From positions 1,984,001 through 2,048,000 of the forward strand of contig NC_089452.1 in the NCBI RefSeq assembly GCF_026210795.1: DNA of 64,000 nucleotides. The letters run 5' to 3'. The DNA comes from Rhizophagus irregularis (lineage: Eukaryota > Glomeromycota > Glomeromycetes > Glomerales > Glomeraceae). The notes beneath the pieces were generated by a model. The model saw only the letters and a list, made by a program, of their open reading frames with translations. It had not been told where the DNA came from and ran no database searches. How positions within the stretch are numbered: position 1 is the first letter of the stretch; every line of letters starts with the position of its first letter. This document shows positions 1-64,000 of the stretch, piece by piece. The translations under genes were made by a program, and so were the position numbers.

Positions 1-1080
1 GGTATGTTATAACTTATAATGGATAGATATAAAGAATTTTCTAAGATTTTTTATTAATACAATAGATCAGTTTCTGGAATTTTTTATGACAAATTAATTG
101 GTATAGTACAAAAGATACTAGGTATAAAATTTCTTGGGATTTATTTTAACAACAATAGGTATGATAAAATTTTTGGTGACTTTTTTTTAATAACAATAGA
201 TTGGTAATAGACAATTATTACTGTGACTAGTAATTATTGAAAACCAATATGATTTGCCAATTCATTATCAGTTCAGTTTTTAATGATTTTTTATTGTCTA
301 TTACCAATCTATTGTTATTAAAAAAAACCACAAAAAATTTTATTAAATCAATCCATTGTACTATACCATCCATTGTACTATGATACCAATCTATTATTGT
401 TATTAAAAAAAAAATAATCACCAAAAATTTAGCATACCTATTGTTATTAATATAAATCTCAGAAAATTTTATTATATCTATCTATTGTACTATACCATTA
501 AAAAAATCTTGGAAAATTTTTTTATTAACCTTATTAAATGTAATCTATTGTTTTATTTATATTACTTATCAGTAATATTAGTGTTACTGTGAACTATAAA
601 AAAAATCTTACTAAAAACAATTATTAACTTCAGTTAATAAGTTAATTGTTTATTACCAATATATTGTTATTAAAAAAAATCATGAAAATTTTTTTATACC
701 AAACTATTATTAAAAAAAAATCTCATTAAATTTTTTTATAAATCTCACTAACACAATCTATTGTTATAAAAAAATCTTTTATTAATTTATTAGTATACTT
801 TCAAAAATAAACTCACTCACTATATCCAAAAGTACACTAGTTATTATTTAAAAAAAAGATCATTTGTTTATTTATTATCAGAAAAAAATAGATTCTTGGT
901 AAAATAAGCCAAAAAAAGAAATTATTATTTAAAAAAAAATTCTTTGTAAAAAAAGACGCCTAAGCGAAAAAAAAGAGCAAAAAAAAAAAAAAATTTGTGC
1001 TTGGTAAAAAAAGTCTAATCAAAAAAATCTAACAAAAAGAAAATTATTATAAAAAAACAAAAAAAAAACAAATTGTTAAT
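1..1080. repeat. Degenerate AT-rich repeat tract
   Basis: This stretch has no credible gene. It is built from degenerate copies of a unit like TACCAATCTATTGTTATTA followed by A-runs. A clear inverted pair sits at about 175-216 and 293-331, where a segment with AATAGATTGGTAATAGACAA is followed by its reverse complement. From about 830 the tract becomes A-rich with motifs like TTGGTAAAAAAAG. Short open frames here are low-complexity by-products. Confidence 0.6.
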
Positions 1081-1405
1081 AAAAAAAAATGTTTATTCTC
1101 GGTAAAAAAAAATTTAGCCAAAAAAATCTAACCAAAAAATACATTTGCACAAGTTTTTATTATATGGCCTCTATAATTTTCCAAAAAATAGAAAGGACTT
1201 TAAATCTATATTCAAATTACAAAATTCACGTGATTTATTATTCGTTTATTATGGTAAATAAATTTTATAAATTTTTTATTTGTCAGAATTTCGTATAGTT
1301 TATATTAAATGTGAATCAATTTATAACTATTTTATTTGTACTATGTGTTAAAGTTCTAATATGAAAATACATTGAACTTGGAAAAAAAAATCGGTAGCTT
1401 AAAAT

Positions 1406-3294
1406 TCACTTATTTCTCTTTTCAAAAACAACTCCGCAAGAACTTGGGGATGTCATTGGACCAAGCCTCCTTTTTTCTTCGATTTTACCACTTTCTGTAC
1501 GGAAATTATATTTCAAAATAGCGTTATGCATAAAAAATTTAATTTCGTTTATAGCAAGTTGTCTTCCAGGACATCTAAATAATTTAATGAACAATTGAAT
1601 TAATTAACGTCTACAAAAAAATTAGAAAAAAAAAAACTTCTTAAATATTATACTTACGCATGTTTACCACCTCCAAATGCTAAATAATTTCTAGTGACTT
1701 TTGATGCTGGAACATTTGCATCTAAATGTCTAAATGGTTCAAATGATTTTGGATTTGGTCCTTGTAATGATTCATCTCCATAAATATCATCAAAATAAAG
1801 ATCAATTAAATAATTTTCTGGTACTTGTAATCCATTAGAGAATGTATAATCTTTTAATATAGCGTGTTGAAGTCCCGTTATAAATCCTGTTAACCTTAAT
1901 GATTCTCTAATAAAACTATCTAATTTCTTCATATTATTAAGAGCTTCAAAAGGAAGTATGCCATTCTCATCCGCTTCTTTATGAACTTCTAATTGTTCCT
2001 CATATAATTCTTGCATATATTCAGGTCGAGATGCTAAATCAATAACAACATTCGCACAGGTTCTCGATGTTGTATGAATTGATACAAAAATGAATGCGCC
2101 TAACTTATCTGCTATAAATGGATAATCAACATTATTAGGATCAAAATCATCTTCTTCCATAGTATCTTGAAGAAAATCATCAGGCCGTTTCCAAGATTCA
2201 CCATATTTTTCTTTATCTTGTAAACGTTTGCAAATTTGTTTCTTAAGATGTTTAATTAATATATTTTGGTGTTTAGCTGCCGGATTATACAATCCTAATC
2301 TTATAATAATACGATTGATATAATTTTGAAGTCCTGGATAAATAAAATCGAGGATTGGTGGGATCATTAAAAATATTGCTGAATCACTTGTAAATTCTGC
2401 AAATGTAGTTATTATTTCCTCATATTGTGACACCTCCTATAAAATGAAAAAAAATAAATAAAATTTTTAATTTTTTTTTTCTTTAAATACATAAATAAAA
2501 AATAAATTAACTTAATTATGTATACTTACTTCACCAACAAAAATATTTGCAATAGGGGTAGAAATAATTTTAGTCATCAATTTATATATATTATAAATAA
2601 CTTTCGGTTCATCACATTCGCCAATTTGTTTTTGGGTAGCTGAATAAAGACTATTTTGCATACGTTCATTATAAAATTTCATTTTATTTAAGATATATTC
2701 TTTAAGTACTTTTGATGCATTTGTAAACCTTTCTAAGGTTTTAAGCATTACATCTCCTGGAAATATTCTTTCAAATGCTTCTGAAAAATCAAACACATCA
2801 TCTCTTGATAATACTTCTTGCGAATGTTCTTTTCCTATGAGTTAGTAGTAAAGTAATTAAAATGAATTTATAGATTAGGACATTTAAAATATTTTATATT
2901 TATTGAAAAAAAAAAATATGTAACTTACCAACAATTATTCTCACTTGACCCCATATATAAAGACAAAAGATATCTCCGTACTAAAAATACGATAATTGAT
3001 AGAAATTAAAAGTTTATTTATTTGACGCTAAAAAAAATTCATGAATTTACAAACCTCTTTTCTACATTGTTTAAGGAATTCTTCGGTATTATACAAATAA
3101 CTATAAGTATGACCAATAATCGGAATTTTATAACGAACGAGTGGCGGCATATTCTAAGAAAATAAAATAAAATTAAAAAATTTGAGATAGTAGGCCATTA
3201 GAAATTTTTATCTTACCAATTTTGGTTCACGCATACGCTTTAGAACGTAAAGCGTTATTATTAGAATGAATCCTAAGATAATAGCTTGATACAT
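1406..3294 (-). CDS. Cytochrome P450 monooxygenase (copy 1, six exons)
   Basis: Spliced model, minus strand: exons 3294-3217, 3153-3055, 2980-2929, 2834-2530, 2436-1658 and 1574-1406, giving 493 codons. All introns are GT-AG. Residues 1-20 form a hydrophobic N-terminal anchor (MYQAIILGFILIITLYVLKR), as expected for a microsomal P450. The I-helix segment reads FVSIHTTS, the K-helix ExxR is ESLR, the meander has FEPFRH, and the heme loop is FGGGKHACPGR with Cys439 as thiolate ligand. The last intron falls inside the heme loop, in the Ala codon just before the Cys. SIHTT-type I-helices occur in fungal ent-kaurene-oxidase-like and indole-diterpene P450s, but the substrate cannot be assigned. The frame is intact and the length normal. 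A close paralog lies at 49665-51557 on the other strand, with identical lengths for exons 1-4. Confidence 0.93.
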
Positions 3295-4990
3295 TCTTTT
3301 TTTTTTGAAATTTGATTATTTTTATCGGTTATTTAAAATATTTTAAAGAAGTATGCTCTTTAAAGAAAAAAAATGAATGCCTTCGCCTTTTATAAAAATT
3401 ATTTATTAATGAGATAAAAAAGAATATTCCAAAGAAGTTTCTCGTGCATTGTTTATGCAAGAATAAATTATAAACTGAAACAAATTTACGTCATTTATTG
3501 TCATAGAATACTAAGAGAAAATCATTTATGCCAAAAATGGAAATCACAGGTCGTGACCGATTATTTACTATTTGTAACACACCGAAAATTAAATCATGTG
3601 ATTATACATAATCTATAATAGTCATGGTACTTATCGCTGAAATTGATTAATTAACCAATATATAACGTACCACAAGCACATATTTAATTTCCTATTTAAT
3701 AAATGTTACTGATGAAATGATTGTATATATAAATTGTACCATAATACTAATCTAAAGATTTGGTTTGTGTATAATTAAATTTTATTTTAATTTGGTAATA
3801 AATTTACCTACGTATAACAATAACCTCCTTAGTTTAATAAATCAGACATGTGATCAATTTTCTAAAAAAAATTTTTATAGCGTAAAGTTAAAGTTAATAG
3901 ATACATGTCAATTTATTTATAAAAATAACTAATAATATGTAATACATCATGATGGAAAGTTGTATTTTAATTTATTAATGTCGTAATTCCTTACCTAATT
4001 CTTGGCGATTTTTTTCTACCTCCTTTTAATTTCTTTTGCCTCTTGTACTTCTTGCTTTAACTCCTCTTTGGCTAAAACTTTTTCCAGTGAATATGGAAAA
4101 ATCTATTCAATTCTAATTTACAAATCCGGGTTATGTTTGGTTATGACTTATGAGAAAGCAAGCCTTTAAATTACTCGAATACTCAAAATAACTACCAAAA
4201 TATATAATGTCTTATAACTACCAGAATTATTAAATAATCTGGGAAGTGTAGCGTTATAATTAATGAAAGAATTAATAGTTTTGAAAGTAATTGGAAAGTT
4301 TAAGCATAATATCACGTGTAATATATTAATGAAGCTTAAAAAGTCGATCACTTCAATTGAAATTCTGTACACGTAATCAACACAATCATGGTTAATAGTT
4401 TCCCATTAATATTTGTTTTTTTTTAAAAAAAAAAAAAATTTTTATGCGTAAACAAATTCATCTAAGTAGATTATTTTGGCATAAAAGATTTAACATTTAA
4501 AATACATAAATGATAATTGATAATTATGTAATAAATTCCCTTTTTCTAAGACACAACGTTGAATTAAAATGTGGCGCAGTACCAGACAATCGGATAAAAT
4601 TTTCAAAATTATAAATTAACTTTAATATAAAATAAAGCAATACCTACTATAAAAGGCTAAAATAAAATTCACATAATAATAACACTTACTATAAAAGGTT
4701 AAATAAAATTCATAAAACAATGACTAGAATTTATTCATTGTTTCCGATTCGTGTAGTAACATTAATGAAATTCATTTTAGGATTCATTTTAAAAAAAAAT
4801 AATGCTCATGGCAATAGAAATATTTAAAACATTTAACTGCCTAAAAAAAGCTTTAAAAAGACAATTTTCTCACATTTTTATCACTTATTTTTAATGACTA
4901 AAAGAATTAATAAAACATGTTATAATTTTATCTTACATTGATGAGCTTTTTTATTTATTCCTTTTTTATTCTTTACATATATATTATTAG
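3295..4990. other. Intergenic DNA, possible coiled-coil gene relic
   Basis: This is mostly featureless AT-rich DNA upstream of the P450. On the minus strand at about 4000-4090 a short stretch reads like a Lys/Glu-rich coiled coil (LEKVLAKEELKQEVQEAKE) and then hits a stop. No start, flanking exons or family could be identified, so it is at best a fragment. The remaining open frames look like chance. Confidence 0.35.
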
Positions 4991-5816
4991 GAATTGTATG
5001 AGTTAGGTCGTGACCCACCGTCATCTTTTAGTGCTGGATGATTTTTTCCATTGGCAAGCGCCCGTGAGTAATAATTTATCACTTTTAATCTTCATGTGTA
5101 AAGACTATAATAACTTTCGCTTGAATATTACGTTATAATTTGGATTAATACTCTGGAGCAGTGATGTGCTCTTGGAAGATTGGAAGCACTATTGGAAGCA
5201 ACTTTGAAAAAATTGGAAGCATAATTTTCTAATAAAACCATTTGGATTGGACAACCAGATTTTTATGTTATTGGAAGTATCACTGCTCTAGAGGTATACT
5301 TTATCTTGATATTCGTCTTGCAAGTGATTATCCATTCAAACCACCAAAGGTATACTTTTGCTTGTATAGTTATTTAATTGCATGATTACGCACTAAATTT
5401 GTTATATATACAGGTGAAGTTTACAACAAGAATCTATCATCCGAATATTACTGATAGTGGAAGTATAGATAGACGTGGATTTCTTAAGGGACCAATGGTC
5501 ACCAGCAATTACTATCTCTAGGGTAATAATTATTTATTATGAATATGTGAAATTTTTATTATATAAAAAAAAATATTAATAAAATCTTTTATCCTATCAA
5601 GTACTCTCGGAATTGTTGAGATATCCAAACCTAGGTATTTATAATTCAATTTTTCATATTCATTATTTTATGATTAATTTAACTGAAAATTATTTATAAA
5701 TAAATAGAATGTGATTTAATGCCCGAAATATCTCAAATCTCAATTGTACAAGACTGATCGTAATCGTTATAAAGATACTGTTAGGGAATCACTCGTAAAT
5801 ATGCTAGTAAGACATT
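4991..5816 (+). pseudogene. Ubiquitin-conjugating enzyme E2 pseudogene
   Basis: Pieces of a UBE2D/Ubc4-like E2 occur in order on the plus strand. ELYELGRDPPSSFSAG is at 4991-5038 and a FHWQA remnant follows. YSGG..YLDIRLASDYPFKPPK covers about 5149-5349 and is interrupted by a 127-bp element. VKFTTRIYHPNITDSGSID is at about 5413-5470, and YKTDRNRYKDTVRESLVNML ends at 5816. Intron-like gaps remain, with GTGAGT after the HWQA segment. The gene is dead by several criteria. The active-site Cys region (normally GSICLDIL) has become GSIDRRGF, an extra G near 5490 shifts the frame ahead of the conserved QWSPA segment, and a stop follows. I saw no first exon with a start codon. Confidence 0.85.
5159..5285. 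mobile_element. hAT-like MITE inside the E2 pseudogene
   Basis: This is a 127-bp insertion bounded by short inverted ends CAGTGAT...ATCACTG. It is flanked by an 8-bp direct repeat, CTCTGGAG at 5151-5158 and CTCTAGAG at 5286-5293, with one mismatch. Removing the element and one repeat restores the E2 codons for Tyr-Ser-Gly-Gly, which shows independently that this is an insertion. Inside, TTGGAAG recurs several times, like the subterminal repeats of hAT elements. Eight-bp duplications and CAGxG ends are hAT hallmarks. It has no coding capacity. Confidence 0.8.
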
Positions 5817-6410
5817 ATAAGATTTTTTTTTCTTTATTGACATTTTTATTATTTTAAGTTTTATTATCAATCATTACATGTCTCACTAATGTCCTATTTT
5901 TAAATATTTTATTTTAAATTTAAATGTAATTATTGATCAAATAAATCTAAAATATCTTTAAAAAGGAAAGTTATTGAGGAAAAATAAATAAGCTTTTAAA
6001 ACCATATGAAATGTGAAAATTTATATATTACTCGATTATTAAGCTAGATAGTTATTTAAAGGTAGATTGAAAATGAGGCGCAGCCTAAAAAATTATCAAA
6101 AACATTTATTACGCACAATAATTAAGTGAAATATTGGTAGTTGTAATTATATCGCAGTTTTACATTTAAACGATCAAATAATGATCATCAAATAAGTATA
6201 AAAAAAATTTAAATCTTTATTTATAGAATATTCATAAATATAAAATCCAATAAATCTACTGTATATATACTAAAATATACTACGTAAATAAATAAAAACA
6301 AAATATAATAATTTATAAAGTATAATGAAAGAAAGATAAAAGTAAAACTAACTTCAACATACAAACTAGTAATTTAAACTATTTTCTCTAACTTTCACAT
6401 AAAAAAACCT
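5817..6410. other. Intergenic, no feature seen
   Basis: AT-rich spacer between the E2 pseudogene and the 3' end of the minus-strand kinase. The region near 6200-6330 probably holds that gene's 3' UTR. Nothing else was supportable. Confidence 0.5.
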
Positions 6411-8307
6411 TCATTCAATATTATGTTCACTATCTTGACAAATTTCATTTAATTCTATAAAAAAAAATAGATTAGATAAATTAGAAAGGAAATATCATAT
6501 TAGTAAAATTAATAAATAATTACTTACCCAATTCACTTAATTGAACATCTAAGCATTCTGAAACTGTATATTATGTATTTATAGTATTTAAACATTAATA
6601 AATTTAAATAAAATAATTATAATAATGATAATTAAGAGAATACTTACTTGGATTTGCTGATGTTGATTGAGCAGTATAATTAGCATCTATTAAAAAAATA
6701 AAATAACATAAATAATGTAAAATGGATTATATGATAAAACAAAATTAAATTTAATTACCTGAACTGAATTGAAAAGATGATAAATCTGATGAATTTACTG
6801 GTTTTGGAAGATTTTTAAAATTTAAAAGTCTACTAGTATAAAATGCTTGTGGGTGTGTTTGGAAGCTTTTGGATTTATCTTCATTTGACCTGTTTTTGAA
6901 TTTTTCTTCTCTAGTTTTATCACATTCTTTTATTTGAAAGTAAATTTCACTATTTTGACTATCGGCACCATCATCCCATTTCTTTAATAGTTGATGTAAT
7001 TCTTTAGTGGTTGGTCTATTTTTTATTTCAGCATCCCAACATTTTATTATCAAATCTGCAAGTAACTTTGGTATGTCATTAGAAATTGTTGGTCTAAGTC
7101 CTTTACATATTTTAAAGGCTAAAAATTCATCATGAGGAATATCATTAAAAGGAATTTCTTCAGAAAGAAATTCATTCATTATTATTCCAAATGAGTAAAT
7201 ATCTGCTGCTTTTGTATATTGGTATCCACGTAAAACTTCTGGTGCCATATATGGTAATACTCCATAAATTCCTTCTTCTTTAACTGATTGCTTTATATTT
7301 GCTGGTTGACACATTCCTAAATCACTTATAAATGGAAGAGAATCAATACCATGCAATATATTACCTGAATGAAAATCTTTGTGAACTTTTTCAGCATTAT
7401 GAATATCTAAAAGTCCTCTTGCAATTTGTTGTAAGTTTTCAATTTTCAATTTATAATTGATATAATTTTTAGATTTATTTAAATAATTTCTCAAATTTCC
7501 ATATTTACAATAATATAAAACCATCATATACTCTTTATTATTTGGATCTTGAGTAATTCCATAACATTGAACAATATCATCATTATAAATCAGAAGATGA
7601 GATTTAATCTAATTATCATTAAAAATGAAAATTTTATTAATAAATAAATGCAAATAACAAACTTTATATATAAGATAAAGTAAGTTTAAATTACCTCATT
7701 TAAAAAATCTGAACATATATCAGAAGAATTATTCAAACTTTTTAATGCATATTTTTCAAAACTATATCTAAACCACTTTTGATTTTCAATATCCCAATAT
7801 TCAATATGTCCTACAGGCCATTCTGCTGAATAAATCTTACCGAAACCACCTTCTGCAATATAAGTGACGTTTTGAAATTTTTCAAAAGGTATCCATTCAA
7901 GACATTTAAGAAAATGTACAGCATTAAGTTGTGATTGTTGTATAAATTCATCAATATGTTTATTTCCACTAGTCCAATTTTTGAAGTTATCCTTAAATCT
8001 TTTAGCATTACAAGATTGACACCAATTGAATCCTGTGCCAGGTTCTTTACATTCTCCACATATTCCATATGCTTGTTTTCTTTTTTCTAAATCTCCTATA
8101 AAAACTACTCTTTCATCTACATTTTCTGATTCAATAGTTGAATCAATAGTAGGAATTGTAACATGGAGCTTTTAATAGACAAAAAATTATTAATATTTTT
8201 AACTACAAAAATTCAATAAATAATTATAATTATTAAAAATATTAAATTGCTATTACCTGATGTTTATCATCAACTTCCTTCCATAAATTTTTTGGCTTTT
8301 CATCCAT
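6411..8307 (-). CDS. TKL-like protein kinase 1 with N-terminal zinc-ribbon-like motif
   Basis: Spliced model, minus strand: exons 8307-8257, 8168-7695, 7608-6759, 6686-6648, 6557-6528 and 6454-6411, giving 495 residues with every junction GT-AG and in phase. Residues 54-70 carry CxxC...CxxC (Cys54, 57, 67, 70), a likely zinc ribbon, followed by WTSGNKHIDEFIQ. The kinase domain has a glycine loop EGGFGKIY (123-130), Lys160 in YALK, catalytic HKDFHSGN (Asp253, Asn258), SDLG in place of DFG (Asp271) and an APE motif. The Arg of HRD is replaced by Lys, so it is a non-RD-type kinase, but catalytic residues remain and activity is plausible. The tail carries HPQAFYTSRLLNF, a motif shared with kinases 2 and 3. 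The three tiny 3' exons (39, 30 and 44 nt) are inferred from splice signals and phase. Substrates are unknown. Confidence 0.9.
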
Positions 8308-9615
8308 ATTAATTAATTTGAGTTGTGAATTATAATTTTAATTTTAGTTATATAAATAAATAACTACGTTACTCAAAATAAATTTCAGAATTATTATAAG
8401 TAAAAGAAAAAAAAATTATGAATTGAACGAAATTCAATAAATTGCGCACATTTATTTGTATTACCATTTGTATTACTATTTGTACAACTATTTTATACAA
8501 ACATTACTATTTTTGTGATTTTGTGACAAAGAAAATTCGTAAGCAGCTGCTGATCATCATAAAAAGAATCTAACCCGAAATGGTTAAAATGATGGTTACA
8601 TAAGGAGATTCAGATCCAAATTTAGACAATGCTTTGGTACGTTTTATAAAGTTTAAAGTAAAAAAATAATTTTACTTCGCATTTTCAGTATTATTTTTTC
8701 GGTAATGTATACGTACATCATATAATTTTTTTTCAAAAATAAAATAGTAACAAGACTATGATAAAACTTTATGCTAAAAACCATTGCCAAATTATATATC
8801 AAAAATAAATTTAGTTTGAATAAAAAATTTTAATAAATTTATTTTAATCAAAGCTAGATGATGACGTTTGCTCATTTTTTACATAAGCTTATTTTGTCTT
8901 TTCGCTAGGAAAATAATTTTTAGATTAACAATAATATTATATGATTATAGTTAAATGAACCTTATCTAGTAAATATGGTAAATAAAAGAAATGTAAGGTA
9001 TTTCATAATATCCATATAGAGAAGTTATTATTACGAAGGTGACCAATATTAAAGAATCAAAAATTTTATTGCATATATGTGAATCAATAATAATTTTGAA
9101 AATGTTATTATACAATTTTAAATTGGGTAGATTTAAACAAAAAGAAAATCTATTTATGTTTTTATTATTTTACGATATTTTATTTAATTTTGTATTGACA
9201 GATGTATTTTATGAATTGAGATCATAATAATCATATCTTCCATATTACCTTTGCACTAATCTTGACGAGGCGTAAAATAATTAAGAGTAAATAAAGTGTA
9301 AAAATTATGCTCACATTTCCATAATAAAATATTAACAAATGTTTTAAAAAAGACAAAAAAAATTCTTCGACAATAAAATAACATCTTTTGTTTAGTGAAA
9401 TTAAGAAAGAAGAAACTCAATAATCCTTTTATGAAATTAATAACAAAATCTTTCCTGTAGTATCGAAATATCATTTAATTATAAAGATTTATGATTATAT
9501 CCAGATACTGCGTTTTGCTGAAAACGTGATGTATATCTCTTAAGAAATGATGTGAATATTGGTGATAAAAATTCATGTCACATTATTAACCCTTCTCTGA
9601 TTTTATCAATAAAAA
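8308..9615. other. Intergenic DNA upstream of kinase 1
   Basis: AT-rich spacer expected to contain the kinase 1 promoter near 8310-8500. I could not identify a specific promoter element, repeat or gene. Short open frames at 9039-9227 and 9256-9474 are low-complexity and unsupported. Confidence 0.5.
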
Positions 9616-10171
9616 ATGAACAACAACAAACTTTTATCAAAATTATCACAAAATTTACTCGAGATTTTAAATGATGAAGAATATTATGATATAATTATTG
9701 AAGCTGTTATGTAAAAATTTCTCGTGCTCATGGTATTTTGTTAATTAATTATTAAAAGAAAAATGATGCAATTTTAACACATATCAAATTAATATCAATT
9801 TCTCCTGAAATTTTTCAAATAATTTAAGATAATAAAGAATTAAATTTAAACATTGTCATAACCATTTAAAGAAAGCTTTCCACCATAAATATACCTAAAA
9901 TAAAAAAAAATGTAAAATTAGAAATGTTAAAATTTACGACATTTTGAAAATGATTCATTCTCAGGACTTCAAAAATATTGTACTGATTTAATGACAAGAA
10001 AACCATATAAGTTATTGAAATCACAAAATTTCTCATCAATTTCTGAGAAATTTTGATCACGCTTATCAAAAATGATAGTAATCAATTAATAAATCAAAAC
10101 CTCATATGACTAGAGAAATTAAATTAAAAACTGTTGATTCAAAAATTATTTACATCTCGGACAAGTTAATT
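9616..10171 (+). pseudogene. BTB-domain protein pseudogene
   Basis: From the ATG at 9616 the frame reads MNNNKLLSKLSQNLLEILND and continues EEYYDIIIEAV before a stop. This is the typical start of the large BTB (often BTB-TLDc) family of Glomeromycotina. Later pieces are in other frames: a CTDLMTRKPYKLLKSQNFSS segment near 9970-10040 and KTVDSKI near 10125-10150. Stops and frameshifts separate them, and the middle of the BTB fold is poorly preserved. No TLDc domain follows. The family assignment rests on recalled family patterns and should be checked by a protein search. Confidence 0.6.
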
Positions 10172-10319
10172 TCTGTAACATAATTAGTTCATCAAATACG
10201 TCTTAGTATTTATTAATGTTTCTTTGAAAGTAGGGATAATAAGGAACGAACAATTTTAAAATACTTTACATTCTTCTATAATAAATATGTCTTTCAGATT
10301 TTCTAAATGACTTTTCATA

Positions 10320-10736
10320 CCCTATGAAAAAAAATTTCTTTAAAATATACTTAAAATGTACTTATATATTTTAAAATATATCTAAAATGTACTTAAAATT
10401 TTTAAATGTACTTATAATATACTTAAAATTGCAATTTTAAGTATATTTAAAGTATAAAATTTTATACTTAAATTACATTTAAAATATACTTAATTGCAAT
10501 TTAAATATAATTTAAGTATAATTTAAGTGCAAAATTTTATACTTTAAATATACTTAAAATTGCAATTTTAAGTATATTTTAAGTATATTTTAAAATGTTA
10601 AGTATATTATATATAAGTATATTTTAAGTATATTTTAAAATGTTAAGTATATTATATATAAGTATATTTTAAGTATATTTTAAAAAATATATAAGTATAT
10701 TTTAAGTACATTTTAAAGAATTTTTTTTTTATAGGG
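10320..10736. mobile_element. Foldback (long inverted repeat) element built of ATACTTAAA units
   Basis: The 417-bp block begins CCCTATGAAAAAAAA and ends with the near-reverse complement TTTTTTTTTATAGGG. It is flanked by ATA at 10317-10319 and 10737-10739, a possible 3-bp target duplication. The arms are almost entirely short repeats of TTAAAATATACTT on the left and AAGTATATTTTAA on the right, so the two halves can pair as one hairpin. No coding capacity. Confidence 0.6.
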
Positions 10737-11974
10737 ATATAAAGATTTTTTACAATAATTTCCACTGAAAATGCTCTATCATATAGCAAATTTGATGAAA
10801 TTTTATCTCGCGAATGTCCATCACGAGATGCGCGAAATAAAAATTTGTATTTAAATGAAATAATAAAATAGTTTAATAAAAGAAATCTTAAAAAGATACA
10901 GAAAACAGTAAAAAGTAATTATTTATTCAAAATGATTAATATAAAATAAGGCTTTCTTCTATTATTAATCAAAACTGATATAATGAATCTTCTGGTTTAA
11001 TGATTTTTGTTCGTTATATTAAGTATCACTTATATTGTTAACAATTTTAATAAAAAAAAATTTTATTAATAATTCAACAGTAAAATGTGATAATTCGGTC
11101 AAAGTTCTGTAATGTATTTAGAAAATCGACAAATGTTATATATTTATTCAAAACTTTTGGTAATTATTGGTTATTAATAATTTTTATCTATCGTAATTTG
11201 CAAATATAGTATTATTTATATTTCTCATTTATAATGAGTTTATATAAATATTCATTTTTATTAAAGGGGCAAGGATCGTTGAAAAGGAAAAAACCCTTTG
11301 AATATATGTACATATTTTTTTTTATCATAGTAGTTGACACGAATTCATTTTTATTAACCTTTCAGTTAACATGATATAAAATCTAGATTGAAGAAGAATT
11401 TAAGTTCACGGAATGTTTCTGGATTGAAAATTAATTCTTTCTGTTAATCATCCCACGTTTTATAAAGTCATGATATAACTTTTCAAACTACGCAGACTCT
11501 GACTCGAATAGGCTATGTTTGGAATGAAGAATTTTCTTTTAAATCAAGTAATTATAAAAGAATTTGCATTTATTATTAAGGACTTGTAACATCTTATAAC
11601 TTTTTATTTTTATTTAATATATTTAAAACTTTGCAACTTAAACTTTTTAAACACAAGTAGAAAATTGTACAATTAAAACATCTAATACTATTTACTTATT
11701 TTAAATTGATTTGATTAAAAAATACATTCAAAAAAAATTAGCAGACACAGATCAAAAAAATTTACAATTACTAATTACTAATGACTAAAAAGAAAAAATA
11801 AAGTTGCCAGTGAATTTTTATGTATTTTGCTTCTCACTTCCTCACTTCCTCTCACTTTTATGTATATTTCACCTTATACATCATCATACAGTTGTAACAG
11901 TGCTAACTAACTATTTCCAAAATTCCAAGAATTAGTAGTTGATTTTTTGAAACACAACGTTGATTTACCAGTAC
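10737..11974. other. Intergenic, no gene seen
   Basis: AT-rich DNA between two small transposable elements. No open frame with recognisable composition and no conserved motif. Runs of TTAATAA-type sequence dominate. Confidence 0.45.
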
Positions 11975-12200
11975 TAGGGATTGGAATCAAAAATCGAATC
12001 TTTTTAAGATTTTTCTTATAGACGACCAACCTGACTTTGAATCAGTTTCTAATTTCAGCAAAAATAATCAGCACTTGGCCGGCATAAAAAATTACTTTGG
12101 AGTCAGGTTAACTTACATGTAAAAAATTGCTGAGAATCAATTCTCAAGAATCGATTTTACTATGTTTTGCCGATTTTCGATTAATCGATTCCAATCCCTA
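11975..12200. mobile_element. hAT-like MITE with perfect 8-bp target duplication
   Basis: This 226-bp element has perfect 14-bp terminal inverted repeats, TAGGGATTGGAATC at the left and GATTCCAATCCCTA at the right. ACCAGTAC is duplicated exactly on both sides (11967-11974 and 12201-12208). The TAGGGATKG-type terminus and 8-bp duplication match the hAT superfamily and resemble the ends of the MITE at 18605-18959. It encodes nothing. Confidence 0.85.
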
Positions 12201-12256
12201 ACCAGTACTATAACATACAGTACATTAATTTTCTTTTCGAACTGTTGGATGTTCTT

Positions 12257-12517
12257 TTAAATATTCGTTTTCTCATCAAAGACTGAACCAAGCTTACACA
12301 TGACAAAAATGTATACGTGAGCCTTTTTGCTACCCGGTAGACTTTGACTTAGATTATTTATTAATTTATATTCTTCAAGAATTGACATTTTAAGGTCATT
12401 TAAACTGTCAAAAATCTCCTTATAGGAGTAACCGAAATTTTCCCTTACTATCAATATCTTTAACCTACAATTAAGCGTGAGCCAAAAAAAAGAAAGCATT
12501 GTAAAAAAAAATAGCAT
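12257..12517 (-). CDS. Possible orphan exon, unrecognised
   Basis: The minus-strand frame has a hydrophobic start, then a protein-like stretch (SYKEIFDSLNDLKMSILEEY, continuing to SLPGSKKAHVYIF). It lies downstream of the SAM-domain fragment on the same strand. An acceptor-like TTGTAG precedes GTTAAAG at about 12468. I do not recognise a family. It may be a leftover exon of the same decayed locus or chance. Confidence 0.2.
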   Translation of the reverse strand: MLFFFTMLSFFWLTLNCRLKILIVRENFGYSYKEIFDSLNDLKMSILEEYKLINNLSQSLPGSKKAHVYIFVMCKLGSVFDEKTNI

Positions 12518-12883
12518 AGCAGTAATAAGGTAAACTGTTGAGAAAATATTTTGTTAAAACCTTACACCAACGGATAACCATTGAATTAATGGATTTAAAA
12601 CATTTCTCAAAGAATAAAAAGTCATCCACTTTAATATATCGATCAGTGAATTGACCGGTATATAACAGGTGTAGAGATATTTTGCAGACTCACCTGCGTT
12701 TCGAGAGAAATCCAGCTCTATAAATTTATAAATAATCTTTGATTAATTTGATTCTAGAATGTTTATATTACGAAATTCTCAACACAAAACTTTGGCTGCA
12801 TTATCAGCGTAACAGCGTTCAAAGTAACAAAAAAGAACGTTATCTCATACAACTTCTAAGAAATAAAACTACAATTATTATGA

Positions 12884-13165
12884 TCACTCACTTAGATCTT
12901 TGAGTTTCTCAACTAATAGCATGATTTCTTTTGCAGGTTCATACAAAAATTTAAATGGGCCAGGAGTAAGTTTTTCCTCAGTCAACCAAGGGAAGAATAT
13001 TCCATTAACCTTATATTTTTCAAATTTAGTTTTTACATAATTTTCTTCAATAAATGATATATCTTTCTCTCCATTTATATAGTCAATAATATTTTCTAAA
13101 CTCCACTCATTAATGTTTGCAGACAAGGAAGAAGATTCACGTAATAAATCAAAATAAAAATTTTA
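12884..13165 (-). pseudogene. SAM-domain protein fragment
   Basis: The minus-strand frame contains INEWSLENIIDYI, then KYKVNGIFFPWLTEEKL and PAKEIMLLVEKLKDL. This follows the sterile-alpha-motif pattern seen in a large Glomeromycotina protein family: Trp near the start, V-x-G-x-x-F, L-T-x-E-K-L, then a final helix. No ATG opens the frame; upstream it runs into a stop at about 13160. The C-terminal partner domain of this family (compare 23599-23959) is absent nearby. A MULE-like element sits just upstream at 13220-13449. I read it as a truncated relic, though a first exon beyond the element cannot be excluded. Confidence 0.45.
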
Positions 13166-13219
13166 ATTTGTTTATCTGAAAGCTCGTCTTAAAAAAAAAA
13201 TTATTTCCTGAAATATTGA

Positions 13220-13449
13220 ACTACCCCAGCGGCACCGACAAAAATTTCGCGATAGGGCCGGCATTACGGCATTATGCACGAACACATGAAATAAACAGTG
13301 ACGAATAAAGTGTGACAAATAAAATTTTACCTACTCAAAAAAAACTAACCCCCTCTGATAAATATAAACAGTTGAAACCTGGTGGGGTGTGCTGCTTGTG
13401 ATGATTAAAAAGTATGTCCCGTGATTGTGAAATTTCCCACTGGGCTAGT
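13220..13449. mobile_element. MULE-like MITE (family with TAACCTG-type inner ends), copy A
   Basis: The 230-bp element has imperfect terminal repeats (ACTACCCCAGCGG against ACTAGCCCAGTGG). It is flanked by an 11-bp direct repeat TGAAATATTGA at 13209-13219 and 13450-13460. The interior (GGCCGGCATTACG, GTGACGAATAAAGTGTGAC, CTCAAAAAAAACTAA, GGTGGGGTGTG) is shared with the element at 36727. Long 9-11-bp duplications point to the MULE type. Non-coding. Confidence 0.75.
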
Positions 13450-13827
13450 TGAAATATTGATAATAAATACTGTGGAAGTGTATTCACTAAATCAAATGAA
13501 TTAACTTATTCAGATAATTATTTCTTTTATACTTTTTGTTCATCTCTCCTGAAATGGGTGTTTATTTGGAGAATATTTTTTTTATTTTTGTATTTTAAAT
13601 ATTTTTAAATGAAAAAATTATTTTGGAAATGATTAACCAGTTACTGCGATTTGTTATTCCAGTTGTGCAATGATGCAATGCTTGTACTTGTGGTCAACGC
13701 TCTTGCACATAATGCATTTTTCATAAATATCCATATTATACTAATAAAGGCATTTAATAATAATAAAAGAAAAGAAAAAAAGATATTTACTTTATTTTTT
13801 CCAATTAGGGAGAATTTTGATATAGTA
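13450..13827 (+). promoter_or_regulatory. Promoter and 5' leader region of kinase gene 2
   Basis: This sequence precedes the first proposed exon of kinase 2. It shares recognisable stretches with the region before kinase gene 3 (37660-37860): TGCAATGATGCA, ATAATGCATTTT.CATAAATAT, and a purine-rich AAAGAAA.AAAGATATTT just before TTAGGGAGAATTTTG. Conservation between two otherwise diverged upstream regions suggests shared promoter or leader elements. No TATA box or start site can be fixed. Confidence 0.4.
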
Positions 13828-16800
13828 ATGGACCAACGTGTTAAAGGTAAAGCATAGTATAACATGAAAGTTGAAATATTAAGATTTTTATTTATTAAAA
13901 AAATTTAATTGTAAATATAATTAAACCAACTTTGCAATATAACAAAACTAGTATTCGAAGGAAATGATACCAAGGAATCTAATGGTATGTCAAATAAGCT
14001 GAAATATTAAACTTTCATTTATAAACAATTCAAATACTATCTATAGTTTTATCTCATATAATATGCAAATATAATTTAGACTAATTATATTATATAAAAA
14101 TTATGTTAAATTTTTAGCTCGTAAGTTAATATAATTGAATAATAATGAGTTACTCATTATTTTTATTGTATTCCATATAACTAAATAATTTATTTAATGA
14201 TTAATAACACTGTTGTTTGTAAGTTATCAGTTATTTAAATTTTTAGTCCTTTACTTTATTTATTTTACATAACAACTAAATTCTTTGTTTAAATAACTAT
14301 TTAACAATTAATTTTATTACAGATGGTAAGTTACAATATATATATTATATTTATTTGTTTAATATTTTATATAATTCAACTAATTATATTATTAATTTAA
14401 ATAACTAGATTGTAAGTAATATATAATAACTTATAGTAAATATTTTGTATTATATTATATCTAACTAATTAATAATTAATAATACTACAGGGTGTAAGTT
14501 ATATAATATCTATATTTATATTATTTATATAATTTAAACTATCTAATTTCTTTATTTATTTAATAGATCGTAAGTTATAAGTTATTTATTTAATTTTATT
14601 ATTACTTATTTATACAATATTTATAGATAATTCAAACTAACTAATTTCTTTATTTAATAGATCGTAAGTTATAAGTTATTTAGTATTTAATTCTATTATT
14701 ACTTATTGTTATAATATTTACATATAATTCAAACCAACTAATTTCTTTATTTAAAAAAATTAATAAGATAAAGGGTGTAAGTTATTTATTGTCCAGAGCG
14801 TAGCGAAGGACTATTTATTGTATGGAACTAGATAAATTTGTAGTACCAGTTTAACCCATGTAATTTTCCTTCCTTCCACCTACGTCATCACCACAATTTC
14901 CTTTTTGAAACATAATGCCCCTGCTTATTTCCCTTTATACTTTTTATTTTTAGTAACATTGTATGCAATGTCCTTGATTACTTAATAAAGCAAAATGTAT
15001 CATGTTCATTATATAAAAAAAAAGACCCCGTATTTGAAAAAATTTTGTCACGTCGCGTTACTCCGCATATCACATCTGATAAGATCAATAATCAAACAAA
15101 TAAGTCACATGAAAAAAAAAGTACTTTCCTATTTCCTTCGTCTTACCCTTCCCCTTACTTCTCTCACTTTTTCTGGGGTTTAGTTTCCTTGAGCGTGATA
15201 TTTCAGGTTTTCATTTTTTTTTCTTTAATTTTTTTATCTTGGACCGGTTTTTAACATTTTTTTTCTTTTTTAGGCATTGTTTCTTAGCACTTTGGATACA
15301 TAGAAACTTGGTGAGAACATCTGCAAATGTATTTTTTCAAATTTATTTATTCTAACAAAGCATTGTTAACATTCAATTTTTCTCTTTTTTTAGATGGTTG
15401 ATGTTTAAAACAAAATACTGAAAGTTACCAGCAGCGCCAAGGAAAAATGGTTTTTTATGAATAAATTTTGGTGTAAACTTGGCCCTTTCAGACTTTTTTT
15501 TTTATTTTTCTTTTAATGAAATGTTACTAATAGTTCTTTTCTTTTTTTCTTTTGTAGGTGATTCTTTGAGTCTCTTGGACATATATTTTGGTAAGTGAAG
15601 TATTCTTTTTACTTAAATCAATTCTTTTAGCAAAATGTTTGCTAATATTTCATCTTCACTTTTTTTAGAGTCATCTGGACGCGTTAGATTTAGGTAAGAT
15701 ATTTTTTTACTTTGTTATTTGTTTTAACAAAATAACGAAACTTTTACTAGTAACATTTCGTTTTATTACTTTTTTTTAGACAGTTTCTTCAAATATCTAT
15801 GGACATGAATTTCGGTAAGGTTGGAAATCTGGTTCTCCCTAGATGCATTACGGTATGTGTTTAAATATTTTTTCTTTGTCTTTTTTTTTATTTTTAACAA
15901 AATGTAACGTCTGCTAATATTTTTTGTTTCTTTAGTTGCAGATTTTAGGCAGCTTTTGGGTGACGAAACGACTTATTGCTCCAGACTTACAATGGTTCCC
16001 ATTTCCCTAGTTTAATTTTATTATCACTTGTTGTTGTAATATTTACTTATAATTTAAACTAACTAATTTCTTTATTTAAAAAATTATTAATAATAAAGCA
16101 AGTAAGTTATTTATTTAATTCAATTATTACTTATTGTTATCATAATATTTAACATATAATTTAACTAACTAATTTCTTTATTTAAAAAATTATTAATAAT
16201 AAAGCAAGTAAGTTATTTATTTAATTATATTATCACTTATGGTTACAATATTTACATATAATTTAAACTAACTAATTTCTTTATTTAAAAAATTATTAAT
16301 AATAAAGCAAGTAAGTTATTTATTTAATTCAATTATTACTTATTGTTACAATATTTACATATAATTTAAACTAACTAATTTCTTTATTTAAAAAATTATT
16401 AAATAATATAGGGAGTAAGTTATTTATTTAATTCCAATATTACTTATTGTTATAATATTTATATATAATTTAAACTAACTAATTTCTTTATTTAAAAAAT
16501 TATTAAATAATATAGCGAGTAAGCTATTTATTTAATTCTATTACTACTTATTGTTATAATATTTACATGTAATTTAAAATAACTAATTTCTTTATTTAAT
16601 AGTTTGTAAGTTACAAGTTATTTATTTAATTCTATTATTACTTATTTACTTGTTACATATAATTTGAACCAACTAATTTCTTTATTTAAAAAATTATTAA
16701 ATAATATAGGGAGTAAGTTATTTATTTAATTCTATTATTACTTATTGTTACAATATTTACACATAATTTAAACACTAATTTCTTTATTTAAAAATTATTA

Positions 16801-18705
16801 AATAATATAGCAAGTAAGTTAATTATTTAATTCTATTATTACTTGTTGTTGTAATATTTACATATAATTTAAACTAACTACTAATTTCTTTATTTATTAA
16901 TAATATAGGGAGTAAGTTATTTATTTAATTCTATTATTACATATTGTTATAATATTTACATATATTAAAATAACTAATTTTTTTATTTAAAAAATTATTA
17001 AATAATATAGGGAGTAAGTTATTTATTTAATTCTATTATTACTTGTTACATATAATTTAAACTAACTAATTTCTTTATTTAAAAAATTATTAAATAATAT
17101 AGTGTGTAAGTTATTTATTTAATTCTATTATTACTTATTGTTATAATATTTATATATAATTTAAACTAACTAATCTCTTTATTTAAAAAATTATTAATAA
17201 TATAGGGTGTAAGTGTAAGTTATTTATTTAATTCTATTATTACTTGTTGTTATAATATTTTCACATAATTTAAACTAACTAATTTCTTTATTTAAATAAT
17301 TATTTATGATCTAGCTTGTAAGTATCTATATTGTTATATATTTATATAATTTTTATTTATTTGTTGACTGAATTCTTTCATTTGAAAAATATAGTCGGTA
17401 AATTGTAAATCATAGGTTATTATATGTATTTATCTATTAATTAAAACTCATATTAATTAAACATTAAATTCCTATTTGAATTTTAGAGTAAGTAATAATT
17501 TATTCGTATAAATTATAATACAATCTATAATATAATTTTATTATTCAAATTTATAGATTTGGAAAAAGTGGAAATGCAATTATGGATGATTTTATTTTTA
17601 AAAAAAAATTAAATTGGATTCCTTATGACAAATTTAAAAATGTTGAATATCTTAATGAAGGAGGATTTAGTATTATATACAAAGCTATTTGGTTAAAGAA
17701 TTATAAAGAAGTAATTGTTAAATGTCACAAGGATTTAAATGAAAATTTGAATGAATTTTTAAAAGAAGTATGATAGTGTATTGTTTTCTATTTTTAATTT
17801 AATTTATATTAATGAATTATTATTATTTTTTATAGTGGGAATGCCATACAAGTGTTTTAAACTCAACCAATATTATATATTTTTATGGATTCACAGAAGA
17901 TCCAAATACATCGAAATATATGGCAGTAATGGATTATGCAAATGAAGGTAATTTAAGAGGAAATTTAACAAGAATAGTCAAAAATGATTGGAATCAAAAA
18001 TTATATATGTTGTACGAAATTATTTCTGGACTTAGTAGGATACATGGAGAAAAGCTTATTCATTGTGATTTTCATGATGGTAATATTTTAAATCATAATG
18101 ATAAGAATAAGGATAAAATTTATATTAGTGATTTAGGATTATGTCAACCTGTAAAATCGTTTTTGAAAGAGTATGATATTCATGGTGTTATACCATTTAT
18201 GGCTCCTGAAGTTTTAAGAGGCAAACCTTATACTCCAGCTAGTGATATATATAGTTTTTCTATGATTATGTGGGAGTTTACATCTGGAATACCACCATTT
18301 ATTAATAGAGCACATGATCTTCAACTTAGTTTAAGTATTTGTAAAGGTGAACGTCCTGAAATTATTGAAAATACTCCACAATGTTATGTAAATTTAATGA
18401 AAAAATGTTGGAATGAAGATCCATTAAAAAGGCCATCTACATCAGAAGTGAAAGGTGTTATTTATAATTGGATTATCCTTTCCGATGATTATAAAATTTA
18501 TAAAAATGTTGATTATAAAATTTATAAAAAATCAAAAAGCAACTTTATGGAATTTATAAATGCAATTGGGTGCAACAACCTTGCTACTAAATCTCACCCT
18601 AAAGTAGGGATGGCAACGGTCGGTCATGGTCGGTCATTGGTCGGTCATAACCGGTCAAGAACCTTTGACCGACCGACCGACCGACCGTTTGACCGACCGG
18701 TCTGA
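13828..18705 (+). CDS. TKL-like protein kinase 2 with microexon array, C-tail truncated by a MITE
   Basis: Proposed model: exon 13828-13846 (MDQRVK), exon 13952-13984 (FEGNDTKESN), 21 three-nt exons from 14118 to 17397, a 1-nt exon at 17487, exon 17557-17767, and exon 17836-18705; 398 codons, in frame throughout. The kinase part is certain: WIPYDKF, glycine loop NEGGFSIIY, VIVKCHK, catalytic HCDFHDGN, SDLG, APEVLRG. HRD Arg is replaced by Cys (non-RD). The array part is a strong inference. If it is not used, translation could start at the Met at 17582. The final 34 codons lie inside a MITE at 18605. The original tail continues beyond it at 18968-19072 (CYTSRLLDF...LNDCVIKDLRSL), then an exon at 19143-19222 ending in TAG. 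The paralog at 42570-43719 keeps the uninterrupted tail. Confidence 0.85.
14118..17487 (+). repeat. Tandem mini-intron / 3-nt microexon array of kinase gene 2
   Basis: Units of about 100 bp each run from GTAAGT to a 3' TAG or CAG, with CTAAC-like branch sequences. Exactly 3 nt sit between the AG and the next GT. Triplets: CTC 14118, ATG 14323, ATT 14409, GGT 14491, ATC 14577, ATC 14661, GGT 14774; then after an insertion CAA 16099, CAA 16205, CAA 16308, GGA 16412, CGA 16516, TTT 16603, GGA 16710, CAA 16811, GGA 16909, GGA 17011, TGT 17103, GGT 17206, CTT 17315, TCG 17395, and a single A at 17487. A further copy at about 14216-14218 (TTT) has lost its AG and would be skipped without changing phase. 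Read in the kinase phase there is no stop. Whether all are spliced in is unproven. Confidence 0.75.
14789..16009 (+). other. 1.2-kb insertion inside the kinase 2 array, T-rich, intron-like modules
   Basis: The ~100-bp unit pattern breaks at about 14789 (after GTAAGTTATTTA) and resumes at about 16010 (TTTAATTTTATTATCACTTG), as if foreign DNA had entered one mini-intron. The insert has strong pyrimidine tracts ending in TTTTTTAG and several short exon-like segments followed by GTAAG. Examples end in GGACATATATTTTG (before 15590), CGTTAGATTTAG (before 15693) and GGACATGAATTTCG (before 15815). No protein family was recognised and no clear terminal repeats were found. It could be part of another gene or a transposed spliced transcript unit. 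Confidence 0.4.
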
Positions 18706-18959
18706 CCGATCCTGAAAACGTTTGCGAAACGTAATTTAATTGAAATACTTAATAAAAAACGTTTTCGCAACGTTTTCTATTAAAATAATTAAAAAACCGT
18801 TTGTGAAACATTTTTTTTATTAAATTACGTTTCGCAAACGCTTTCAGGATCGGTTAAACGGTCGGTCAAACGGTCGGTCAGAGGTCTTTGACCGACCGAT
18901 ATCGGTCATGGTCATGACCGGTCATAACCGGTTAATGACCGTGACCATTGCCATCCCTA
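18605..18959. mobile_element. hAT-like foldback MITE inserted in the kinase 2 coding exon
   Basis: This 355-bp element has terminal repeats TAGGGATGGCAA / TTGCCATCCCTA and a perfect 8-bp target duplication, CCCTAAAG at 18597-18604 and 18960-18967. Subterminal arrays of GACCGACC / GGTCGGTC and an inner palindrome around CGTTTGCGAAACG make most of it self-complementary. Its GC is clearly higher than its surroundings. It contributes 34 codons of new C-terminus to the kinase before a stop at 18703-18705. Confidence 0.9.
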
Positions 18960-19072
18960 CCCTAAAGCATGTTATACAAGTCGCCTACTTGACTTTACCA
19001 GTAAAAAATTGAATGAAAGTCTTGAAAGTGAAGATTTGAATGATTGTGTGATTAAAGATTTGAGGTCATTAG

Positions 19073-19400
19073 GTATATACTATAATATATAAAAAATAAT
19101 TATTTATATGAAATGAATTAATTTATTTAATTATTAAAACAGATGAGAATACTAGTAAAAAGTTGAATGAAATTCTTGAAAGTGAAAATTCACAAGCTAG
19201 TGTAAAGGCAAATGAATGCTAGTAAGTGAAGATTTGAATGATTATATAATTAAGAATTTGGGGTCATTAGGTATGTACTATGATATATTAAAGAATCAAT
19301 CTTGCAAATTATTTATGTGAAATTAATTTTATTTAATATTTAATTATTAGATATTAAAACAGATGAAAATTAACTAATCATTGTTTTTAAAAAATTTATA
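19073..19400 (+). other. Original 3' exons of kinase 2, with a duplicated tail segment
   Basis: After GTATAT at 19073, an intron ends at AAACAG (19142). The next exon (19143-19222) would read DENTSKKLNEILESENSQAS and end at TAG. Directly after it, 19227-19270 repeats the preceding tail exon (SEDLNDYIIKNLGSL), followed by GTATGT and another AAACAG near 19360. The 3' end of this gene was therefore duplicated. Because of the MITE stop at 18703-18705 these exons are now downstream of the reading frame. Confidence 0.5.
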
Positions 19401-20180
19401 GTTTTTTTTAAGTAATATTTGATATTACACATTCAAAAGAAATTTTTTTTATTTTATTCTTTTTAGATTTATTTAAACACTAAGGCTAGAGTAATAAAAT
19501 TTTACAAGTTTCTTAGTTTGTAATTTAAATAATTCTTTTTTTTTTAGCTTATGTATTTATATTCACTTTTTTTATTATATTTAGAATTATTTAAACACTA
19601 TAGTAAATATTTTACAAGTTTCTTGGTTTGTAATTTAAATAAATCTTTTTTTTATAACTTTTCCAATTATGAGAATAATGAGATATAAATTATTAAAATA
19701 ATAATATAAAACCATTTCCAATAATAATGTAATATTTTTTATATTTCTTACAATAGCTGATTGTGCTTAATTTATTATTTTTTTTTATTTGATAAATTAA
19801 AGTCTTCTAACTTTACTCTATTTTGATGTACAAGTACAAATGTAAAATGAATATATATATATATGTATTTATTGCTTGATGTGATCAGTACAATTAAGAT
19901 TTGGTTATGATATTAATATTTATACTTAGTTAATATAATTATATGTATTAGCATTACACAATTGAAAATAGGTGGCAGTATATGAAATTATATTGACATA
20001 CTGTATGGTATAAACAAATATAAAATTGATTTTTATTTTTATCAACCGCAGTATCAAAAAGATCACATAATTCACATTGTTCCATTTACCATGTGCATGA
20101 ATACTGGCTCTGTTTTGATAGTAGAACAGGGCTGGTCTTTCGTCAGAACGGGTTGACAAAATTGTCAGCAGATTTTAAAA
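19401..20180. other. Intergenic, no gene seen
   Basis: AT-rich DNA downstream of kinase 2. Two repeats of TTTACAAGTTTCTTRGTTTGTAATTTAAATAA (about 19500-19540 and 19610-19650) also occur after kinase 3 (about 43940 and 44055). The whole 3' flank was therefore duplicated with the gene. The minus-strand open frame near 19930-20159 is not supported. Confidence 0.45.
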
Positions 20181-20865
20181 AATTTTTTAGTCTTTAGTTT
20201 TTAAATTTTATTAGAAAATTTTTCGTGGAGGATTTTTTTTTATAAAATAAAATTTTTGGTAAAGAATTCTTTTTTTTTAATATAGGTAAAGCTTTTCTTT
20301 GATGGAATTTCTTTAGTAATTTTTTATTAGAAAAGATTTTTTTTTTTTTTTTTGATAGATAATTTCGTTAAAGAATTTTTAATAAGAAGATTCAGTTTTT
20401 TTGACAGATAATTTCGTTGGAAAATTTATTTTAATAGGAGAGGATTTTTTAATAGGGAAGATTTTTTTTTCTTGGTAGATAATTATTAGAAAATTATTTT
20501 AACAGGGATATTTTTTTTTTTTGATAAAGACCCTCATTAAAGAATTTTTTAATAGGAGGGAGTTATTCTTTATAAATAATTTCTTTTGAGAATTTTATTT
20601 TAATAGGTGAAAATGTTTTTTTGGTAAAGAATTTCGTTGGAGAATTTTTTTTTAATAGGTTTGTTTTTGATGGAGAATTTCATTAAAGAATTTTTCTTTA
20701 ATAGGGAGATAAATAATTTTGCTGAAAATCTTATTATAGAAATTACATTATTGAATATTTTTTTTAATAGTTTATTAGTAAATTTTTTAACGGAGTGATT
20801 TTTTTTTCGATAGAGAATTTCGGTAAAAAATTCTCTTTAAATAGAAGGAAAGGTTATTGATGTTG
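20181..20865. repeat. Degenerate tandem repeat, T-rich
   Basis: About 680 bp of a degenerate unit of roughly 35-50 bp, typified by GATAGATAATTTCGTT followed by RGAGAATTTTTTTTAATAGG. At least a dozen poorly conserved copies are visible. No open frame runs through it. Confidence 0.6.
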
Positions 20866-20880
20866 TATAATATATAGTTA

Positions 20881-21084
20881 ATGAAAATCTATAAAATTAA
20901 CATAATTATAATATCTAACTATACTCCAGACTCAATTGTGAAAGGTTATACTCTTAGCGAAAGATATGAAGAGATACCAAAAGTATCAGATTTCTCTGAT
21001 TCATCTGAGACATCCGAGCCATCTGATTCTAATGCAAGAGTAAAAGGGCCGTTCCTTATAAACGATGATGACAAAACACGTTAA
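20881..21084 (+). CDS. Small Ser/Asp-rich ORF or orphan exon, unrecognised
   Basis: This 67-codon frame begins at ATG 20881. After a basic/hydrophobic start it reads SNYTPDSIVKGYTLSERYEE, then an acidic Ser-rich run (SDFSDSSETSEPSDSN), ending NDDDKTR. The composition is much more protein-like than surrounding frames, which suggests coding descent. It lacks a recognisable domain and may be a terminal exon detached from its gene. The first ten residues may be read-through of non-coding sequence. Confidence 0.35.
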   Translation: MKIYKINIIIISNYTPDSIVKGYTLSERYEEIPKVSDFSDSSETSEPSDSNARVKGPFLINDDDKTR

Positions 21085-21283
21085 GATCAAGAAAGTGGTT
21101 TCACATAAAAATTGTTACCGTTACATTTGTTAATTTATGTAAATGACTATCAAATTGTGTGACCTCGAGTTGAACTTATTTACTAGATTAATGATCAAAT
21201 GACTTATTTGCTTGTAACACAATTTTTAGCCATCCTATAATTGAAAAGTATGAGCTTTTCTGCCTGTCCTCAAGTCTGTCTGA

Positions 21284-22126
21284 ATGGATAATAAAAAGTG
21301 CAACGTATGTAAAAAACCTTCTACGAGTTATTGTTCGAAATGCAAGCTCATATATTATTGCTCTAAAGAATGTCAAAAAAAAGACTGGAAAGAGCATAAA
21401 ACATCTTGTGGAAATTCGTCAGCCAAGCCTATTGAAACTGATACGAAACTTTCTTCACACCTTAATCCAATCTGGCTAAAAATAGCAATAATTGGTGATA
21501 ATGATGTTGGAAAAACAACACTTGCTCGTCGTGTTTTTTGTCATCCCTGGGAATATGGTCAAACATTCTATTACCCATTATTACCTTTCAATTGGTATAC
21601 ATTGGGTCATCACTTTGTTTATAAAATTTACGACGCAATTGGCAATTTTAAATTAGGAGAAACTGATCGTGAAATCGAATACGAAGATACAGGTGCAATA
21701 ATTCTTTGTTTTGCGTTAGATGATCCACAAACATTAATTAACATCGAGAAAATGTGGATTCCTGATGTCAAAAAAAGTTTTCCACACAAGATGCCACCTT
21801 TATTATTGGTCGGAAATAATAAAGTGTTGCGTGATTCGATACCAATTATTGAAGACCTAGACTTTTCATATAATGATTTTTTTAAAAGCGTTAAGGAAGA
21901 AAGAAAGAGAAAAAATAGGGGTAAGGAATTTGTAAGTAGAGAACAGGCAGAAGCAGTTGCAAACCGAGTTGGAGCAATTGGATATATGCAAGTTGATCCA
22001 ATGAGTAAAGAGAATTGTAATAATGTGTTTGACAGGATTACTCTGGCCTGTATTCCAAAAGTTAGGAGACCACATAATGAGAAAGATCGCTTTGCTGAAA
22101 CAAGGATTAGACAAGAGCCAATCTGA
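21284..22126 (+). CDS. MYND zinc finger fused to a Rho-family GTPase-like domain
   Basis: Single exon, 280 residues. Residues 6-42 are a complete MYND finger: Cys6, 9, 17, 20, 26, 30, His38, Cys42. After a ~20-residue linker a small-GTPase fold starts: P-loop GDNDVGKTT (71-79), G3 DAIG at 117-120, then Rho-like strands ending CFALDDPQTL, a WIPDV helix, and LLLVGNNKVLRD at the G4 site. The C-terminal part GAIGYMQVD...NVFDRI matches the Rho G5/alpha-5 pattern (GAxxYxECSA...VFD). G4 lacks the usual Asp of TKLD and G5 lacks Ser-Ala, so nucleotide specificity may be lost. There is no CAAX box (it ends RQEPI), so no prenyl anchor. MYND fingers bind proline-rich partner peptides; the fused role is unknown. 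The start fits: the ATG immediately precedes the finger. Confidence 0.88.
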   Translation: MDNKKCNVCKKPSTSYCSKCKLIYYCSKECQKKDWKEHKTSCGNSSAKPIETDTKLSSHLNPIWLKIAIIGDNDVGKTTLARRVFCHPWEYGQTFYYPLLPFNWYTLGHHFVYKIYDAIGNFKLGETDREIEYEDTGAIILCFALDDPQTLINIEKMWIPDVKKSFPHKMPPLLLVGNNKVLRDSIPIIEDLDFSYNDFFKSVKEERKRKNRGKEFVSREQAEAVANRVGAIGYMQVDPMSKENCNNVFDRITLACIPKVRRPHNEKDRFAETRIRQEPI

Positions 22127-22349
22127 ATTTTTTTCAGTAGATCTAAATTTTATGTCAATGTTAATGGATTAAACAGAATTTTTATTTCAATAAATTATTT
22201 ATTATTTTGTGTAAACATAAAAAAATCTTAGTTACAGGAAATAGAAAAATATCAATATATAAAAAAAATCTCGTTACACCAAATATTAATAATTAAATGC
22301 CTTATACCGTTTAACGAAGTAACATCTATAAACAACAATATAAAAATGA

Positions 22350-22823
22350 CTCTTCCTATAACGAATTTTCTTTATAACAAAATTTTTTTTTACTATAACG
22401 AAGATATTCTGTGTGACGGGAATCCTTTCAGCCGTTCACATTGTAACATAACGTAATAAATATCAACAATATACCACATTATACCCTATTATCCCAAATT
22501 TCCCATATTATACTATATTTTTCCAATAGAGTTTCGATCCGTAGCGGTTTTATCCGGTTTTTATCTGGATACCAGCTCGGTTAATTTAGGCTGGGACCAC
22601 CAAAATTAATAAAAATTATGGAATAATATTATTTTAATTCTGGCCGAAATTATAGTCCACTCAAAGCCGAAATTTTGTAACCTTTTTTAATCATAATCCC
22701 ACATTAAAATATTTGAGGTTTTATCCGGATCGAAACACTATTTTCCAATATAGTTAACGAATTTTCTTATAACGAAGGGATAATTTGCCTGGACACAGAA
22801 TTCGTTATAAGGTGAGCTGACTG
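22350..22823. mobile_element. Pogo/Tc1-like non-autonomous element, left end uncertain
   Basis: The right end, read from outside, is TA then CAGTCAGCTCACCTTATAACGAATTC. This is the CAGT...TATAACGAA terminus of pogo/Fot-like Tc1-mariner elements (similar to 46689-47108). Several TATAACGAA copies occur at 22350-22400 and 22760-22810. The left terminus could not be fixed. A second element is nested at 22529-22740. Confidence 0.5.
22529..22740. mobile_element. Nested small element with 10-bp target duplication
   Basis: A 212-bp insert starting GAGTTTCGATCCG and ending CGGATCGAAACACTA, so the ends are imperfect inverted repeats. TTTTCCAATA is duplicated exactly at 22519-22528 and 22741-22750. A second inverted pair (GTTTTATCCGG and its near complement) lies inside. 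It interrupts the pogo-like element. Confidence 0.65.
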
Positions 22824-22840
22824 TATTATTAAAAGTCATG

Positions 22841-23065
22841 CTGGTCTGAAATCTGTGCCAGGTTACGCCGAATATACTAGCTTTAGAGTAAGGGGTGATG
22901 TTTAGCGTCATTTAGCGTCACATGATCACGTGCAAAGCCCGAGTTCCAAAAACACTATTTATCTGAGGGACTTAAATTTTTTTTTTTTTTTGTGGTCCAA
23001 ACCTTATTTGTCACCTGTTATTTGTCACCGAACTCGGCGTAACCTGGCACAGATTTCAGACGTGC
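22841..23065. mobile_element. MULE-like MITE, copy B
   Basis: The 225-bp element has inverted repeats GTCTGAAATCTGTGCCAGGTTACGCCGA, near-perfect over 28 bp, just inside its ends. The flanking 10-bp direct repeat AAAAGTCATG is at 22831-22840 and 23066-23075. GCGTAACCTG near both ends and the TTTGTCACC interior relate it to the elements at 13220 and 36727. Non-coding. Confidence 0.75.
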
Positions 23066-23244
23066 AAAAGTCATGTGCGATGATGCAATGTCACTAATCA
23101 CCTGACCAATCCGTGCAACATAAAAACATATATTAATGCTCACAGCTGCAACTGGAAATGACTCGCTCACGCTAGCGGATGATTGTTAAAAATATGACAC
23201 GTTTGAACTTATCTCATTTTTGAAGGAGCAGAACTTAAGGGCTT

Positions 23245-24190
23245 AACGAGACGGCACTCAAAATTTTAGAAAATGAAGAGGTTGACGGTTGTGTATTCCT
23301 CATTTGTCCAAGCAAAATTTTCAAGATTATGGTATGAAGGGAGCAAGGAGTGCAAGGAGAAAATTTTGAGGGTCTTCTCATCGTACAAGAGTTTGAAGGA
23401 AGTGTTGAAAAAGTATGGTATGGTATAGGCACGATCAGACAATTCCCACCAGTAAGTTTCTCAAAAATTATTTTTTCGGGAGAGAAGTTATTTTTTTTTC
23501 TTGATAAAATTCATATATCCTTCAAATAAATGTGTGAATCTGCATCGGAGAAGCAGAGAATTTCATACACAGCCATTAACTTCTTTCATATTTCTAGGTG
23601 ACATACAACTCGAAGACGAAGACGAGGAGTTGCGACAATGTTTAAAGGAAATGAAGCGCAGGTTTGGAAATATGGGAGCTTTACTTGCCGATAGCAACGA
23701 AGCCATGCATTATGAATATATTTCGGCCATTCTCTATGCTTCGCTCTACACCATAAAAAGAATAACCAATAAAGAGCTTATCTTAGCCCCTCAGCTCGAA
23801 GTTGTTGGCGAAGAAAGTACTGGTCGGGTCGACCATGCAAACAAGGCTCTTGAAGAACTAATATGCATTACGGAGAGAATGCTACATCAAGTGGTCATGG
23901 GTTTTTCTCAGAATTTGGTCCAATGTGAAAGTGCATTACAGTGCATTACAGGTGAATAAGAGAAAGCGTAGGTGGGCGAAGCATTTGGGATGACTACGAC
24001 TATATTATGTGATCTCCAAAACGGCCACGGAATGGTATTTCCTCGGACGGAATATCCTGTACAAGTAAAAATCCTCTTAATATACGCTTTACTGAGTCTG
24101 CCTTAAAAGAGGATTCAGAAGAAGAAAAGGAGTTGTATAAAAACGTGAAGTGGGTGATGGAGGTTATTGTTGACGCATCTCAATCACATC
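23245..24190 (+). pseudogene. SAM-domain family protein pseudogene
   Basis: The first part (23245-23451) reads KILENEEVDGCVFL and, after frame changes, CKEKILRVFSSYKSLKEVL, the end of a SAM-type domain. It is followed by a GTAAGT donor at about 23452. A second exon opens after TTTCTAG at 23598: GDIQLEDEDEELRQCLKEMK through LEVVGEESTGRVDHANKALE to SALQ. This is the C-terminal domain that accompanies SAM in many Glomeromycotina proteins, with the GEESTGRVD motif resembling nuclease-like folds. After 23959 the remainder is broken across frames (ATEWYF, then SEEEKELYKNVKWVMEVIV near 24115-24175) with several stops. The gene is inactive in this copy unless the central exon is reused. Confidence 0.65.
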
Positions 24191-24219
24191 ACATCCATTG
24201 CCTAAGTATGGTCGAACTA

Positions 24220-24890
24220 TAGTTGAAATGACTGAATGGAGCAACGATCAGACCCGTACCGTATTCTTATTGATAAGCTGAAAAATAGAAATGAAGAATA
24301 CCATGAATTTGAATAGCATCGCAACGAAGATAAATGACCAGCATGGCACGAACTTTAATGGATATCAATGCAAAGAAAAATTTGCGAATCTTATTAGAGA
24401 CTACAACGTAAGTTATTTTTTGATCTCTTGGCGTGATCCCTTTGGGACCCGTTCACTTTCTATATGACATCCAATAGATTGTACATATATTTTTTCTCTA
24501 AGTCGATGTGCGAATATATGAGTGGCAGTCGAAGGGCGAGAAGAAGCCGAATATTGATGGATTTCGTACTCATTTTTGGAAGAGACCTGAAGATCCATTT
24601 GACAGAATCCGTAATATGAATATTTCCAACCGCGGACGAAGTAGGAGAAGTTCTTTACTTACACCTTCTATTGAGGAGGTTGAACAGGTACTAGGCCAAA
24701 GATCATCTAGCCAAAGAAGTAGAAGGAGCCGAAGCAATCGAAGAAGTTGTACACGTTCGGAATCTCTGTCTCGTAATCTATTTCAGACTCCATCTATGCC
24801 TTGTAATGAAGATGGTGATACAGGAAATTGTTGGAGAGAACACTCCGATTTTATCTATCCAACCACCATCTTATGAAGTTTCTACTGGCA
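24220..24890 (+). pseudogene. Myb/SANT-like (trihelix-type) DNA-binding protein pseudogene
   Basis: Starting at ATG 24229 the text reads MTEWSNDQTRTVFLL. In shifted frames follow KLKNRNEEYHEF, then SIATKINDQHGTNFNGYQCK, EKFANLIRDYN and a GTAAGT donor at about 24410. After an acceptor near 24504 comes WQSKGEKKPNIDGFRTHFWK and RPEDPFDRIRNMN, then an Arg/Ser-rich tail to a stop at 24876. The W...L...GYQCKEKF...L..DY layout is that of Myb/SANT-like DNA-binding domains. At least two frameshifts and a stop (AGCTGA near 24280) break the first exon. Confidence 0.55.
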
Positions 24891-25093
24891 ATCAAATAGT
24901 GTGGATGATGGTAATAATATAACAATGAGATTATGCGCCACTTGTGACAGTTCTATGTAATAAATTTTAGCCATGTATTTTTAATAAAGTTTCGCCTCCA
25001 TATTAGGCAATTGATTTTTTAAACAATGTATCGTTCCCTAGCAGCTAGGCAAACAGGAATATTTAAAAATAAACCATACATTGTTTTGCTCAG

Positions 25094-26200
25094 ATGTCAA
25101 CGCGTACAGTACTAACTCACGATATTTTTTTCCTTGATAAATTAATCAATGCTCTAAGATGTTACAGGGAAAGTTTCGAGGAGGAATGTCTTGCTAAAAT
25201 AGAATCACATAAATTTTTACTTCACTCAGAGATACGGTATGTCCAAAGAAAAAAGGTTCTATAAGGACCGGATAAAATGGCTAAAGCGTGATTTATACAC
25301 AGTGAGCTGGAAATAGCTAGATTTTATAAGGAATGGGTCTCAGAACAAGAAATCTTAGTTATCTGTATTGGTGAAAAAAATAAAGCATCTAGAAAAGGTC
25401 GCAGAAACTAAATTATTTTTTATAGAATCCCGAGAGGATCAGGTATCATGCCTTGCAAGAAGAGATATCTCAGCTTAAGGAAAGGATTAGTAAACTTGTC
25501 AGCAAAAAATTCTCTATAGATAATGTCAGTATGGCTCAGGCAAATCCAGATCCGGTTGATGTAATTTTAACCAATCGAACAGCTATCTCCAATAGTTTGT
25601 AAGCCATTCGCAGGCATATAGATGGGACGAGAGTTTCAAATCCTATTAATCTTGGACGGCATTTTGATAATATTACTGATGGACTAGATGGTATTCTTTG
25701 AAATAGTACCCAATTGCAAGGGACTAGTGCAGGGAAATAGAAATTTACAGCAAATATAGCAAATATTATAGCCGAGCGTGATTAATATCAAAATTTATTG
25801 AATGATGAAAATAGACGAAGTAAATGATCTCAGTTAAATGAAGCTAGAGCCCAACTTTAAGGACATATCGTATGTTAACAGATGCATTAAATTGAAAGAA
25901 ATGCACGTAGACAGAATTGGGAATTAGGCTGGCTGAATTAAATAATACTCAAAGAGAGCGAGATGAGTATAGAAGAAATGCTCACAGAATGACTGTACGC
26001 TATAATACTGATACAGAATGCTGGAGAAGAAGGCATGCAGGTTGCGTTCGCCAAGCCCAGAATTGGAAAGGCCGATACCAACCAGATCCCAAACCTAAAC
26101 AAAAATATTTTTAATTTGCAACAATTTTTAGCGCTTCAGAATAATCCGCCTAATAATCAACAAATGACATTGGTTCAACCCTTTTAAAGGTCTTCAGAAA
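25094..26200 (+). pseudogene. Coiled-coil protein pseudogene with eight in-frame stops
   Basis: A first segment from 25094 reads MSTRTVLTHDIFFLDKLINA and on to a stop at 25264. After an acceptor at 25425 one frame can be followed for over 150 codons: NPERIRYHALQEEISQLKER, then TRVSNPINLGRHFDNITDGL, then ANIIAERD. It is interrupted by stops at 25600, 25699, 25738, 25783, 25825, 25858, 25876 and 25888. A frameshift near 25920 leads into RLAELNNTQRERDEYRRNAH and RWxx..QNWKGRYQ. The protein was long, helical, Gln/Arg-rich and probably coiled-coil. I recognise it only as a multi-copy type, not a function. Confidence 0.6.
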
Positions 26201-26952
26201 CCTATAAGTCGGAAAAAAAAATTATAAAAAAACTCACTTTTTTTACGCATCAAATTATGATACCTACAAAAAACAACAAACATAAGCATAATATCTTTTG
26301 AATAAAAAAAAGGTTTCGAAAATATATTGCTTTAAAACTTAATATTCATACCCAAAAGAAGCTGATTAAATATAAAAACCTATAAAATGAGAAAAGGGGT
26401 TTTCTTAAAAAAATCTAAAAAGAATAGTATATACTTTTAAATGTAGTCCAAGTAGTCCAAAAAACAAATCCTATTAAAAAGGAAAGTATAATGTTTCCTT
26501 TTAAAAAAGACGAGAAAATGGCATATACATTACTCTTTGAAATGATCTTTAAACTTTAACCCCAAAATTGATTTTTTTTTTTTTTTTTTGTAAGAAATTT
26601 AAAAAAGGATTCGATTCAGATATTTACAGTATCTTGGTTCTGTGGATCGGAATGGAATTACCTTTAATAAATAAAAATTAAGAAATATACAAAAAAAGAT
26701 TATTTTTTTCTTTTTCTAAAATTCACAAAAGAAATAAACAAAATAAAACTGAATTAAATTATACGTTCTATAGTCCAAAATAAATACATTACCGGTCTAT
26801 GATAATAATTCGTAATAATTTGACGCAACATATTGTACGTTACAATCGTTACATTATTCAAATTAATTTATATAGAATAATCTAAATATTACCAAACTTT
26901 TTTAATTCTATAGATAATAAAAAATGAATTAAATTAAATTAGAAGTAACTTT
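26201..26952. other. Intergenic, no gene seen
   Basis: AT-rich DNA with A- and T-runs (for example at 26570-26590). No repeat unit or open frame of interest. Confidence 0.5.
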
Positions 26953-27345
26953 TTAAAGCAACTTTCTTAGGCGTGAATTTAAATTTCCATCATCATTTTC
27001 ATAGTACTCTGATTTACCATCAAATCCATCCATCTTCACCAATTTTTTTATATCCTTAAATCCTTCAAATGGCAAATGGACTTTGACTGGCTTACATATT
27101 GTAACCTTTATAAATTTATTAATTTTGGGATTTCCACAGGTCCATTCTTCCATTAATCTAAATGGGTCACATTATTATACATCAAAACCTTCAGTAAAAG
27201 GTTTATTACGATATTCGATATTTGCTGATTCGGTATATTTTTCTGAAATATTTATTTTATTAAATTCAATTTCCGTTGGATTCGTTGGATTATTTTCAAG
27301 ATCATTCACATTTCACACCCACTTTGTAAATTGTAATTTACTTTA
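26953..27345 (-). pseudogene. N-terminal relic of a protein kinase gene
   Basis: Minus strand: from about 27340 the frame reads NDLENNPTNPTEIEFNKINI, then EKYTESANIEYRNKPFTEGF. Two stops follow, then CDPFRLMEEWTCGNPKINKF, IKVTICKPVKVHLPFEGFKD and IKK. WTCGNPKINKFIK corresponds to WTSGNKHIDEFIQ just ahead of the kinase domain in the intact kinase at 6411-8307. The glycine loop that should follow is scrambled. GFDGKSEYYENDDGN continues what is normally the region between the loop and the catalytic Lys. The rest of the kinase is missing. Confidence 0.55.
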
Positions 27346-30249
27346 TATACCTTTCATGGTTTTTTCTGTTTAGCGTATATATATATTTTTTAATATTCTA
27401 CTAATTTTTGTTCGATGCAGTATTACATAAATCATTTTTTGTCCGGCCCGCCGTAGTAAATTTTGTATTGCGCAACATGCACGTGACGTTTGGGAATGTG
27501 CAAAATTTGCTCACATGATCATCATTAATGACCAATTGTTTTCGCTATACTGTACATCTAATATTTATTGACGCTACTTTTTATACAATGTTCCATTGGA
27601 AATAAAGGATATACGTTACAATTGACCCATATAGTCACACTCTTTTGAACAATACGTATGTTTATAAGTAACTCGGAATAAGATGATTATATTGGGTCAA
27701 ACTCTAATATTAAAAAAATATTACTATAATATACTGTATACTCAGCAGTTACTATTGTAGCTATAAAAAATTTTGAAAGACCAATAACTTTTATTCTAAA
27801 TTTTTGTGAATTATATTTTAGGATAAGATAATTTGCCGTCAGAAATGATGTAAATAATACAACAATTCCCAATTATCGAGAGTATAATGTTAATTCTTGT
27901 CCAATTATCCATCCAAAAACAACAGTTGGTGGTGGTGAAGTACTGAAGTATGCAATATTTGTCTCTCTTCCATGCCTGATTCTAGGAAAAAGAAATTATC
28001 ACCTTTTAAAAATAACATTAATTCGTGATCCGGATGTCGATCAGTGAAAATTCGTAAATAATAAGAACCTGACAAAGACAAGTCATTTCTTAATTTTTAT
28101 CGGAAGAGAAATTAATAATACATTCGAAAGCTGTGGTTTTTCTGCTATAAAATACTGCGTAACATTTTCATTTTGTTGCACTGGATGCAGTGATACCTTA
28201 CCCACAAAAATGCCAATCAAATAAATTTCATTAATGATCAAAATTTCGCACCATTTTTTGATAGTAATTTTCACTGATTTATAGCCGGATCTCGAATTGA
28301 TAATAAAAAAATATATAAAGCTAAAAATAATGTTTTAATATAGGTAGGAAGCGTGGTACAAAAGTTGGTGCAACTTATTTTATACTATTATTCTATAAAT
28401 ACATTAAATACATTGTGATGTGCAGATCTATTTCAAATCAGGTATGCCGTCTTTATATATTTTTTTGCGTTCGGAGTTTTTCGTATATAGAGATACCGTA
28501 TTTCCTACGGATACTTTAATTACTTTACTGTATGCATAAGTAGGTACATTTGCTTACAAAATTTCCGAATTTGCAAGCCTAAAAGGAGCGTAAAATGTAA
28601 CTTTATTTTTAAATTCAGAATTTTTGCGGAACAAATTTACCCACTTACAATTAACATGTAAGCAAGTACGTAAATTTCTTAAAAATCGGCATATTTAACA
28701 GTTACTATAAAAGGATATTACCGTTACGTTATAACAAAAATCGTCAAAATAAATAAGGTCATATTTTAAGGTTTAACTTTCTAAAAAAAAAAAACTGAAA
28801 GTTATTCTGAAATAAAGAAAATGGAATGCCCTTATTCGTGAAAATTTATTTATCCGAATACTCCCAAAATGTCTAGATCTACAACGAAAATATATATATA
28901 TATATATTTTGTCATAACAAAGCCAATCTTATTCCTTTTTACATTTACTACAACAATAATTTAATTAAAAAGGATTTTATTAAAGTTTTATTTTTATTAT
29001 GAATCGTCTGAATCTTGTTAGATGCATCTTATAAATTCAGTAAGAAGTTAGAAATGACAAAAATATCATAAAAACTTATGTTGAAGTTAGTTCGTGTATT
29101 AATTAAATAGTATAATAAAGGCTAACTGTACATATGCCATGTGGTTGGTAAGTCACCAATTATTTTTGGGATCGACAAAAGATTTGCGATTTCCCCTTGC
29201 GTAATAACGGTTGGCAAATTTTGCCTGAAAACCATCGAAGGATGATACTAAACAATAAATAATATTTGGTTGAAACAGAGAGAAAGGGTTAAAAGCTTCA
29301 TTTCAGATGATCTTAAACCATTCTAAAATTTATTAAATTTATTTTTAATATTATGTGTATGTAAATAAAATTTATGAGAACAAAAAAAAATTGTTGGGCT
29401 AAAAAAGCCCTTGTTAAAAAAAGTTGTTTTTGTAATTTATTATTTACTTATAGTGTGTTAATATTCTTCCGTATATGGTTCTTTTTTTTAATTTGGCGGT
29501 AGTTTATTTGATAACATATAATTTCCTACAAATATAAAACGGTGTAACTTAATGAAATACTCTATTCTTCTAACAATATATCCAATAATCGATAAAAGAT
29601 CATCAATTATTAAACAACACATGACACGTAAACATTGTGAATCTCCGAATAGAAAAAGGGTCTTTGTTTAATTTATTTTGATGATCAACATATGGGTTTC
29701 ATGTTAAATTTTCATTCTTTATTCCCTTTTTTTTTCCTTATTAGGGTTTAAAATGTTAAAATAAAAATATTAAAATATTTTTAAATGAAATAGTGAAATG
29801 AAACTCTTTGTGTATCAATTTTTTTTATTTTTTTTTATTTTTTTTTTATAAAATGACGAATTTTTTCTTTTAATTTGAAATTTTTTAAGAGAAAAATTAT
29901 CAGGAATAGTTTTTTCTCTTCATCCCGACACAGCCACCGCTTAAAATTTTTTTTTTTTTTTTTTTTTTTACTTGATTTATTTATTTACATTTTTTTTTTT
30001 TTTCATTCATTTTCATTTATTATTTATTTTTTTTTTATTCTTCCTAACGTAAGAAAAAATTTCACATCCTTGTGATTTATTATTTATTTTATCTTTTTTT
30101 TTTTTTTTTAGAAAAAAAACAAAAAAAAAATTACTATTTTTAACAAACGTTAATTTATACATTCATTAAAATCAAAACCCTAATTTCTTTAAATCAAAAA
30201 AAAAAAAAAAAAAAATTATTTTTTTCTTTCTTTATTATAATTTTAAACC
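27346..30249. other. Long intergenic stretch and promoter of the Smr-Sel1 gene
   Basis: No gene could be supported. There is an AT dinucleotide run near 28891-28907. From about 29800 to 30240 homopolymeric T and then A tracts dominate (T-runs at 29820-29850, 29945-30000 and 30095-30110; A-run at 30198-30215). These are typical of highly expressed fungal promoters and 5' leaders in such genomes. Short open frames at 27687-27872, 28083-28274 and 29875-30075 lack coding character. Confidence 0.5.
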
Positions 30250-32196
30250 ATGTCACCAATCTTACCCGAAAAAGTTAAACGAAGTAAATCTGGTACAAAA
30301 TACCTTCCTGCAGTTGACCTGCATGAACGCAGGTATAAAGAAGCAAGAAATATCGTAATAAATACGATACAAGAATCTCATGCTACGGGTATTTCTCGTA
30401 TAAGATTCATAACTGGACGTGGAAATCACGTAAATCAAAATGGTGAACAAGGAGTACTTTATAAAGCTTTTCGCTCATGGTTGTCTGATACTACTATTAA
30501 ACATTTGGTACAAAGTTATATCAAATATGATGGATCTTATGTAGTATTTCTTAAAATATCTAAGGAATCAAATTCTACGGATTCATACTTTGATGTAAGT
30601 GTTATTAAACAAGAAGCTTTAAATGGTGATATTGATGCGCAATTTATTCTTGGATTAATGTATCTTGATGGTAATGGTGGTGTTAAACAAGATGCTGCTG
30701 AAGCTTTAAAATGGTTAAGAAAATGCGCTGAAAAAGGTGATATTAGTGCACAATTAATTATTGGAAATTTATTACAAGAAGGAACCGTTGTTGATAAAAA
30801 TGTTAAAGAAGCTTTTAAATGGTTTAAAAAAGCTGCTGAAGGTGATAATTCTGATGCTCAACTTATACTTGGAAGAATTTATCTTGATGGTAATGAAGCT
30901 AAACAACAAGATATTGGTCAAGCCTTAAAATGGTTTAAAAAATCTGCTGAAAAAGGTGATGATAGTGCACAATTAATAGTTGGTGAATTATTATATCAAG
31001 GAAAAGGCGCTAAAAAAGATATTAAAGAAGCTTTTAAATGGTTTAAACAATCTGCTGAAAATGATAATCCTGATGCTCAATTTACTATTGCAAAAATGTA
31101 TTTTGATGGTGATGGTATTAAAAAAGATATTGATGAAGCTTTAATATGGTTGAAAAAATCTGCTGAACAAGGTGTTGTTAATGCTCAATTATTTATTGGA
31201 AATTTATTATATGAAGGAAATGTTATTAAAAATAATTCAAAAGAAGCTTTTAAATGGTTTGAAAAAGCTGCAGAAAAGGGTAATTTGGATGCTCAATTTA
31301 CTATTGGACGTATGTATCTTGATGGTAATGGAGTTAAAAAAGATATTGAAAAAGCTTTAAAATGGTTTAAACAACCCGCTGAACAAGGTGATCCTAATGC
31401 ACAATTTATCGTTGGAAATTTATTACAAGAAGGAAAAAGCGTTAAAAAAGATGCTAAAGAAGCTTTTAAATTATTTAAAAAAGCTGCAGAAAATGGTAAT
31501 ATGGGCGCTCAATTTACTCTTGGAAGAATTTATCTTTCTGGTAATGAAGTTAAACAGCAAGATATTGGTCAAGCTTTAAAATGGTTTAAAAAATCCGCAG
31601 AACAAGGCGATGTTAGTTCACAATTAATCGTAGGAAATTTATTATACGAAGGAAAAGGCGCTAAAAAAGATACTAAAGAAGCTTTTAATTGGTTTAAAAA
31701 AGCTGCAGAAAATGATAGTACCGATGCTCAATTTACTATTGGACGAATGTATCTTGATGGTGATGGAGTTGATAAAGATTTTGAAGCTGCTTTAAAATGG
31801 ATCAAATTATCTGCTAAACAGGATGATACTAATGCTCAATTACGAGCTGGAAAATTATTATATGAAAGTAAAGATATGAGTAACGGTAATAAAGAAGCTC
31901 TCAAATTGTTTAAACAAGCAGCTAAACAAAATAATGCTGATGCACAAATTATGGTTAGTAAAATGTATTTAAATGGCGATGGAGTTTGGAGGAAAAATAA
32001 CAAGAAATCATTAAAATGGATGTTAAGAGCCGCTGAACAAAATAATAATACAGAAGCTCAATTTCTCCTTGGAAAGATGTACGCTAAAGGCAATGGGGTT
32101 AAACAAAAGAATATTGAAGAAGCCCTAAAATGGTTTAAAAAGGCTGCTGAACAAGGACATTTTGAAGCCGGAATTATCGTTGATGCTTTTGTTTAA
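30250..32196 (+). CDS. Smr domain protein with 14 Sel1 repeats
   Basis: Single exon, 648 residues. Residues 18-105 form an Smr domain: the DLH motif (23-25, followed by Glu rather than the usual Gly), an EA pair at 31-32, TGRGNH at 55-60 and the GVLYKAFRSWL helix. Smr domains bind or cut nucleic acid, and DLH plus the TGxGxH loop are the key signatures. Residues about 120-645 are 14 consecutive ~36-residue Sel1 (TPR-like) repeats, each with AQ..xGxxYxxG and EALKWFKKAAE features. They alternate between a Y-L-D-G type and an L-L-Y-E-G type, so the array grew by doubling a two-repeat unit. The protein is probably a cytosolic scaffold with a nucleic-acid-related head; partners are unknown. The ATG is preceded by a leader ending TTTTAAACC. 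Confidence 0.93.
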   Translation: MSPILPEKVKRSKSGTKYLPAVDLHERRYKEARNIVINTIQESHATGISRIRFITGRGNHVNQNGEQGVLYKAFRSWLSDTTIKHLVQSYIKYDGSYVVFLKISKESNSTDSYFDVSVIKQEALNGDIDAQFILGLMYLDGNGGVKQDAAEALKWLRKCAEKGDISAQLIIGNLLQEGTVVDKNVKEAFKWFKKAAEGDNSDAQLILGRIYLDGNEAKQQDIGQALKWFKKSAEKGDDSAQLIVGELLYQGKGAKKDIKEAFKWFKQSAENDNPDAQFTIAKMYFDGDGIKKDIDEALIWLKKSAEQGVVNAQLFIGNLLYEGNVIKNNSKEAFKWFEKAAEKGNLDAQFTIGRMYLDGNGVKKDIEKALKWFKQPAEQGDPNAQFIVGNLLQEGKSVKKDAKEAFKLFKKAAENGNMGAQFTLGRIYLSGNEVKQQDIGQALKWFKKSAEQGDVSSQLIVGNLLYEGKGAKKDTKEAFNWFKKAAENDSTDAQFTIGRMYLDGDGVDKDFEAALKWIKLSAKQDDTNAQLRAGKLLYESKDMSNGNKEALKLFKQAAKQNNADAQIMVSKMYLNGDGVWRKNNKKSLKWMLRAAEQNNNTEAQFLLGKMYAKGNGVKQKNIEEALKWFKKAAEQGHFEAGIIVDAFV

Positions 32197-33579
32197 AACT
32201 TTTTATTTAAAAAATTAACGACTAAACGAATTTTGTAATTATTGTAATAAATAAATAAACATTTAAAATTTTATAAATATTTAAAATTTTACAAACACTT
32301 AAAATTTTTACAAACACTTAAAATTTTTATAAACTTTAAAATTTTTATAAATTCTTTTATTTCAAGTGAACTTTAATCGTGCTTGTTGCTGTGCAACGTA
32401 TTTCTTTGTGCCCTAAATAAGGAAAATAAATAATTTGTTTCATGTTACAAACTCTCAAGTTTCAATTCATTTGTTCAATTGAGAACAATAATAAATTGAC
32501 AACAATCTTTATGCAGTAATTTGATAAGACTAACACAACATACGCAGTAAATTTGAAGAGAAAAAATTTTATTACTAGAAAACAAATGAATTTGACAATT
32601 ATTTTCGTCAAACCAGCCAAGTAAACATCATTTTTTAATACATTTATACCGTGTGCGTGAAGTATCGCTGAAAAAGAGTAAAATATATTCATCTTGAAAT
32701 ATAAAATTATGATAAATATTGAATGAATAAGGAAATTTCACGATTCAATTCAATATCTTAAACAGGTAAAATTTTTGACGTTTGTAGAAAAGTCTGATCG
32801 GTTTTGTCCGAAAATAGGAGCTTTTTATTATAGTTTTTATTCACAGGCGCTTATATTTTTATTCTATTTCATATTTTTCAGGAAATGGGTTTGTAAAAAT
32901 AAATTGAACCTTACAAGGTGTCTGTATAACTGCAGTCCGAGACTTGTACCGACCTATAAAAAAACAAAAACGGACATTAGTTAACGTTCGTTAAATAAAA
33001 TTAATAAAAAAATAGTAATAATATTCGAAGTACACTTATAATTAACCAATCACGTGATACTAGTAGCTTGTATTTTAAATTTGCCATGCCCATTCATCGT
33101 CGGACATGAATATACTGTACGTCTGTATCAGATAATGCTGGGTCACCTTTGTTACAATCAATTGGTCATCATTGTAATAATAATATAATATAATCAAGAC
33201 AATCATATCACTTTATTCTCTTCGCTTCATTTTATCGCACATACAATAATAACGATATGAACCATAGGAAAATAAAAGACAAAGTTAATAATATCCAAGG
33301 ATATTAGATTATGAAAAGCCCTATTTTAATACTTTTTTGTGAATGAAAATGAGACTAAATCTCAATTAAGTAAGATTATTAAATTGCCTTTATAATGAGC
33401 ATACTATTCTGCTATGTAAATTTTTATAAATTTGACGAATATTGGTTATCAAAATACTTTTTAAGAATTTTATTTACAAATATTTCGTTTTTATAATTAT
33501 TACGGATTTTCTGCCTAACAGTTCCACTTCCTTTTTTAAATTTTTATATTAAAATCGATTATACTTTTCATAGTCTGAT
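32197..33579. other. Intergenic; short tandem repeat after the Sel1 gene
   Basis: At 32257-32355 a ~21-bp unit resembling TTAAAATTTTTACAAACACT is repeated about four to five times, probably within or just after the 3' UTR. The remainder to 33579 has no recognisable gene. Minus-strand 32462-32692 and plus-strand 32775-32984 frames are not convincing. Confidence 0.45.
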
Positions 33580-34932
33580 ATGCTCAAATCTTTTAAAATT
33601 ACTATACTTACTATCATCGCATTAATTTTTGAATATTTAGCCCATGACTTAGAATGGAGCGACACTTGGGTTTTCGCATTGAATTTTTTGGTTATAATTC
33701 TATTGTCCAAATTACTTGAACTTGCAGCTAAAGACGTTAGCCTGAGAGTTGGCCGGGTAATTGTCAAAAGCGATTAAATTTAATTCTACTCAACATAAAA
33801 TTGCCAGTGTTAAATGTTAATAGTTCTTTCTTTACCTTTGTTCTTGCAGATGAGCGGTAGTTTGCTAAATGTAACTTTCGGTAATAATGTGGTAGAGCTA
33901 ATTCTTTCTGCAATAGCATTTATGGATGGACAGATACGCGTAGTTCAAGCATCTTTGCTTGGATCAATTCTCTCAAATCTACTGTTGGTATTAGGAATGT
34001 GTATTGTTTCAAGAGGTAGAAGAATTTTTCATGAAGAAGAGTTTAATCAAACTGCCGAAAGTATAATAGCTTTAGCGTGCATTGGTTTAATTTCTCCCAC
34101 GGCATTAAATTTTTTCGTTAGAAATAGCAATACAAATAGTAAAGAACTTTCCAGCTTATCTCATGGAACAGTAATTGTTTTATTGATTATTTATTTCCTT
34201 TATCTCTATTTCCAGGTGAGTGTAATAATCTCGACAACGAGATCAATCTTATTGTATCGTATTATATTTTCTACCACGCACGTGATATCTAACTTCGTTA
34301 CTACTATTTGGAGTTAAAATCTCATCCCCATCCATATCATGAAGAAGGAGATCAACCTAAATCATCGCTTATTATATCAATAAGTTTATTGGCTGTCGTA
34401 TTCATTGTTGTGATTTTTTCTTCCAAATGCTTGATTGGTTCAATTGATGGAGTAGTACAATCTTTAGGATTAAGTAGAACTTTTGTCGGTTTTGTTTTAT
34501 TGCCTATAGTTGGTAATGCTGCTGAGGTAATTGTCAAAATATGAATTTTCTTTCTATTTTTTAAAAACTAACACATTACTTTTAATTAAATGATAGATTA
34601 TGACTGTTGCTACTACTACAATAAATAATAGAACGGGTCTTTCAATCAATATCAATGATGATGGAAATTCAGTGGTAAATAATTTTGTAAATTATACTGG
34701 TACTAAAAATTTTTTCTCTCTAACTTTACCTATTTCTCTTTAGCAAATAATACTTTTTGTTACAGCCACACCATTCTTTGCTGTACTTGGATGGATAATA
34801 ATAAATGAAATGACATTACACTTCCAATCATTAGAAGCTGCTGTATTTGTTATTGCATTTTTAATGGCAAATTATCTTATTCAGAAATATAATTTGCAAA
34901 AATTTAAAGAAAAATTTTGGTCTTCCATTTAA
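33580..34932 (+). CDS. CAX-type Ca2+(cation)/H+ antiporter, VCX1-like
   Basis: Spliced model: exons 33580-33756, 33850-34215, 34314-34526, 34597-34674 and 34744-34932; 340 residues, all junctions in phase 0. The alpha-1 region reads GSLLNVTFGNNVVELIL followed by GQIRVVQASLLGSILSNLLL. The alpha-2 region has FVGFVLLPIVGNAAE. The C-terminal TM segments (QIILFVTATPFFAVLGW, VFVIAFLMANYLIQ) match fungal VCX1. The family sits in vacuolar membranes and swaps cytosolic Ca2+ for H+. Two oddities: alpha-1 has an extra residue (FGNNVVEL for the usual FGNAVEL, residues 69-76), and the exon after alpha-2 (INININDDGNSV) is unusually polar where a GSS-type TM helix is expected. It is also shorter than the ~410-residue yeast protein. 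It may be a diverging or failing paralog. The first Met is a best guess. Confidence 0.85.
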
Positions 34933-36717
34933 TTAGTTAATAATTATAATATTTAATATGTTCTGAATTTGATATAATAATTCTCATAACTAGTAATTTT
35001 TTATATAAAGAAGCTTAGTACACAGACGTCGCGCTTTACACACATGATCGTTTAATCGGAACTGGTCTCATGAATCGTTTCAGGGCAGGAATTTTGTTCT
35101 TGTAGTGTATTAATCTCATAAAATTGTAATGTATATTTAGAAATTGTTACGATTAATTTATAGAATATACAGTAAATATATTGTTTTATAATTTCATAAG
35201 ATATTAATAAAAGAGGGTTAAGTTTGCATAACAATAAACAATGATCAGACGTAATTGTACTTTAACATAATTAGTCTAGTAATATATTCTTGGGAAAAAA
35301 AACAACTCACTGCATTTAATAAAGATGCATAATGATCAAATAATCGTGCGATAATTTACTAGAAAAAGAATTGTTAAATTTTTTTTTTTTTTAAGTTTTG
35401 AAGTGTTATAATTTATTTGATCAATAGTGATGATTGAATTAGATCTACAGACAAATTTAATTTTAAACCTCTGTGAAATCTAGTGTTGTATCCGTTTACA
35501 GCTGTTTTCATATTATTCGGGACAAGGTAAAATTTTGAACCCAACATCCGGTCCGGTATGTCGGATGTCGGATTGTCACGTGAATCAAGATTTATACTAA
35601 ATGATCAATGGTGAAAGAAATAAACAAAATAAACAAAAAAACTCTTTTTACGACGACGTTAGACGTTTATTTATTTAAAATACAACAAAAGTGTTCGCCT
35701 CCAATATAATAGAAAGAGTTTCCACGCCACTAAACATCATTCCTAACCACTTTAATAATGAAAAATATCTTTTTATTATAAAACTTCTTTGTTATTTTGT
35801 ATTTACTGTTCTGAGTGTCTACTGGTCTATCTTTATAGTACCACCTGTTTACTCGCTCCTTCTCTCAACAAGTATACGAAGTCCTCTCAAACTTACTTTA
35901 TGAATGAACGACGAAGATAGTAAAACTTAACCCTTACCTCACATGTGACACCCGTGGAAGCGGAACGGCAAAAATTATCTTTTTGTCCCTATACGACATC
36001 CTTTTTTGACCCTCCTATATGTAATATAGTATATGCGGGTCAAAAAAATAACACGAGGAGGGTCAAAAAGGTATTTCTTGCAGCGGAACGACCCGGATTA
36101 TATACAATACTAAAAAGGAATGCTATAAATAACACAATAAAAATAATAAAAATAAGCAAACTAACTAATTTATATAAAAATGAATGATAATCATTTCATT
36201 AGTACTTAATAATACCTAAGACTAAATGAATTAACCATGCGCCCGTGGTAAATCACGTTGCCACTGCAGTCTTAACAAAAATGATGTTTAATATAAAATC
36301 ACATATATATAATACAATGCTTGGTTAATATAATGATGCAATATTAAAAATTATAAAAATAGAATTCGAAAACCTCCCCTTTTAACTAAGTCAAATTATC
36401 TTGCCTTTTATAATGAAATCATCAAAATAAATTCTAAGTTCATAAAAATATTTTGTCTTCCCTTTTTGAGGTCTCCCATTATTAAAGCAAACGGATTTTG
36501 ATCTTAGACAATCTTTTCCTTCACTTTCTAAAAATATAAGTTTCTACTTTAAATAAATATTCACTTTGAAAATTCCTAAAAATTGATCTTCAATCCTATT
36601 TCTTATTATGGTCATTCTACGATCCTAATTCCCCTTCGGCCCTTCCCAATAAATAAGAATACATTACATTTGCAACATTCCACAATTATAATACTTTAAA
36701 ATTTTATACACTCGAAA
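34933..36717. other. Intergenic, no gene supported
   Basis: AT-rich DNA. One local palindrome (CTTTTTTGACCCTCCT at about 36000 and AGGAGGGTCAAAAAGG at about 36058) brackets 40 bp. Open frames at 35691-35903 and 35945-36187 cross this hairpin or have no coding character. Confidence 0.45.
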
Positions 36718-36726
36718 CTGAATATA

Positions 36727-37620
36727 GACTTCCCTAGCGTAACCTGAAAAAAATGTCACGAAATGGCCGGCATTACGCAACTTGACTGAAATTAATTGTG
36801 GCGCACTTGTGACGAATAAGGTGTGACGAATAGGTTTTTACATACTCGAAAAAAACTAAGTCCCTCAGATACTTATAGAAAATGGAAACGCAGTGGGGTG
36901 TGACGGTTGTGACAAAAAAAATGTCACGTGAATTTTCGTGACATTTTTTTCAGGTTACGCTGGGTCATAAAGATGCTGCCCGAAACTATTTTTCAGTTTC
37001 CGAAACCGAAACTGAAACCGAAACTAAACCCGAAACTATTCCGAAACTCCCGAAACTAGCCGAAACTCCCGAAATTAGCCCGAAACTCCCGAAACTAGCC
37101 CGAAACTCACTAATTTTGGCCAAAATTAAAATTTGGCCAAAATTATGACATTTTATCACGTGACGTTACACCAATTTCCTAAAAAGGAAATTATGTTTCC
37201 CAGTAAAATTGGAAAAATTAGTCACACAATGGTTACACGAACTTACAAAAAAGGAAATTTTAATGTCGATCATTTTCTTGGCCAGAATTACGTCCTAAAA
37301 ATGGCCAGGATTATATCAATAATTTCGGCTAAATTTTGAACTTTCAGTAATAATTTTGGCATTATAAATTTTGGATTAATTTTACCAGTTTCAGATTAGT
37401 TTTACCAGTTTCGGGTTAGTTATACCAGTTTCGGGTTAGTTTTACCAGTTTCATATTAGTTTTACCAGTTTCAGATTAGTTTTACCAGTTTCAGATTAGT
37501 TTTACCAGTTTTACCAGTTTTGGAAAATAAGAAAATTTCAGAAATAGTTTTACCAAGTTTCGGTTTTGACAGTTTCGGAAACTACTAAGTTTCGGGCAGC
37601 ATCTTTACGCTGGGAAAGTC
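36727..37620. mobile_element. MULE-like MITE, copy C, carrying a nested element
   Basis: The outer element starts GACTTCCCTAGCGTAACCTG and ends with the complement CAGGTTACGCTGGG...AAAGTC, its last bases split off by an insertion. CTGAATATA is duplicated perfectly at 36718-36726 and 37621-37629; nine bp is the MULE standard. The inverted repeats continue inward through AAAAAAATGTCACGAAA. Without the insertion it is about 244 bp, close to copies A (13220) and B (22841). Confidence 0.85.
36965..37607. mobile_element. Nested element of GAAACT / AGTTTC repeats
   Basis: This 643-bp insert lies within the right arm of the MULE-like MITE. CGCTGGG flanks it at 36958-36964 and 37608-37614. Terminal repeats are TAAAGATGCTGCCCGAAACT and its complement at 37586-37607. 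The left interior is a tandem of CCCGAAACTAGC-like units (about 36990-37110). The right interior is a ~20-bp tandem of TTTTACCAGTTTCRGATTAG (about 37380-37520). It is entirely non-coding. Confidence 0.75.
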
Positions 37621-37629
37621 CTGAATATA

Positions 37630-37917
37630 ATACTGCGCCTCACAACTAATAAATTCACTAATTGATATACATTCCCAGTTGTGCAAAATTTATTTGTCAT
37701 ATACTGTATGCAATGATGCATATAATGCATTTTGCATAAATATTATTACCATATTTATTCATACCGTTTAATAATAATGAAAAAAGAAACAAAGATATTT
37801 TCCGATTAGGGAGAATTTTGGGTCAATATATTGGTAAAGGTAAAGCATATAACATGAATGATATAAATTAGAATTATTCAAAATTATTAAAACAAACTTG
37901 CAATATAATAAAACTAG
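37630..37917 (+). promoter_or_regulatory. 5' region of kinase gene 3
   Basis: The sequence resembles the 5' region of kinase gene 2 (13640-13950), including GGGAGAATTTTG before the first donor-like GTAAAGC and an intron ending ATAAAACTAG. The start codon of gene 2's first exon (ATGGACCAACG) is not preserved here (TGGGTCAATAT). Either this gene starts elsewhere or its original start is lost. Confidence 0.45.
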
Positions 37918-38374
37918 TTTTGTGTGGAACTAAAGAACCTGAAGGTAAATATAATATACAAAACAAAGTTGAAATATTAAGATTTTTATTTATTAAAAAA
38001 CTTAATTGTAAATAATCAAATATAATTAAATCAAATTTGCAATATAACAAAACTAGTTTCAAGTAATATTGAAGAATTTGAAGAAAGTGGCACTGGAGAA
38101 TATAAGGGTATATTAAACAAGCTGAAATATTAAATTTTTATTTATTAAAACATTTAATTGTAAATAATCAAATATAATTAAACCAAATTTACAATATACA
38201 AAACTAGTTACCAGTAATATTGAAGAATTTGAAGAAAGTGACACTGAAGAATTTGAGGGAGTGGAACTGAAAAATTTGAAGAAAGTGGTATTGAAGAATT
38301 TAAAGAAAGCACTAAAGAATTTGAAGGAAGTGGAACTGAAGAATTTGATGATAGCAGTATTAAGGAATCTAAAG
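37918..38374 (+). CDS. Acidic 5' exons of kinase gene 3
   Basis: Three exons follow ACTAG acceptors: 37918-37944 (LCGTKEPE), 38057-38107 (SSNIEEFEESGTGEYK) and 38208-38374 (TSNIEEFEESDTEEFEG...). The third holds several copies of a GAAGAATTTGAAGAAAGTGG-type unit, so the gene encodes Glu-rich repeats. The introns between them are near-identical, so the exon-intron unit was duplicated. The first two exons end in phase 1, as does the matching exon of gene 2. The third is 167 nt, one short of phase, because an A is missing in GAGGGAGTGG near 38258. See the array entry for a possible compensation. No ATG precedes them in frame. An ATG in the shifted frame lies at 38347. Confidence 0.5.
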
Positions 38375-38496
38375 GTATATCAAACAAGCTGAAATATTTG
38401 TTAATAATTTAAATACTATCTATAATTATACCTTATGCAATATACAAATAAAATTTAAACTAACTATATTATACAAAATTATATTAAATAATTTAG

Positions 38497-41400
38497 CTCG
38501 TAAGTTAATAAGTTATCTTATAATTTCTTATAATTGAATAATAATGACATTACTTATTATTTGTGTTATATTCCATGCAACTAAATAATTCATTTAATGA
38601 TTAATAATACTATAGTTAGTAAGTTATCAGTTATTTAAATCTTTAGTTCTTTTCTTAATTTATTTTACATTATATTCAGATAAATTCTTTGTTTAAATAA
38701 CTATTTAATATTACAGATGGTAAGTAACAATAGTATATTTATTTGTTTTAATATTTTATATGACTCAACTAATTATATTCTAAATTCAATTAACTAGATT
38801 GTAAGTTGATAGTATATTTAATTTATAGTATTAAAATGCTTTGTATTATATTTGTATCTAACTAATTATTGATAATTATACTACAGGGTGTAAGTTGTAT
38901 AATATTTATATTTCTATTATATATATAAAATAAGCTAACTAAACTTTATTGAAAAATTTCCTTTTAGTTGGTAGGTTATAAGTTATTTATTTAATTTTAT
39001 TATTACTTATTTATATACAATATTTAAACTAACAAATCCTTTATTTAAAAAAATTATTTAATAATATAGAGTGTATGTAAGTTATTTAATTAATTCTATT
39101 AATATTTATTTATATAATATTTACATATAATTTAGACTAACTAAATTCTTTATTTTAAAAAAATTATTTAATAATATAGGGAGTAAGTTATTTATTTAAT
39201 TTCATCATTATTTATTTATATAATATTTGCATATAAACTAAATCCTTTATTTAAAATTATTTTGTAATTTCTTTTAGCTGGTAAGTTTATAAATTATTTA
39301 TTTAATTCCGTCTATTATTGCTTTTAAATAATACTATATATATAATTCAACCAAACTAAATCCTTTAATTAAAAATTATTTTGTAATTTTCTTTTAGATG
39401 GTAAGTTATAAGTATTTATTTAACTCTATTATTACTATTTATATAATATTTACAAATTTTTACTTAAAAAATTATTTTATAATTCCTTTTAGATCGTTAG
39501 TCATTTACTTAATTCTATTATTAAATATTTATATAATCCTTACATATAATTTAAACCAACTAAAACTTTTATTTAAAAATTATTTAATAATATAGGGTGT
39601 AAGTTATTTATTTAATTCTATTGTTATTTATTTAAATATTTGCATATAATTTAAACTAATAAATTCTTTATTTAAAAAATTATTTAATAATATAGTTCGT
39701 AAGTTAAATATTTAATTTTATTATCACTTATTTATATATAATTTAGACTAACTAAATTCTTTATTTAAAAAATTATTTAATGATATAGAGAGTAAGTTAT
39801 TTACTTAATTCTATTATCACTTAATCATATAATACTTATATATAATTTATTCTTTATTTAACAAAATTTTTTTGTAACTTATTTTAGATGGTAAGTTATA
39901 AATTACTTATTTAATTCTATTATTATATATTTATATAATATTTAAAAATTATTTTGTAATTTCCTTTAGATCGTAAGTTATAAGTTATTAATTATTACTT
40001 ATGTACATATAATTTAAACTACTAACTAAATTATTTATTTAAAAAATTATATAATAATATAGGGTGTAAGTTATTTATTTAATTCTGTTATTAATAGTTT
40101 ATATAATATTTACATATAATTTAAACTAACTAATTGTTTATTTAAAAAATTATTTAATGATATACTAGGGTGTAAGTTAATCTATTTAATTTTATTATTA
40201 ATTGTTTATATAATATTTACAAATAATTTAAACTAACTAAATTCTTTATTTAAAAATTATTTTTATAACTTTGTTTAGTGAGTAAGTTATAAGCTATTTA
40301 TTTAATTCTATTAATTTAATTTAACTAATTCTTTATTTAATAATATAGGGAGTAAGTTATTTTTAATTCTATATTACTTATTTATATAATATTTAAATAT
40401 AATTAAACTAAATAAACTATTTATTTAAAAAATTATTTTGTGATTTCTTTAGCTCATAAGTTATAAGTCATTTATTTAATTCTAGTATAATTACATATTA
40501 TATGATATATACATTAATTTAAACTAATTAAATTCTTTAAATTATTTTAATTTCATTAGCTCGTAAGCTATTGTTATTTATTTACTTATTTTATATAATA
40601 TTTTCATATTAATTTAAACTAACTAAATTGTTTATTTAAAAATTATTAATAATGTAGGGGGTAAGTTATTTATTTAATTCAATTATTACTTATTTATATA
40701 ATATTTACATATAATTTAAACTAATTAAATTATTTATTTAAAAATTATTAAATAATACAGAGAGTAAGTTATTTATTTAATTCTATTATTACTTATTTAT
40801 ATAATTTAAACTAACTAAATTTTTTATTTAAAAAATTATTTAATATTATAGAGTGTTAGTTATTATTCAATTCTATTATTATATATTTATATAATATTTA
40901 AAAATTATTTTGTAATATCCTTTAGATCGTAAGTTATAAGTTATTAGTTATTACTTATGTACATATAATTTAAACTAACTAAATTATTTATTTAAAATTA
41001 TATAATATTATAGGGTGTAAGTTATTTATTTAATTCTGTTATTAATAGTTTATATAATATTTACATATAATTTAAACTAACTAAATTCTTTATTTAAAAA
41101 ATTATTTTACAGATGGTAAGTTATTTATCTAATTTTATTATTGCTTATTATTTATATAATATTTACATATAACTTAAACTAACCAAATTCTTTATTTAAA
41201 AAATTATTAAATAATATAGAGAGTAAGTTATTTATTTAATTCTATTATTATTTATTGTTATAATCTTTACATATAATTTAATCTAACAAATTTCTTTATT
41301 TAAAAATTATTAAATAATATAGGGTGTAAGTTATTTATTTAATTCTATTATTACTTATTGTTATTATATTTACTAATAATTTAAACTAACTAATTTCTTT

Positions 41401-42477
41401 ATTTAAAAAATTATTAAATAATATAGGGTGTAAGTTATTTATTTAATTCTATTATTATTTGTTGTTATAATATTTACTTATAATTTAAACTAATTCCTTT
41501 GTTTAAAAATTATTTCATAGATGGTAAGTTATTTATTTAATTCTATTATTACTTATTGTTATAATATTTACATATAATTTAAACTAACTATATTCTTTAT
41601 TTAAAATATTATTTTATAGATAGTATGTTATTTAATTCTATCATTACTTATTGTTATAATATTTACATATAATTCAAACTAATTAACTATTTATTTTAAA
41701 AAAATATCTTATAATTTCTTTTAGATCGTAAGTTATAAGCTATTTATTTTAATTCTAACATTATTTTTTATATAATATTTACATATAATTTAAACTAATT
41801 AAATTCTCTATTTAAAAAATTATTTAATAATATAGAGAGTAAGTTATTTATTAATAATATTTTTATTATGGTTAAATATTATTTAAGTTATTTATTTAAT
41901 TCTATTATTAATTATTACATGATATTTACATATAATTTAAACTAACTAAACTATTTGTTTAAAAAATATTTTGTATTTCTTTTAGATCGTAAGTTATAAG
42001 CTATTTTTATTTTAATTCTACCATTACTTATTTATATAATATTTACATAATTTAAACTAACCAAATTCTTTATTTAAAAATTATTTAATAATATAGAGAG
42101 TAAGTTATTTATTAATAATATTTTTTATAATGGTTAAATATTATTTAAACTACTAAATTTTTAATTTAAAAAATTATTTAATAATATAGAGTGTAAGTTA
42201 TTCATTTAATTCTATTATTACTTAGTTATATAATCTTTATATATAATTTAAACTAACCAAATTCTTTATTTAAAAAAATTATTTGATAATATAGATTGTA
42301 AGTTATTTGTTGTTTCTATTGTTATAATATATTTCATATAATATTTATTTGTTACTGAATACTTTCATTTGAAAATTTCTGTTACTTTAGTTGGTAAGTT
42401 GTAAAATATGAGTTATTATTATAAATTTATACAAAAGTTAAAACATATATTATATTAAATTCCCATTTAAATTTAGA
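38497..42477 (+). repeat. Tandem mini-intron / 3-nt microexon array of kinase gene 3
   Basis: Forty triplets, spaced about 100 bp, lie between a 3' splice site (mostly AATATAG or CTTTTAG) and a 5' splice site (GTAAGT; variants GTAGGT, GTATGT, GTTAGT). Examples: CTC 38497, TTA 38616, ATG 38717, ATT 38798, GGT 38887, TTG 38968, GGA 39180, TGA 40279, GGG 40658, ATC 40926, ATA 41620, AGT 42190, TTG 42391, then a lone A at 42477. One copy (CTC 40453) has lost its donor; one (AGT 39070) has a 4-nt donor extension. Joined in phase 1 the array reads ALNDWFEWTDDRFQNDRWLR and some 20 more residues without a stop, then enters the kinase exon in frame. Phase 0 meets TGA and phase 2 meets TAA. Use of every unit is unproven. 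Confidence 0.8.
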
Positions 42478-42569
42478 GTAAGTGTTAATTTATTTTAAAC
42501 TTAATTTTATGTAAATTTTAATATAAAAGTTATAAACATTAATATAATTTTAATCATTTACATTTATAG

Positions 42570-43719
42570 ATTTGGAGAAAGTAAAAATAGAATTATGGAT
42601 AATTTTATTTTTGAAAAAGGTTTAGAATGGATTCCCTATAATAAACTTAAAAATGTTGAATATCTTAATGAAGGAGGATTTGGTACTATATACAAAGCTA
42701 TTTGGTTAAATAATGATAGAGATGATGGAGATAAAGAAGTAATTCTTAAATGTCATAAAAATTTAAATGAAGATTTAAATGAATTTTTAAATGAAGTATG
42801 ATAATATATTATTTATATTTTTAATTATTTAGATTATAATCTATATATACTAATATATTATTATTTTTTATAGTGGAAATATCATGAAAGTTGTTTAGAT
42901 TCAAGTAATATTATAAATCTTTATGGATTTACAAACAATCCAGATACTTTATTATATATGGTAGTAATGGATTATGCAAACAAAGGTAATTTAAGAGAAA
43001 ACTTAACAAGAATAATCAAAAATAATTGGAATCAAAAACTATATATGTTGTATGAAGTTATTTCTGGACTTAATAAGATACATGAACAAAATCTTATTCA
43101 TTGTGATTTTCATGATGGCAATATTTTAAATCATAATAATGATAAAGTTTATATTAGTGATTTAGGATTATGTCAATCTGTAAAATCATTTTTGAAAAAG
43201 TATGATATTTATGGTGTTATACCATTTATGGCACCTGAAATTTTAAGAGGTAAATCTTATACTCCAGCTAGCGATATATATAGTTTTTCTATGATTATGT
43301 GGGAATTTACATCTGGGGTACCACCATTTAACAATAGAGCACATGATCTTCAACTTAGTTTAAGTATTTGTAAAGGTGAACGTCCTGAAATTATTGAAAA
43401 TACTCCACAATATTATGTTGATTTAATGAAAAAGTGTTGGGATGAAGATCCATTAAAAAGGCCATCTTCTAAAGAAGTGTTGAATATTATTAAAGAATGG
43501 ATATTTCTTCCTTATAGAAAGAAAATTAGAGATATTAATGAAGAATTAAAATGTAATATTTTGAAATTTATAAATGCACCAATTGGATATAATAATCTTG
43601 CTACTGAACCTCATCCACAAGCACACTATACAAGTCGCTTACTTGATTTTACTAGTAAAGAATTGAATGAAATTCTTGAAAGTGAAGATTTGAATGATTG
43701 TATGGTATTAGGTATGTAA
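42570..43719 (+). CDS. TKL-like protein kinase 3, catalytic domain
   Basis: Exons 42570-42795 and 42874-43719. From the Met at 42595 there are 348 residues; upstream, the frame continues through FGESKNRI into the microexon array. Glycine loop NEGGFGTIY (25-33), Lys52 in VILK, catalytic HCDFHDGN (Asp145, Asn150), SDLG (Asp163), APEILRG. As in kinase 2, HRD Arg is Cys. The tail carries HPQAHYTSRLLDF and LNDCM. The last codons could be read through (VLGM then TAA) or spliced at GTATGT (43713) to a two-codon end at 43793-43797; both end within two residues. The gene is closely related to kinase 2 at 17557-18596, and its uninterrupted tail marks the empty site of the kinase 2 MITE. Soluble signalling kinase; substrates unknown. 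Confidence 0.92.
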
Positions 43720-43797
43720 TATAATATATATAAAAATTAATCTTGCAAATTATTTATGTGAAATTAATTTATTTATTTGGATATTAAAACAGATTAA

Positions 43798-45480
43798 AAT
43801 TGACCAAATTATTTGTGTTTTAAAAAAAGATATATATATTTTTTTTAAGTGATATTTGATATCATGCATTCAACAGTAATTGTTCTTTTGTTTATTTTTA
43901 GATTTATTTAAACACTAAGGCTAGAGTAGTAAAACTATTTTAAAGATGCTTAGTTTGTAATTTAAATAATTCCTTTATTTATATTTTATACAAATATTAA
44001 TTATATGTATTCTCTTCTTAGAGTTATTTAAACATTAGGCTAGAGTAGTAAATATTTTACAAATTTCTTAGTTTGTAATTTAAATAAATCTTTTTTATCT
44101 TTTTTTTATAACTTTTCCAATTAGTATTAAATATAAAATATCGAATAGTAATAAAAGTATATAAAACCATTTCCAATGCATAAAATTAAAATCAAGTAAT
44201 GTATAATATTTCATACTCATTTCAATAGCTAATTGAATTTATATTGTTGTCTTTTATCTTCAATATATTAGTCAACGTAAGGAACTACACCAAGAACATT
44301 ATATTATAATGTATCAGTTATTTTTTTTGACAAACCAAAGTATGCTAACTTCATTCTATTTTGATGTTCAAGTACATTTGTACATGCTAAAATGAATATA
44401 TATATTAGTTTATTGCTTGATGTAATCAAATTAGAAAAATCAATGGAATTAAATGGAATTGAATTACAAATGGACATTCGAATGGTGTTTAAAATCAACT
44501 GAATCAAAGAAATGCAATAGAAAAAATAGTTTAGGAGATTTATTATTATGGTAAGGAATAAAGCGATCATGGCAAAGCATTTAAAATCAGCTATGATGGA
44601 TGTGCTTTGAGAATATATAATTAGAGGTTTGTTTCATTATGGCAAATAGAAGAGTGGCAGCTATTTGTTACAAAAAGCTTCAGATAAACTCATAAGGAAT
44701 AAAGACGCAAAGATCAGGTTGAATAATTAAAGAATAAAAAATTATAATTTTGGCGTTACGACCATAAAATGTGCATAACGGACGAGATACAATTAGCTAT
44801 ATAAGGTATATATATCAATAGTAGAATGATTTTTTTGGAAAATTAGTGTTTAGTATTTAATCATTGTAATTAACAAAAATTTACGGTTTATAGCAACGTT
44901 TCTTGTTAATGATTGATTTTTTCATAAAACAAAATACATTCTTTTTTTATTAAAAATTCCCAAATTTTATTAATAAAAACAGCATTTTCGGTTTATTTTT
45001 ACGAATATAATAAAAGTAATGTTAGATTGTGCTATAATATATGTAAGTATTGATAAGTTAATTTATAATACGTTCTACTTTTTTATCAATTTTCAATATC
45101 GGCATTATAATACAGTAGATAGTATACTAATTATTAACCTCTAAAACTAGATATTTAAAAATACTTAAAATAAGTCGAGAGTTATTTTAATAAATTTTTT
45201 TATTTTTATTTTTAACATATCAACAGATACAACAGCCTAAGCTGTCTTACTCTATCACCTTTGAGTGATCGATCCGCCAAAAAGAAATAGGCTAAACCAC
45301 TTCTAAGAAAAAAATTTAAATCGAAAATTAAAAAAATTAAAAAAACCACTTCCGTCCATCACACTCCTATGTAAACACCACTTGTGAGTTTCTACAAAAA
45401 AAAGAAGCGTAAGTTATGCGTTATTTTCGTTGCTATCCACATCCTTTTGTTAGTCAAGGAGATCTAGGACATGAAATAAA
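43798..45480. other. 3' flank of kinase 3 and intergenic DNA
   Basis: Two repeats of a TTTATTTAAACACTAAGGCTAGAGTAGTAAA-like segment (about 43910 and 44020) mirror those after kinase 2, so the duplication includes the 3' flank. Beyond about 44300 nothing recognisable was found. Confidence 0.4.
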
Positions 45481-45491
45481 TTTAACAATGT

Positions 45492-45981
45492 CTACGCGTT
45501 AAGCTTTACTCTATTAAATTCAACAATTTGGTTCCTTCGAACTGCTTTGTTCTTGGCGTTGAGGCGTACGTTGCCAGATTTGTCGGGTGAGGATTTAGTC
45601 TTTGTGTCCTTTTTGGACTTTTTAGGAAGTAATTTACAGGGGTGCGGGATGCGATCTCTTGATTACTAGGAAGTGTTTGTGCATCTCAAAGAAGAGAATC
45701 CTTTGATTTTCCCATTCTGTATAATTTCACATGTTGATTTAGTTCACTTTATGATGTGCAAGGAAGGAAGCGAAGGAAGCCAAGCCAACATAAGGTGAAT
45801 TCTAATCGAAATTATCTGAATACGTAAATCTTGCCTGGAATTTTTCCCTTTCGGTCCTTGAGTTTCCAGTGTCCAAGATACCAGTAACCCATTTGTCACC
45901 TAATTTTTGTGCCCACGACCGCATAACGAAATTTGTGTCCACTTTGAATAGAGGAGTATTTGTATTTGGCTTTGAAGCCAT
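45492..45981 (-). pseudogene. Possible decayed gene, family unrecognised
   Basis: On the minus strand ATG 45981 opens a 59-codon frame (MASKPNTNTPLFKVDTNFVM, then RSWAQKLGDKWVTGILDTGN) ending at 45802. Further on, about 45650-45492 holds a Lys-rich frame (CKLLPKKSKKDTKTKSSPDK, SGNVRLNAKN) ending at TAG. Both have protein-like composition in an otherwise AT-biased region, but I found no splice pair joining them cleanly. It is either a short gene with an unrecognised intron or a relic. Confidence 0.35.
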
Positions 45982-46528
45982 GAATGATTGAATGACGTCG
46001 TTATTCAGTTTTTGTGTCCTTTACGTTGTTACAATCATGTGATTAATATCCAACGTGACAAGAAAGCGCACCCTTTATTTCTGAGATATTTACTCAACGA
46101 AACTTACGGCTGATGTTTCTATGTTTACAATTGGTTCTTACTAGAGTTGCAAAGTGTTTCGAATGTTCCATGAACGTTTTTTTTTAACATTTAATCACGT
46201 TATATTACACAATAAAAAAATACTAGGTGATTACGACGAATAATACAACAATGTTTTTGTTCTCATTTTGCGATGACTAATATGCAAATTAAGTTGATGG
46301 ATATAATAATACTAAATAATACAACTTATAATTGTATAAAAAATTAATTTGGTATAAATTTTACACACTTATAACCAACTATTTTATAAAAGGTTATGGA
46401 TGAAAGATTTGATACTAAAAAGTTAGAATTTGCAATGATTTGATGAACAATTTGTAAAAGAACTAATTAAAAGAATTGTACAATCAAAAGAAAAAATTAG
46501 AGACCATTTAAAGGGCATGAATTTGTAG

Positions 46529-47276
46529 TTGTGATACCGACTTAACTGAAACCAAATGTTAAAATTGTTTTATGATTTTAATTTTAACTAGTTGTTACAA
46601 TTGTTAAAGACTGGGATAAAATTTAAATGATGGTTTGTTAAGCTTATGTTTAAAGATAAAATTACTTCCGCATTTGATACTAACATTACAGTCACCACTG
46701 GTTATGACGAACTTGTTTGTACCGAAATCTCGTTATACCGACGAACCAGAATCGATTTTTATAAATAATTCCACCGGATATGACGAACTTTTATAACATA
46801 ACACTATATAACGCATTCGAACCTAACTTAACCTGCCCCATATATTAGCCATATTTTCTATAACGAACACTATATATATACTAATCCAGGCCAAATTTAT
46901 AGTGCCGGCCAGGATTATCAGTAATTTTTTCGAAAATTTTTGCCAAACGAATTATTAATTATTACGTGCGGCTTCGATTTGAAGCCTCTTTGCCGCAAAA
47001 AAAAAAATCAAAGAAATTATTAATTATTATCCAGAAATTATAACGAATTCACTATATACCGAACCAAATCTCCTGAAACGGAGGGTTCGTTATATTCAGT
47101 GGCGACTGCACATTCTAAAATTGTTTTCATTAACAAAATATAAATGAAAAGTCTGTGTAATAAAATTAAATTATTATTAAAATTTATCATTATGAAAAGA
47201 GTCTGCTTAGTGATAATTTCAACAACGTTAGTTTTTTGCTTTAATTATAATTCTCATCAGTTAAGTCGGCATCACT
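46529..47276. mobile_element. TIR element carrying a nested pogo-like MITE
   Basis: Inverted ends GTGATACCGACTTAACTGA (46531) and TCAGTTAAGTCGGCATCAC (47257-47275). AATTTGTAG is repeated just outside (46520-46528 and 47277-47285), giving an 8-9-bp target duplication. The interior is non-coding and is interrupted by the element at 46689-47108. Confidence 0.75.
46689..47108. mobile_element. Pogo/Tc1-like MITE
   Basis: This 420-bp element has ends CAGTCACCACTGGTTATGACGAAC and the complement GTTCGTTATATTCAGTGGCGACTG. It is flanked by TA on the left (46687-46688) and CA on the right, consistent with a TA duplication in which one base has changed. The CAGTC...TATAACGAAC terminus is typical of pogo/Fot-like Tc1-mariner families. 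The interior has further ATAACGAAC copies and no transposase. Confidence 0.7.
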
Positions 47277-47285
47277 AATTTGTAG

Positions 47286-48285
47286 CTAGTTCTGCTAATT
47301 ATGCCAGCCTAAATGCTGCTTCATTGCTAAAAGATTAATTATTTTATGGATAGTAACATAGAATTTATAATGGTGCCATGCCTCGTTAACAAGCCCTTCT
47401 ATAGAATTATATGAACACAACCGGTATCAACTTATATGAAAAATTTTTCTTGATCAATAAATAGTGATCCAAACATATTTCTTCTTTAATCTAATTGACA
47501 GAATCAAATTGTTCTCTCGTTATCGGAAAATTCTAGAAAAGGCAACAAAATTATCTATCAGCATTTATTTTTTTCTACGAAATTACCCTGCCTCTCATTT
47601 TCTAGTAAAAAATAGAAATACGAGGTAATAAATTAATATCACCACTAATTAAATTATAATAATAATTAGTCTTATTAAAATATTAATTGAATGTTGTTTT
47701 AGAAACCATTTTCGTTCGAAAAATTATTCTGCAGTAAAACATTGAAGTCCATAGTGTACGATACAGAGGTCCCGTGGCGACTAAATTATTTGTTACGTTA
47801 ACGTACAGTATTAAAAATAAATTTTAATTATGATGTCATTGTTACTATCATTTCGAATTCTTGTCATTTGACAAATGACTACTCATTAGCACAATCAAAT
47901 CTTTAACTAATCGTAATAAACTTGTCATATTGTTTACCGGATAAAAAAAACAGGGTTTTAATAATTTAACTATATATATACACACTACATGCACTTAAAG
48001 TTTTGTAAATTATCAAAGGATGGAAAGATGGAAAAGGACTCGTGAAAATTTAACCAAAAATACCGACAGACGTGTGAAATCACGTGACCATACTTTATGG
48101 TGAAACGGAGTTAACGGACTAGTTTTAGATAAATATTGAAGATTTAACTGGCTAATTTAGATAAAAGAGTTGCGCTTTGGGCGTAAAACCTAATGCAAGC
48201 ACAAGAAAGAACAAACATATTCTTTCTTAGAACAAAATATCAAAATATCAAAACATAAAAAATGGAGTTTATGTATAATTGTGAT
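47286..48285. other. Intergenic, no feature seen
   Basis: AT-rich DNA between two transposable elements. No open frame or repeat deserves annotation. Confidence 0.45.
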
Positions 48286-48292
48286 GTAGTGT

Positions 48293-48984
48293 CTAGGGGG
48301 TTAGATAAATATACGGGGGGGGGAAACTCATAGGTTACACAGGCTGACCAATAAAAACCCGAACTGTCGCCACTATAAATTGGTTACACAAACGAATTTT
48401 CATATTAAATCGCGCAAAAATTTTACTTTTTTTTAATTTTTTCGACGCGCATAGATAGAGAAGCAGCCGATCTTAAAAGTTAAGGTTGTATATGTAAGTG
48501 TAGTTTTTTTTATCAAAATTGAACCACTGGTTGCTTCGTTCTTGATTTTATATGTATTTGTTACTTTTACATTAGAAAGCTAGAATTATACTTTTTTTTT
48601 TTAGAGATTCCAATAAAAAGTTATAAAATATTTTTGCTTTTAAAACATTTAAAAATAGTGCTTTCTTCTTTTATTATGTATTATTTTCAAGTGTGTAATA
48701 ATTTTTCATATAGTTTTGAGGTATTTCAAATAGCCGATCCTATTTTTTGAAAAATACAGAAAATAAACTAACGAAAAAAAATACGTAACGATAAACTTGA
48801 GCATTTCGTCATTTCCGATATTTTGTGATGGGTTGATTATCGGCAAATCTTTCACTTTAAACATGGGGTATCGTTACATTTTACTAGTAACACATAGTAA
48901 TTTACATATGGTGACAGTTCTGGCGATCACTAATCAGCCTGTGTAACCTATGAGTTGTCCCCCGTATATTTATCTAACCCCTAG
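48293..48984. mobile_element. Non-autonomous TIR element with 7-bp target duplication
   Basis: This 692-bp element has ~50-bp inverted repeats. CTAGGGGGTTAGATAAATAT followed by a G-run and AACTCATAGGTTACACAGGC at the left corresponds to GCCTGTGTAACCTATGAGTT...ATATTTATCTAACCCCTAG at the right. Differences are confined to the G-run. GTAGTGT is duplicated exactly at 48286-48292 and 48985-48991. The interior is T-rich and encodes no transposase. Confidence 0.8.
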
Positions 48985-48991
48985 GTAGTGT

Positions 48992-49664
48992 TACGACATA
49001 TTGTTCAAAATTTCCAATTCCAAGTACTTGGCATACCGGCCAAGGTTTTATTGTATAATGATTGGCAACTATTCAATAAAGAGAGAAAAAATAAAAAATT
49101 TAAATTAATTGTGCACATTCTTTGACGGTCCGTAAAATCCGCTTTTAATTCACTGGATTTGGGATACAAAAAAAAAAAATACGGCCGACGTAATATTATA
49201 ATAATGGATTAGCGTATCGAAATTAATTTTTTCTATTTTCCATAAATAAAAAAAATGTTTAATTGTTTTACGCCCACATATGGATATATATGTATATAAA
49301 TTCTATAAACAACTTTTCCATTTGTTCGTAAACTCCGGCAGATCGTAATTTCTGTATTTGGAAGTTGTTGAATTAATTCACGTATTTGCTGCGACAATTT
49401 GTTGCATGGCTATCTTACTAATTATGGTAAATTATTTTTAGTACTCATTTAATAATGGTCAATGCAAATACATAAAGCGTTTTGATAATAAGATATATTT
49501 TATAATAAGATAAAAAATTATAAATAAAGCGATCTCAATCATTTTGAATTTTGTCTTTCAAAAAAAAAAAGCTTCTTAAATATCTTAAATATCTTTAAAA
49601 TACTTAAATATCAATATCTTAAATATTCATCCGTTATTTTTTCTTTTTATTGAAAAAAAAAATA
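48992..49664. other. Upstream region of P450 copy 2
   Basis: Intergenic DNA expected to include the promoter. Short repeats of CTTAAATAT (49574-49626) and an A-run precede the ATG. No specific regulatory site identified. Confidence 0.4.
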
Positions 49665-51557
49665 ATGTATCAATCGGTTATTTTAGGATCTCTTCTATTG
49701 GCAACGCTTTACGTTTTAAAACGTATGCGTGATCCAAAATTGGTATGATACAAGATTCTAAGTCTTTAAAGACCTATCAAGAATTTCGTTGTTTCTTTAC
49801 TTAATTACTTATCTTTATTTATTTTTTTTTTTAGAATATGCCTCCGCTCGTTCGTTATAAGTTTCCAATTATTGGACATACCTACATTTATTTGACTAAT
49901 AGCGAAGAATTTCTTAAACAATGTAAAAAGGAGGTTTGTAGTTTTTGTAGACTTATGAATTTTTACACTCAATTAACGTTAAATGTTTATTAACTTTTTT
50001 AAATTATCATGTTAGTACGGTGAAATCTTCAGTCTATATTTATGGGGTGAAGTAAAAACAATTGTTGGTAAGTTACCCATTTTATATTATTAATAAAAAT
50101 ATTTTTATGTTTGTATTAATAAATTTTTTTTAATATGGTTCTATAGGAAAAGAACATCTGCAAGAAGTATTAAAGAGAGATGATTCATTTGATGCCGGAA
50201 TAGCATTTGAAAGATTATTGCCATTAAGTGTAATACTTAAACATTTAGCAAAATTTCAAAATTCGACAAAAGTACTTAAAGAGTATGTCATGAATAAGCT
50301 AAAAACTTATACTGAACGTATGCAAAAAAATCTTAATTTTGCTACTCAAAAATATATTGGTGATTGTGATGAACCAAAAATTATTAGTAATGTGTATGAT
50401 ACAATGACAAAAATTATTTGTTATCCTATTGCAGATATTTTTGTTGGTAAAGTAAGTATATTTGTTATACATACAGACCTAACATAATTTGCATTATATA
50501 TTTATATATATATATTTTTTAATAGGAGTTGTCACAATATGAAGAAATTATAAATACATTCTCAGATTTTACGATTGATGCAGCAAAAATTTCGATGATT
50601 CCGCCGGTTCTTGACTTCATTTATCCAAGACTTCAATATTATATCAATTGTATTATATTAAAAATCTATAATCCAGCAGTTAAACATCAAAGGATACTTA
50701 TTAAACATCTTAAAAATCAAATTTATAAACGTTTACAAGAGAAAGAAAAATATGGAGATTCCTGGAAACGTCCTGCAGATTTCCTTCAAGATCTTTTAGA
50801 AGAAGAAAGTTTTGATCCAAATAATATTAATTATGCAGAAATAGCAGATAAAATATGTTTATTTATATTCGTATCGATTCATACGACATCAAATAGTTGT
50901 ACACATGTTATTATGGATTTAGCATCTCGACCTGAATATATACAAGAATTATACAAAGAACAATTGGAAGTTCGTAAAGAAGCTGATGAAAATGGAATAC
51001 TTCCATTTGAAGCTCTTAATAACATGAAAAAATTAGATAGTTTTATCAGGGAATCTTTAAGATTATCTGAAAGTATATCAACACTTCCACATGTCGTAAC
51101 AAAAGATTATACATTCGCTAATGGATTACAAGTACCAAAAGACCGTGCAGTCCATCTTTACACTGATGATGTTTATCTGGATGAATCATTACAAGGACCA
51201 AATCCAAAATCATTTGAACCATTCCGACATTTAGAAACGAATGCTTCAGCAACAAAAATTGGTAAAAACTTTTTGTTATTCGGAGGCGGTAAACACGCGT
51301 AAGTATATTATTCTATTTAGCGTTTTTCAAAAAAATTTTTTTTGTTTTTTTTTGCATTATGAAAATAACAAATTATCGTTAAATTATTTAGATGTCCTGG
51401 AAGACAACTTGCTATAAACGAAGTTAAATTTTTCTTACATAATGTTATATTAAAATATAATTTACGTACCGAAAGCGGTAAAATCGAAGGACCAAAGATG
51501 ATTGGTCCAAGGAAATTTCCAAGTGAAGCTGGAATTGTTTTTGAAAAAAGAAAATAA
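49665..51557 (+). CDS. Cytochrome P450 monooxygenase (copy 2, six exons)
   Basis: Spliced model: exons 49665-49742, 49835-49933, 50016-50067, 50147-50451, 50526-51298 and 51392-51557, giving 490 residues with all GT-AG introns and consistent phases. An N-terminal membrane anchor (MYQSVILGSLLLATLYVLKR) is followed by a proline-rich hinge (NMPPLVRY). The I-helix reads FVSIHTTS (about 293-300), then ExxR in RESLR, FEPFRH in the meander, and heme loop FGGGKHACPGR with Cys437. The start matches the paralog exactly. Compared with copy 1 (1406-3294, opposite strand) exons 1-4 have identical lengths (78, 99, 52, 305 nt). Exon 5 is 6 nt shorter and exon 6 is 3 nt shorter. Electron partner would be an ER P450 reductase; the substrate is not predictable, though SIHTT I-helices are seen in terpene-oxidising fungal P450s. 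Confidence 0.95.
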
Positions 51558-52161
51558 TTGTGAAAATATGCTTTTAAATTATTATACTTCAAAATAATGG
51601 GTTTTTTTTTCATTTCCATTTTGTTTATTTATTCATTTTTTTTTTCACTATAATCTAATAAAAAAAATTAGAATAGAAAAATCCAATGTTTATTTTTAAA
51701 TAAATCAATTATTAAATCACTATTTATTTATGAAGAATGTGACATTTCACCCTATTTCAAGAGTGATAATCAAAGTCTATTACGATAAAAGAATATTGTA
51801 CCGAAGTACAATACACCCATTTTTATAAAATTATTACGTAAATAATTTCGTTCGTTCATTTAAAGCACGTGACCAGATACCACGCAGGTTATTGTGTCGA
51901 TAAATGATCAAGTTCCGAATATGGGTTGTCCTCAGACCACCATTTGGTGAACCCAGATACCGCAGGTGGACTATTACGTGGCTAAGTTGCGTCACTAGTT
52001 CGTTAGAATTAAAGGTGTTAAATAATTTAGTAGTAGTTGTAGGTGTAGGTCGGGTGTATTATCATTACTGCAAATGAAATTTGGCGTACTATAATCTGGG
52101 TATTTTTTTGTATTACCTGGTAATCTAAAATTTTTTATATCTTAGTTGTAGTATACTGTAG
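51558..52161. other. Intergenic between P450 copy 2 and a decayed ORF
   Basis: T-rich 3' region of the P450. Two copies of CCAGATACC.CGCAGGT (about 51873 and 51953) are a short direct repeat. Nothing else noted. Confidence 0.4.
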
Positions 52162-52680
52162 ATGTGTTGTAGAAGAAAACCTAAAATTGTTTTTGCGACA
52201 GTATTACGTTGGGTATTAAATATTTACGAACTCCTACATAAAAGCCACTATATAAAAGAAAATATGCGCACTAGCTGGTCCGTATTAGATCTTGGAGGAA
52301 CACCCGTTATAGCTTTTATGACACCACTTTATACTAAAAGATCTTACTCACTTTTTCCATTCATATATCTCAAAGAACCACAATCCGTCAACTTCTACCG
52401 TTCCTGTCAAACGACATTTACCAACGAACATGGAAAAACCATAACGAACATTTCAAACGATGGAAACGTCGAAATGATATTATAAAAAAAGATTTCACAT
52501 CGTACAACAGCAAATCCACCACGCATCGATCAACTACTTCTGGAATATTTCTTGCCTGATCATTCGCCACCGAATCCAGTAAACATCTACAATTTTAGAT
52601 AAGATGGACGTCTAACGATCTTTTACATAATGGTTCTTGGTTACAACATTTAATTATAGCTTCTTTCCCTTAGTTTACTA
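52162..52680 (+). pseudogene. Decayed ORF of unknown family
   Basis: A 107-codon frame (VFATVLRWVLNIYELLHKSH early, KRSYSLFPFIYL later) is open to 52485. An overlapping frame from about 52390 reads DIYQRTWKNHNEHFKRWKRR and continues past the first stop to about 52650 with one stop. The composition suggests a frameshifted coding relic of a multi-copy gene, perhaps repeat-derived. I cannot name the family. Confidence 0.3.
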
Positions 52681-53015
52681 TTCGTTTATAGATTTACAAC
52701 AACGACATCACTCTCTGATTATAATTGTCCCTTTTTCATTTTCCTCATTTAGATAATAAGAATAGATCATTACATGTAGACAACATGTATATAACGTTTT
52801 TTACTTGAGAAATGGAGTGTTTCCTATAAGTAAAAAGATAATAAAACATTTAAGTTAATTACTTTGAGGCTAAAATTGACCGTTAACTAATTAACTACCA
52901 ATTTCAATCTGAATCATATAATTGATAATGATATTATGGAACTTTATTTAATTATACCTCTTTTTTTTTTTACAAGAAACTATATATACCAATATTACCT
53001 ATATTCAAAAAAATT

Positions 53016-54452
53016 TTAATCTAAAAAGTAATAACTTGATTCAATTTCAAATCGTTTAATAATTCCTTCATTTTTATATTTTTTTAATATTTTTGAATCA
53101 AAAAAATCATCATAATTAGAATTAATTAAAGTAAGTGAAGGTCTACCTTTCCAATTTTTTAAAAAATTTTCAAAATTATTTGAAGAAATTTTCCAATAAT
53201 TTAAAAATTTTATATAATTTAAAAATTTTGAAGTTGAATCATCAATTAATAATTCTGATAAAATCCCTCCATCATCAAATTTTTCTTCTAAAGATTTTTC
53301 TTCAAATTCATCATTATTATTTAATATACTAAAATATAATTCTTTTAAATTTTGACAAATTTTTAATAATTTTTTAAATTCCATAAAATTATAATTATGT
53401 ATAACTATTGATAAATTTTCAATTTTTGGACAATTTTTATATATTGAACGAATTAATCTTTTTGAATCTTTACAATAATGATATTTTTCAATTAAAAGTT
53501 TTTTAAGATTTCCACCAGTTTTTTCAATTATTTCTGCTACAATATCAGGAGATATATTTTCTATATGTAAAATTCGAAGATTAGGATATGAAGAAATTTT
53601 TAATTGATCTTCATATTTTTTATCAAGATGAGGTATAAGAAATTGTAATTTTTGTAAATTACAAAGTTTTGGAAGTATTGTAGGTGGAAATGAAATATTA
53701 CCACAAAAGAATGCTTTAAAATGTATTAAAGAATCAGAATTTCCTATTAATGCTTTACCAACATCACCAAAAGGATCATAATCTTCTTCACCTCCAACGA
53801 ATAAATTACCATTAAATTCAATATATTTTAAATTCTTTTGAACTTGAATTAATTTTGCCAAACCATAATTATCCTTCTTACATTGATCGATAATTAACTT
53901 TTCTATATATTGACAATGTTGAGCCAATCTATCATAAAATAAAGGTTGATCAAACGTTGTACATTTCAATTCTGTAAGTCTTGAAAGACAAGATTCAGCG
54001 CCGTTAAAATAATCTAAATGATGTTTTATATATCTTACATCCATAGATTTTAAAAGTGAACATTTTCTCATCAAAAGTTTATAAACTTCTTGTTCAACAA
54101 TATATTTTTTATAATCTGATAAATGAATAATAGAATTAATTTTAACAACATTTAAATGTCTACAAAAAGTTAAATAATCGAATAAAGGAGGATTTTGTGA
54201 TTTTGATGAAGGAATTTCAATTCCTTCAAGTTTAAGAAATTCTTTAGATTCATCAGGTAAAAATAATATTATAGTATTATATAAAAATTTTTCTTGATAA
54301 AATCCTAAATAATAACGCCAAGGATTTTTCCATAAAAATATAACAGCTGTTTCACACCAAAGTTTATCAACTAATAAACATGAAAATAAAGATCTTTGAT
54401 CATCTTCTAATTCTTCAAATATTATTAAAAGAATATCTTTAAGTTTTGACAT
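53016..54452 (-). CDS. F-box protein with leucine-rich C-terminal region
   Basis: Single exon, 478 residues, minus strand. Residues 3-47 match an F-box of the Glomeromycotina type (ILLIIFEELEDDQRSLFSCL, then VDKLWCETAVIFLWKNPW), the part that binds Skp1 in SCF ubiquitin ligases. The remainder has irregular leucine-rich repeats of about 25-30 residues, such as NLQKLQFLIPHL, NLRILHIENIS, NLKKLLIEKYH, IENLSIVIHN and NLKELYFSIL. These probably recruit substrates. Such F-box genes are massively expanded in these fungi. The start is the only Met ahead of the F-box, and the frame is intact. Confidence 0.92.
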   Translation of the reverse strand: MSKLKDILLIIFEELEDDQRSLFSCLLVDKLWCETAVIFLWKNPWRYYLGFYQEKFLYNTIILFLPDESKEFLKLEGIEIPSSKSQNPPLFDYLTFCRHLNVVKINSIIHLSDYKKYIVEQEVYKLLMRKCSLLKSMDVRYIKHHLDYFNGAESCLSRLTELKCTTFDQPLFYDRLAQHCQYIEKLIIDQCKKDNYGLAKLIQVQKNLKYIEFNGNLFVGGEEDYDPFGDVGKALIGNSDSLIHFKAFFCGNISFPPTILPKLCNLQKLQFLIPHLDKKYEDQLKISSYPNLRILHIENISPDIVAEIIEKTGGNLKKLLIEKYHYCKDSKRLIRSIYKNCPKIENLSIVIHNYNFMEFKKLLKICQNLKELYFSILNNNDEFEEKSLEEKFDDGGILSELLIDDSTSKFLNYIKFLNYWKISSNNFENFLKNWKGRPSLTLINSNYDDFFDSKILKKYKNEGIIKRFEIESSYYFLD

Positions 54453-55606
54453 TATTTTGATAAAAAAAAAAAAGGAGAGAATTTACGAAAGTGTTTATTA
54501 ATGAAAAAAAAAAGTTGAAAATCAAATGAATTTTGTCTATATAAGGTAAACTGTACATACACATGACAAAAAATGGTTGGTTCACAATGTCAATCATCTT
54601 GATTGTTTCTTCAAGCCATAATTTTTTGTTTAACATTGCACGAATTATTAAAAATGTTTTAAAAAAAGAAACATGAACTACATGGCGCAGATTTTGATTA
54701 TTAAAGATATTTCAAAGAAATCGAAAGTAATTTAAAAGAAATTCAAACATAAAGCGTTATTATACGCAGATATAAGCTAATTTAAATTTTAAAGTTTTTA
54801 ACCTGATAGACTATGCTAATTCTTCATATTTTTTTTACATAGATACATATTTCAAATTATCCTTTTTTTGTCTCTTTATTGGCTAAGTTTGTGTAACTCG
54901 TAAGTTTAAGAATTTTAACGTAAAGATTCCTTTTATGGATTTCCTCGCGGCTTGTCATTACGTTTGTGGCTGCGTCATCCTACTAAATATGATTGGCATT
55001 GCACAGGCTGATCACGTTAGTGCGACATGCTTATTGTTGAATATCGTACAATACAGGTCATCAACAGATGATTGGCAAGGTAGATCTATCGTAGAATGTT
55101 TATAGAAGATATACTTAATAAATATTATGATAGAAAACACATGCTTAAATTAAGTTAAATCATATTCATATTATATATCCAATGAAACATTTGATACTAT
55201 AGTCTTTCAAATAGGTATTGTAAAAATTATGGTGAAAAATATTCAGCTATGTGGCCACGCACTGAACTATCGTTTTCCGTTCGTCAGAACACTACCATAT
55301 GCAATGATGCCCGTTATGTGTGTAATGAGTAATTTTTGATTCGAATTTTAGTACATAATTTTTCTATATAAAGGTTCCTCCTTAGTAAATACGGTATGTA
55401 TACATTAACATCGGCCATATCTTTATACTTGGAATGTCCTTTTTCATAGTAAACACATTAATATTACTAGAGAAACGTGAAGTCTGTGCAAATCCAGGAT
55501 GTTATGGATTGTTTTTTAAGGATTGCTTATACAAGGAGCTTTATACGTAAAATTTCAATAAGGTCAATTTTAAATTATAATCTAAATTATGTTTTTTCCT
55601 CCTTTA
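54453..55606. other. Intergenic, no gene seen
   Basis: Promoter side of the F-box gene and AT-rich spacer. No gene or repeat supportable. Confidence 0.45.
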
Positions 55607-56090
55607 GAAAAAATCAATGTTATTGATGCATCTGATTACAAAGCACTTGGTGATGCCCTTGCTATAGTATGCTTGCACCGGATATATGGTAAGGTTATTA
55701 ATTCAGAACTTATAGAAAGTGAACTTACAAATACACGGTAATGAGTGAGGAAAATGTTCATATTTTTTTTAAAAGTTTTTCTTCTCAAACATAATTTATC
55801 CATACAAGTATTCTGCAAACTCCGCGATTTTTCAGAGTAATGCCTAATGCGTTAAAGAAATATGTTGTCATGGATATACGAAAACTTCACTTGGAGATTT
55901 AAATAATTTGCTAGATAGACTTCCTGGTCTTTTGCGGATATATTACCTGATGAATTTATTGTAGAATGGGTGGTTAAACAGGCACTTGAGCGAACTGGCA
56001 ATGTTTCCATTACAAATGAATCGATAAATTCGTCAACAAATATTGTAGAAATTAGCGATGTGTTTTTTCTTTATAATGTTGTTAATTGTT
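55607..56090 (+). pseudogene. Decayed coding fragment, unrecognised
   Basis: After TTTAG at about 55606 the frame reads EKINVIDASDYKALGDALAI, then VCLHRIYG to a GTAAG-like donor at 55689 and a further stretch (VINSELIESELTNTR) to a stop at 55740. Later pieces in shifted frames include CHGYTKTSLGDLNNLLDRLP near 55868-55928 and LERTGNVSITNESINSSTNI near 55986-56045. Stops lie between. A once-functional gene is likely; its family is unknown to me. Confidence 0.35.
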
Positions 56091-58195
56091 AGGGATCTTT
56101 CTAAATTGTACTGTATATATATTTTTTATTAATATTGAATTACATTAAAGTTGCTCTTTACATTTTACAACTTTTTTTTTTCAAAAGTTAAGCTTGTTTC
56201 ATCAATATCAAGACTTATATATATCAAAGCACCTTGATCGTTGGCAAAAAAAAGATCGTTCTAATTAAACAACCTTATTTATTAGTTAATCTAACTGACA
56301 TTCACAAAGTTGTGCGCCATGAAAATTACATATACTCTAAAATTTCATGTAGAGAAATATACAAAAAATTTGTATTTTTAATGTAAATTCTTGGGTTATG
56401 ATGATCTTATTGAGGTATGACTAAATATCACTACGTCGATCTCTAGGCGCAGCTTTAATTCGTCGTTCTATTTGCTAGAAAAATAGCTTCTTTGGATTAG
56501 TGTCTTCTGAAGATTATTTTCAACAATCTAACATTATTTGGTAAGTGATATTATGCTGACGGGTATGCCAGAGATTTTCTGAAATGTAACGTATGTATTT
56601 CATAATTCTATAGCAAATTTATTGTAAGTTCCAAACAGTAGTCATACAATGACGCAGAATCCGATAAAATCTTGTATTGAACTAATTTAACTGACCCTGG
56701 TAAAGTTCCCATTATCATAAAGCCCATAATTTAAACTTACAAAATTTCTTTTTCTTCTTTGTTCATAGAACAATACATTAATAATAATTTCTTTCCATAA
56801 TAATTCTAAAACTAAATGCGAAATCAAACATAATGACATGTATGTAGTTATTTAGTTATTTTGCATTGATTTAATAAATTGTGAATTCATTCTAAAAAAT
56901 ATTTTAATTTCCATTTGATATATGAGCCATGTGAGAATTCTTGAATTTCAACGTCATAAAAATTTTGGGTTTCTGCTAAAAAAAAAATACAACAGCATAT
57001 TATTTAATCATAATATGAGATTTTGAATATTTTTGTATAGAAACATATATTTGGTTTACTGCATGAGCTAATTGGGTTATGATTCTCATTATTTGATTTG
57101 GTAGATCGTTCGAATTACAATATTTGTACGTCAAGATCACGTAGTAAATTAAGTTCGCACTGTGATATGTATTTTGATTATCGATCAATGTTTCCTAATA
57201 ATAATATGTTACCATATTTCAAAAAAAAAAAAGAGTAAAATTAACCGAATACATGAAATACGTATAATTTTTTTTTTAAGGCTCAATAATTATTCCGTAA
57301 AGTTATTTATTATGATGAAAGAAGGTAAGAATTTTTTTAATAAAAAAAAATAAAAAAAAAATAAGAATCTATAAAAATCTATTATACCTTTTTAAAGGAA
57401 ACTTCTTATGAGAAATACATTACCATTATATTGTGAAACAAATATACCAATCAAACAATAAGAAATAGATACAATAAAACACAACGATGTATTGGATGCT
57501 GATATTCCAATTGAAATGATTTCATGGATTTATCATGGATTTTCCATTAAATTTTACATTACGGAAAAACCGCGATAAAAAAAAAAAAATTTTTTTTTAT
57601 ATCACCGGAATATATCCAATATATCCGCAAAAAAATGATTTTGTACAACCTTTGAATATCATTTTTTTTATGCATAACTCTTGTAATACAATAAAACATA
57701 ACTTTAAATACATAGATCATAACCTTAACAAGTATAATATTTGCAAATATTGGAAATACGTGTAATTCTTTAAAAATCTTCAGCCATTTAAAAATAAATG
57801 GAACAAATGTATGGATACTTTTTTTGTAATACAAAAAAAAAAAAAAAAAAAGGATTCTATTAAGAATATAACGGACTTTTTTTCATTTTAATAATTTTTT
57901 TATTCTTTTATTATTTAAATAAAGAAAACGTTATTAATTGTTTAGTTTATTTTATTTATTTTTTTTTTATGTCGTACTATAAATAAATTTATGTAATTAT
58001 TTATATAATAATAGCTAATTTACATTTAATTTTGAATCCAAAAAGGTTTTTTTTTTTTTAGCTATTCAAAATATAAGTGAGGGTTTTTATCGTTGGTTTG
58101 GAAAAAAAAAGAAAAAAAAATTTTTAATGAATCTATCGGATTAATTTAAAAAAATTATAACAAAAAAATTATTTTAACAGATTTTTAAAACCATT
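56091..58195. other. Intergenic, low-complexity tracts before methyltransferase 1
   Basis: AT-rich, with A-runs at 57220-57240, 57340-57362 and 57832-57852 and a T-rich leader close to 58040-58060. Open frames near 57000-57834 overlap each other on both strands and have no coding character. Confidence 0.45.
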
Positions 58196-59391
58196 ATGTA
58201 CAGACATTTAAAACCAGAAAAAATTTATAAACCGCATGATTATGTTCCTTTACCACCACCGAATTTTGATATATTTCATTATAGAAGAGGTCGTAAATAT
58301 ATTTCCGGAGTAAATCATTTATTACCTGTTGACGATAGTGAATTTGATAGAATACAACATCAACATAATATTTATTATCATGTTTGGAAGAATCATTTTT
58401 CTTCTCCTATACGTGAATTATTAAAGACGGAAGGTACAAAAGTACTTGATGTTGGGTAAGAATATTATATTAAATTTAATTTGTAAAAAATAATTTGCAA
58501 ATTTTTTAATAATCCTTTTGTATCAAATAGTTGCGGTCCTGCAATGTGGACATTAGAAATGGCGTCACTATATCCAAAATCTAAATTTACAGGCATAGAC
58601 GTTGCACCTATATATCCTGTTGAAATAAAACCCCTCAATGTCGAATTTCTTCAAGTAAATATAGTTAAACATGGTTTACCTTATGATGATAATACATTTG
58701 ATTACGTATTTTCCAGATTTAAGGGGTTTTCTTATACTATTAAAGATTGGAAATTTGTTATTAGCGAAATATGTAGAGTATGTAAAATTGGTGGTTATAT
58801 TGAATTTATGGAAAAAGATGTTAAATTTGATATTAAAAATGATTTTACGAAGAAAGAATTATCTCGGTGTAAGTATTCTCATAAATAATTTTACGTACGT
58901 TTATAAAATATTATAATGTTATAATGTTTAACTCACTTTTAATTTTTACAGTTGTAAGAAATTTACGGAGAAAAAGTATTGAACCAATAATTTCACCAAA
59001 AATTGAACAATATATCCGGGAAACAAATAATTTTCCGGTCATACATCATGAAAAAAGAGATGTTCCGACAGGAGAATGGGGTGATAATGAGTATGATACG
59101 TATAAAATAGGTAAAAGTAATAATGAAATTATAAGATGGGGTGCGGAAAATATAAAAAATATAATGATAGAAGAATGTGATTACGATGAAAAGGAATGGG
59201 ATTTAACCGTTGATGAATTTATGAGAGAACTTGATGAACATCATATTTATGATAATATTCATAGAATTTTTGCTAAAAAAGAAACAGAAAGTAAGGAAGA
59301 AGTTTGTAAGCGTAAATTTAATTTCTCTTTACTACGATCTTTATTTTCTTGTTTCAAAAAACCAAAAAAATTCATCAAAAAATATAATTAA
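58196..59391 (+). CDS. Class I SAM-dependent methyltransferase, copy 1
   Basis: Spliced model: exons 58196-58455, 58531-58868 and 58952-59391, 345 residues. The SAM-binding motif I VLDVGCGPAMWTLEMA is split by the first intron within the Gly codon. It is followed by the acidic post-I strand FTGIDVAP, a motif II FDYVFSR, and a strand/helix with EICRVCKIGGYIEFME as in motif III. This is a Rossmann-type methyltransferase_11/25-like fold. The acceptor is unknown. The N-terminal part (residues 1-82) is Pro- and His-rich, with DRIQHQHNIYYHVWKNHF resembling the pre-motif helix of fungal LaeA/UMTA-like enzymes. A Lys-rich tail ends KKFIKKYN. A direct paralog starts 4.8 kb downstream with the same intron positions. 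Confidence 0.92.
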
Positions 59392-62300
59392 GGACAATTA
59401 TTATAACTTATATTTAATGATGAAAATGTTAAATACCAAAAATAAAAATTTATATGAACATTTTTTGTTTTTTTACTGTGCCACAACTAATTATATATGT
59501 ATGCGTTTTGAATTCTTTTAACGTTTTTGACTTGTTTGACTTGGGGATATGTTAATTTTGAACGTCATTAAACCTGTTCATTTTTTCGACAGGTCGCATT
59601 TTTTGATCGGTTGAAACTTAAATTGATTGGCTACTACATTAAATTGGAATAACAACATTATTTTGGTTTTTAGGCTGCTACCAATAATTACAGTATTAAC
59701 GAAAAAGCTCAACAACTGGATATGAAACAAGCCTATTAACGCACCTGATTAGGTTTTTGTATAAGATTAAGTTTGATCTGATCTACAGTAGATGATGATT
59801 ATGTCGTAATGTTGAATTGTTTTGATTTGCTGATTTATGAATTTAAGTTTTGATTTCTAATCTTCGGCTTTGAAAGGTCATTTCATTTCATCTCCGTATT
59901 TTTTTAAAGTTTCGTGAATTTATTATATGATCGACAAAATTTAAGACGGATAATTCCCGATAGTTTGATCACATACTTTACAGGACGAACTTAAAAAAGA
60001 ATCAGCCTTGAAAGCTTGAAGTAAAAAAAAAATATTTTTTTTTTATATCTTTAATGCCGAAAAAAAAGATAAATAACATATGATTGCATTGCATACACTA
60101 AAAGAATTAAATTAATTCTCTTTTACATTTAATTAAAATATTTCTAATTAAATTAAGTTGTTTATTCATTCACGATAGATTTTTTTTTTAATTTGGGCGT
60201 AAAATAATAATAGTAATAACGAAACCAATATTCTATTATAATTTTTTTGTACTTTACAAGAAAAGAACCAAATTTCCTAAAAGAGACATTTATTGTCCAT
60301 AACGATTTTTTTGCAGTTTAATATGCCCTTATGAATGATTATTGTTTAGATGGTCAGATGATCCTGGTGTTCTAGATTATGTCTCATGATATGCTGATAA
60401 TTCCTTAATTTAGTTAATGCTCGGATTAAAGTTCGGGCCGTGGATCCCAATCACAATCCAAAATTACTTAAAATTGTCTAATATCAACTTGTTACACGAT
60501 CGCACAAAAGTTTGTATTTTCGACAAAAAAAAAGGTGTGAACGTTTTCATCGTTATTTTTAATATTTAAAAAAAAATCAAAAAATGATGGAAAGTCATAA
60601 ACTGTTAATCAATTTTGGTGTGGAATCATTGTTCGTAATTTTATAGAATTACCCAGGAAAATTTTATAGATTTTAGGGAATTAATGCTTTAAAACTTGAT
60701 ATATTTTAAAGATATCCTTTGATACAGAGGCGCAGAAATACTTGCAAATTATTCAGAGTACAAAAACATTTTCAGATAAAATGCAGTACCATTCTTAAAC
60801 TGCGAGGTTCTTCGCAAAGATGGAAGTAGTTCTCGCATAGAATATACATCTACCGACAGATCATGCATTAAATAGGAAGCGTCAATATTCTATCCTAGCT
60901 GGGCGAGTTATATTAAGTAGGTAGTACTATTTACTTTTATTTACTTTATGTAATTGATTTCTAACTAGTATTTAGCGTATAATAAATGATCATTATCTTC
61001 ATTGTTTTCATATTTTTAAAAATTTAATATTTATTTCTATTTAAAATTTATTTTTTCAATTAATTTTTTTTTCATTGCGTCCTACTTATTCTACTTATTA
61101 ATAAAAAGGAAATATTGACTACGAACCTCCAATGGATATTTTTGTAATTTTAAATTAGGATTTATTCGTTATAAATTTCGCTATCGAATGGATATGTCAT
61201 CATTAAACATCATCCGATCATCAAAAATTTTATACTTTTATGAAGGGTAGACTTTGTGATAGAAATTTACAGCTTTAATACCATAAAATCTAATTAATAA
61301 ATCTTTTTAGGGAAATAACTAATAAATTTCCTTCCCTTTTTCAGCCCAGAACAAAAATTAATTTGATCTTGCATTTAAAGAAATTGAATGGGCGAATGGC
61401 ATGAAATTCTTTCAGTACTATTTCCTTCAACATAAATATTCAAGGATTTAGTAGAAGGAAATTATGAAGTAAAATAGAAAATTTAAGAGAGCAAATTATT
61501 TAAAGAATAATAACGATATGGAAATTTAATAGAAAAAAATAATAATTCGTATTCAATATTCGAAATAATGACATTTTTTAACGTTCTTTTTGAAAGTCAA
61601 AGTCAAAATCAATTAAATGGCTTGGTACCGAAATGTTACATCCGTTAAAAAAATTAGCTTATCATAATTCATAATCTATCAAAGCCTCTCAAAGCCTACA
61701 AAAGCTTAAATTTATAGTGATTTTATTGATTATCATAATGAACATTACAAATAATTTTCTTTATTAATTTCTAAATATGTTTGTTATTTGTTAAACCGTT
61801 GTTTGTTTAATTTCCTTATATTAAAGGTCATACGTTATTTCAATGTAAATCATCTTAAGACGTAAAATGACGTCACGCTTCGCTATTATTTTCTTGAATA
61901 TAATATAGGAAAAAAAAAGTGAAGAAATTTAATTTATAACGACGTTATCAATTATTTATGCAAAAAAATCAACGAGAAACTTTATATTTTAAGGACTTAT
62001 GATTTATGAAATTTTATGAAATTATCCAAAGTATTTCGCGATCTCGAAAATTTTACGTATTTTTTTGCGTATAGATATCATTAAAAGATTATTTAATTTA
62101 TCAGTCTTTGAAAAAAAAAAATGAAATGATAACTAAAAATAAATCATACTTCATTAAAAATATATATAAAAATAAATTAAAATGAATTAATTTATTATTT
62201 AATGAATTTCTTTTTTTAACTTCACATTTTCACGTTACGAACACAAAATTATTTTTAGATTCTCGTAACGTAAAAGATAAGGTCATTTGATTTTTTTTTT

Positions 62301-62993
62301 TTATGGAATTTTTTTTTACGGAAATAAAAAGAAACTCAATTATTGAAGGAGTTCATCGTTTACATTGTCAAAAAAGTCAAAACAAACTTTCAAAAATGTA
62401 TCCGTTAATTTCTTATTTTATTATTTTAATGATACATAGAATTTTACATTTTAATTTATTTATTTATTTAAAGAATAAGTATGACAAAGTCATGGTTTCA
62501 GAAATTTCTAGACCCTAAATTTTTTAAATATACATTTATGTACATTGAATAAATATTGTAACATACAATGTGTTTCACACGTTTCACAATAGCAGTAATT
62601 TTTTGAAATGTGTTACTCCGGATCAGCCTATCTTCAATGTCTCAATGAAGTGATTCTTTTCTGTATTACAAATAAATTCCGTACATTCCATACATTACTC
62701 CTTAGAAAGTTTCCATATGCTGAATTATTCTATATATGGAAAATTTGCTTTGATGTCGATCATTTTTGAAAGAAAAAAATATCCAAACATTCTCATTCAT
62801 TTTTCATTCAAATTGAATGCATAAAAACGTTGGCAGCTTTTTGAATCATTAGGATAATCTAATAAAAGAATAAGAAAAGTTATAAAAATGTCGGATTTTT
62901 TTTTTGTCGTTGGTTTAGGAAAAAAAAAACAATTCTTTTTTCTCAATATTTAAATTTTATAGACTTAATTTATATATTATAATTTAATTCATA
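59392..62993. other. Intergenic between the methyltransferase paralogs
   Basis: 3.6 kb without a supportable gene. The last 120 bp before the second paralog (TCGTTGGTTTRGRAAAAAAAA at about 62908) resemble the region before copy 1 (about 58090). The promoter was therefore duplicated with the gene. The 62303-62518 open frame has no recognisable content. Confidence 0.45.
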
Positions 62994-64000
62994 ATGTGTA
63001 TTTCAAGGAAAAATATAATTTATAAACCACATGATTGCGTTCCATTACCACCACCAGATTTTAATTCATTTTATCATAAAGGAAATCGTAAATACATCAA
63101 TCCATCCAGTGTAATTCCTGTTGACGATGATGAATTCGATAGAATACAACAACAACATATTATTTATTACAATGTTTGGAAGAATCATTTTTCTGCTCCC
63201 GTAAATGAATTATTAAAGACGGAAGGTACAAAAGTACTTGATGTTGGGTAAGAATATTTATATATTAAATTTAATTTTGTAAATAATTTGCAAATTTTTT
63301 AATAATCCTTTTGTATTAAATAGTTGCGGTCCTGCAATGTGGATATTAGAAATGGCGTCACTATATCCAAAATCTAGATTTACAGGCGTGGATATTGTAC
63401 CAACATACCCTATTCACACGAAACCTTTAAATGTCGAATTTCTTCAAGCAAATATAATTAAAAATGGCTTACCTTATGAAGATAATACTTTTGATTACGT
63501 ATTTTGTAGACTAGTGAATTTTTCATATACTATTAAAGATTGGAAGGTTGTTATTAACGAAATATGTAGAGTATGTAAAATTGGTGGTTATGTCGAATTT
63601 ATGGAAAAAGATGTTAAATTTGATATTAAAAATGAATATACAAAGAAAGTATTTTCTCGGTGTAAGTATTCTCATAAATAATTTTATTAATTTTACGTTA
63701 TAATATGGTATAATGTTAACCATTTTTTAATTCACTTTTTTTTTCAGTTATAAAGAATTTACAAAAAAGAAATATTGAACCAATAATTTCATTAAAGATA
63801 GAACAATATATAAAGGAAACAAATAATTTTCCAGTTATAAATCATGAAAAAAGAGATGTTCCGACAGGAGAATGGGGTGATAATGAGAATGATACATTTA
63901 AAATAGGTAAAAGTAATAATGGAATCATCAAATGGGGTGCGGAAAATATAAAAAATATAATGATAGAAGATGGTGATTATGATGAAAAGGAATGGAATCC
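62994..64000 (+). CDS. Class I SAM-dependent methyltransferase, copy 2 (cut by window end)
   Basis: Exons 62994-63247, 63324-63661 and 63748 to beyond 64000. Exon 2 has exactly the same length (338 nt) as in copy 1, and both introns interrupt the same codons. Motif I VLDVGCGPAMWILEMA, post-I FTGVDIVP and motif II FDYVFCR are intact, with ICRVCKIGGYVEFME as in copy 1. Exon 1 is 6 nt shorter and the N-terminus differs (MCISRKNIIYKPHD). The window stops in the exon 3 region corresponding to copy 1 residue about 275. It is functional as far as seen and the result of a tandem duplication. Confidence 0.9.

What the first reader, a model, noticed from the sequence alone, without database searches (positions are those of the whole stretch)
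14118..17557. The paralogous kinase 2 carries an independent copy of the microexon array
The same architecture precedes kinase 2: 21 complete triplets and again no stop in the kinase phase. Here the 5' side is intact, with ATG at 13828, then MDQRVK, FEGNDTKESN, the array and the kinase, all in one frame (398 codons). The two arrays differ in length and triplet content but agree at both ends (A-L-x-D-W at the start, FEFG at the end). Expansion and contraction of units always changes the protein by whole residues, which would make this a length-variable domain generator.
Basis: partly seen in the sequence, partly recalled or inferred. Interest (0 to 1): 0.88.

Follow-up and report, generated by a model that had tools for sequence, protein, structure and literature searches.

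The report
Kinase arm built from single-codon exons
In a root-dwelling fungus, a family of kinase genes carries rows of 9 to 71 three-base stretches, each framed by complete splice signals, and these are predicted to be spliced together one codon at a time into a highly variable protein arm, an arrangement that would be an extreme among split genes.

Summary
The window lies in a Rhizophagus irregularis genome. Kinase 2 has 20 strict AG|NNN|GTA[AG]G units plus one with a weaker donor, and one open frame of 398 codons. The same architecture was seen in 31 of 31 kinase loci read; 14 of these were reached through kinase matches.

No cDNA was available, but the genome carries a strong trace of splicing. 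In the kinase frame every arm codon is the last base of one 3-nt exon plus the first two of the next, about 96 nt away. Of 633 adjacent junctions in 20 genes none is a stop (shuffled mean 19.9, minimum 6 in 5000). Pairs one exon further apart show no depletion (17 against 16.7). A second set of 9 loci repeats this (0 of 153, expected 5.5). Non-coding satellite, the public phase-0 models and frequent exon skipping are disfavoured.

A one-base exon sets the kinase frame in 20 of 20 arrays with that end.

Codons are hypervariable: units with identical flanking intron differ in their triplet in 88% of between-array pairs, although some intron classes keep one triplet. Codons are NNK-like: no Cys, Met rare, in practice one reachable stop.

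Function as a variable recognition arm is inferred.

The parts
13828..13846 (+). Exon 1 of kinase 2 (MDQRVK), ends in phase 1
   Evidence: Open from ATG; donor GTAAAG
13952..13984 (+). Exon 2 (V-FEGNDTKESN), ends in phase 1
   Evidence: Acceptor ACTAG, donor GTATGT
14118..17317 (+). Array of 20 strict 3-nt exons separated by introns
   Evidence: AG|NNN|GTA[AG]G units listed with coordinates
14216..14218 (+). Decayed second unit (TTT): donor kept, acceptor AG lost, predicted to be skipped
   Evidence: one search finds no AG within 25 nt of the donor at 14219
14777..16098 (+). Array intron of 1322 nt that holds a 1.2-kb insertion (about 14787-16010)
   Evidence: Gap between triplets GGT 14774 and CAA 16099
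17395..17397 (+). 21st triplet (TCG) with weaker donor GTAAAT
17487..17487 (+). Predicted single-nucleotide exon (A) that sets the kinase frame
   Evidence: AG|A|GTAAGT; same place in 20 of 20 arrays that reach a kinase
17557..17767 (+). First long kinase exon (FGKSGNAIMDD...)
   Evidence: kinase domain hit for the public model P0063 of this gene
17836..18705 (+). Last kinase exon, stop inside an inserted element
18605..18959 (+). Inserted terminal-inverted-repeat element with CCCTAAAG on both sides
38497..42393 (+). Array 1 before kinase 1: 35 strict 3-nt exons
42570..43719 (+). Kinase 1 coding region after its array
   Evidence: Pfam hit for its public model P0068

Best explanation
Kinase 2 starts with a tandem array in which complete intron-like segments separate exon-like stretches only three bases long, and this array is predicted to be spliced constitutively, neighbour to neighbour, so that every codon of an N-terminal variable arm would be assembled across a phase-1 intron. 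Each unit is an intron (donor GTAAGT, usually a branch-point-like CTAAC or CTAAT, acceptor AG) plus one triplet N1N2N3; a codon is N3 of one exon followed by N1N2 of the next. Upstream exons enter in phase 1, and a final one-base exon (A) is predicted to hand over to the kinase frame. Shown from sequence: the units, the frames, the absence of stops across immediate junctions only, presence of the array in 31 of 31 loci read, and codon hypervariability on near-identical introns. Inferred: that the RNA is spliced this way, since no cDNA was available; that array length and codon order change by recombination between the similar introns, which would not break the frame; and that the arm is a diversified binding segment feeding a signalling kinase, perhaps for recognition of self, partner or ligand.
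For: Junction codons: 0 stops in 633 adjacent junctions (shuffled mean 19.9, minimum 6 in 5000); 0 in 261 distinct triplet pairs (shuffled mean 11.4, minimum 3). A triplet ending in T is never followed by AGN, while those ending in A, C and G are, 31, 23 and 28 times. Pairs at distance 2 to 6 are within chance (17 against 16.7 at distance 2), and the reversed order at distance 1 gives 23. The depletion holds in shuffles within strata of intron 3' context (0 against 12.3) and 5' context (0 against 13.2), minimum 4 in 5000 each. Second set of 9 loci: 0 of 153, expected 5.46, P=0.001. The other two frames show no depletion: phase 0 has 3 stops against 2.3, phase 2 has 95 against 75.6. Introns vary in length (52 values, all three residues mod 3) while exon lengths not divisible by three are rare: two of 4 nt and two of 2 nt. 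CTAAC lies near the 3' end in 61% of introns against 1% shuffled. One-base exon with GTAAGT at 20 of 20 array ends that reach a kinase. Of 14 distinct loci reached through kinase matches, 14 have arrays.
Against: No transcript, junction read or peptide was available. At least seven public protein models, by eye, join the triplets in phase 0 with a 5-nt last exon AGTAA (P0003, P0005, P0009, P0022, P0031, P0033, P0040; P0022 threaded). No public protein matched the phase-1 peptides of the 9 of 21 array segments that I searched. L011 and L025 each hold two units of 4 or 2 nt; 3 of 70 gapped junctions would read as stops, two of which are relieved by an intervening unit with a weaker donor. Inside the single commonest intron class the junction test has no power (expected 0.3 to 2.5). 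Kinase 2 itself has two insertions and an interrupted 3' end, so this copy may be decaying. No spliced retrocopy turned up for the one array tried.
Confidence: 0.85

Rival explanations
1. The array is a non-coding tandem repeat (satellite) inside one long intron or upstream of the gene, and the kinase starts at an internal ATG such as 17582.
For: The array is a tandem repeat; the public model of kinase 2 starts at that ATG (P0063).
Against: Junction stop avoidance needs the triplets in the mRNA. Many sister kinases have ATA in place of that ATG, for example L009 to L011, L013 and L014. Exons stay at three bases while introns vary freely in length.
Confidence: 0.04
2. The triplets are spliced, but in phase 0 as whole codons, joined to the kinase by a 5-nt exon AGTAA, as in some public models.
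For: At least seven public models show such peptides, one of which threads onto its locus.
Against: Phase-0 stops are not depleted: 3 of 724, expected 2.3, plus 1 of 177 in the second set. The donor it needs, GTAATA, is GTGTTA in kinase 1, GTAGTG in L010 and GTATTG in L020, while GTAAGT for the one-base exon is kept in 20 of 20. Located upstream exons end in phase 1; P0022 has to use a cryptic exon and skip units.
Confidence: 0.05
3. The array is mainly a substrate for alternative splicing that makes many isoforms by skipping units.
For: Any skip of whole units keeps the frame; microexon skipping is known in other organisms.
Against: Junctions that would arise by skipping one unit contain stops at the chance rate (17 against 16.7; 5 against 4.4 in the second set), so frequent skipping would often truncate the protein.
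Confidence: 0.12
4. Triplets are stepping stones of recursive splicing and are removed with the introns.
For: Acceptor and donor lie back to back, as at recursive splice sites.
Against: Removed bases would not form codons, so stop avoidance would have no cause.
Confidence: 0.03
5. The family is as described, but kinase 2 is a decaying copy whose array is no longer used.
For: A 1.2-kb insert in an array intron, one lost acceptor, an element in the 3' end.
Against: 398 codons remain open, catalytic motifs HCDFHDGN and DLG are present, and 20 triplets keep strict sites.
Confidence: 0.3

Closest known systems
Schistosome micro-exon genes (MEGs)
   Same: Many consecutive short symmetric exons; a proposed source of protein variation (passage in PMC5825161).
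   Different: MEG exons are described there as 6 to 36 bp making up about 80% of the coding region, and the proteins as secreted or membrane-anchored, varied by alternative splicing. Here exons are 3 nt in arrays of 9 to 71, the product is predicted to be a kinase, introns form a tandem repeat, and the data argue against frequent skipping.
Aphid bicycle and megacycle genes
   Same: Many small internal exons, nearly all of one phase; rapid evolution; a megacycle gene has more than 100 microexons (passages in PMC9168663).
   Different: No tandem single-codon units, shared intron repeat or kinase are mentioned in the passages seen; a protein of about 2000 residues from somewhat over 100 microexons means longer exons.
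Single-nucleotide exon of plant APC11 (and VPS55)
   Same: A one-base exon with effective splicing, missed by annotation (abstract of PMC4674806; passages in PMC8831610).
   Different: There single exons in unrelated plant genes; here a conserved last element of a tandem microexon array.
Introner and introner-like elements
   Same: Many near-identical introns in one genome (search listings only: PMC9860276, PMC4457414).
   Different: Introners insert into many genes; here every intron array that I read lies upstream of this kinase family, at fixed 3-nt spacing.
Diversity-generating retroelements and synthetic NNK libraries (recalled, not looked up)
   Same: Two variable codon positions with a restricted third base that limits stop codons.
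   Different: No reverse transcriptase or template was looked for; the restriction to T/G may come from splicing constraints.

Membership tests
Micro-exon gene (MEG type) | About 80% of the coding region in short symmetric exons of 6 to 36 bp (PMC5825161) | tested here: not met
   Exons are symmetric but 3 nt long, and only the N-terminal arm is affected; the kinase lies in long exons
Micro-exon gene (MEG type) | Variation by alternative splicing | tested here: inconclusive
   Distance-2 junctions show no stop avoidance, which argues against frequent skipping; no RNA data
Micro-exon gene (MEG type) | Secreted or membrane-anchored product | not tested
   No signal-peptide or membrane prediction was run
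Introner element | Near-identical introns | tested here: met
   64 units from 14 of 21 array segments share identical 40+40-nt flanks, although 633 full introns are 544 distinct sequences
Introner element | Spread to many unrelated genes | tested here: not met
   All 19 stretches fetched around the listed intron matches belong to kinase arrays; unlisted matches were not read
Protein kinase (PF07714) | Kinase domain with catalytic motifs | tested here: met
   Pfam E=1.4e-38 (P0063, kinase 2) and 1.8e-45 (P0068, kinase 1); HCDFHDGN and DLG present
Spliced single-codon exon array (as proposed here) | mRNA contains consecutive triplets in order | not testable with these tools
   No transcript data; the indirect test by junction stop avoidance is met

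The most novel reading that the evidence does not exclude
A eukaryotic diversity generator that works codon by codon: the cassette is one intron plus one codon, the intron is kept uniform across the genome so that cassettes can be shuffled, duplicated and lost without ever breaking the frame, and the codon is a natural NNK-like, nearly random residue. Perhaps over a hundred fungal kinases would then carry arms of up to about 70 freely evolving residues as a repertoire of recognition segments, assembled only at splicing.
Probability: 0.3. Interest if true: 0.97.

Novelty: categorically new. Interest (0 to 1): 0.92.

Why it matters
If transcripts confirm it, more than a thousand exons in one genome would be one codon long and joined in series, beyond the microexon genes described in the papers I saw, and would test how the spliceosome handles back-to-back sites three bases apart. 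It would also show a way to build a hypervariable protein segment in which recombination falls in introns, so that variants stay in frame. PF07714 is the most frequent motif among the rapidly expanded genes of this fungus (passage in PMC6123716), and the public protein models of these genes that I saw miss or misread the arm. Existing RNA reads, remapped with 3-nt and 1-nt exons allowed, could decide it.

Tried and rejected
Satellite or single-intron reading: rejected on junction stop avoidance.

Phase 0: taken seriously after public models showed ...LSK-FGKS. Rejected because phase-0 stops are not depleted, the donor it needs is not conserved and the located upstream exons do not fit.

Linkage of intron classes as the cause of the missing T-AG pairs: tested by stratified shuffles, rejected. 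Within the single commonest intron (27 cases) and its close relatives (84, 89 cases) the test lacks power (expected 0.3, 2.1, 2.5).

Introner spread: not supported by the fetched arrays. Intron insertion by reverse splicing: would not give 3-nt spacing (reasoning only).

Spliced retrocopy as direct proof: searched with the joined L010 arm, none found among 40 matches. Public proteins in the spliced phase: of 2955 candidates none reached E 0.1, for 9 of 21 array segments.

Strain comparison: P0009 and P0005 against their best loci suggested array differences, but orthology is not secure (93-95% identity), so I draw nothing from it.

Block comparison: in 10 same-array block pairs with under 1% intron divergence, triplets differ at 0.216 per site against 0.0037 in introns, but register is uncertain because many units are 104 bp; 2 between-array pairs (13 units) had identical triplets. 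Not used as proof of directed change.

Array count by the start-pair pattern: not completed. Instead 1272 exact copies of a strict unit were counted (control 0); 271 of my 724 triplets match it, so about 3400 units would be a rough extrapolation, from arrays mostly chosen by intron identity.
Full report
WHAT THE WINDOW IS. The window is G000:C24:1984001-2048000 of a 146.7-Mb genome in 32 contigs. Contig lengths of G000 (C16 4,919,323; C2 6,138,810; C7 5,344,717) equal those listed for public Rhizophagus irregularis proteins with OCT59 locus names (P0014, P0071, P0083), so the organism is R. irregularis, an arbuscular mycorrhizal fungus.

THE OBSERVATION. Upstream of kinase 2 there are 20 units of the form AG|NNN|GTA[AG]G between 14118 and 17317, and a further triplet, TCG at 17395, with donor GTAAAT. 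The second unit (TTT, 14216) has lost its acceptor, so this gene's arm starts A-H-D-W by canonical splicing. Array 1 (38497-42393) has 35 strict units.

IT IS A GENE FAMILY. One 41-base intron stretch occurs 152 times in the genome (only the first places were listed). I fetched 19 stretches around listed places; all 19 hold such arrays. They make 17 genes, since L025 with L026, and L016 with L017, each belong together (the latter taken as one gene whose array is interrupted by 3.3 kb). With the two arrays of the window and locus L036 this gives 21 array segments in 20 genes and 724 strict triplets, 18 to 71 per segment. Through kinase matches I reached 14 distinct loci (two of them already known from the intron match), and 14 of 14 have the array. 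One of these, L029 with L041, has a complete array of only 9 strict units. In total 31 distinct loci were read and 31 carry an array; they are the best matches, not a random sample. The genome searches scored 131 candidate places each and reported 178 and 179 matches, exons counted apart; whether the unread ones have arrays is not known. A strict unit pattern occurs 1272 times, its reversed control 0 times; 271 of the 724 triplets match it.

ANATOMY OF A UNIT. The 633 introns of at most 125 nt between neighbouring triplets have median 99 and mean 96 nt, range 67-125, G+C 11.6%; 61% carry CTAAC near the 3' end against 1% after shuffling. Intron lengths take 52 values and all residues mod 3 (235, 228, 170). 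Exons do not vary like that. Of 755 GTA[AG]G donors in the array spans, 627 have the nearest AG exactly three bases upstream and 97 more are AGN triplets with a second AG; the other 31 are odd cases, many inside insertions. Lengths not divisible by three in array units are two of 4 nt (L011) and two of 2 nt (L025); 6-nt units occur (L036, L012). Arrays mostly start [CTC/CTT TTG/TTA ATG] ATT GGT, some directly at ATT GGT (L011, L013, L014, L022), and mostly end CTT TTG with variants such as CTT TCG, CTT TTA, ATT TTG.

FRAME. The upstream exons that could be located end in phase 1 (..AAAG|GTATATC and variants), and the kinase exon starts with the last base of a codon (A TTT GGA). The link needs 3n+1 bases, and in 20 of 20 arrays whose end reaches a kinase there is a one-base exon, A in 19 and T in one, with donor GTAAGT. 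Among the second-set loci my scan found it in L029, L030, L031 and L035 but not in L032 and L033; read by eye, L038 has A|GTAAGT, L039 A|GTAGGT and L040 G|GTAAAT, so the donor is not invariant outside the first set. The alternative 5-nt exon AGTAA would use GTAATA, which is GTGTTA in kinase 1, GTAGTG in L010 and GTATTG in L020.

THE DECISIVE TEST WITHOUT RNA. In this frame each codon is N3 of exon i plus N1N2 of exon i+1, bases that lie about 96 nt apart in DNA and touch only in a spliced RNA. Stops at the 633 adjacent junctions: 0. Shuffling triplets within arrays gives 19.9 on average and never fewer than 6 in 5000. Collapsing to 261 distinct pairs: 0 against 11.4 (minimum 3). Triplets ending in T precede AGN 0 times; those ending in A, C, G do so 31, 23 and 28 times. 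Controls: distance 2 gives 17 against 16.7, distance 3 gives 13 against 13.9, distances 4 to 6 are within chance, and the reversed order at distance 1 gives 23. Phase 0 has 3 stops against 2.3 and phase 2 has 95 against 75.6. Shuffles restricted to introns with the same last 10 or first 14 bases still expect 12.3 and 13.2, minimum 4. I then took 9 further loci found by kinase match (177 triplets): 0 of 153 against 5.46, P=0.001; distance 2, 5 against 4.4. Among 70 junctions with gaps over 125 nt, 3 would be stops; two of these have an intervening unit with a weaker donor (TTG|GCAAGT in L011, GGG|GTATGT in L025), and the third has a 2-nt unit. I conclude that neighbouring triplets are joined and translated in the kinase phase, and that skipping a unit is not frequent enough to leave a trace. 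This is inference from selection, not an RNA observation.

PUBLIC MODELS. The protein search with the predicted L014 protein gave 85 proteins, of Rhizophagus species by their names. At least seven of the 85, by eye (P0003, P0005, P0009, P0022, P0031, P0033 from R. diaphanus, P0040), contain strings of triplet-encoded residues, but in phase 0 and joined by AGTAA. P0022, the only one threaded, follows its own locus with a few units skipped and a cryptic exon that changes the phase. I read these as gene-finder output, not transcript proof; that is a judgement. Of 2955 candidates none matched the phase-1 peptides of nine arrays.

HYPERVARIABLE CODONS. Base frequencies at N1 and N3 are spread (entropy 1.88 and 1.99 bits) beside introns that are 88% A+T; N2 is T (56%) or G (39%). 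Pairs of units with no difference in 30+30 flanking bases carry different triplets in 88% of 4173 between-array pairs and 55% of 584 within-array pairs, while control 3-mers inside the intron with equally identical flanks differ in 0-23% (pairs are not independent). One identical 40+40 flank occurs in 64 units from 14 array segments with 15 different triplets. Against this, some flank classes keep one triplet: 8 of 8 and 5 of 5 units ATG, 7 of 8 ATC, 6 of 7 ATT, and 633 full introns are 544 distinct sequences, so intron uniformity is partial. In the spliced frame N2 is the third codon position, so codons are NNK-like; NTG and NGT are nearly absent, so all amino acids but Cys occur (Met 4 of 633) and TAG is in practice the only reachable stop. 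Composition is R 12, D 10, F 8, W 8, Y 7%. Why N2 avoids A and C is unexplained. Recently duplicated blocks keep their triplets (L022, and L016 against L017, 0-0.1% intron divergence), so triplets do not change at every copying.

FUNCTION. The arm lies between a short, often acidic N-terminus (EEFEGSGT-like repeats in many copies) and a kinase domain with HCDFHDGN and DLG. Charged and aromatic residues are prominent, the ends are similar ([LF]xDW near the start of many, FEFG or FEYG at the end of most) and the middle is free. I infer a variable binding segment on a signalling kinase. PF07714 was the most frequent motif among rapidly expanded R. irregularis genes (passage in PMC6123716). What the arm binds is unknown.

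LITERATURE. Ten searches of open PubMed Central text listed no paper, by title and abstract start, that describes single-codon exon arrays or this feature of the kinases; subscription papers and most preprints are not covered. [quoted passage not shown]

VERDICT. RNA evidence is the missing step.

Noticed in passing
window 14787-16010: A 1.2-kb insertion in an array intron of kinase 2, itself with exon-like pieces and splice-like signals; its nature was not determined.
   Followed up: no
window 18605-18959: Element with 15-bp terminal inverted repeats (one mismatch) and 8-bp flanking repeats CCCTAAAG (a hAT-like MITE by shape, recalled), in which the kinase 2 frame ends.
   Followed up: partly
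window 38218-38374: 24-bp coding repeat (EEFEGSGT-like acidic units) upstream of array 1: a second, ordinary length-variable repeat in the same gene.
   Followed up: partly
L011 reverse complement 1416-5888: A recurrent array unit TTG with a GC donor (gcaagt) in 7 gaps, and one TTA unit of the same kind: GC-AG introns within the array.
   Followed up: partly
21 array segments: The middle base of the 3-nt exons is T or G in 95% of 724 triplets; GT and TG as first two bases are nearly absent. Unexplained.
   Followed up: partly
window 6751-7527 (-): A third kinase-like ORF on the minus strand; an array was not looked for there.
   Followed up: no
window 30250-32196: 648-codon ORF with tandem coding repeats of about 108 and 216 bp (Sel1-like by eye).
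   Followed up: no
window 1654-2433 (-) and 50529-51302 (+); 58544-58888 and 63337-63681: Two pairs of similar ORFs (P450-like and methyltransferase-like by eye) within the window.
   Followed up: no
L016 and L017, reverse complement: One gene's array appears split by 3.3 kb without units and carries a duplicated block of nine units with identical triplets.
   Followed up: partly

Follow-up and report, generated by a model that had tools for sequence, protein, structure and literature searches.

The window analysed here, a 64,000-nt stretch of the Rhizophagus irregularis genome, holds in front of a protein kinase gene (kinase 3) a block of very AT-rich units that any repeat finder would report as a tandem repeat, and the question raised by this locus is whether the three nucleotides left between successive intron-like units are exons. 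The first-pass annotation had read the block as forty consecutive 3-nt microexons encoding a protein segment. The present analysis favours this reading, at a probability of about 88%: the block would consist of genuine 3-nt exons joined one to the next, translated in phase 1 and then followed by a 1-nt exon. A codon as tested in phase 1 comprises the last base of one triplet and the first two of the next, with the intron between them. The features of the window are collected in Table 1.

Table 1. Exons, arrays and kinase sequences in the window (coordinates in window positions).
Feature	Position	Strand	Details
Exon preceding array A	13952..13984	+	..VFEGNDTKESN|G, 1 leftover base; acceptor placed by eye
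Array A, 21 three-nt exons	14118..17397	+	14118 CTC, 14323 ATG, 14409 ATT, 14491 GGT ... 17315 CTT, 17395 TCG
1-nt exon 'A' of array A	17487..17487	+	
Paralogous kinase downstream of array A	17557..18594	+	Two exons; Pfam PF07714 E 8.5e-32 on second
Last exon upstream of array B	38208..38374	+	E/S-rich repeats; donor GTATATC; acceptor placed by eye
Array B, 39 three-nt exons with mini-introns between	38497..42393	+	Near-consensus acceptor and donor flank each; first triplet CTC 38497-38499, last TTG 42391-42393
Array B, first bases of exons 1-20	38497, 38616, 38717, 38798, 38887, 38968, 39070, 39180, 39278, 39398, 39493, 39596, 39696, 39789, 39888, 39970, 40063, 40169, 40279, 40349	+	
Array B, first bases of exons 21-39	40560, 40658, 40761, 40852, 40926, 41014, 41113, 41220, 41323, 41427, 41521, 41620, 41725, 41836, 41986, 42097, 42190, 42295, 42391	+	
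Dead unit in array B	40453..40461	+	Acceptor TTTAG and CTC (40453-40455), then ATAAGT where GTAAGT expected
1-nt exon 'A' closing array B	42477..42477	+	Sits between TTTAG and GTAAGT
First kinase exon (kinase 3)	42570..42795	+	Begins E|FGESKNRIMDNFIFEKGLEWIPYNKLKNVEYLNEGGFGTIYKAIW..; end by eye from donor GTATGA
Second kinase exon (kinase 3)	42874..43719	+	Protein kinase domain, Pfam PF07714 E 7e-37

In array B, upstream of kinase 3, 39 of the forty proposed microexons stand, but one further unit has a dead donor and is presumably skipped in splicing. The end of the upstream exon at 38374 and the start of the kinase exon at 42570 are both present as described, the peptide start quoted for the joined triplets, ALNDWFEWTDDRFQNDRWLR, was obtained again (with the G before the donor included), and the other phases are indeed closed, phase 0 by the TGA at 40279 and phase 2 by TTA|A. 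The stop-free run of about 40 codons in the kinase phase was recovered as 0 stops in 36 joined codons against 2.27 expected, however a single locus makes for a weak test (p = 0.05). Agreement of phase at both ends, also proposed, holds at the kinase end, though only by way of a 1-nt exon that had gone unmentioned: the stop-free phase meets the kinase frame only when the base at 42477 is included. The upstream end is weaker. The exon there ends with 1 leftover base, which is the frame array B needs; this leftover-1 frame is open only 39 aa backward, without a Met, and the leftover-0 frame (69 aa) holds the first half of the E/S-rich repeats. An apparent 1-nt deletion in this exon breaks the frame of array B, and because of it the kinase 3 copy may be decaying. 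The first kinase exon, searched alone against Pfam, gave no match.

A second instance, array A with its paralogous kinase, lies in the same window and was absent from the earlier annotation. This array is broken by an unrelated stretch of ~1.2 kb (about 14790-16010), and its stop test is uninformative, with 0 stops in 18 codons against 0.00 expected.

The stop test was applied to a non-random sample of 55 loci and 1,827 triplets, consisting of the two window arrays and 53 further loci of the same R. irregularis genome that were identified as kinases by similarity to the first kinase exon. Before counting, units that did not score above the motif threshold (6) were removed, as were single-triplet runs (taking 1,840 units to 1,827), and joins with a spacing outside 55-140 nt were left out of the main count. 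When triplets are joined in order in phase 1, the resulting 1,691 codons contain 1 stop, located in locus L021, against 52.6 ± 5.8 in 5,000 within-locus triplet shuffles, of which the lowest gave 31; the 35 loci obtained after the hypothesis had been fixed contribute 1 stop in 1,105 codons against 33.1 ± 4.5. Joining every second triplet (i to i+2) yields 48 stops in 1,555 codons where 48.1 are expected, and joining i to i+3 yields 44 in 1,430 where 43.9 are expected (1,000 shuffles each). Neighbours joined in reverse order give 61 stops in 1,691 codons, pseudo-triplets taken at ten offsets within the introns give 22 to 781, and phase 2 joining gives 270 against 218.7 ± 9.5, an excess. Readings in phase 0 and phase 2 are rejected by the stop counts across the 55 loci. 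On these counts, the joined order and phase of the triplets is under selection against stop codons, and the restriction of avoidance to consecutive, forward, phase-1 joining argues strongly that each triplet is spliced to its immediate neighbours and that the triplets are translated.

The pairs missing across the intron are those that would form stops, T|AG (0 of 152), T|AA (1 of 38) and T|GA (0 of 33), whereas the comparison pairs T|GG (141/384) and T|AT (113/500) are common; with each pair type counted once per locus, stop pairs occur in 1/165 cases versus 402/1,158 (p = 8e-27). In a neutral satellite, nothing should link the bases that flank an intron, and these deficits reveal such a link. 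A splicing motif was considered as the cause of the cross-intron correlation and rejected, since the deficits track the three stop codons and do not extend to T followed by other pairs of purines (T|GG is common), and since phase 2 spans the same introns yet shows no deficit. Setting the threshold at 12 (1 stop in 1,628 codons) or 16 (1 in 1,420) leaves the result unchanged. Allowing gaps of up to 260 nt gives 3 stops in 1,757 codons against 54.5 ± 5.7; the joins across gaps of 141-260 nt contain 2 stops in 66, approximately the chance rate, a figure that does not tell skipping and inclusion apart.

The arrays comprise 11 to 81 units of ~100 bp per locus. Among 1,735 GTAAGT sites within them, 1,653 come after a 3-nt exon, 52 after a 1-nt exon and 30 after anything else, these last having another exon length or no acceptor and some lying outside array units; counting in such exceptional units would put loci L007, L025 and L027 out of frame. 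Lengths of the 1,691 introns are spread evenly modulo 3 (571/571/549), and, judged by these figures, intron length is free and exon length is fixed at 3. A CTAAY branch-point-like motif is found in 78.9% of the introns versus 3.0% in reversed segments, such that acceptor, donor and branch-point-like signals typical of microexons are all present at the sequence level, in the form AG-NNN-GTAAGT. In micro-exon genes small exons in multiples of 3 make up most of the coding region; in the kinase genes the N-terminal segment is built in this way, but the kinase domain lies in ordinary exons. The family-wide stop avoidance, specific to order, direction and phase, the agreement of phase at the kinase end and, less strongly, upstream, and the 3-nt exons beside introns of free length together support the proposal that each exon of the block supplies one codon of a protein segment. 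Two details differ: there is one codon per unit, but each codon is split by an intron and a 1-nt exon follows the triplets.

The segment itself is highly variable, and the ends that enclose it (ALxDW ... FE-FGKSGN) are conserved. The 1-nt exon brings the phase into agreement at the kinase end, and upstream the phase agrees at MDQ..|G start exons in four loci. An upstream donor was recognised by pattern in 28/55 loci and not in the other 27/55; in many of the 28 the leftover-0 frame is open too, so the upstream agreement is weak. Of the 100 pattern matches listed, 83 share their strand with a listed kinase exon and are situated no more than 10 kb upstream of it, and none of the 100 lies downstream or on the opposite strand within 10 kb of one; 12 of the remaining 17 fall in two arrays for which inspection by eye likewise shows kinase-like frames following. 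In L032, L035 and L041, other sequence was seen by eye just before the kinase exon. This last observation, the damage to the kinase 3 copy and to array A, and the very large size of the family would all suit arrays that formerly coded, with many copies now pseudogenes and the kinase starting inside the kinase exon (IMDDFI). Widespread decay would, however, add stops, of which there is one in 1,691 codons, and this explanation is unlikely for the family, while it may be true of single copies. Processed (spliced retro-) copies were sought with two expected-junction patterns and none was found: the patterns gave 1 and 5 matches, and five of these six places were inspected by eye, none being kinase-like. 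Three of the junction-pattern places (L054-L056) resemble one another.

Near-identical introns recur in many units. Of 1,800 units, a quarter have a relative that differs at no more than 2 of 104 ungapped intron positions, and half have one that differs at no more than 9; flank haplotypes identical in more than one locus number 14/1,575. A gap-free column-wise diversity profile is blurred by indels, and a pair-based comparison was therefore used, in which triplet sites are 12.6 times more different than intron sites (0.138 vs 0.0109; 169 mutually closest pairs). Codon position 3 is raised in these pairs too, and for this reason positive selection is not claimed. Repeated copies inflate the raw pair counts; when the distinct flank haplotypes are counted instead, 100 of them comprise at least two units, and 19 of these 100 carry more than one triplet. 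In 6 of 100 mutually closest pairs all three triplet positions differ, and the flanking bases can be identical at 104/104 sites. Such wholly different triplets in identical flanks might be expected of a mobile intron inserted repeatedly, once per codon, into an ordinary coding stretch, with no duplication of intron plus codon. Short-tract conversion within introns would produce an identical pattern, however, while random insertion would not yield an exact 3-nt spacing and would not account for the duplicated multi-unit blocks within arrays (e.g., L036 and L042), making repeated insertion quite improbable. Joins at distances 7 and 8 contain more stops than their shuffles (39 vs 29.2 ± 4.5 and 36 vs 26.1 ± 4.6), an excess that may come from block repeats, with no further explanation to offer.

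The sites could also act as stepping stones in recursive or nested splicing that removes one large intron, the triplets being lost or mostly skipped. AG-NNN-GT does look like a recursive site with a short exon, and the arrays contain a few zero-nt versions (AG|GTAAGT), but lost triplets would give no stop avoidance between neighbours, and under routine single skipping the next-but-one joins should avoid stops rather than carry them at the chance rate; such removal is accordingly very improbable. Recursive sites keep no exonic bases, whereas the stop avoidance seen here requires the triplets in the message, and complete donors and acceptors flank the triplets on both sides, unlike the interrupted motif of a stwintron. 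A tandem satellite in a long intron or promoter region, with splice-like motifs kept by descent and the block removed or untranscribed, would fit the AT-rich, near-identical repeat units but is barely credible, as it leaves unexplained both the near-absence of stops and the contrast between exons of 3 nt and introns unconstrained modulo 3.

Exons of the schistosome micro-exon genes (MEGs) measure 6-36 nt, the WD protein repeat spans ~40 residues, and recursive splice sites are close-set sites that need stepwise removal and leave no exon. The coding region of MEGs is mostly very small symmetrical exons, alternatively spliced, in a fast-evolving family (PMC4350168); the kinase arrays share the tiny symmetrical exons and the fast-evolving family, but MEG exons are longer and alternatively spliced, whereas the arrays have one-codon exons in 11 to 81 repeated intron units and a stop pattern with no sign of routine skipping (48/1,555 at skip-one joins). 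The smallest plant microexons (1-15 nt, including 1-nt exons) are spliced and coding, two adjacent ones (5 and 12 nt) were confirmed in a transcript from rice, and the flanking introns are reportedly removed consecutively; as far as the available text describes them, these are single or paired and without tandem repeat, as opposed to dozens in the kinase arrays (PMC8831610). Another fungus, Dactylellina haptotyla, carries 3-nt exons between spliceosomal introns in a duplicated lipS gene, however there are two per gene and no chain (PMC5639578). The same paper describes stwintrons as splice sites in close succession with stepwise removal and an interrupted splice motif (PMC5639578); unlike these and recursive sites, the kinase arrays keep 3 nt of message at each step. 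In Podospora anserina het-d/het-e (hnwd), WD-repeat units are exchanged within and between loci, a few codons vary and repeat number is variable; there the repeat is a WD protein repeat and positive selection is demonstrated, whereas in the kinase arrays the repeat is an intron carrying a single codon and positive selection is not claimed (PMC1805685). A literature search for arrays of tiny exons found none described in titles and abstract openings, preprints and most subscription papers being outside its scope. Microexons of 1-15 nt have been known to occur alone or in pairs, and schistosome genes contain strings of longer ones.

If the triplets are exons, one codon per ~100-bp unit would supply ~10 to 80 residues just before the kinase domain. 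Splicing would proceed stepwise by intron definition, because U1 and U2AF should be unable to sit together on an exon of 3 nt; at each step the growing exon would gain one triplet, whose donor would serve the following step. A unit gained or lost would change exactly one residue in frame, allowing arrays to expand and shrink freely, and introns that stay far more alike than the codons they flank would leave a variable segment between conserved ends. A genome-wide system, with single-codon exons numbering in the thousands (4,300 by a rough estimate), can tentatively be proposed, at somewhat less than even odds: an intron unit that is mobile or recombines, and that carries one codon, would permit residue-by-residue length change and reshuffling with the frame kept, giving a large kinase family a hypervariable, recognition-like region. 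By analogy with fungal non-self recognition repeats, the segment could conceivably be a recognition or interaction surface, although the odds are against it.

If this reading is true, many genes contain dozens of exact one-codon exons in a row, which would tax the fidelity of the spliceosome and its recognition of exons to the utmost, and the arrays are a natural test of stepwise intron-defined splicing in which each 3-nt exon is joined to the next without skipping. They also suggest how protein segments could vary widely in length and sequence while staying in frame at all times, each intron serving as the unit that is copied. Gene annotation probably overlooks these exons, in which event N-terminal kinase models in R. 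irregularis are wrong in many cases. Should the segment mediate recognition, it could point to the way in which arbuscular mycorrhizal fungi tell self from non-self or recognise their partners.

Two arrays of 3-nt exons in the window precede paralogous kinase genes whose second exons match the protein kinase domain (table below). Array B consists of 39 units, each with a ..TAG acceptor, three bases and a donor of GTAAGT or near it, and a 1-nt exon, A, lies between these units and the kinase exon. The first-pass annotation had counted forty such microexons; 39 are intact, and the fortieth has lost its donor. Array A holds 21 units, and its first triplets (CTC, ATG, ATT, GGT) are like those of array B (CTC, TTA, ATG, ATT, GGT).

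Features of the window, with positions and strands
Feature	Position	Strand
Enzyme-like open frames, first set	1654-2841	minus
Kinase-like gene, contiguous CGECKEPGTGFNWCQSC..NWTSGN N-terminus	6751-8171	minus
Array A	14118-17397	plus
Non-array sequence splitting array A	14790-16010	
Kinase exon after array A	17557	plus
GGTCGGTCAT-type repeat	18612-18700	
649-aa open frame, tandem repeats of period ~108 bp	30247-32196	
Exon upstream of array B (end)	38374	plus
Array B	38497-42393	plus
Array B unit without donor	40453	plus
1-nt exon A	42477	plus
Kinase exon after array B	42570	plus
Enzyme-like open frames, second set	50134-51302	plus

Phase agreement had been claimed for both ends of array B. It holds at the kinase end, by way of the 1-nt exon, but the frame of the upstream exon is broken by an apparent 1-nt deletion: the frame needed by the array is open back for just 39 residues, without a Met, and the first half of the exon's E/S-rich repeats lies in the neighbouring frame. 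The ~40 stop-free codons initially read in this array stand as 0 stops in 36 codons, which is weak on its own (2.27 expected, p = 0.05), and array A alone is uninformative (0 of 18 codons, 0.00 expected). Array A is broken up by unrelated sequence, and both copies may be decaying. The sequence splitting it is ~1.2 kb long and less AT-rich, with CAA triplets where the array restarts. The kinase gene following array A runs into the GGTCGGTCAT-type repeat, and its 3′ end may therefore be disrupted.

Across the assembly (146,748,485 bases, 32 contigs), the exact pattern TAGNNNGTAAGTTATTTATTTAATT has 1,458 matches (707 forward, 751 reverse) and its reversed control has none. Among the 100 matches listed, 83 sit within 10 kb upstream of a listed kinase-exon match on the same strand, and none lies within 10 kb downstream of one or on the opposite strand. 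Twelve of the other 17 fall in two clusters that, read further, are by eye also 5′ of kinase-like frames; another, L061, is a lone unit with no kinase-like frame within the 1.2 kb read. Together with the two loci of the window, 53 additional kinase loci were analyzed, drawn from 151 kinase-exon matches (150 of 3,740 candidates scored) and taken mainly from the top of the match list, so that the sample is not random; L036 and L037 were picked for their long arrays. Most stretches extend 5 kb upstream, and longer arrays are thus only partly covered. Units accepted above the motif threshold number 11 to 81 per locus (median 33). The 55 loci contain 1,840 accepted units and account for 618 of the 1,458 matches to the pattern, which suggests a rough total of 4,300 units in the whole genome.

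In the first 20 loci, an AG lies exactly 3 nt 5′ of 570 of 603 GTAAGT sites, and 19 sites belong to a 1-nt last exon. Over the arrays of all 55 loci, 1,653 of 1,735 GTAAGT sites follow a 3-nt exon, 52 follow a 1-nt exon at any array position, and 30, some outside array units, have another exon length or none. Introns between accepted units have a median length of 98 nt, with lengths modulo 3 of 571/571/549 (n = 1,691), and 78.9% of these 1,691 introns carry CTAAY in the expected stretch versus 3.0% when the same stretches are reversed. A pattern match recovers the 1-nt exon A in 48 of the 55 loci. Inspection by eye adds L004, where the donor is GTGAGT, and L020, where the acceptor has changed; in L036 the exon is a C and in L039 a T, and L032, L035 and L041 have different sequence at the expected place. 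The TTG exon preceding it in L039 is reduced to 0 nt, and with T instead of A the joined codon becomes TTA and TAA is avoided; in this single case, as read from the sequence, the two changes look compensatory.

The proposal of a protein segment encoded one codon per exon is supported by a stop-codon test in the phase needed by the kinase, in which each codon joins the last base of one triplet to the first two of its neighbour. Across the 55 loci, one stop (in L021) occurs among 1,691 in-order codons, versus 52.6 ± 5.8 (minimum 31) in 5,000 within-locus triplet shuffles. The first 20 loci, from which the hypothesis arose, give 0 of 586 (19.3 expected), and the 35 later loci, which formed a separate test, give 1 of 1,105 (33.1 ± 4.5 expected). 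Phase 2 contains 270 stops versus 218.7 ± 9.5 expected, and phase 0 contains 7 among 1,827 triplets. The avoidance is specific to order: joins that skip from i to i+2 yield 48 stops in 1,555 (48.1 expected) and from i to i+3 44 in 1,430 (43.9 expected), with no deficit in skipping joins at distances up to i+10 in the 55 loci, while neighbours joined in reversed order give 61 stops in 1,691 pairs and pseudo-triplets from ten intron offsets give 22 to 781 per 1,691. The missing pairs are T·AG (0/152; the dot marks the intron), T·AA (1/38) and T·GA (0/33); non-stop pairs such as T·GG (141/384) and T·AT (113/500) are frequent, and the numbers for T·TA (0/4) and T·CA (1/12) are too small to judge. 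Stop avoidance persists at stricter thresholds, when each pair type is counted once per locus (1/165 versus 402/1,158, p = 8e-27) and when each is counted once overall (1/82 versus 107/376, p = 9e-10). Some 100 nt of DNA separate the two halves of such a codon, so they are most simply connected through splicing and translation. Joins at distances 7 and 8 in the 55 loci show an excess of stops over shuffles (39 versus 29.2 and 36 versus 26.1), perhaps due to block repeats.

An upstream donor was recognized in 28 of the 55 loci. The upstream exon ends in ..IVMDQ(R/C)I(E/K) plus one leftover base in L008, L027, L045 and L047, and most of the other 24 have E/S-rich repeats followed by ..ES(K/E/R/N) plus one leftover base; at many of these E/S-repeat loci the phase is weak evidence because the leftover-0 frame is open too. 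Forty-four of the 55 loci have ATT GGT (D-W with their neighbours) among their six leading accepted triplets, and in 34 of the 55 the final two triplets are CTT TTG. The last triplets are followed by the 1-nt exon and then E·FGKSGN.., and the segment between the conserved ends is strongly variable in length and sequence.

Unit evolution was compared in 169 mutually closest pairs whose 104 flanking bases differ at no more than 5 positions. The triplet differs in 37 of these pairs. Differences per site amount to 0.0109 in introns and 0.138 in triplets, so that introns resemble each other more closely than do the codons beside them. Positive selection is not claimed, since the rate of difference is elevated at codon position 3 too. 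One hundred mutually closest pairs have identical flanks; the triplet is the same in 87, differs at one position in 7, and in 6 differs at all three positions beside 104 of 104 identical flanking bases (e.g., L003:4553 and L025:4438, oriented coordinates). These whole-triplet differences may point more to short-tract intron conversion or intron movement than to point mutation. Loci share few identical flanks: of 1,575 flank haplotypes, 14 are common to more than one locus, 10 of these with more than one triplet.

Splicing of the arrays would proceed stepwise and by intron definition, one triplet being joined per step and the 1-nt exon closing the chain, to yield a kinase with a variable segment ahead of the catalytic domain. 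Most transcripts would include all triplets, and duplication of units would let an array grow without altering the frame. Very small exons have been described before: in plants they measure 1-15 nt, and one pair of neighbours, 5 and 12 nt long, has been verified (PMC8831610); a duplicated fungal gene contains two of 3 nt (PMC5639578); and schistosomes have small symmetrical exons in series (PMC4350168). The R. irregularis genome paper refined exon boundaries with long reads and counted 2,533 kinases, and its examined passages do not mention one-codon exons (PMC10234402); no description of an array of one-codon exons was found in the partial literature searched. One guess, from a resemblance to the Podospora WD-repeat genes (PMC1805685), is that the variable segment acts as a recognition surface.

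Elsewhere in the window, the two sets of enzyme-like open frames are mutually similar by eye. The kinase-like gene on the minus strand begins with CGECKEPGTGFNWCQSC..NWTSGN, as against ALxDW..FEFGKSGN in the array genes, and this N-terminus is presumably zinc-ribbon-like. The tandem repeats of the 649-aa open frame, which resemble Sel1 repeats, form an ordinary coding repeat without introns.
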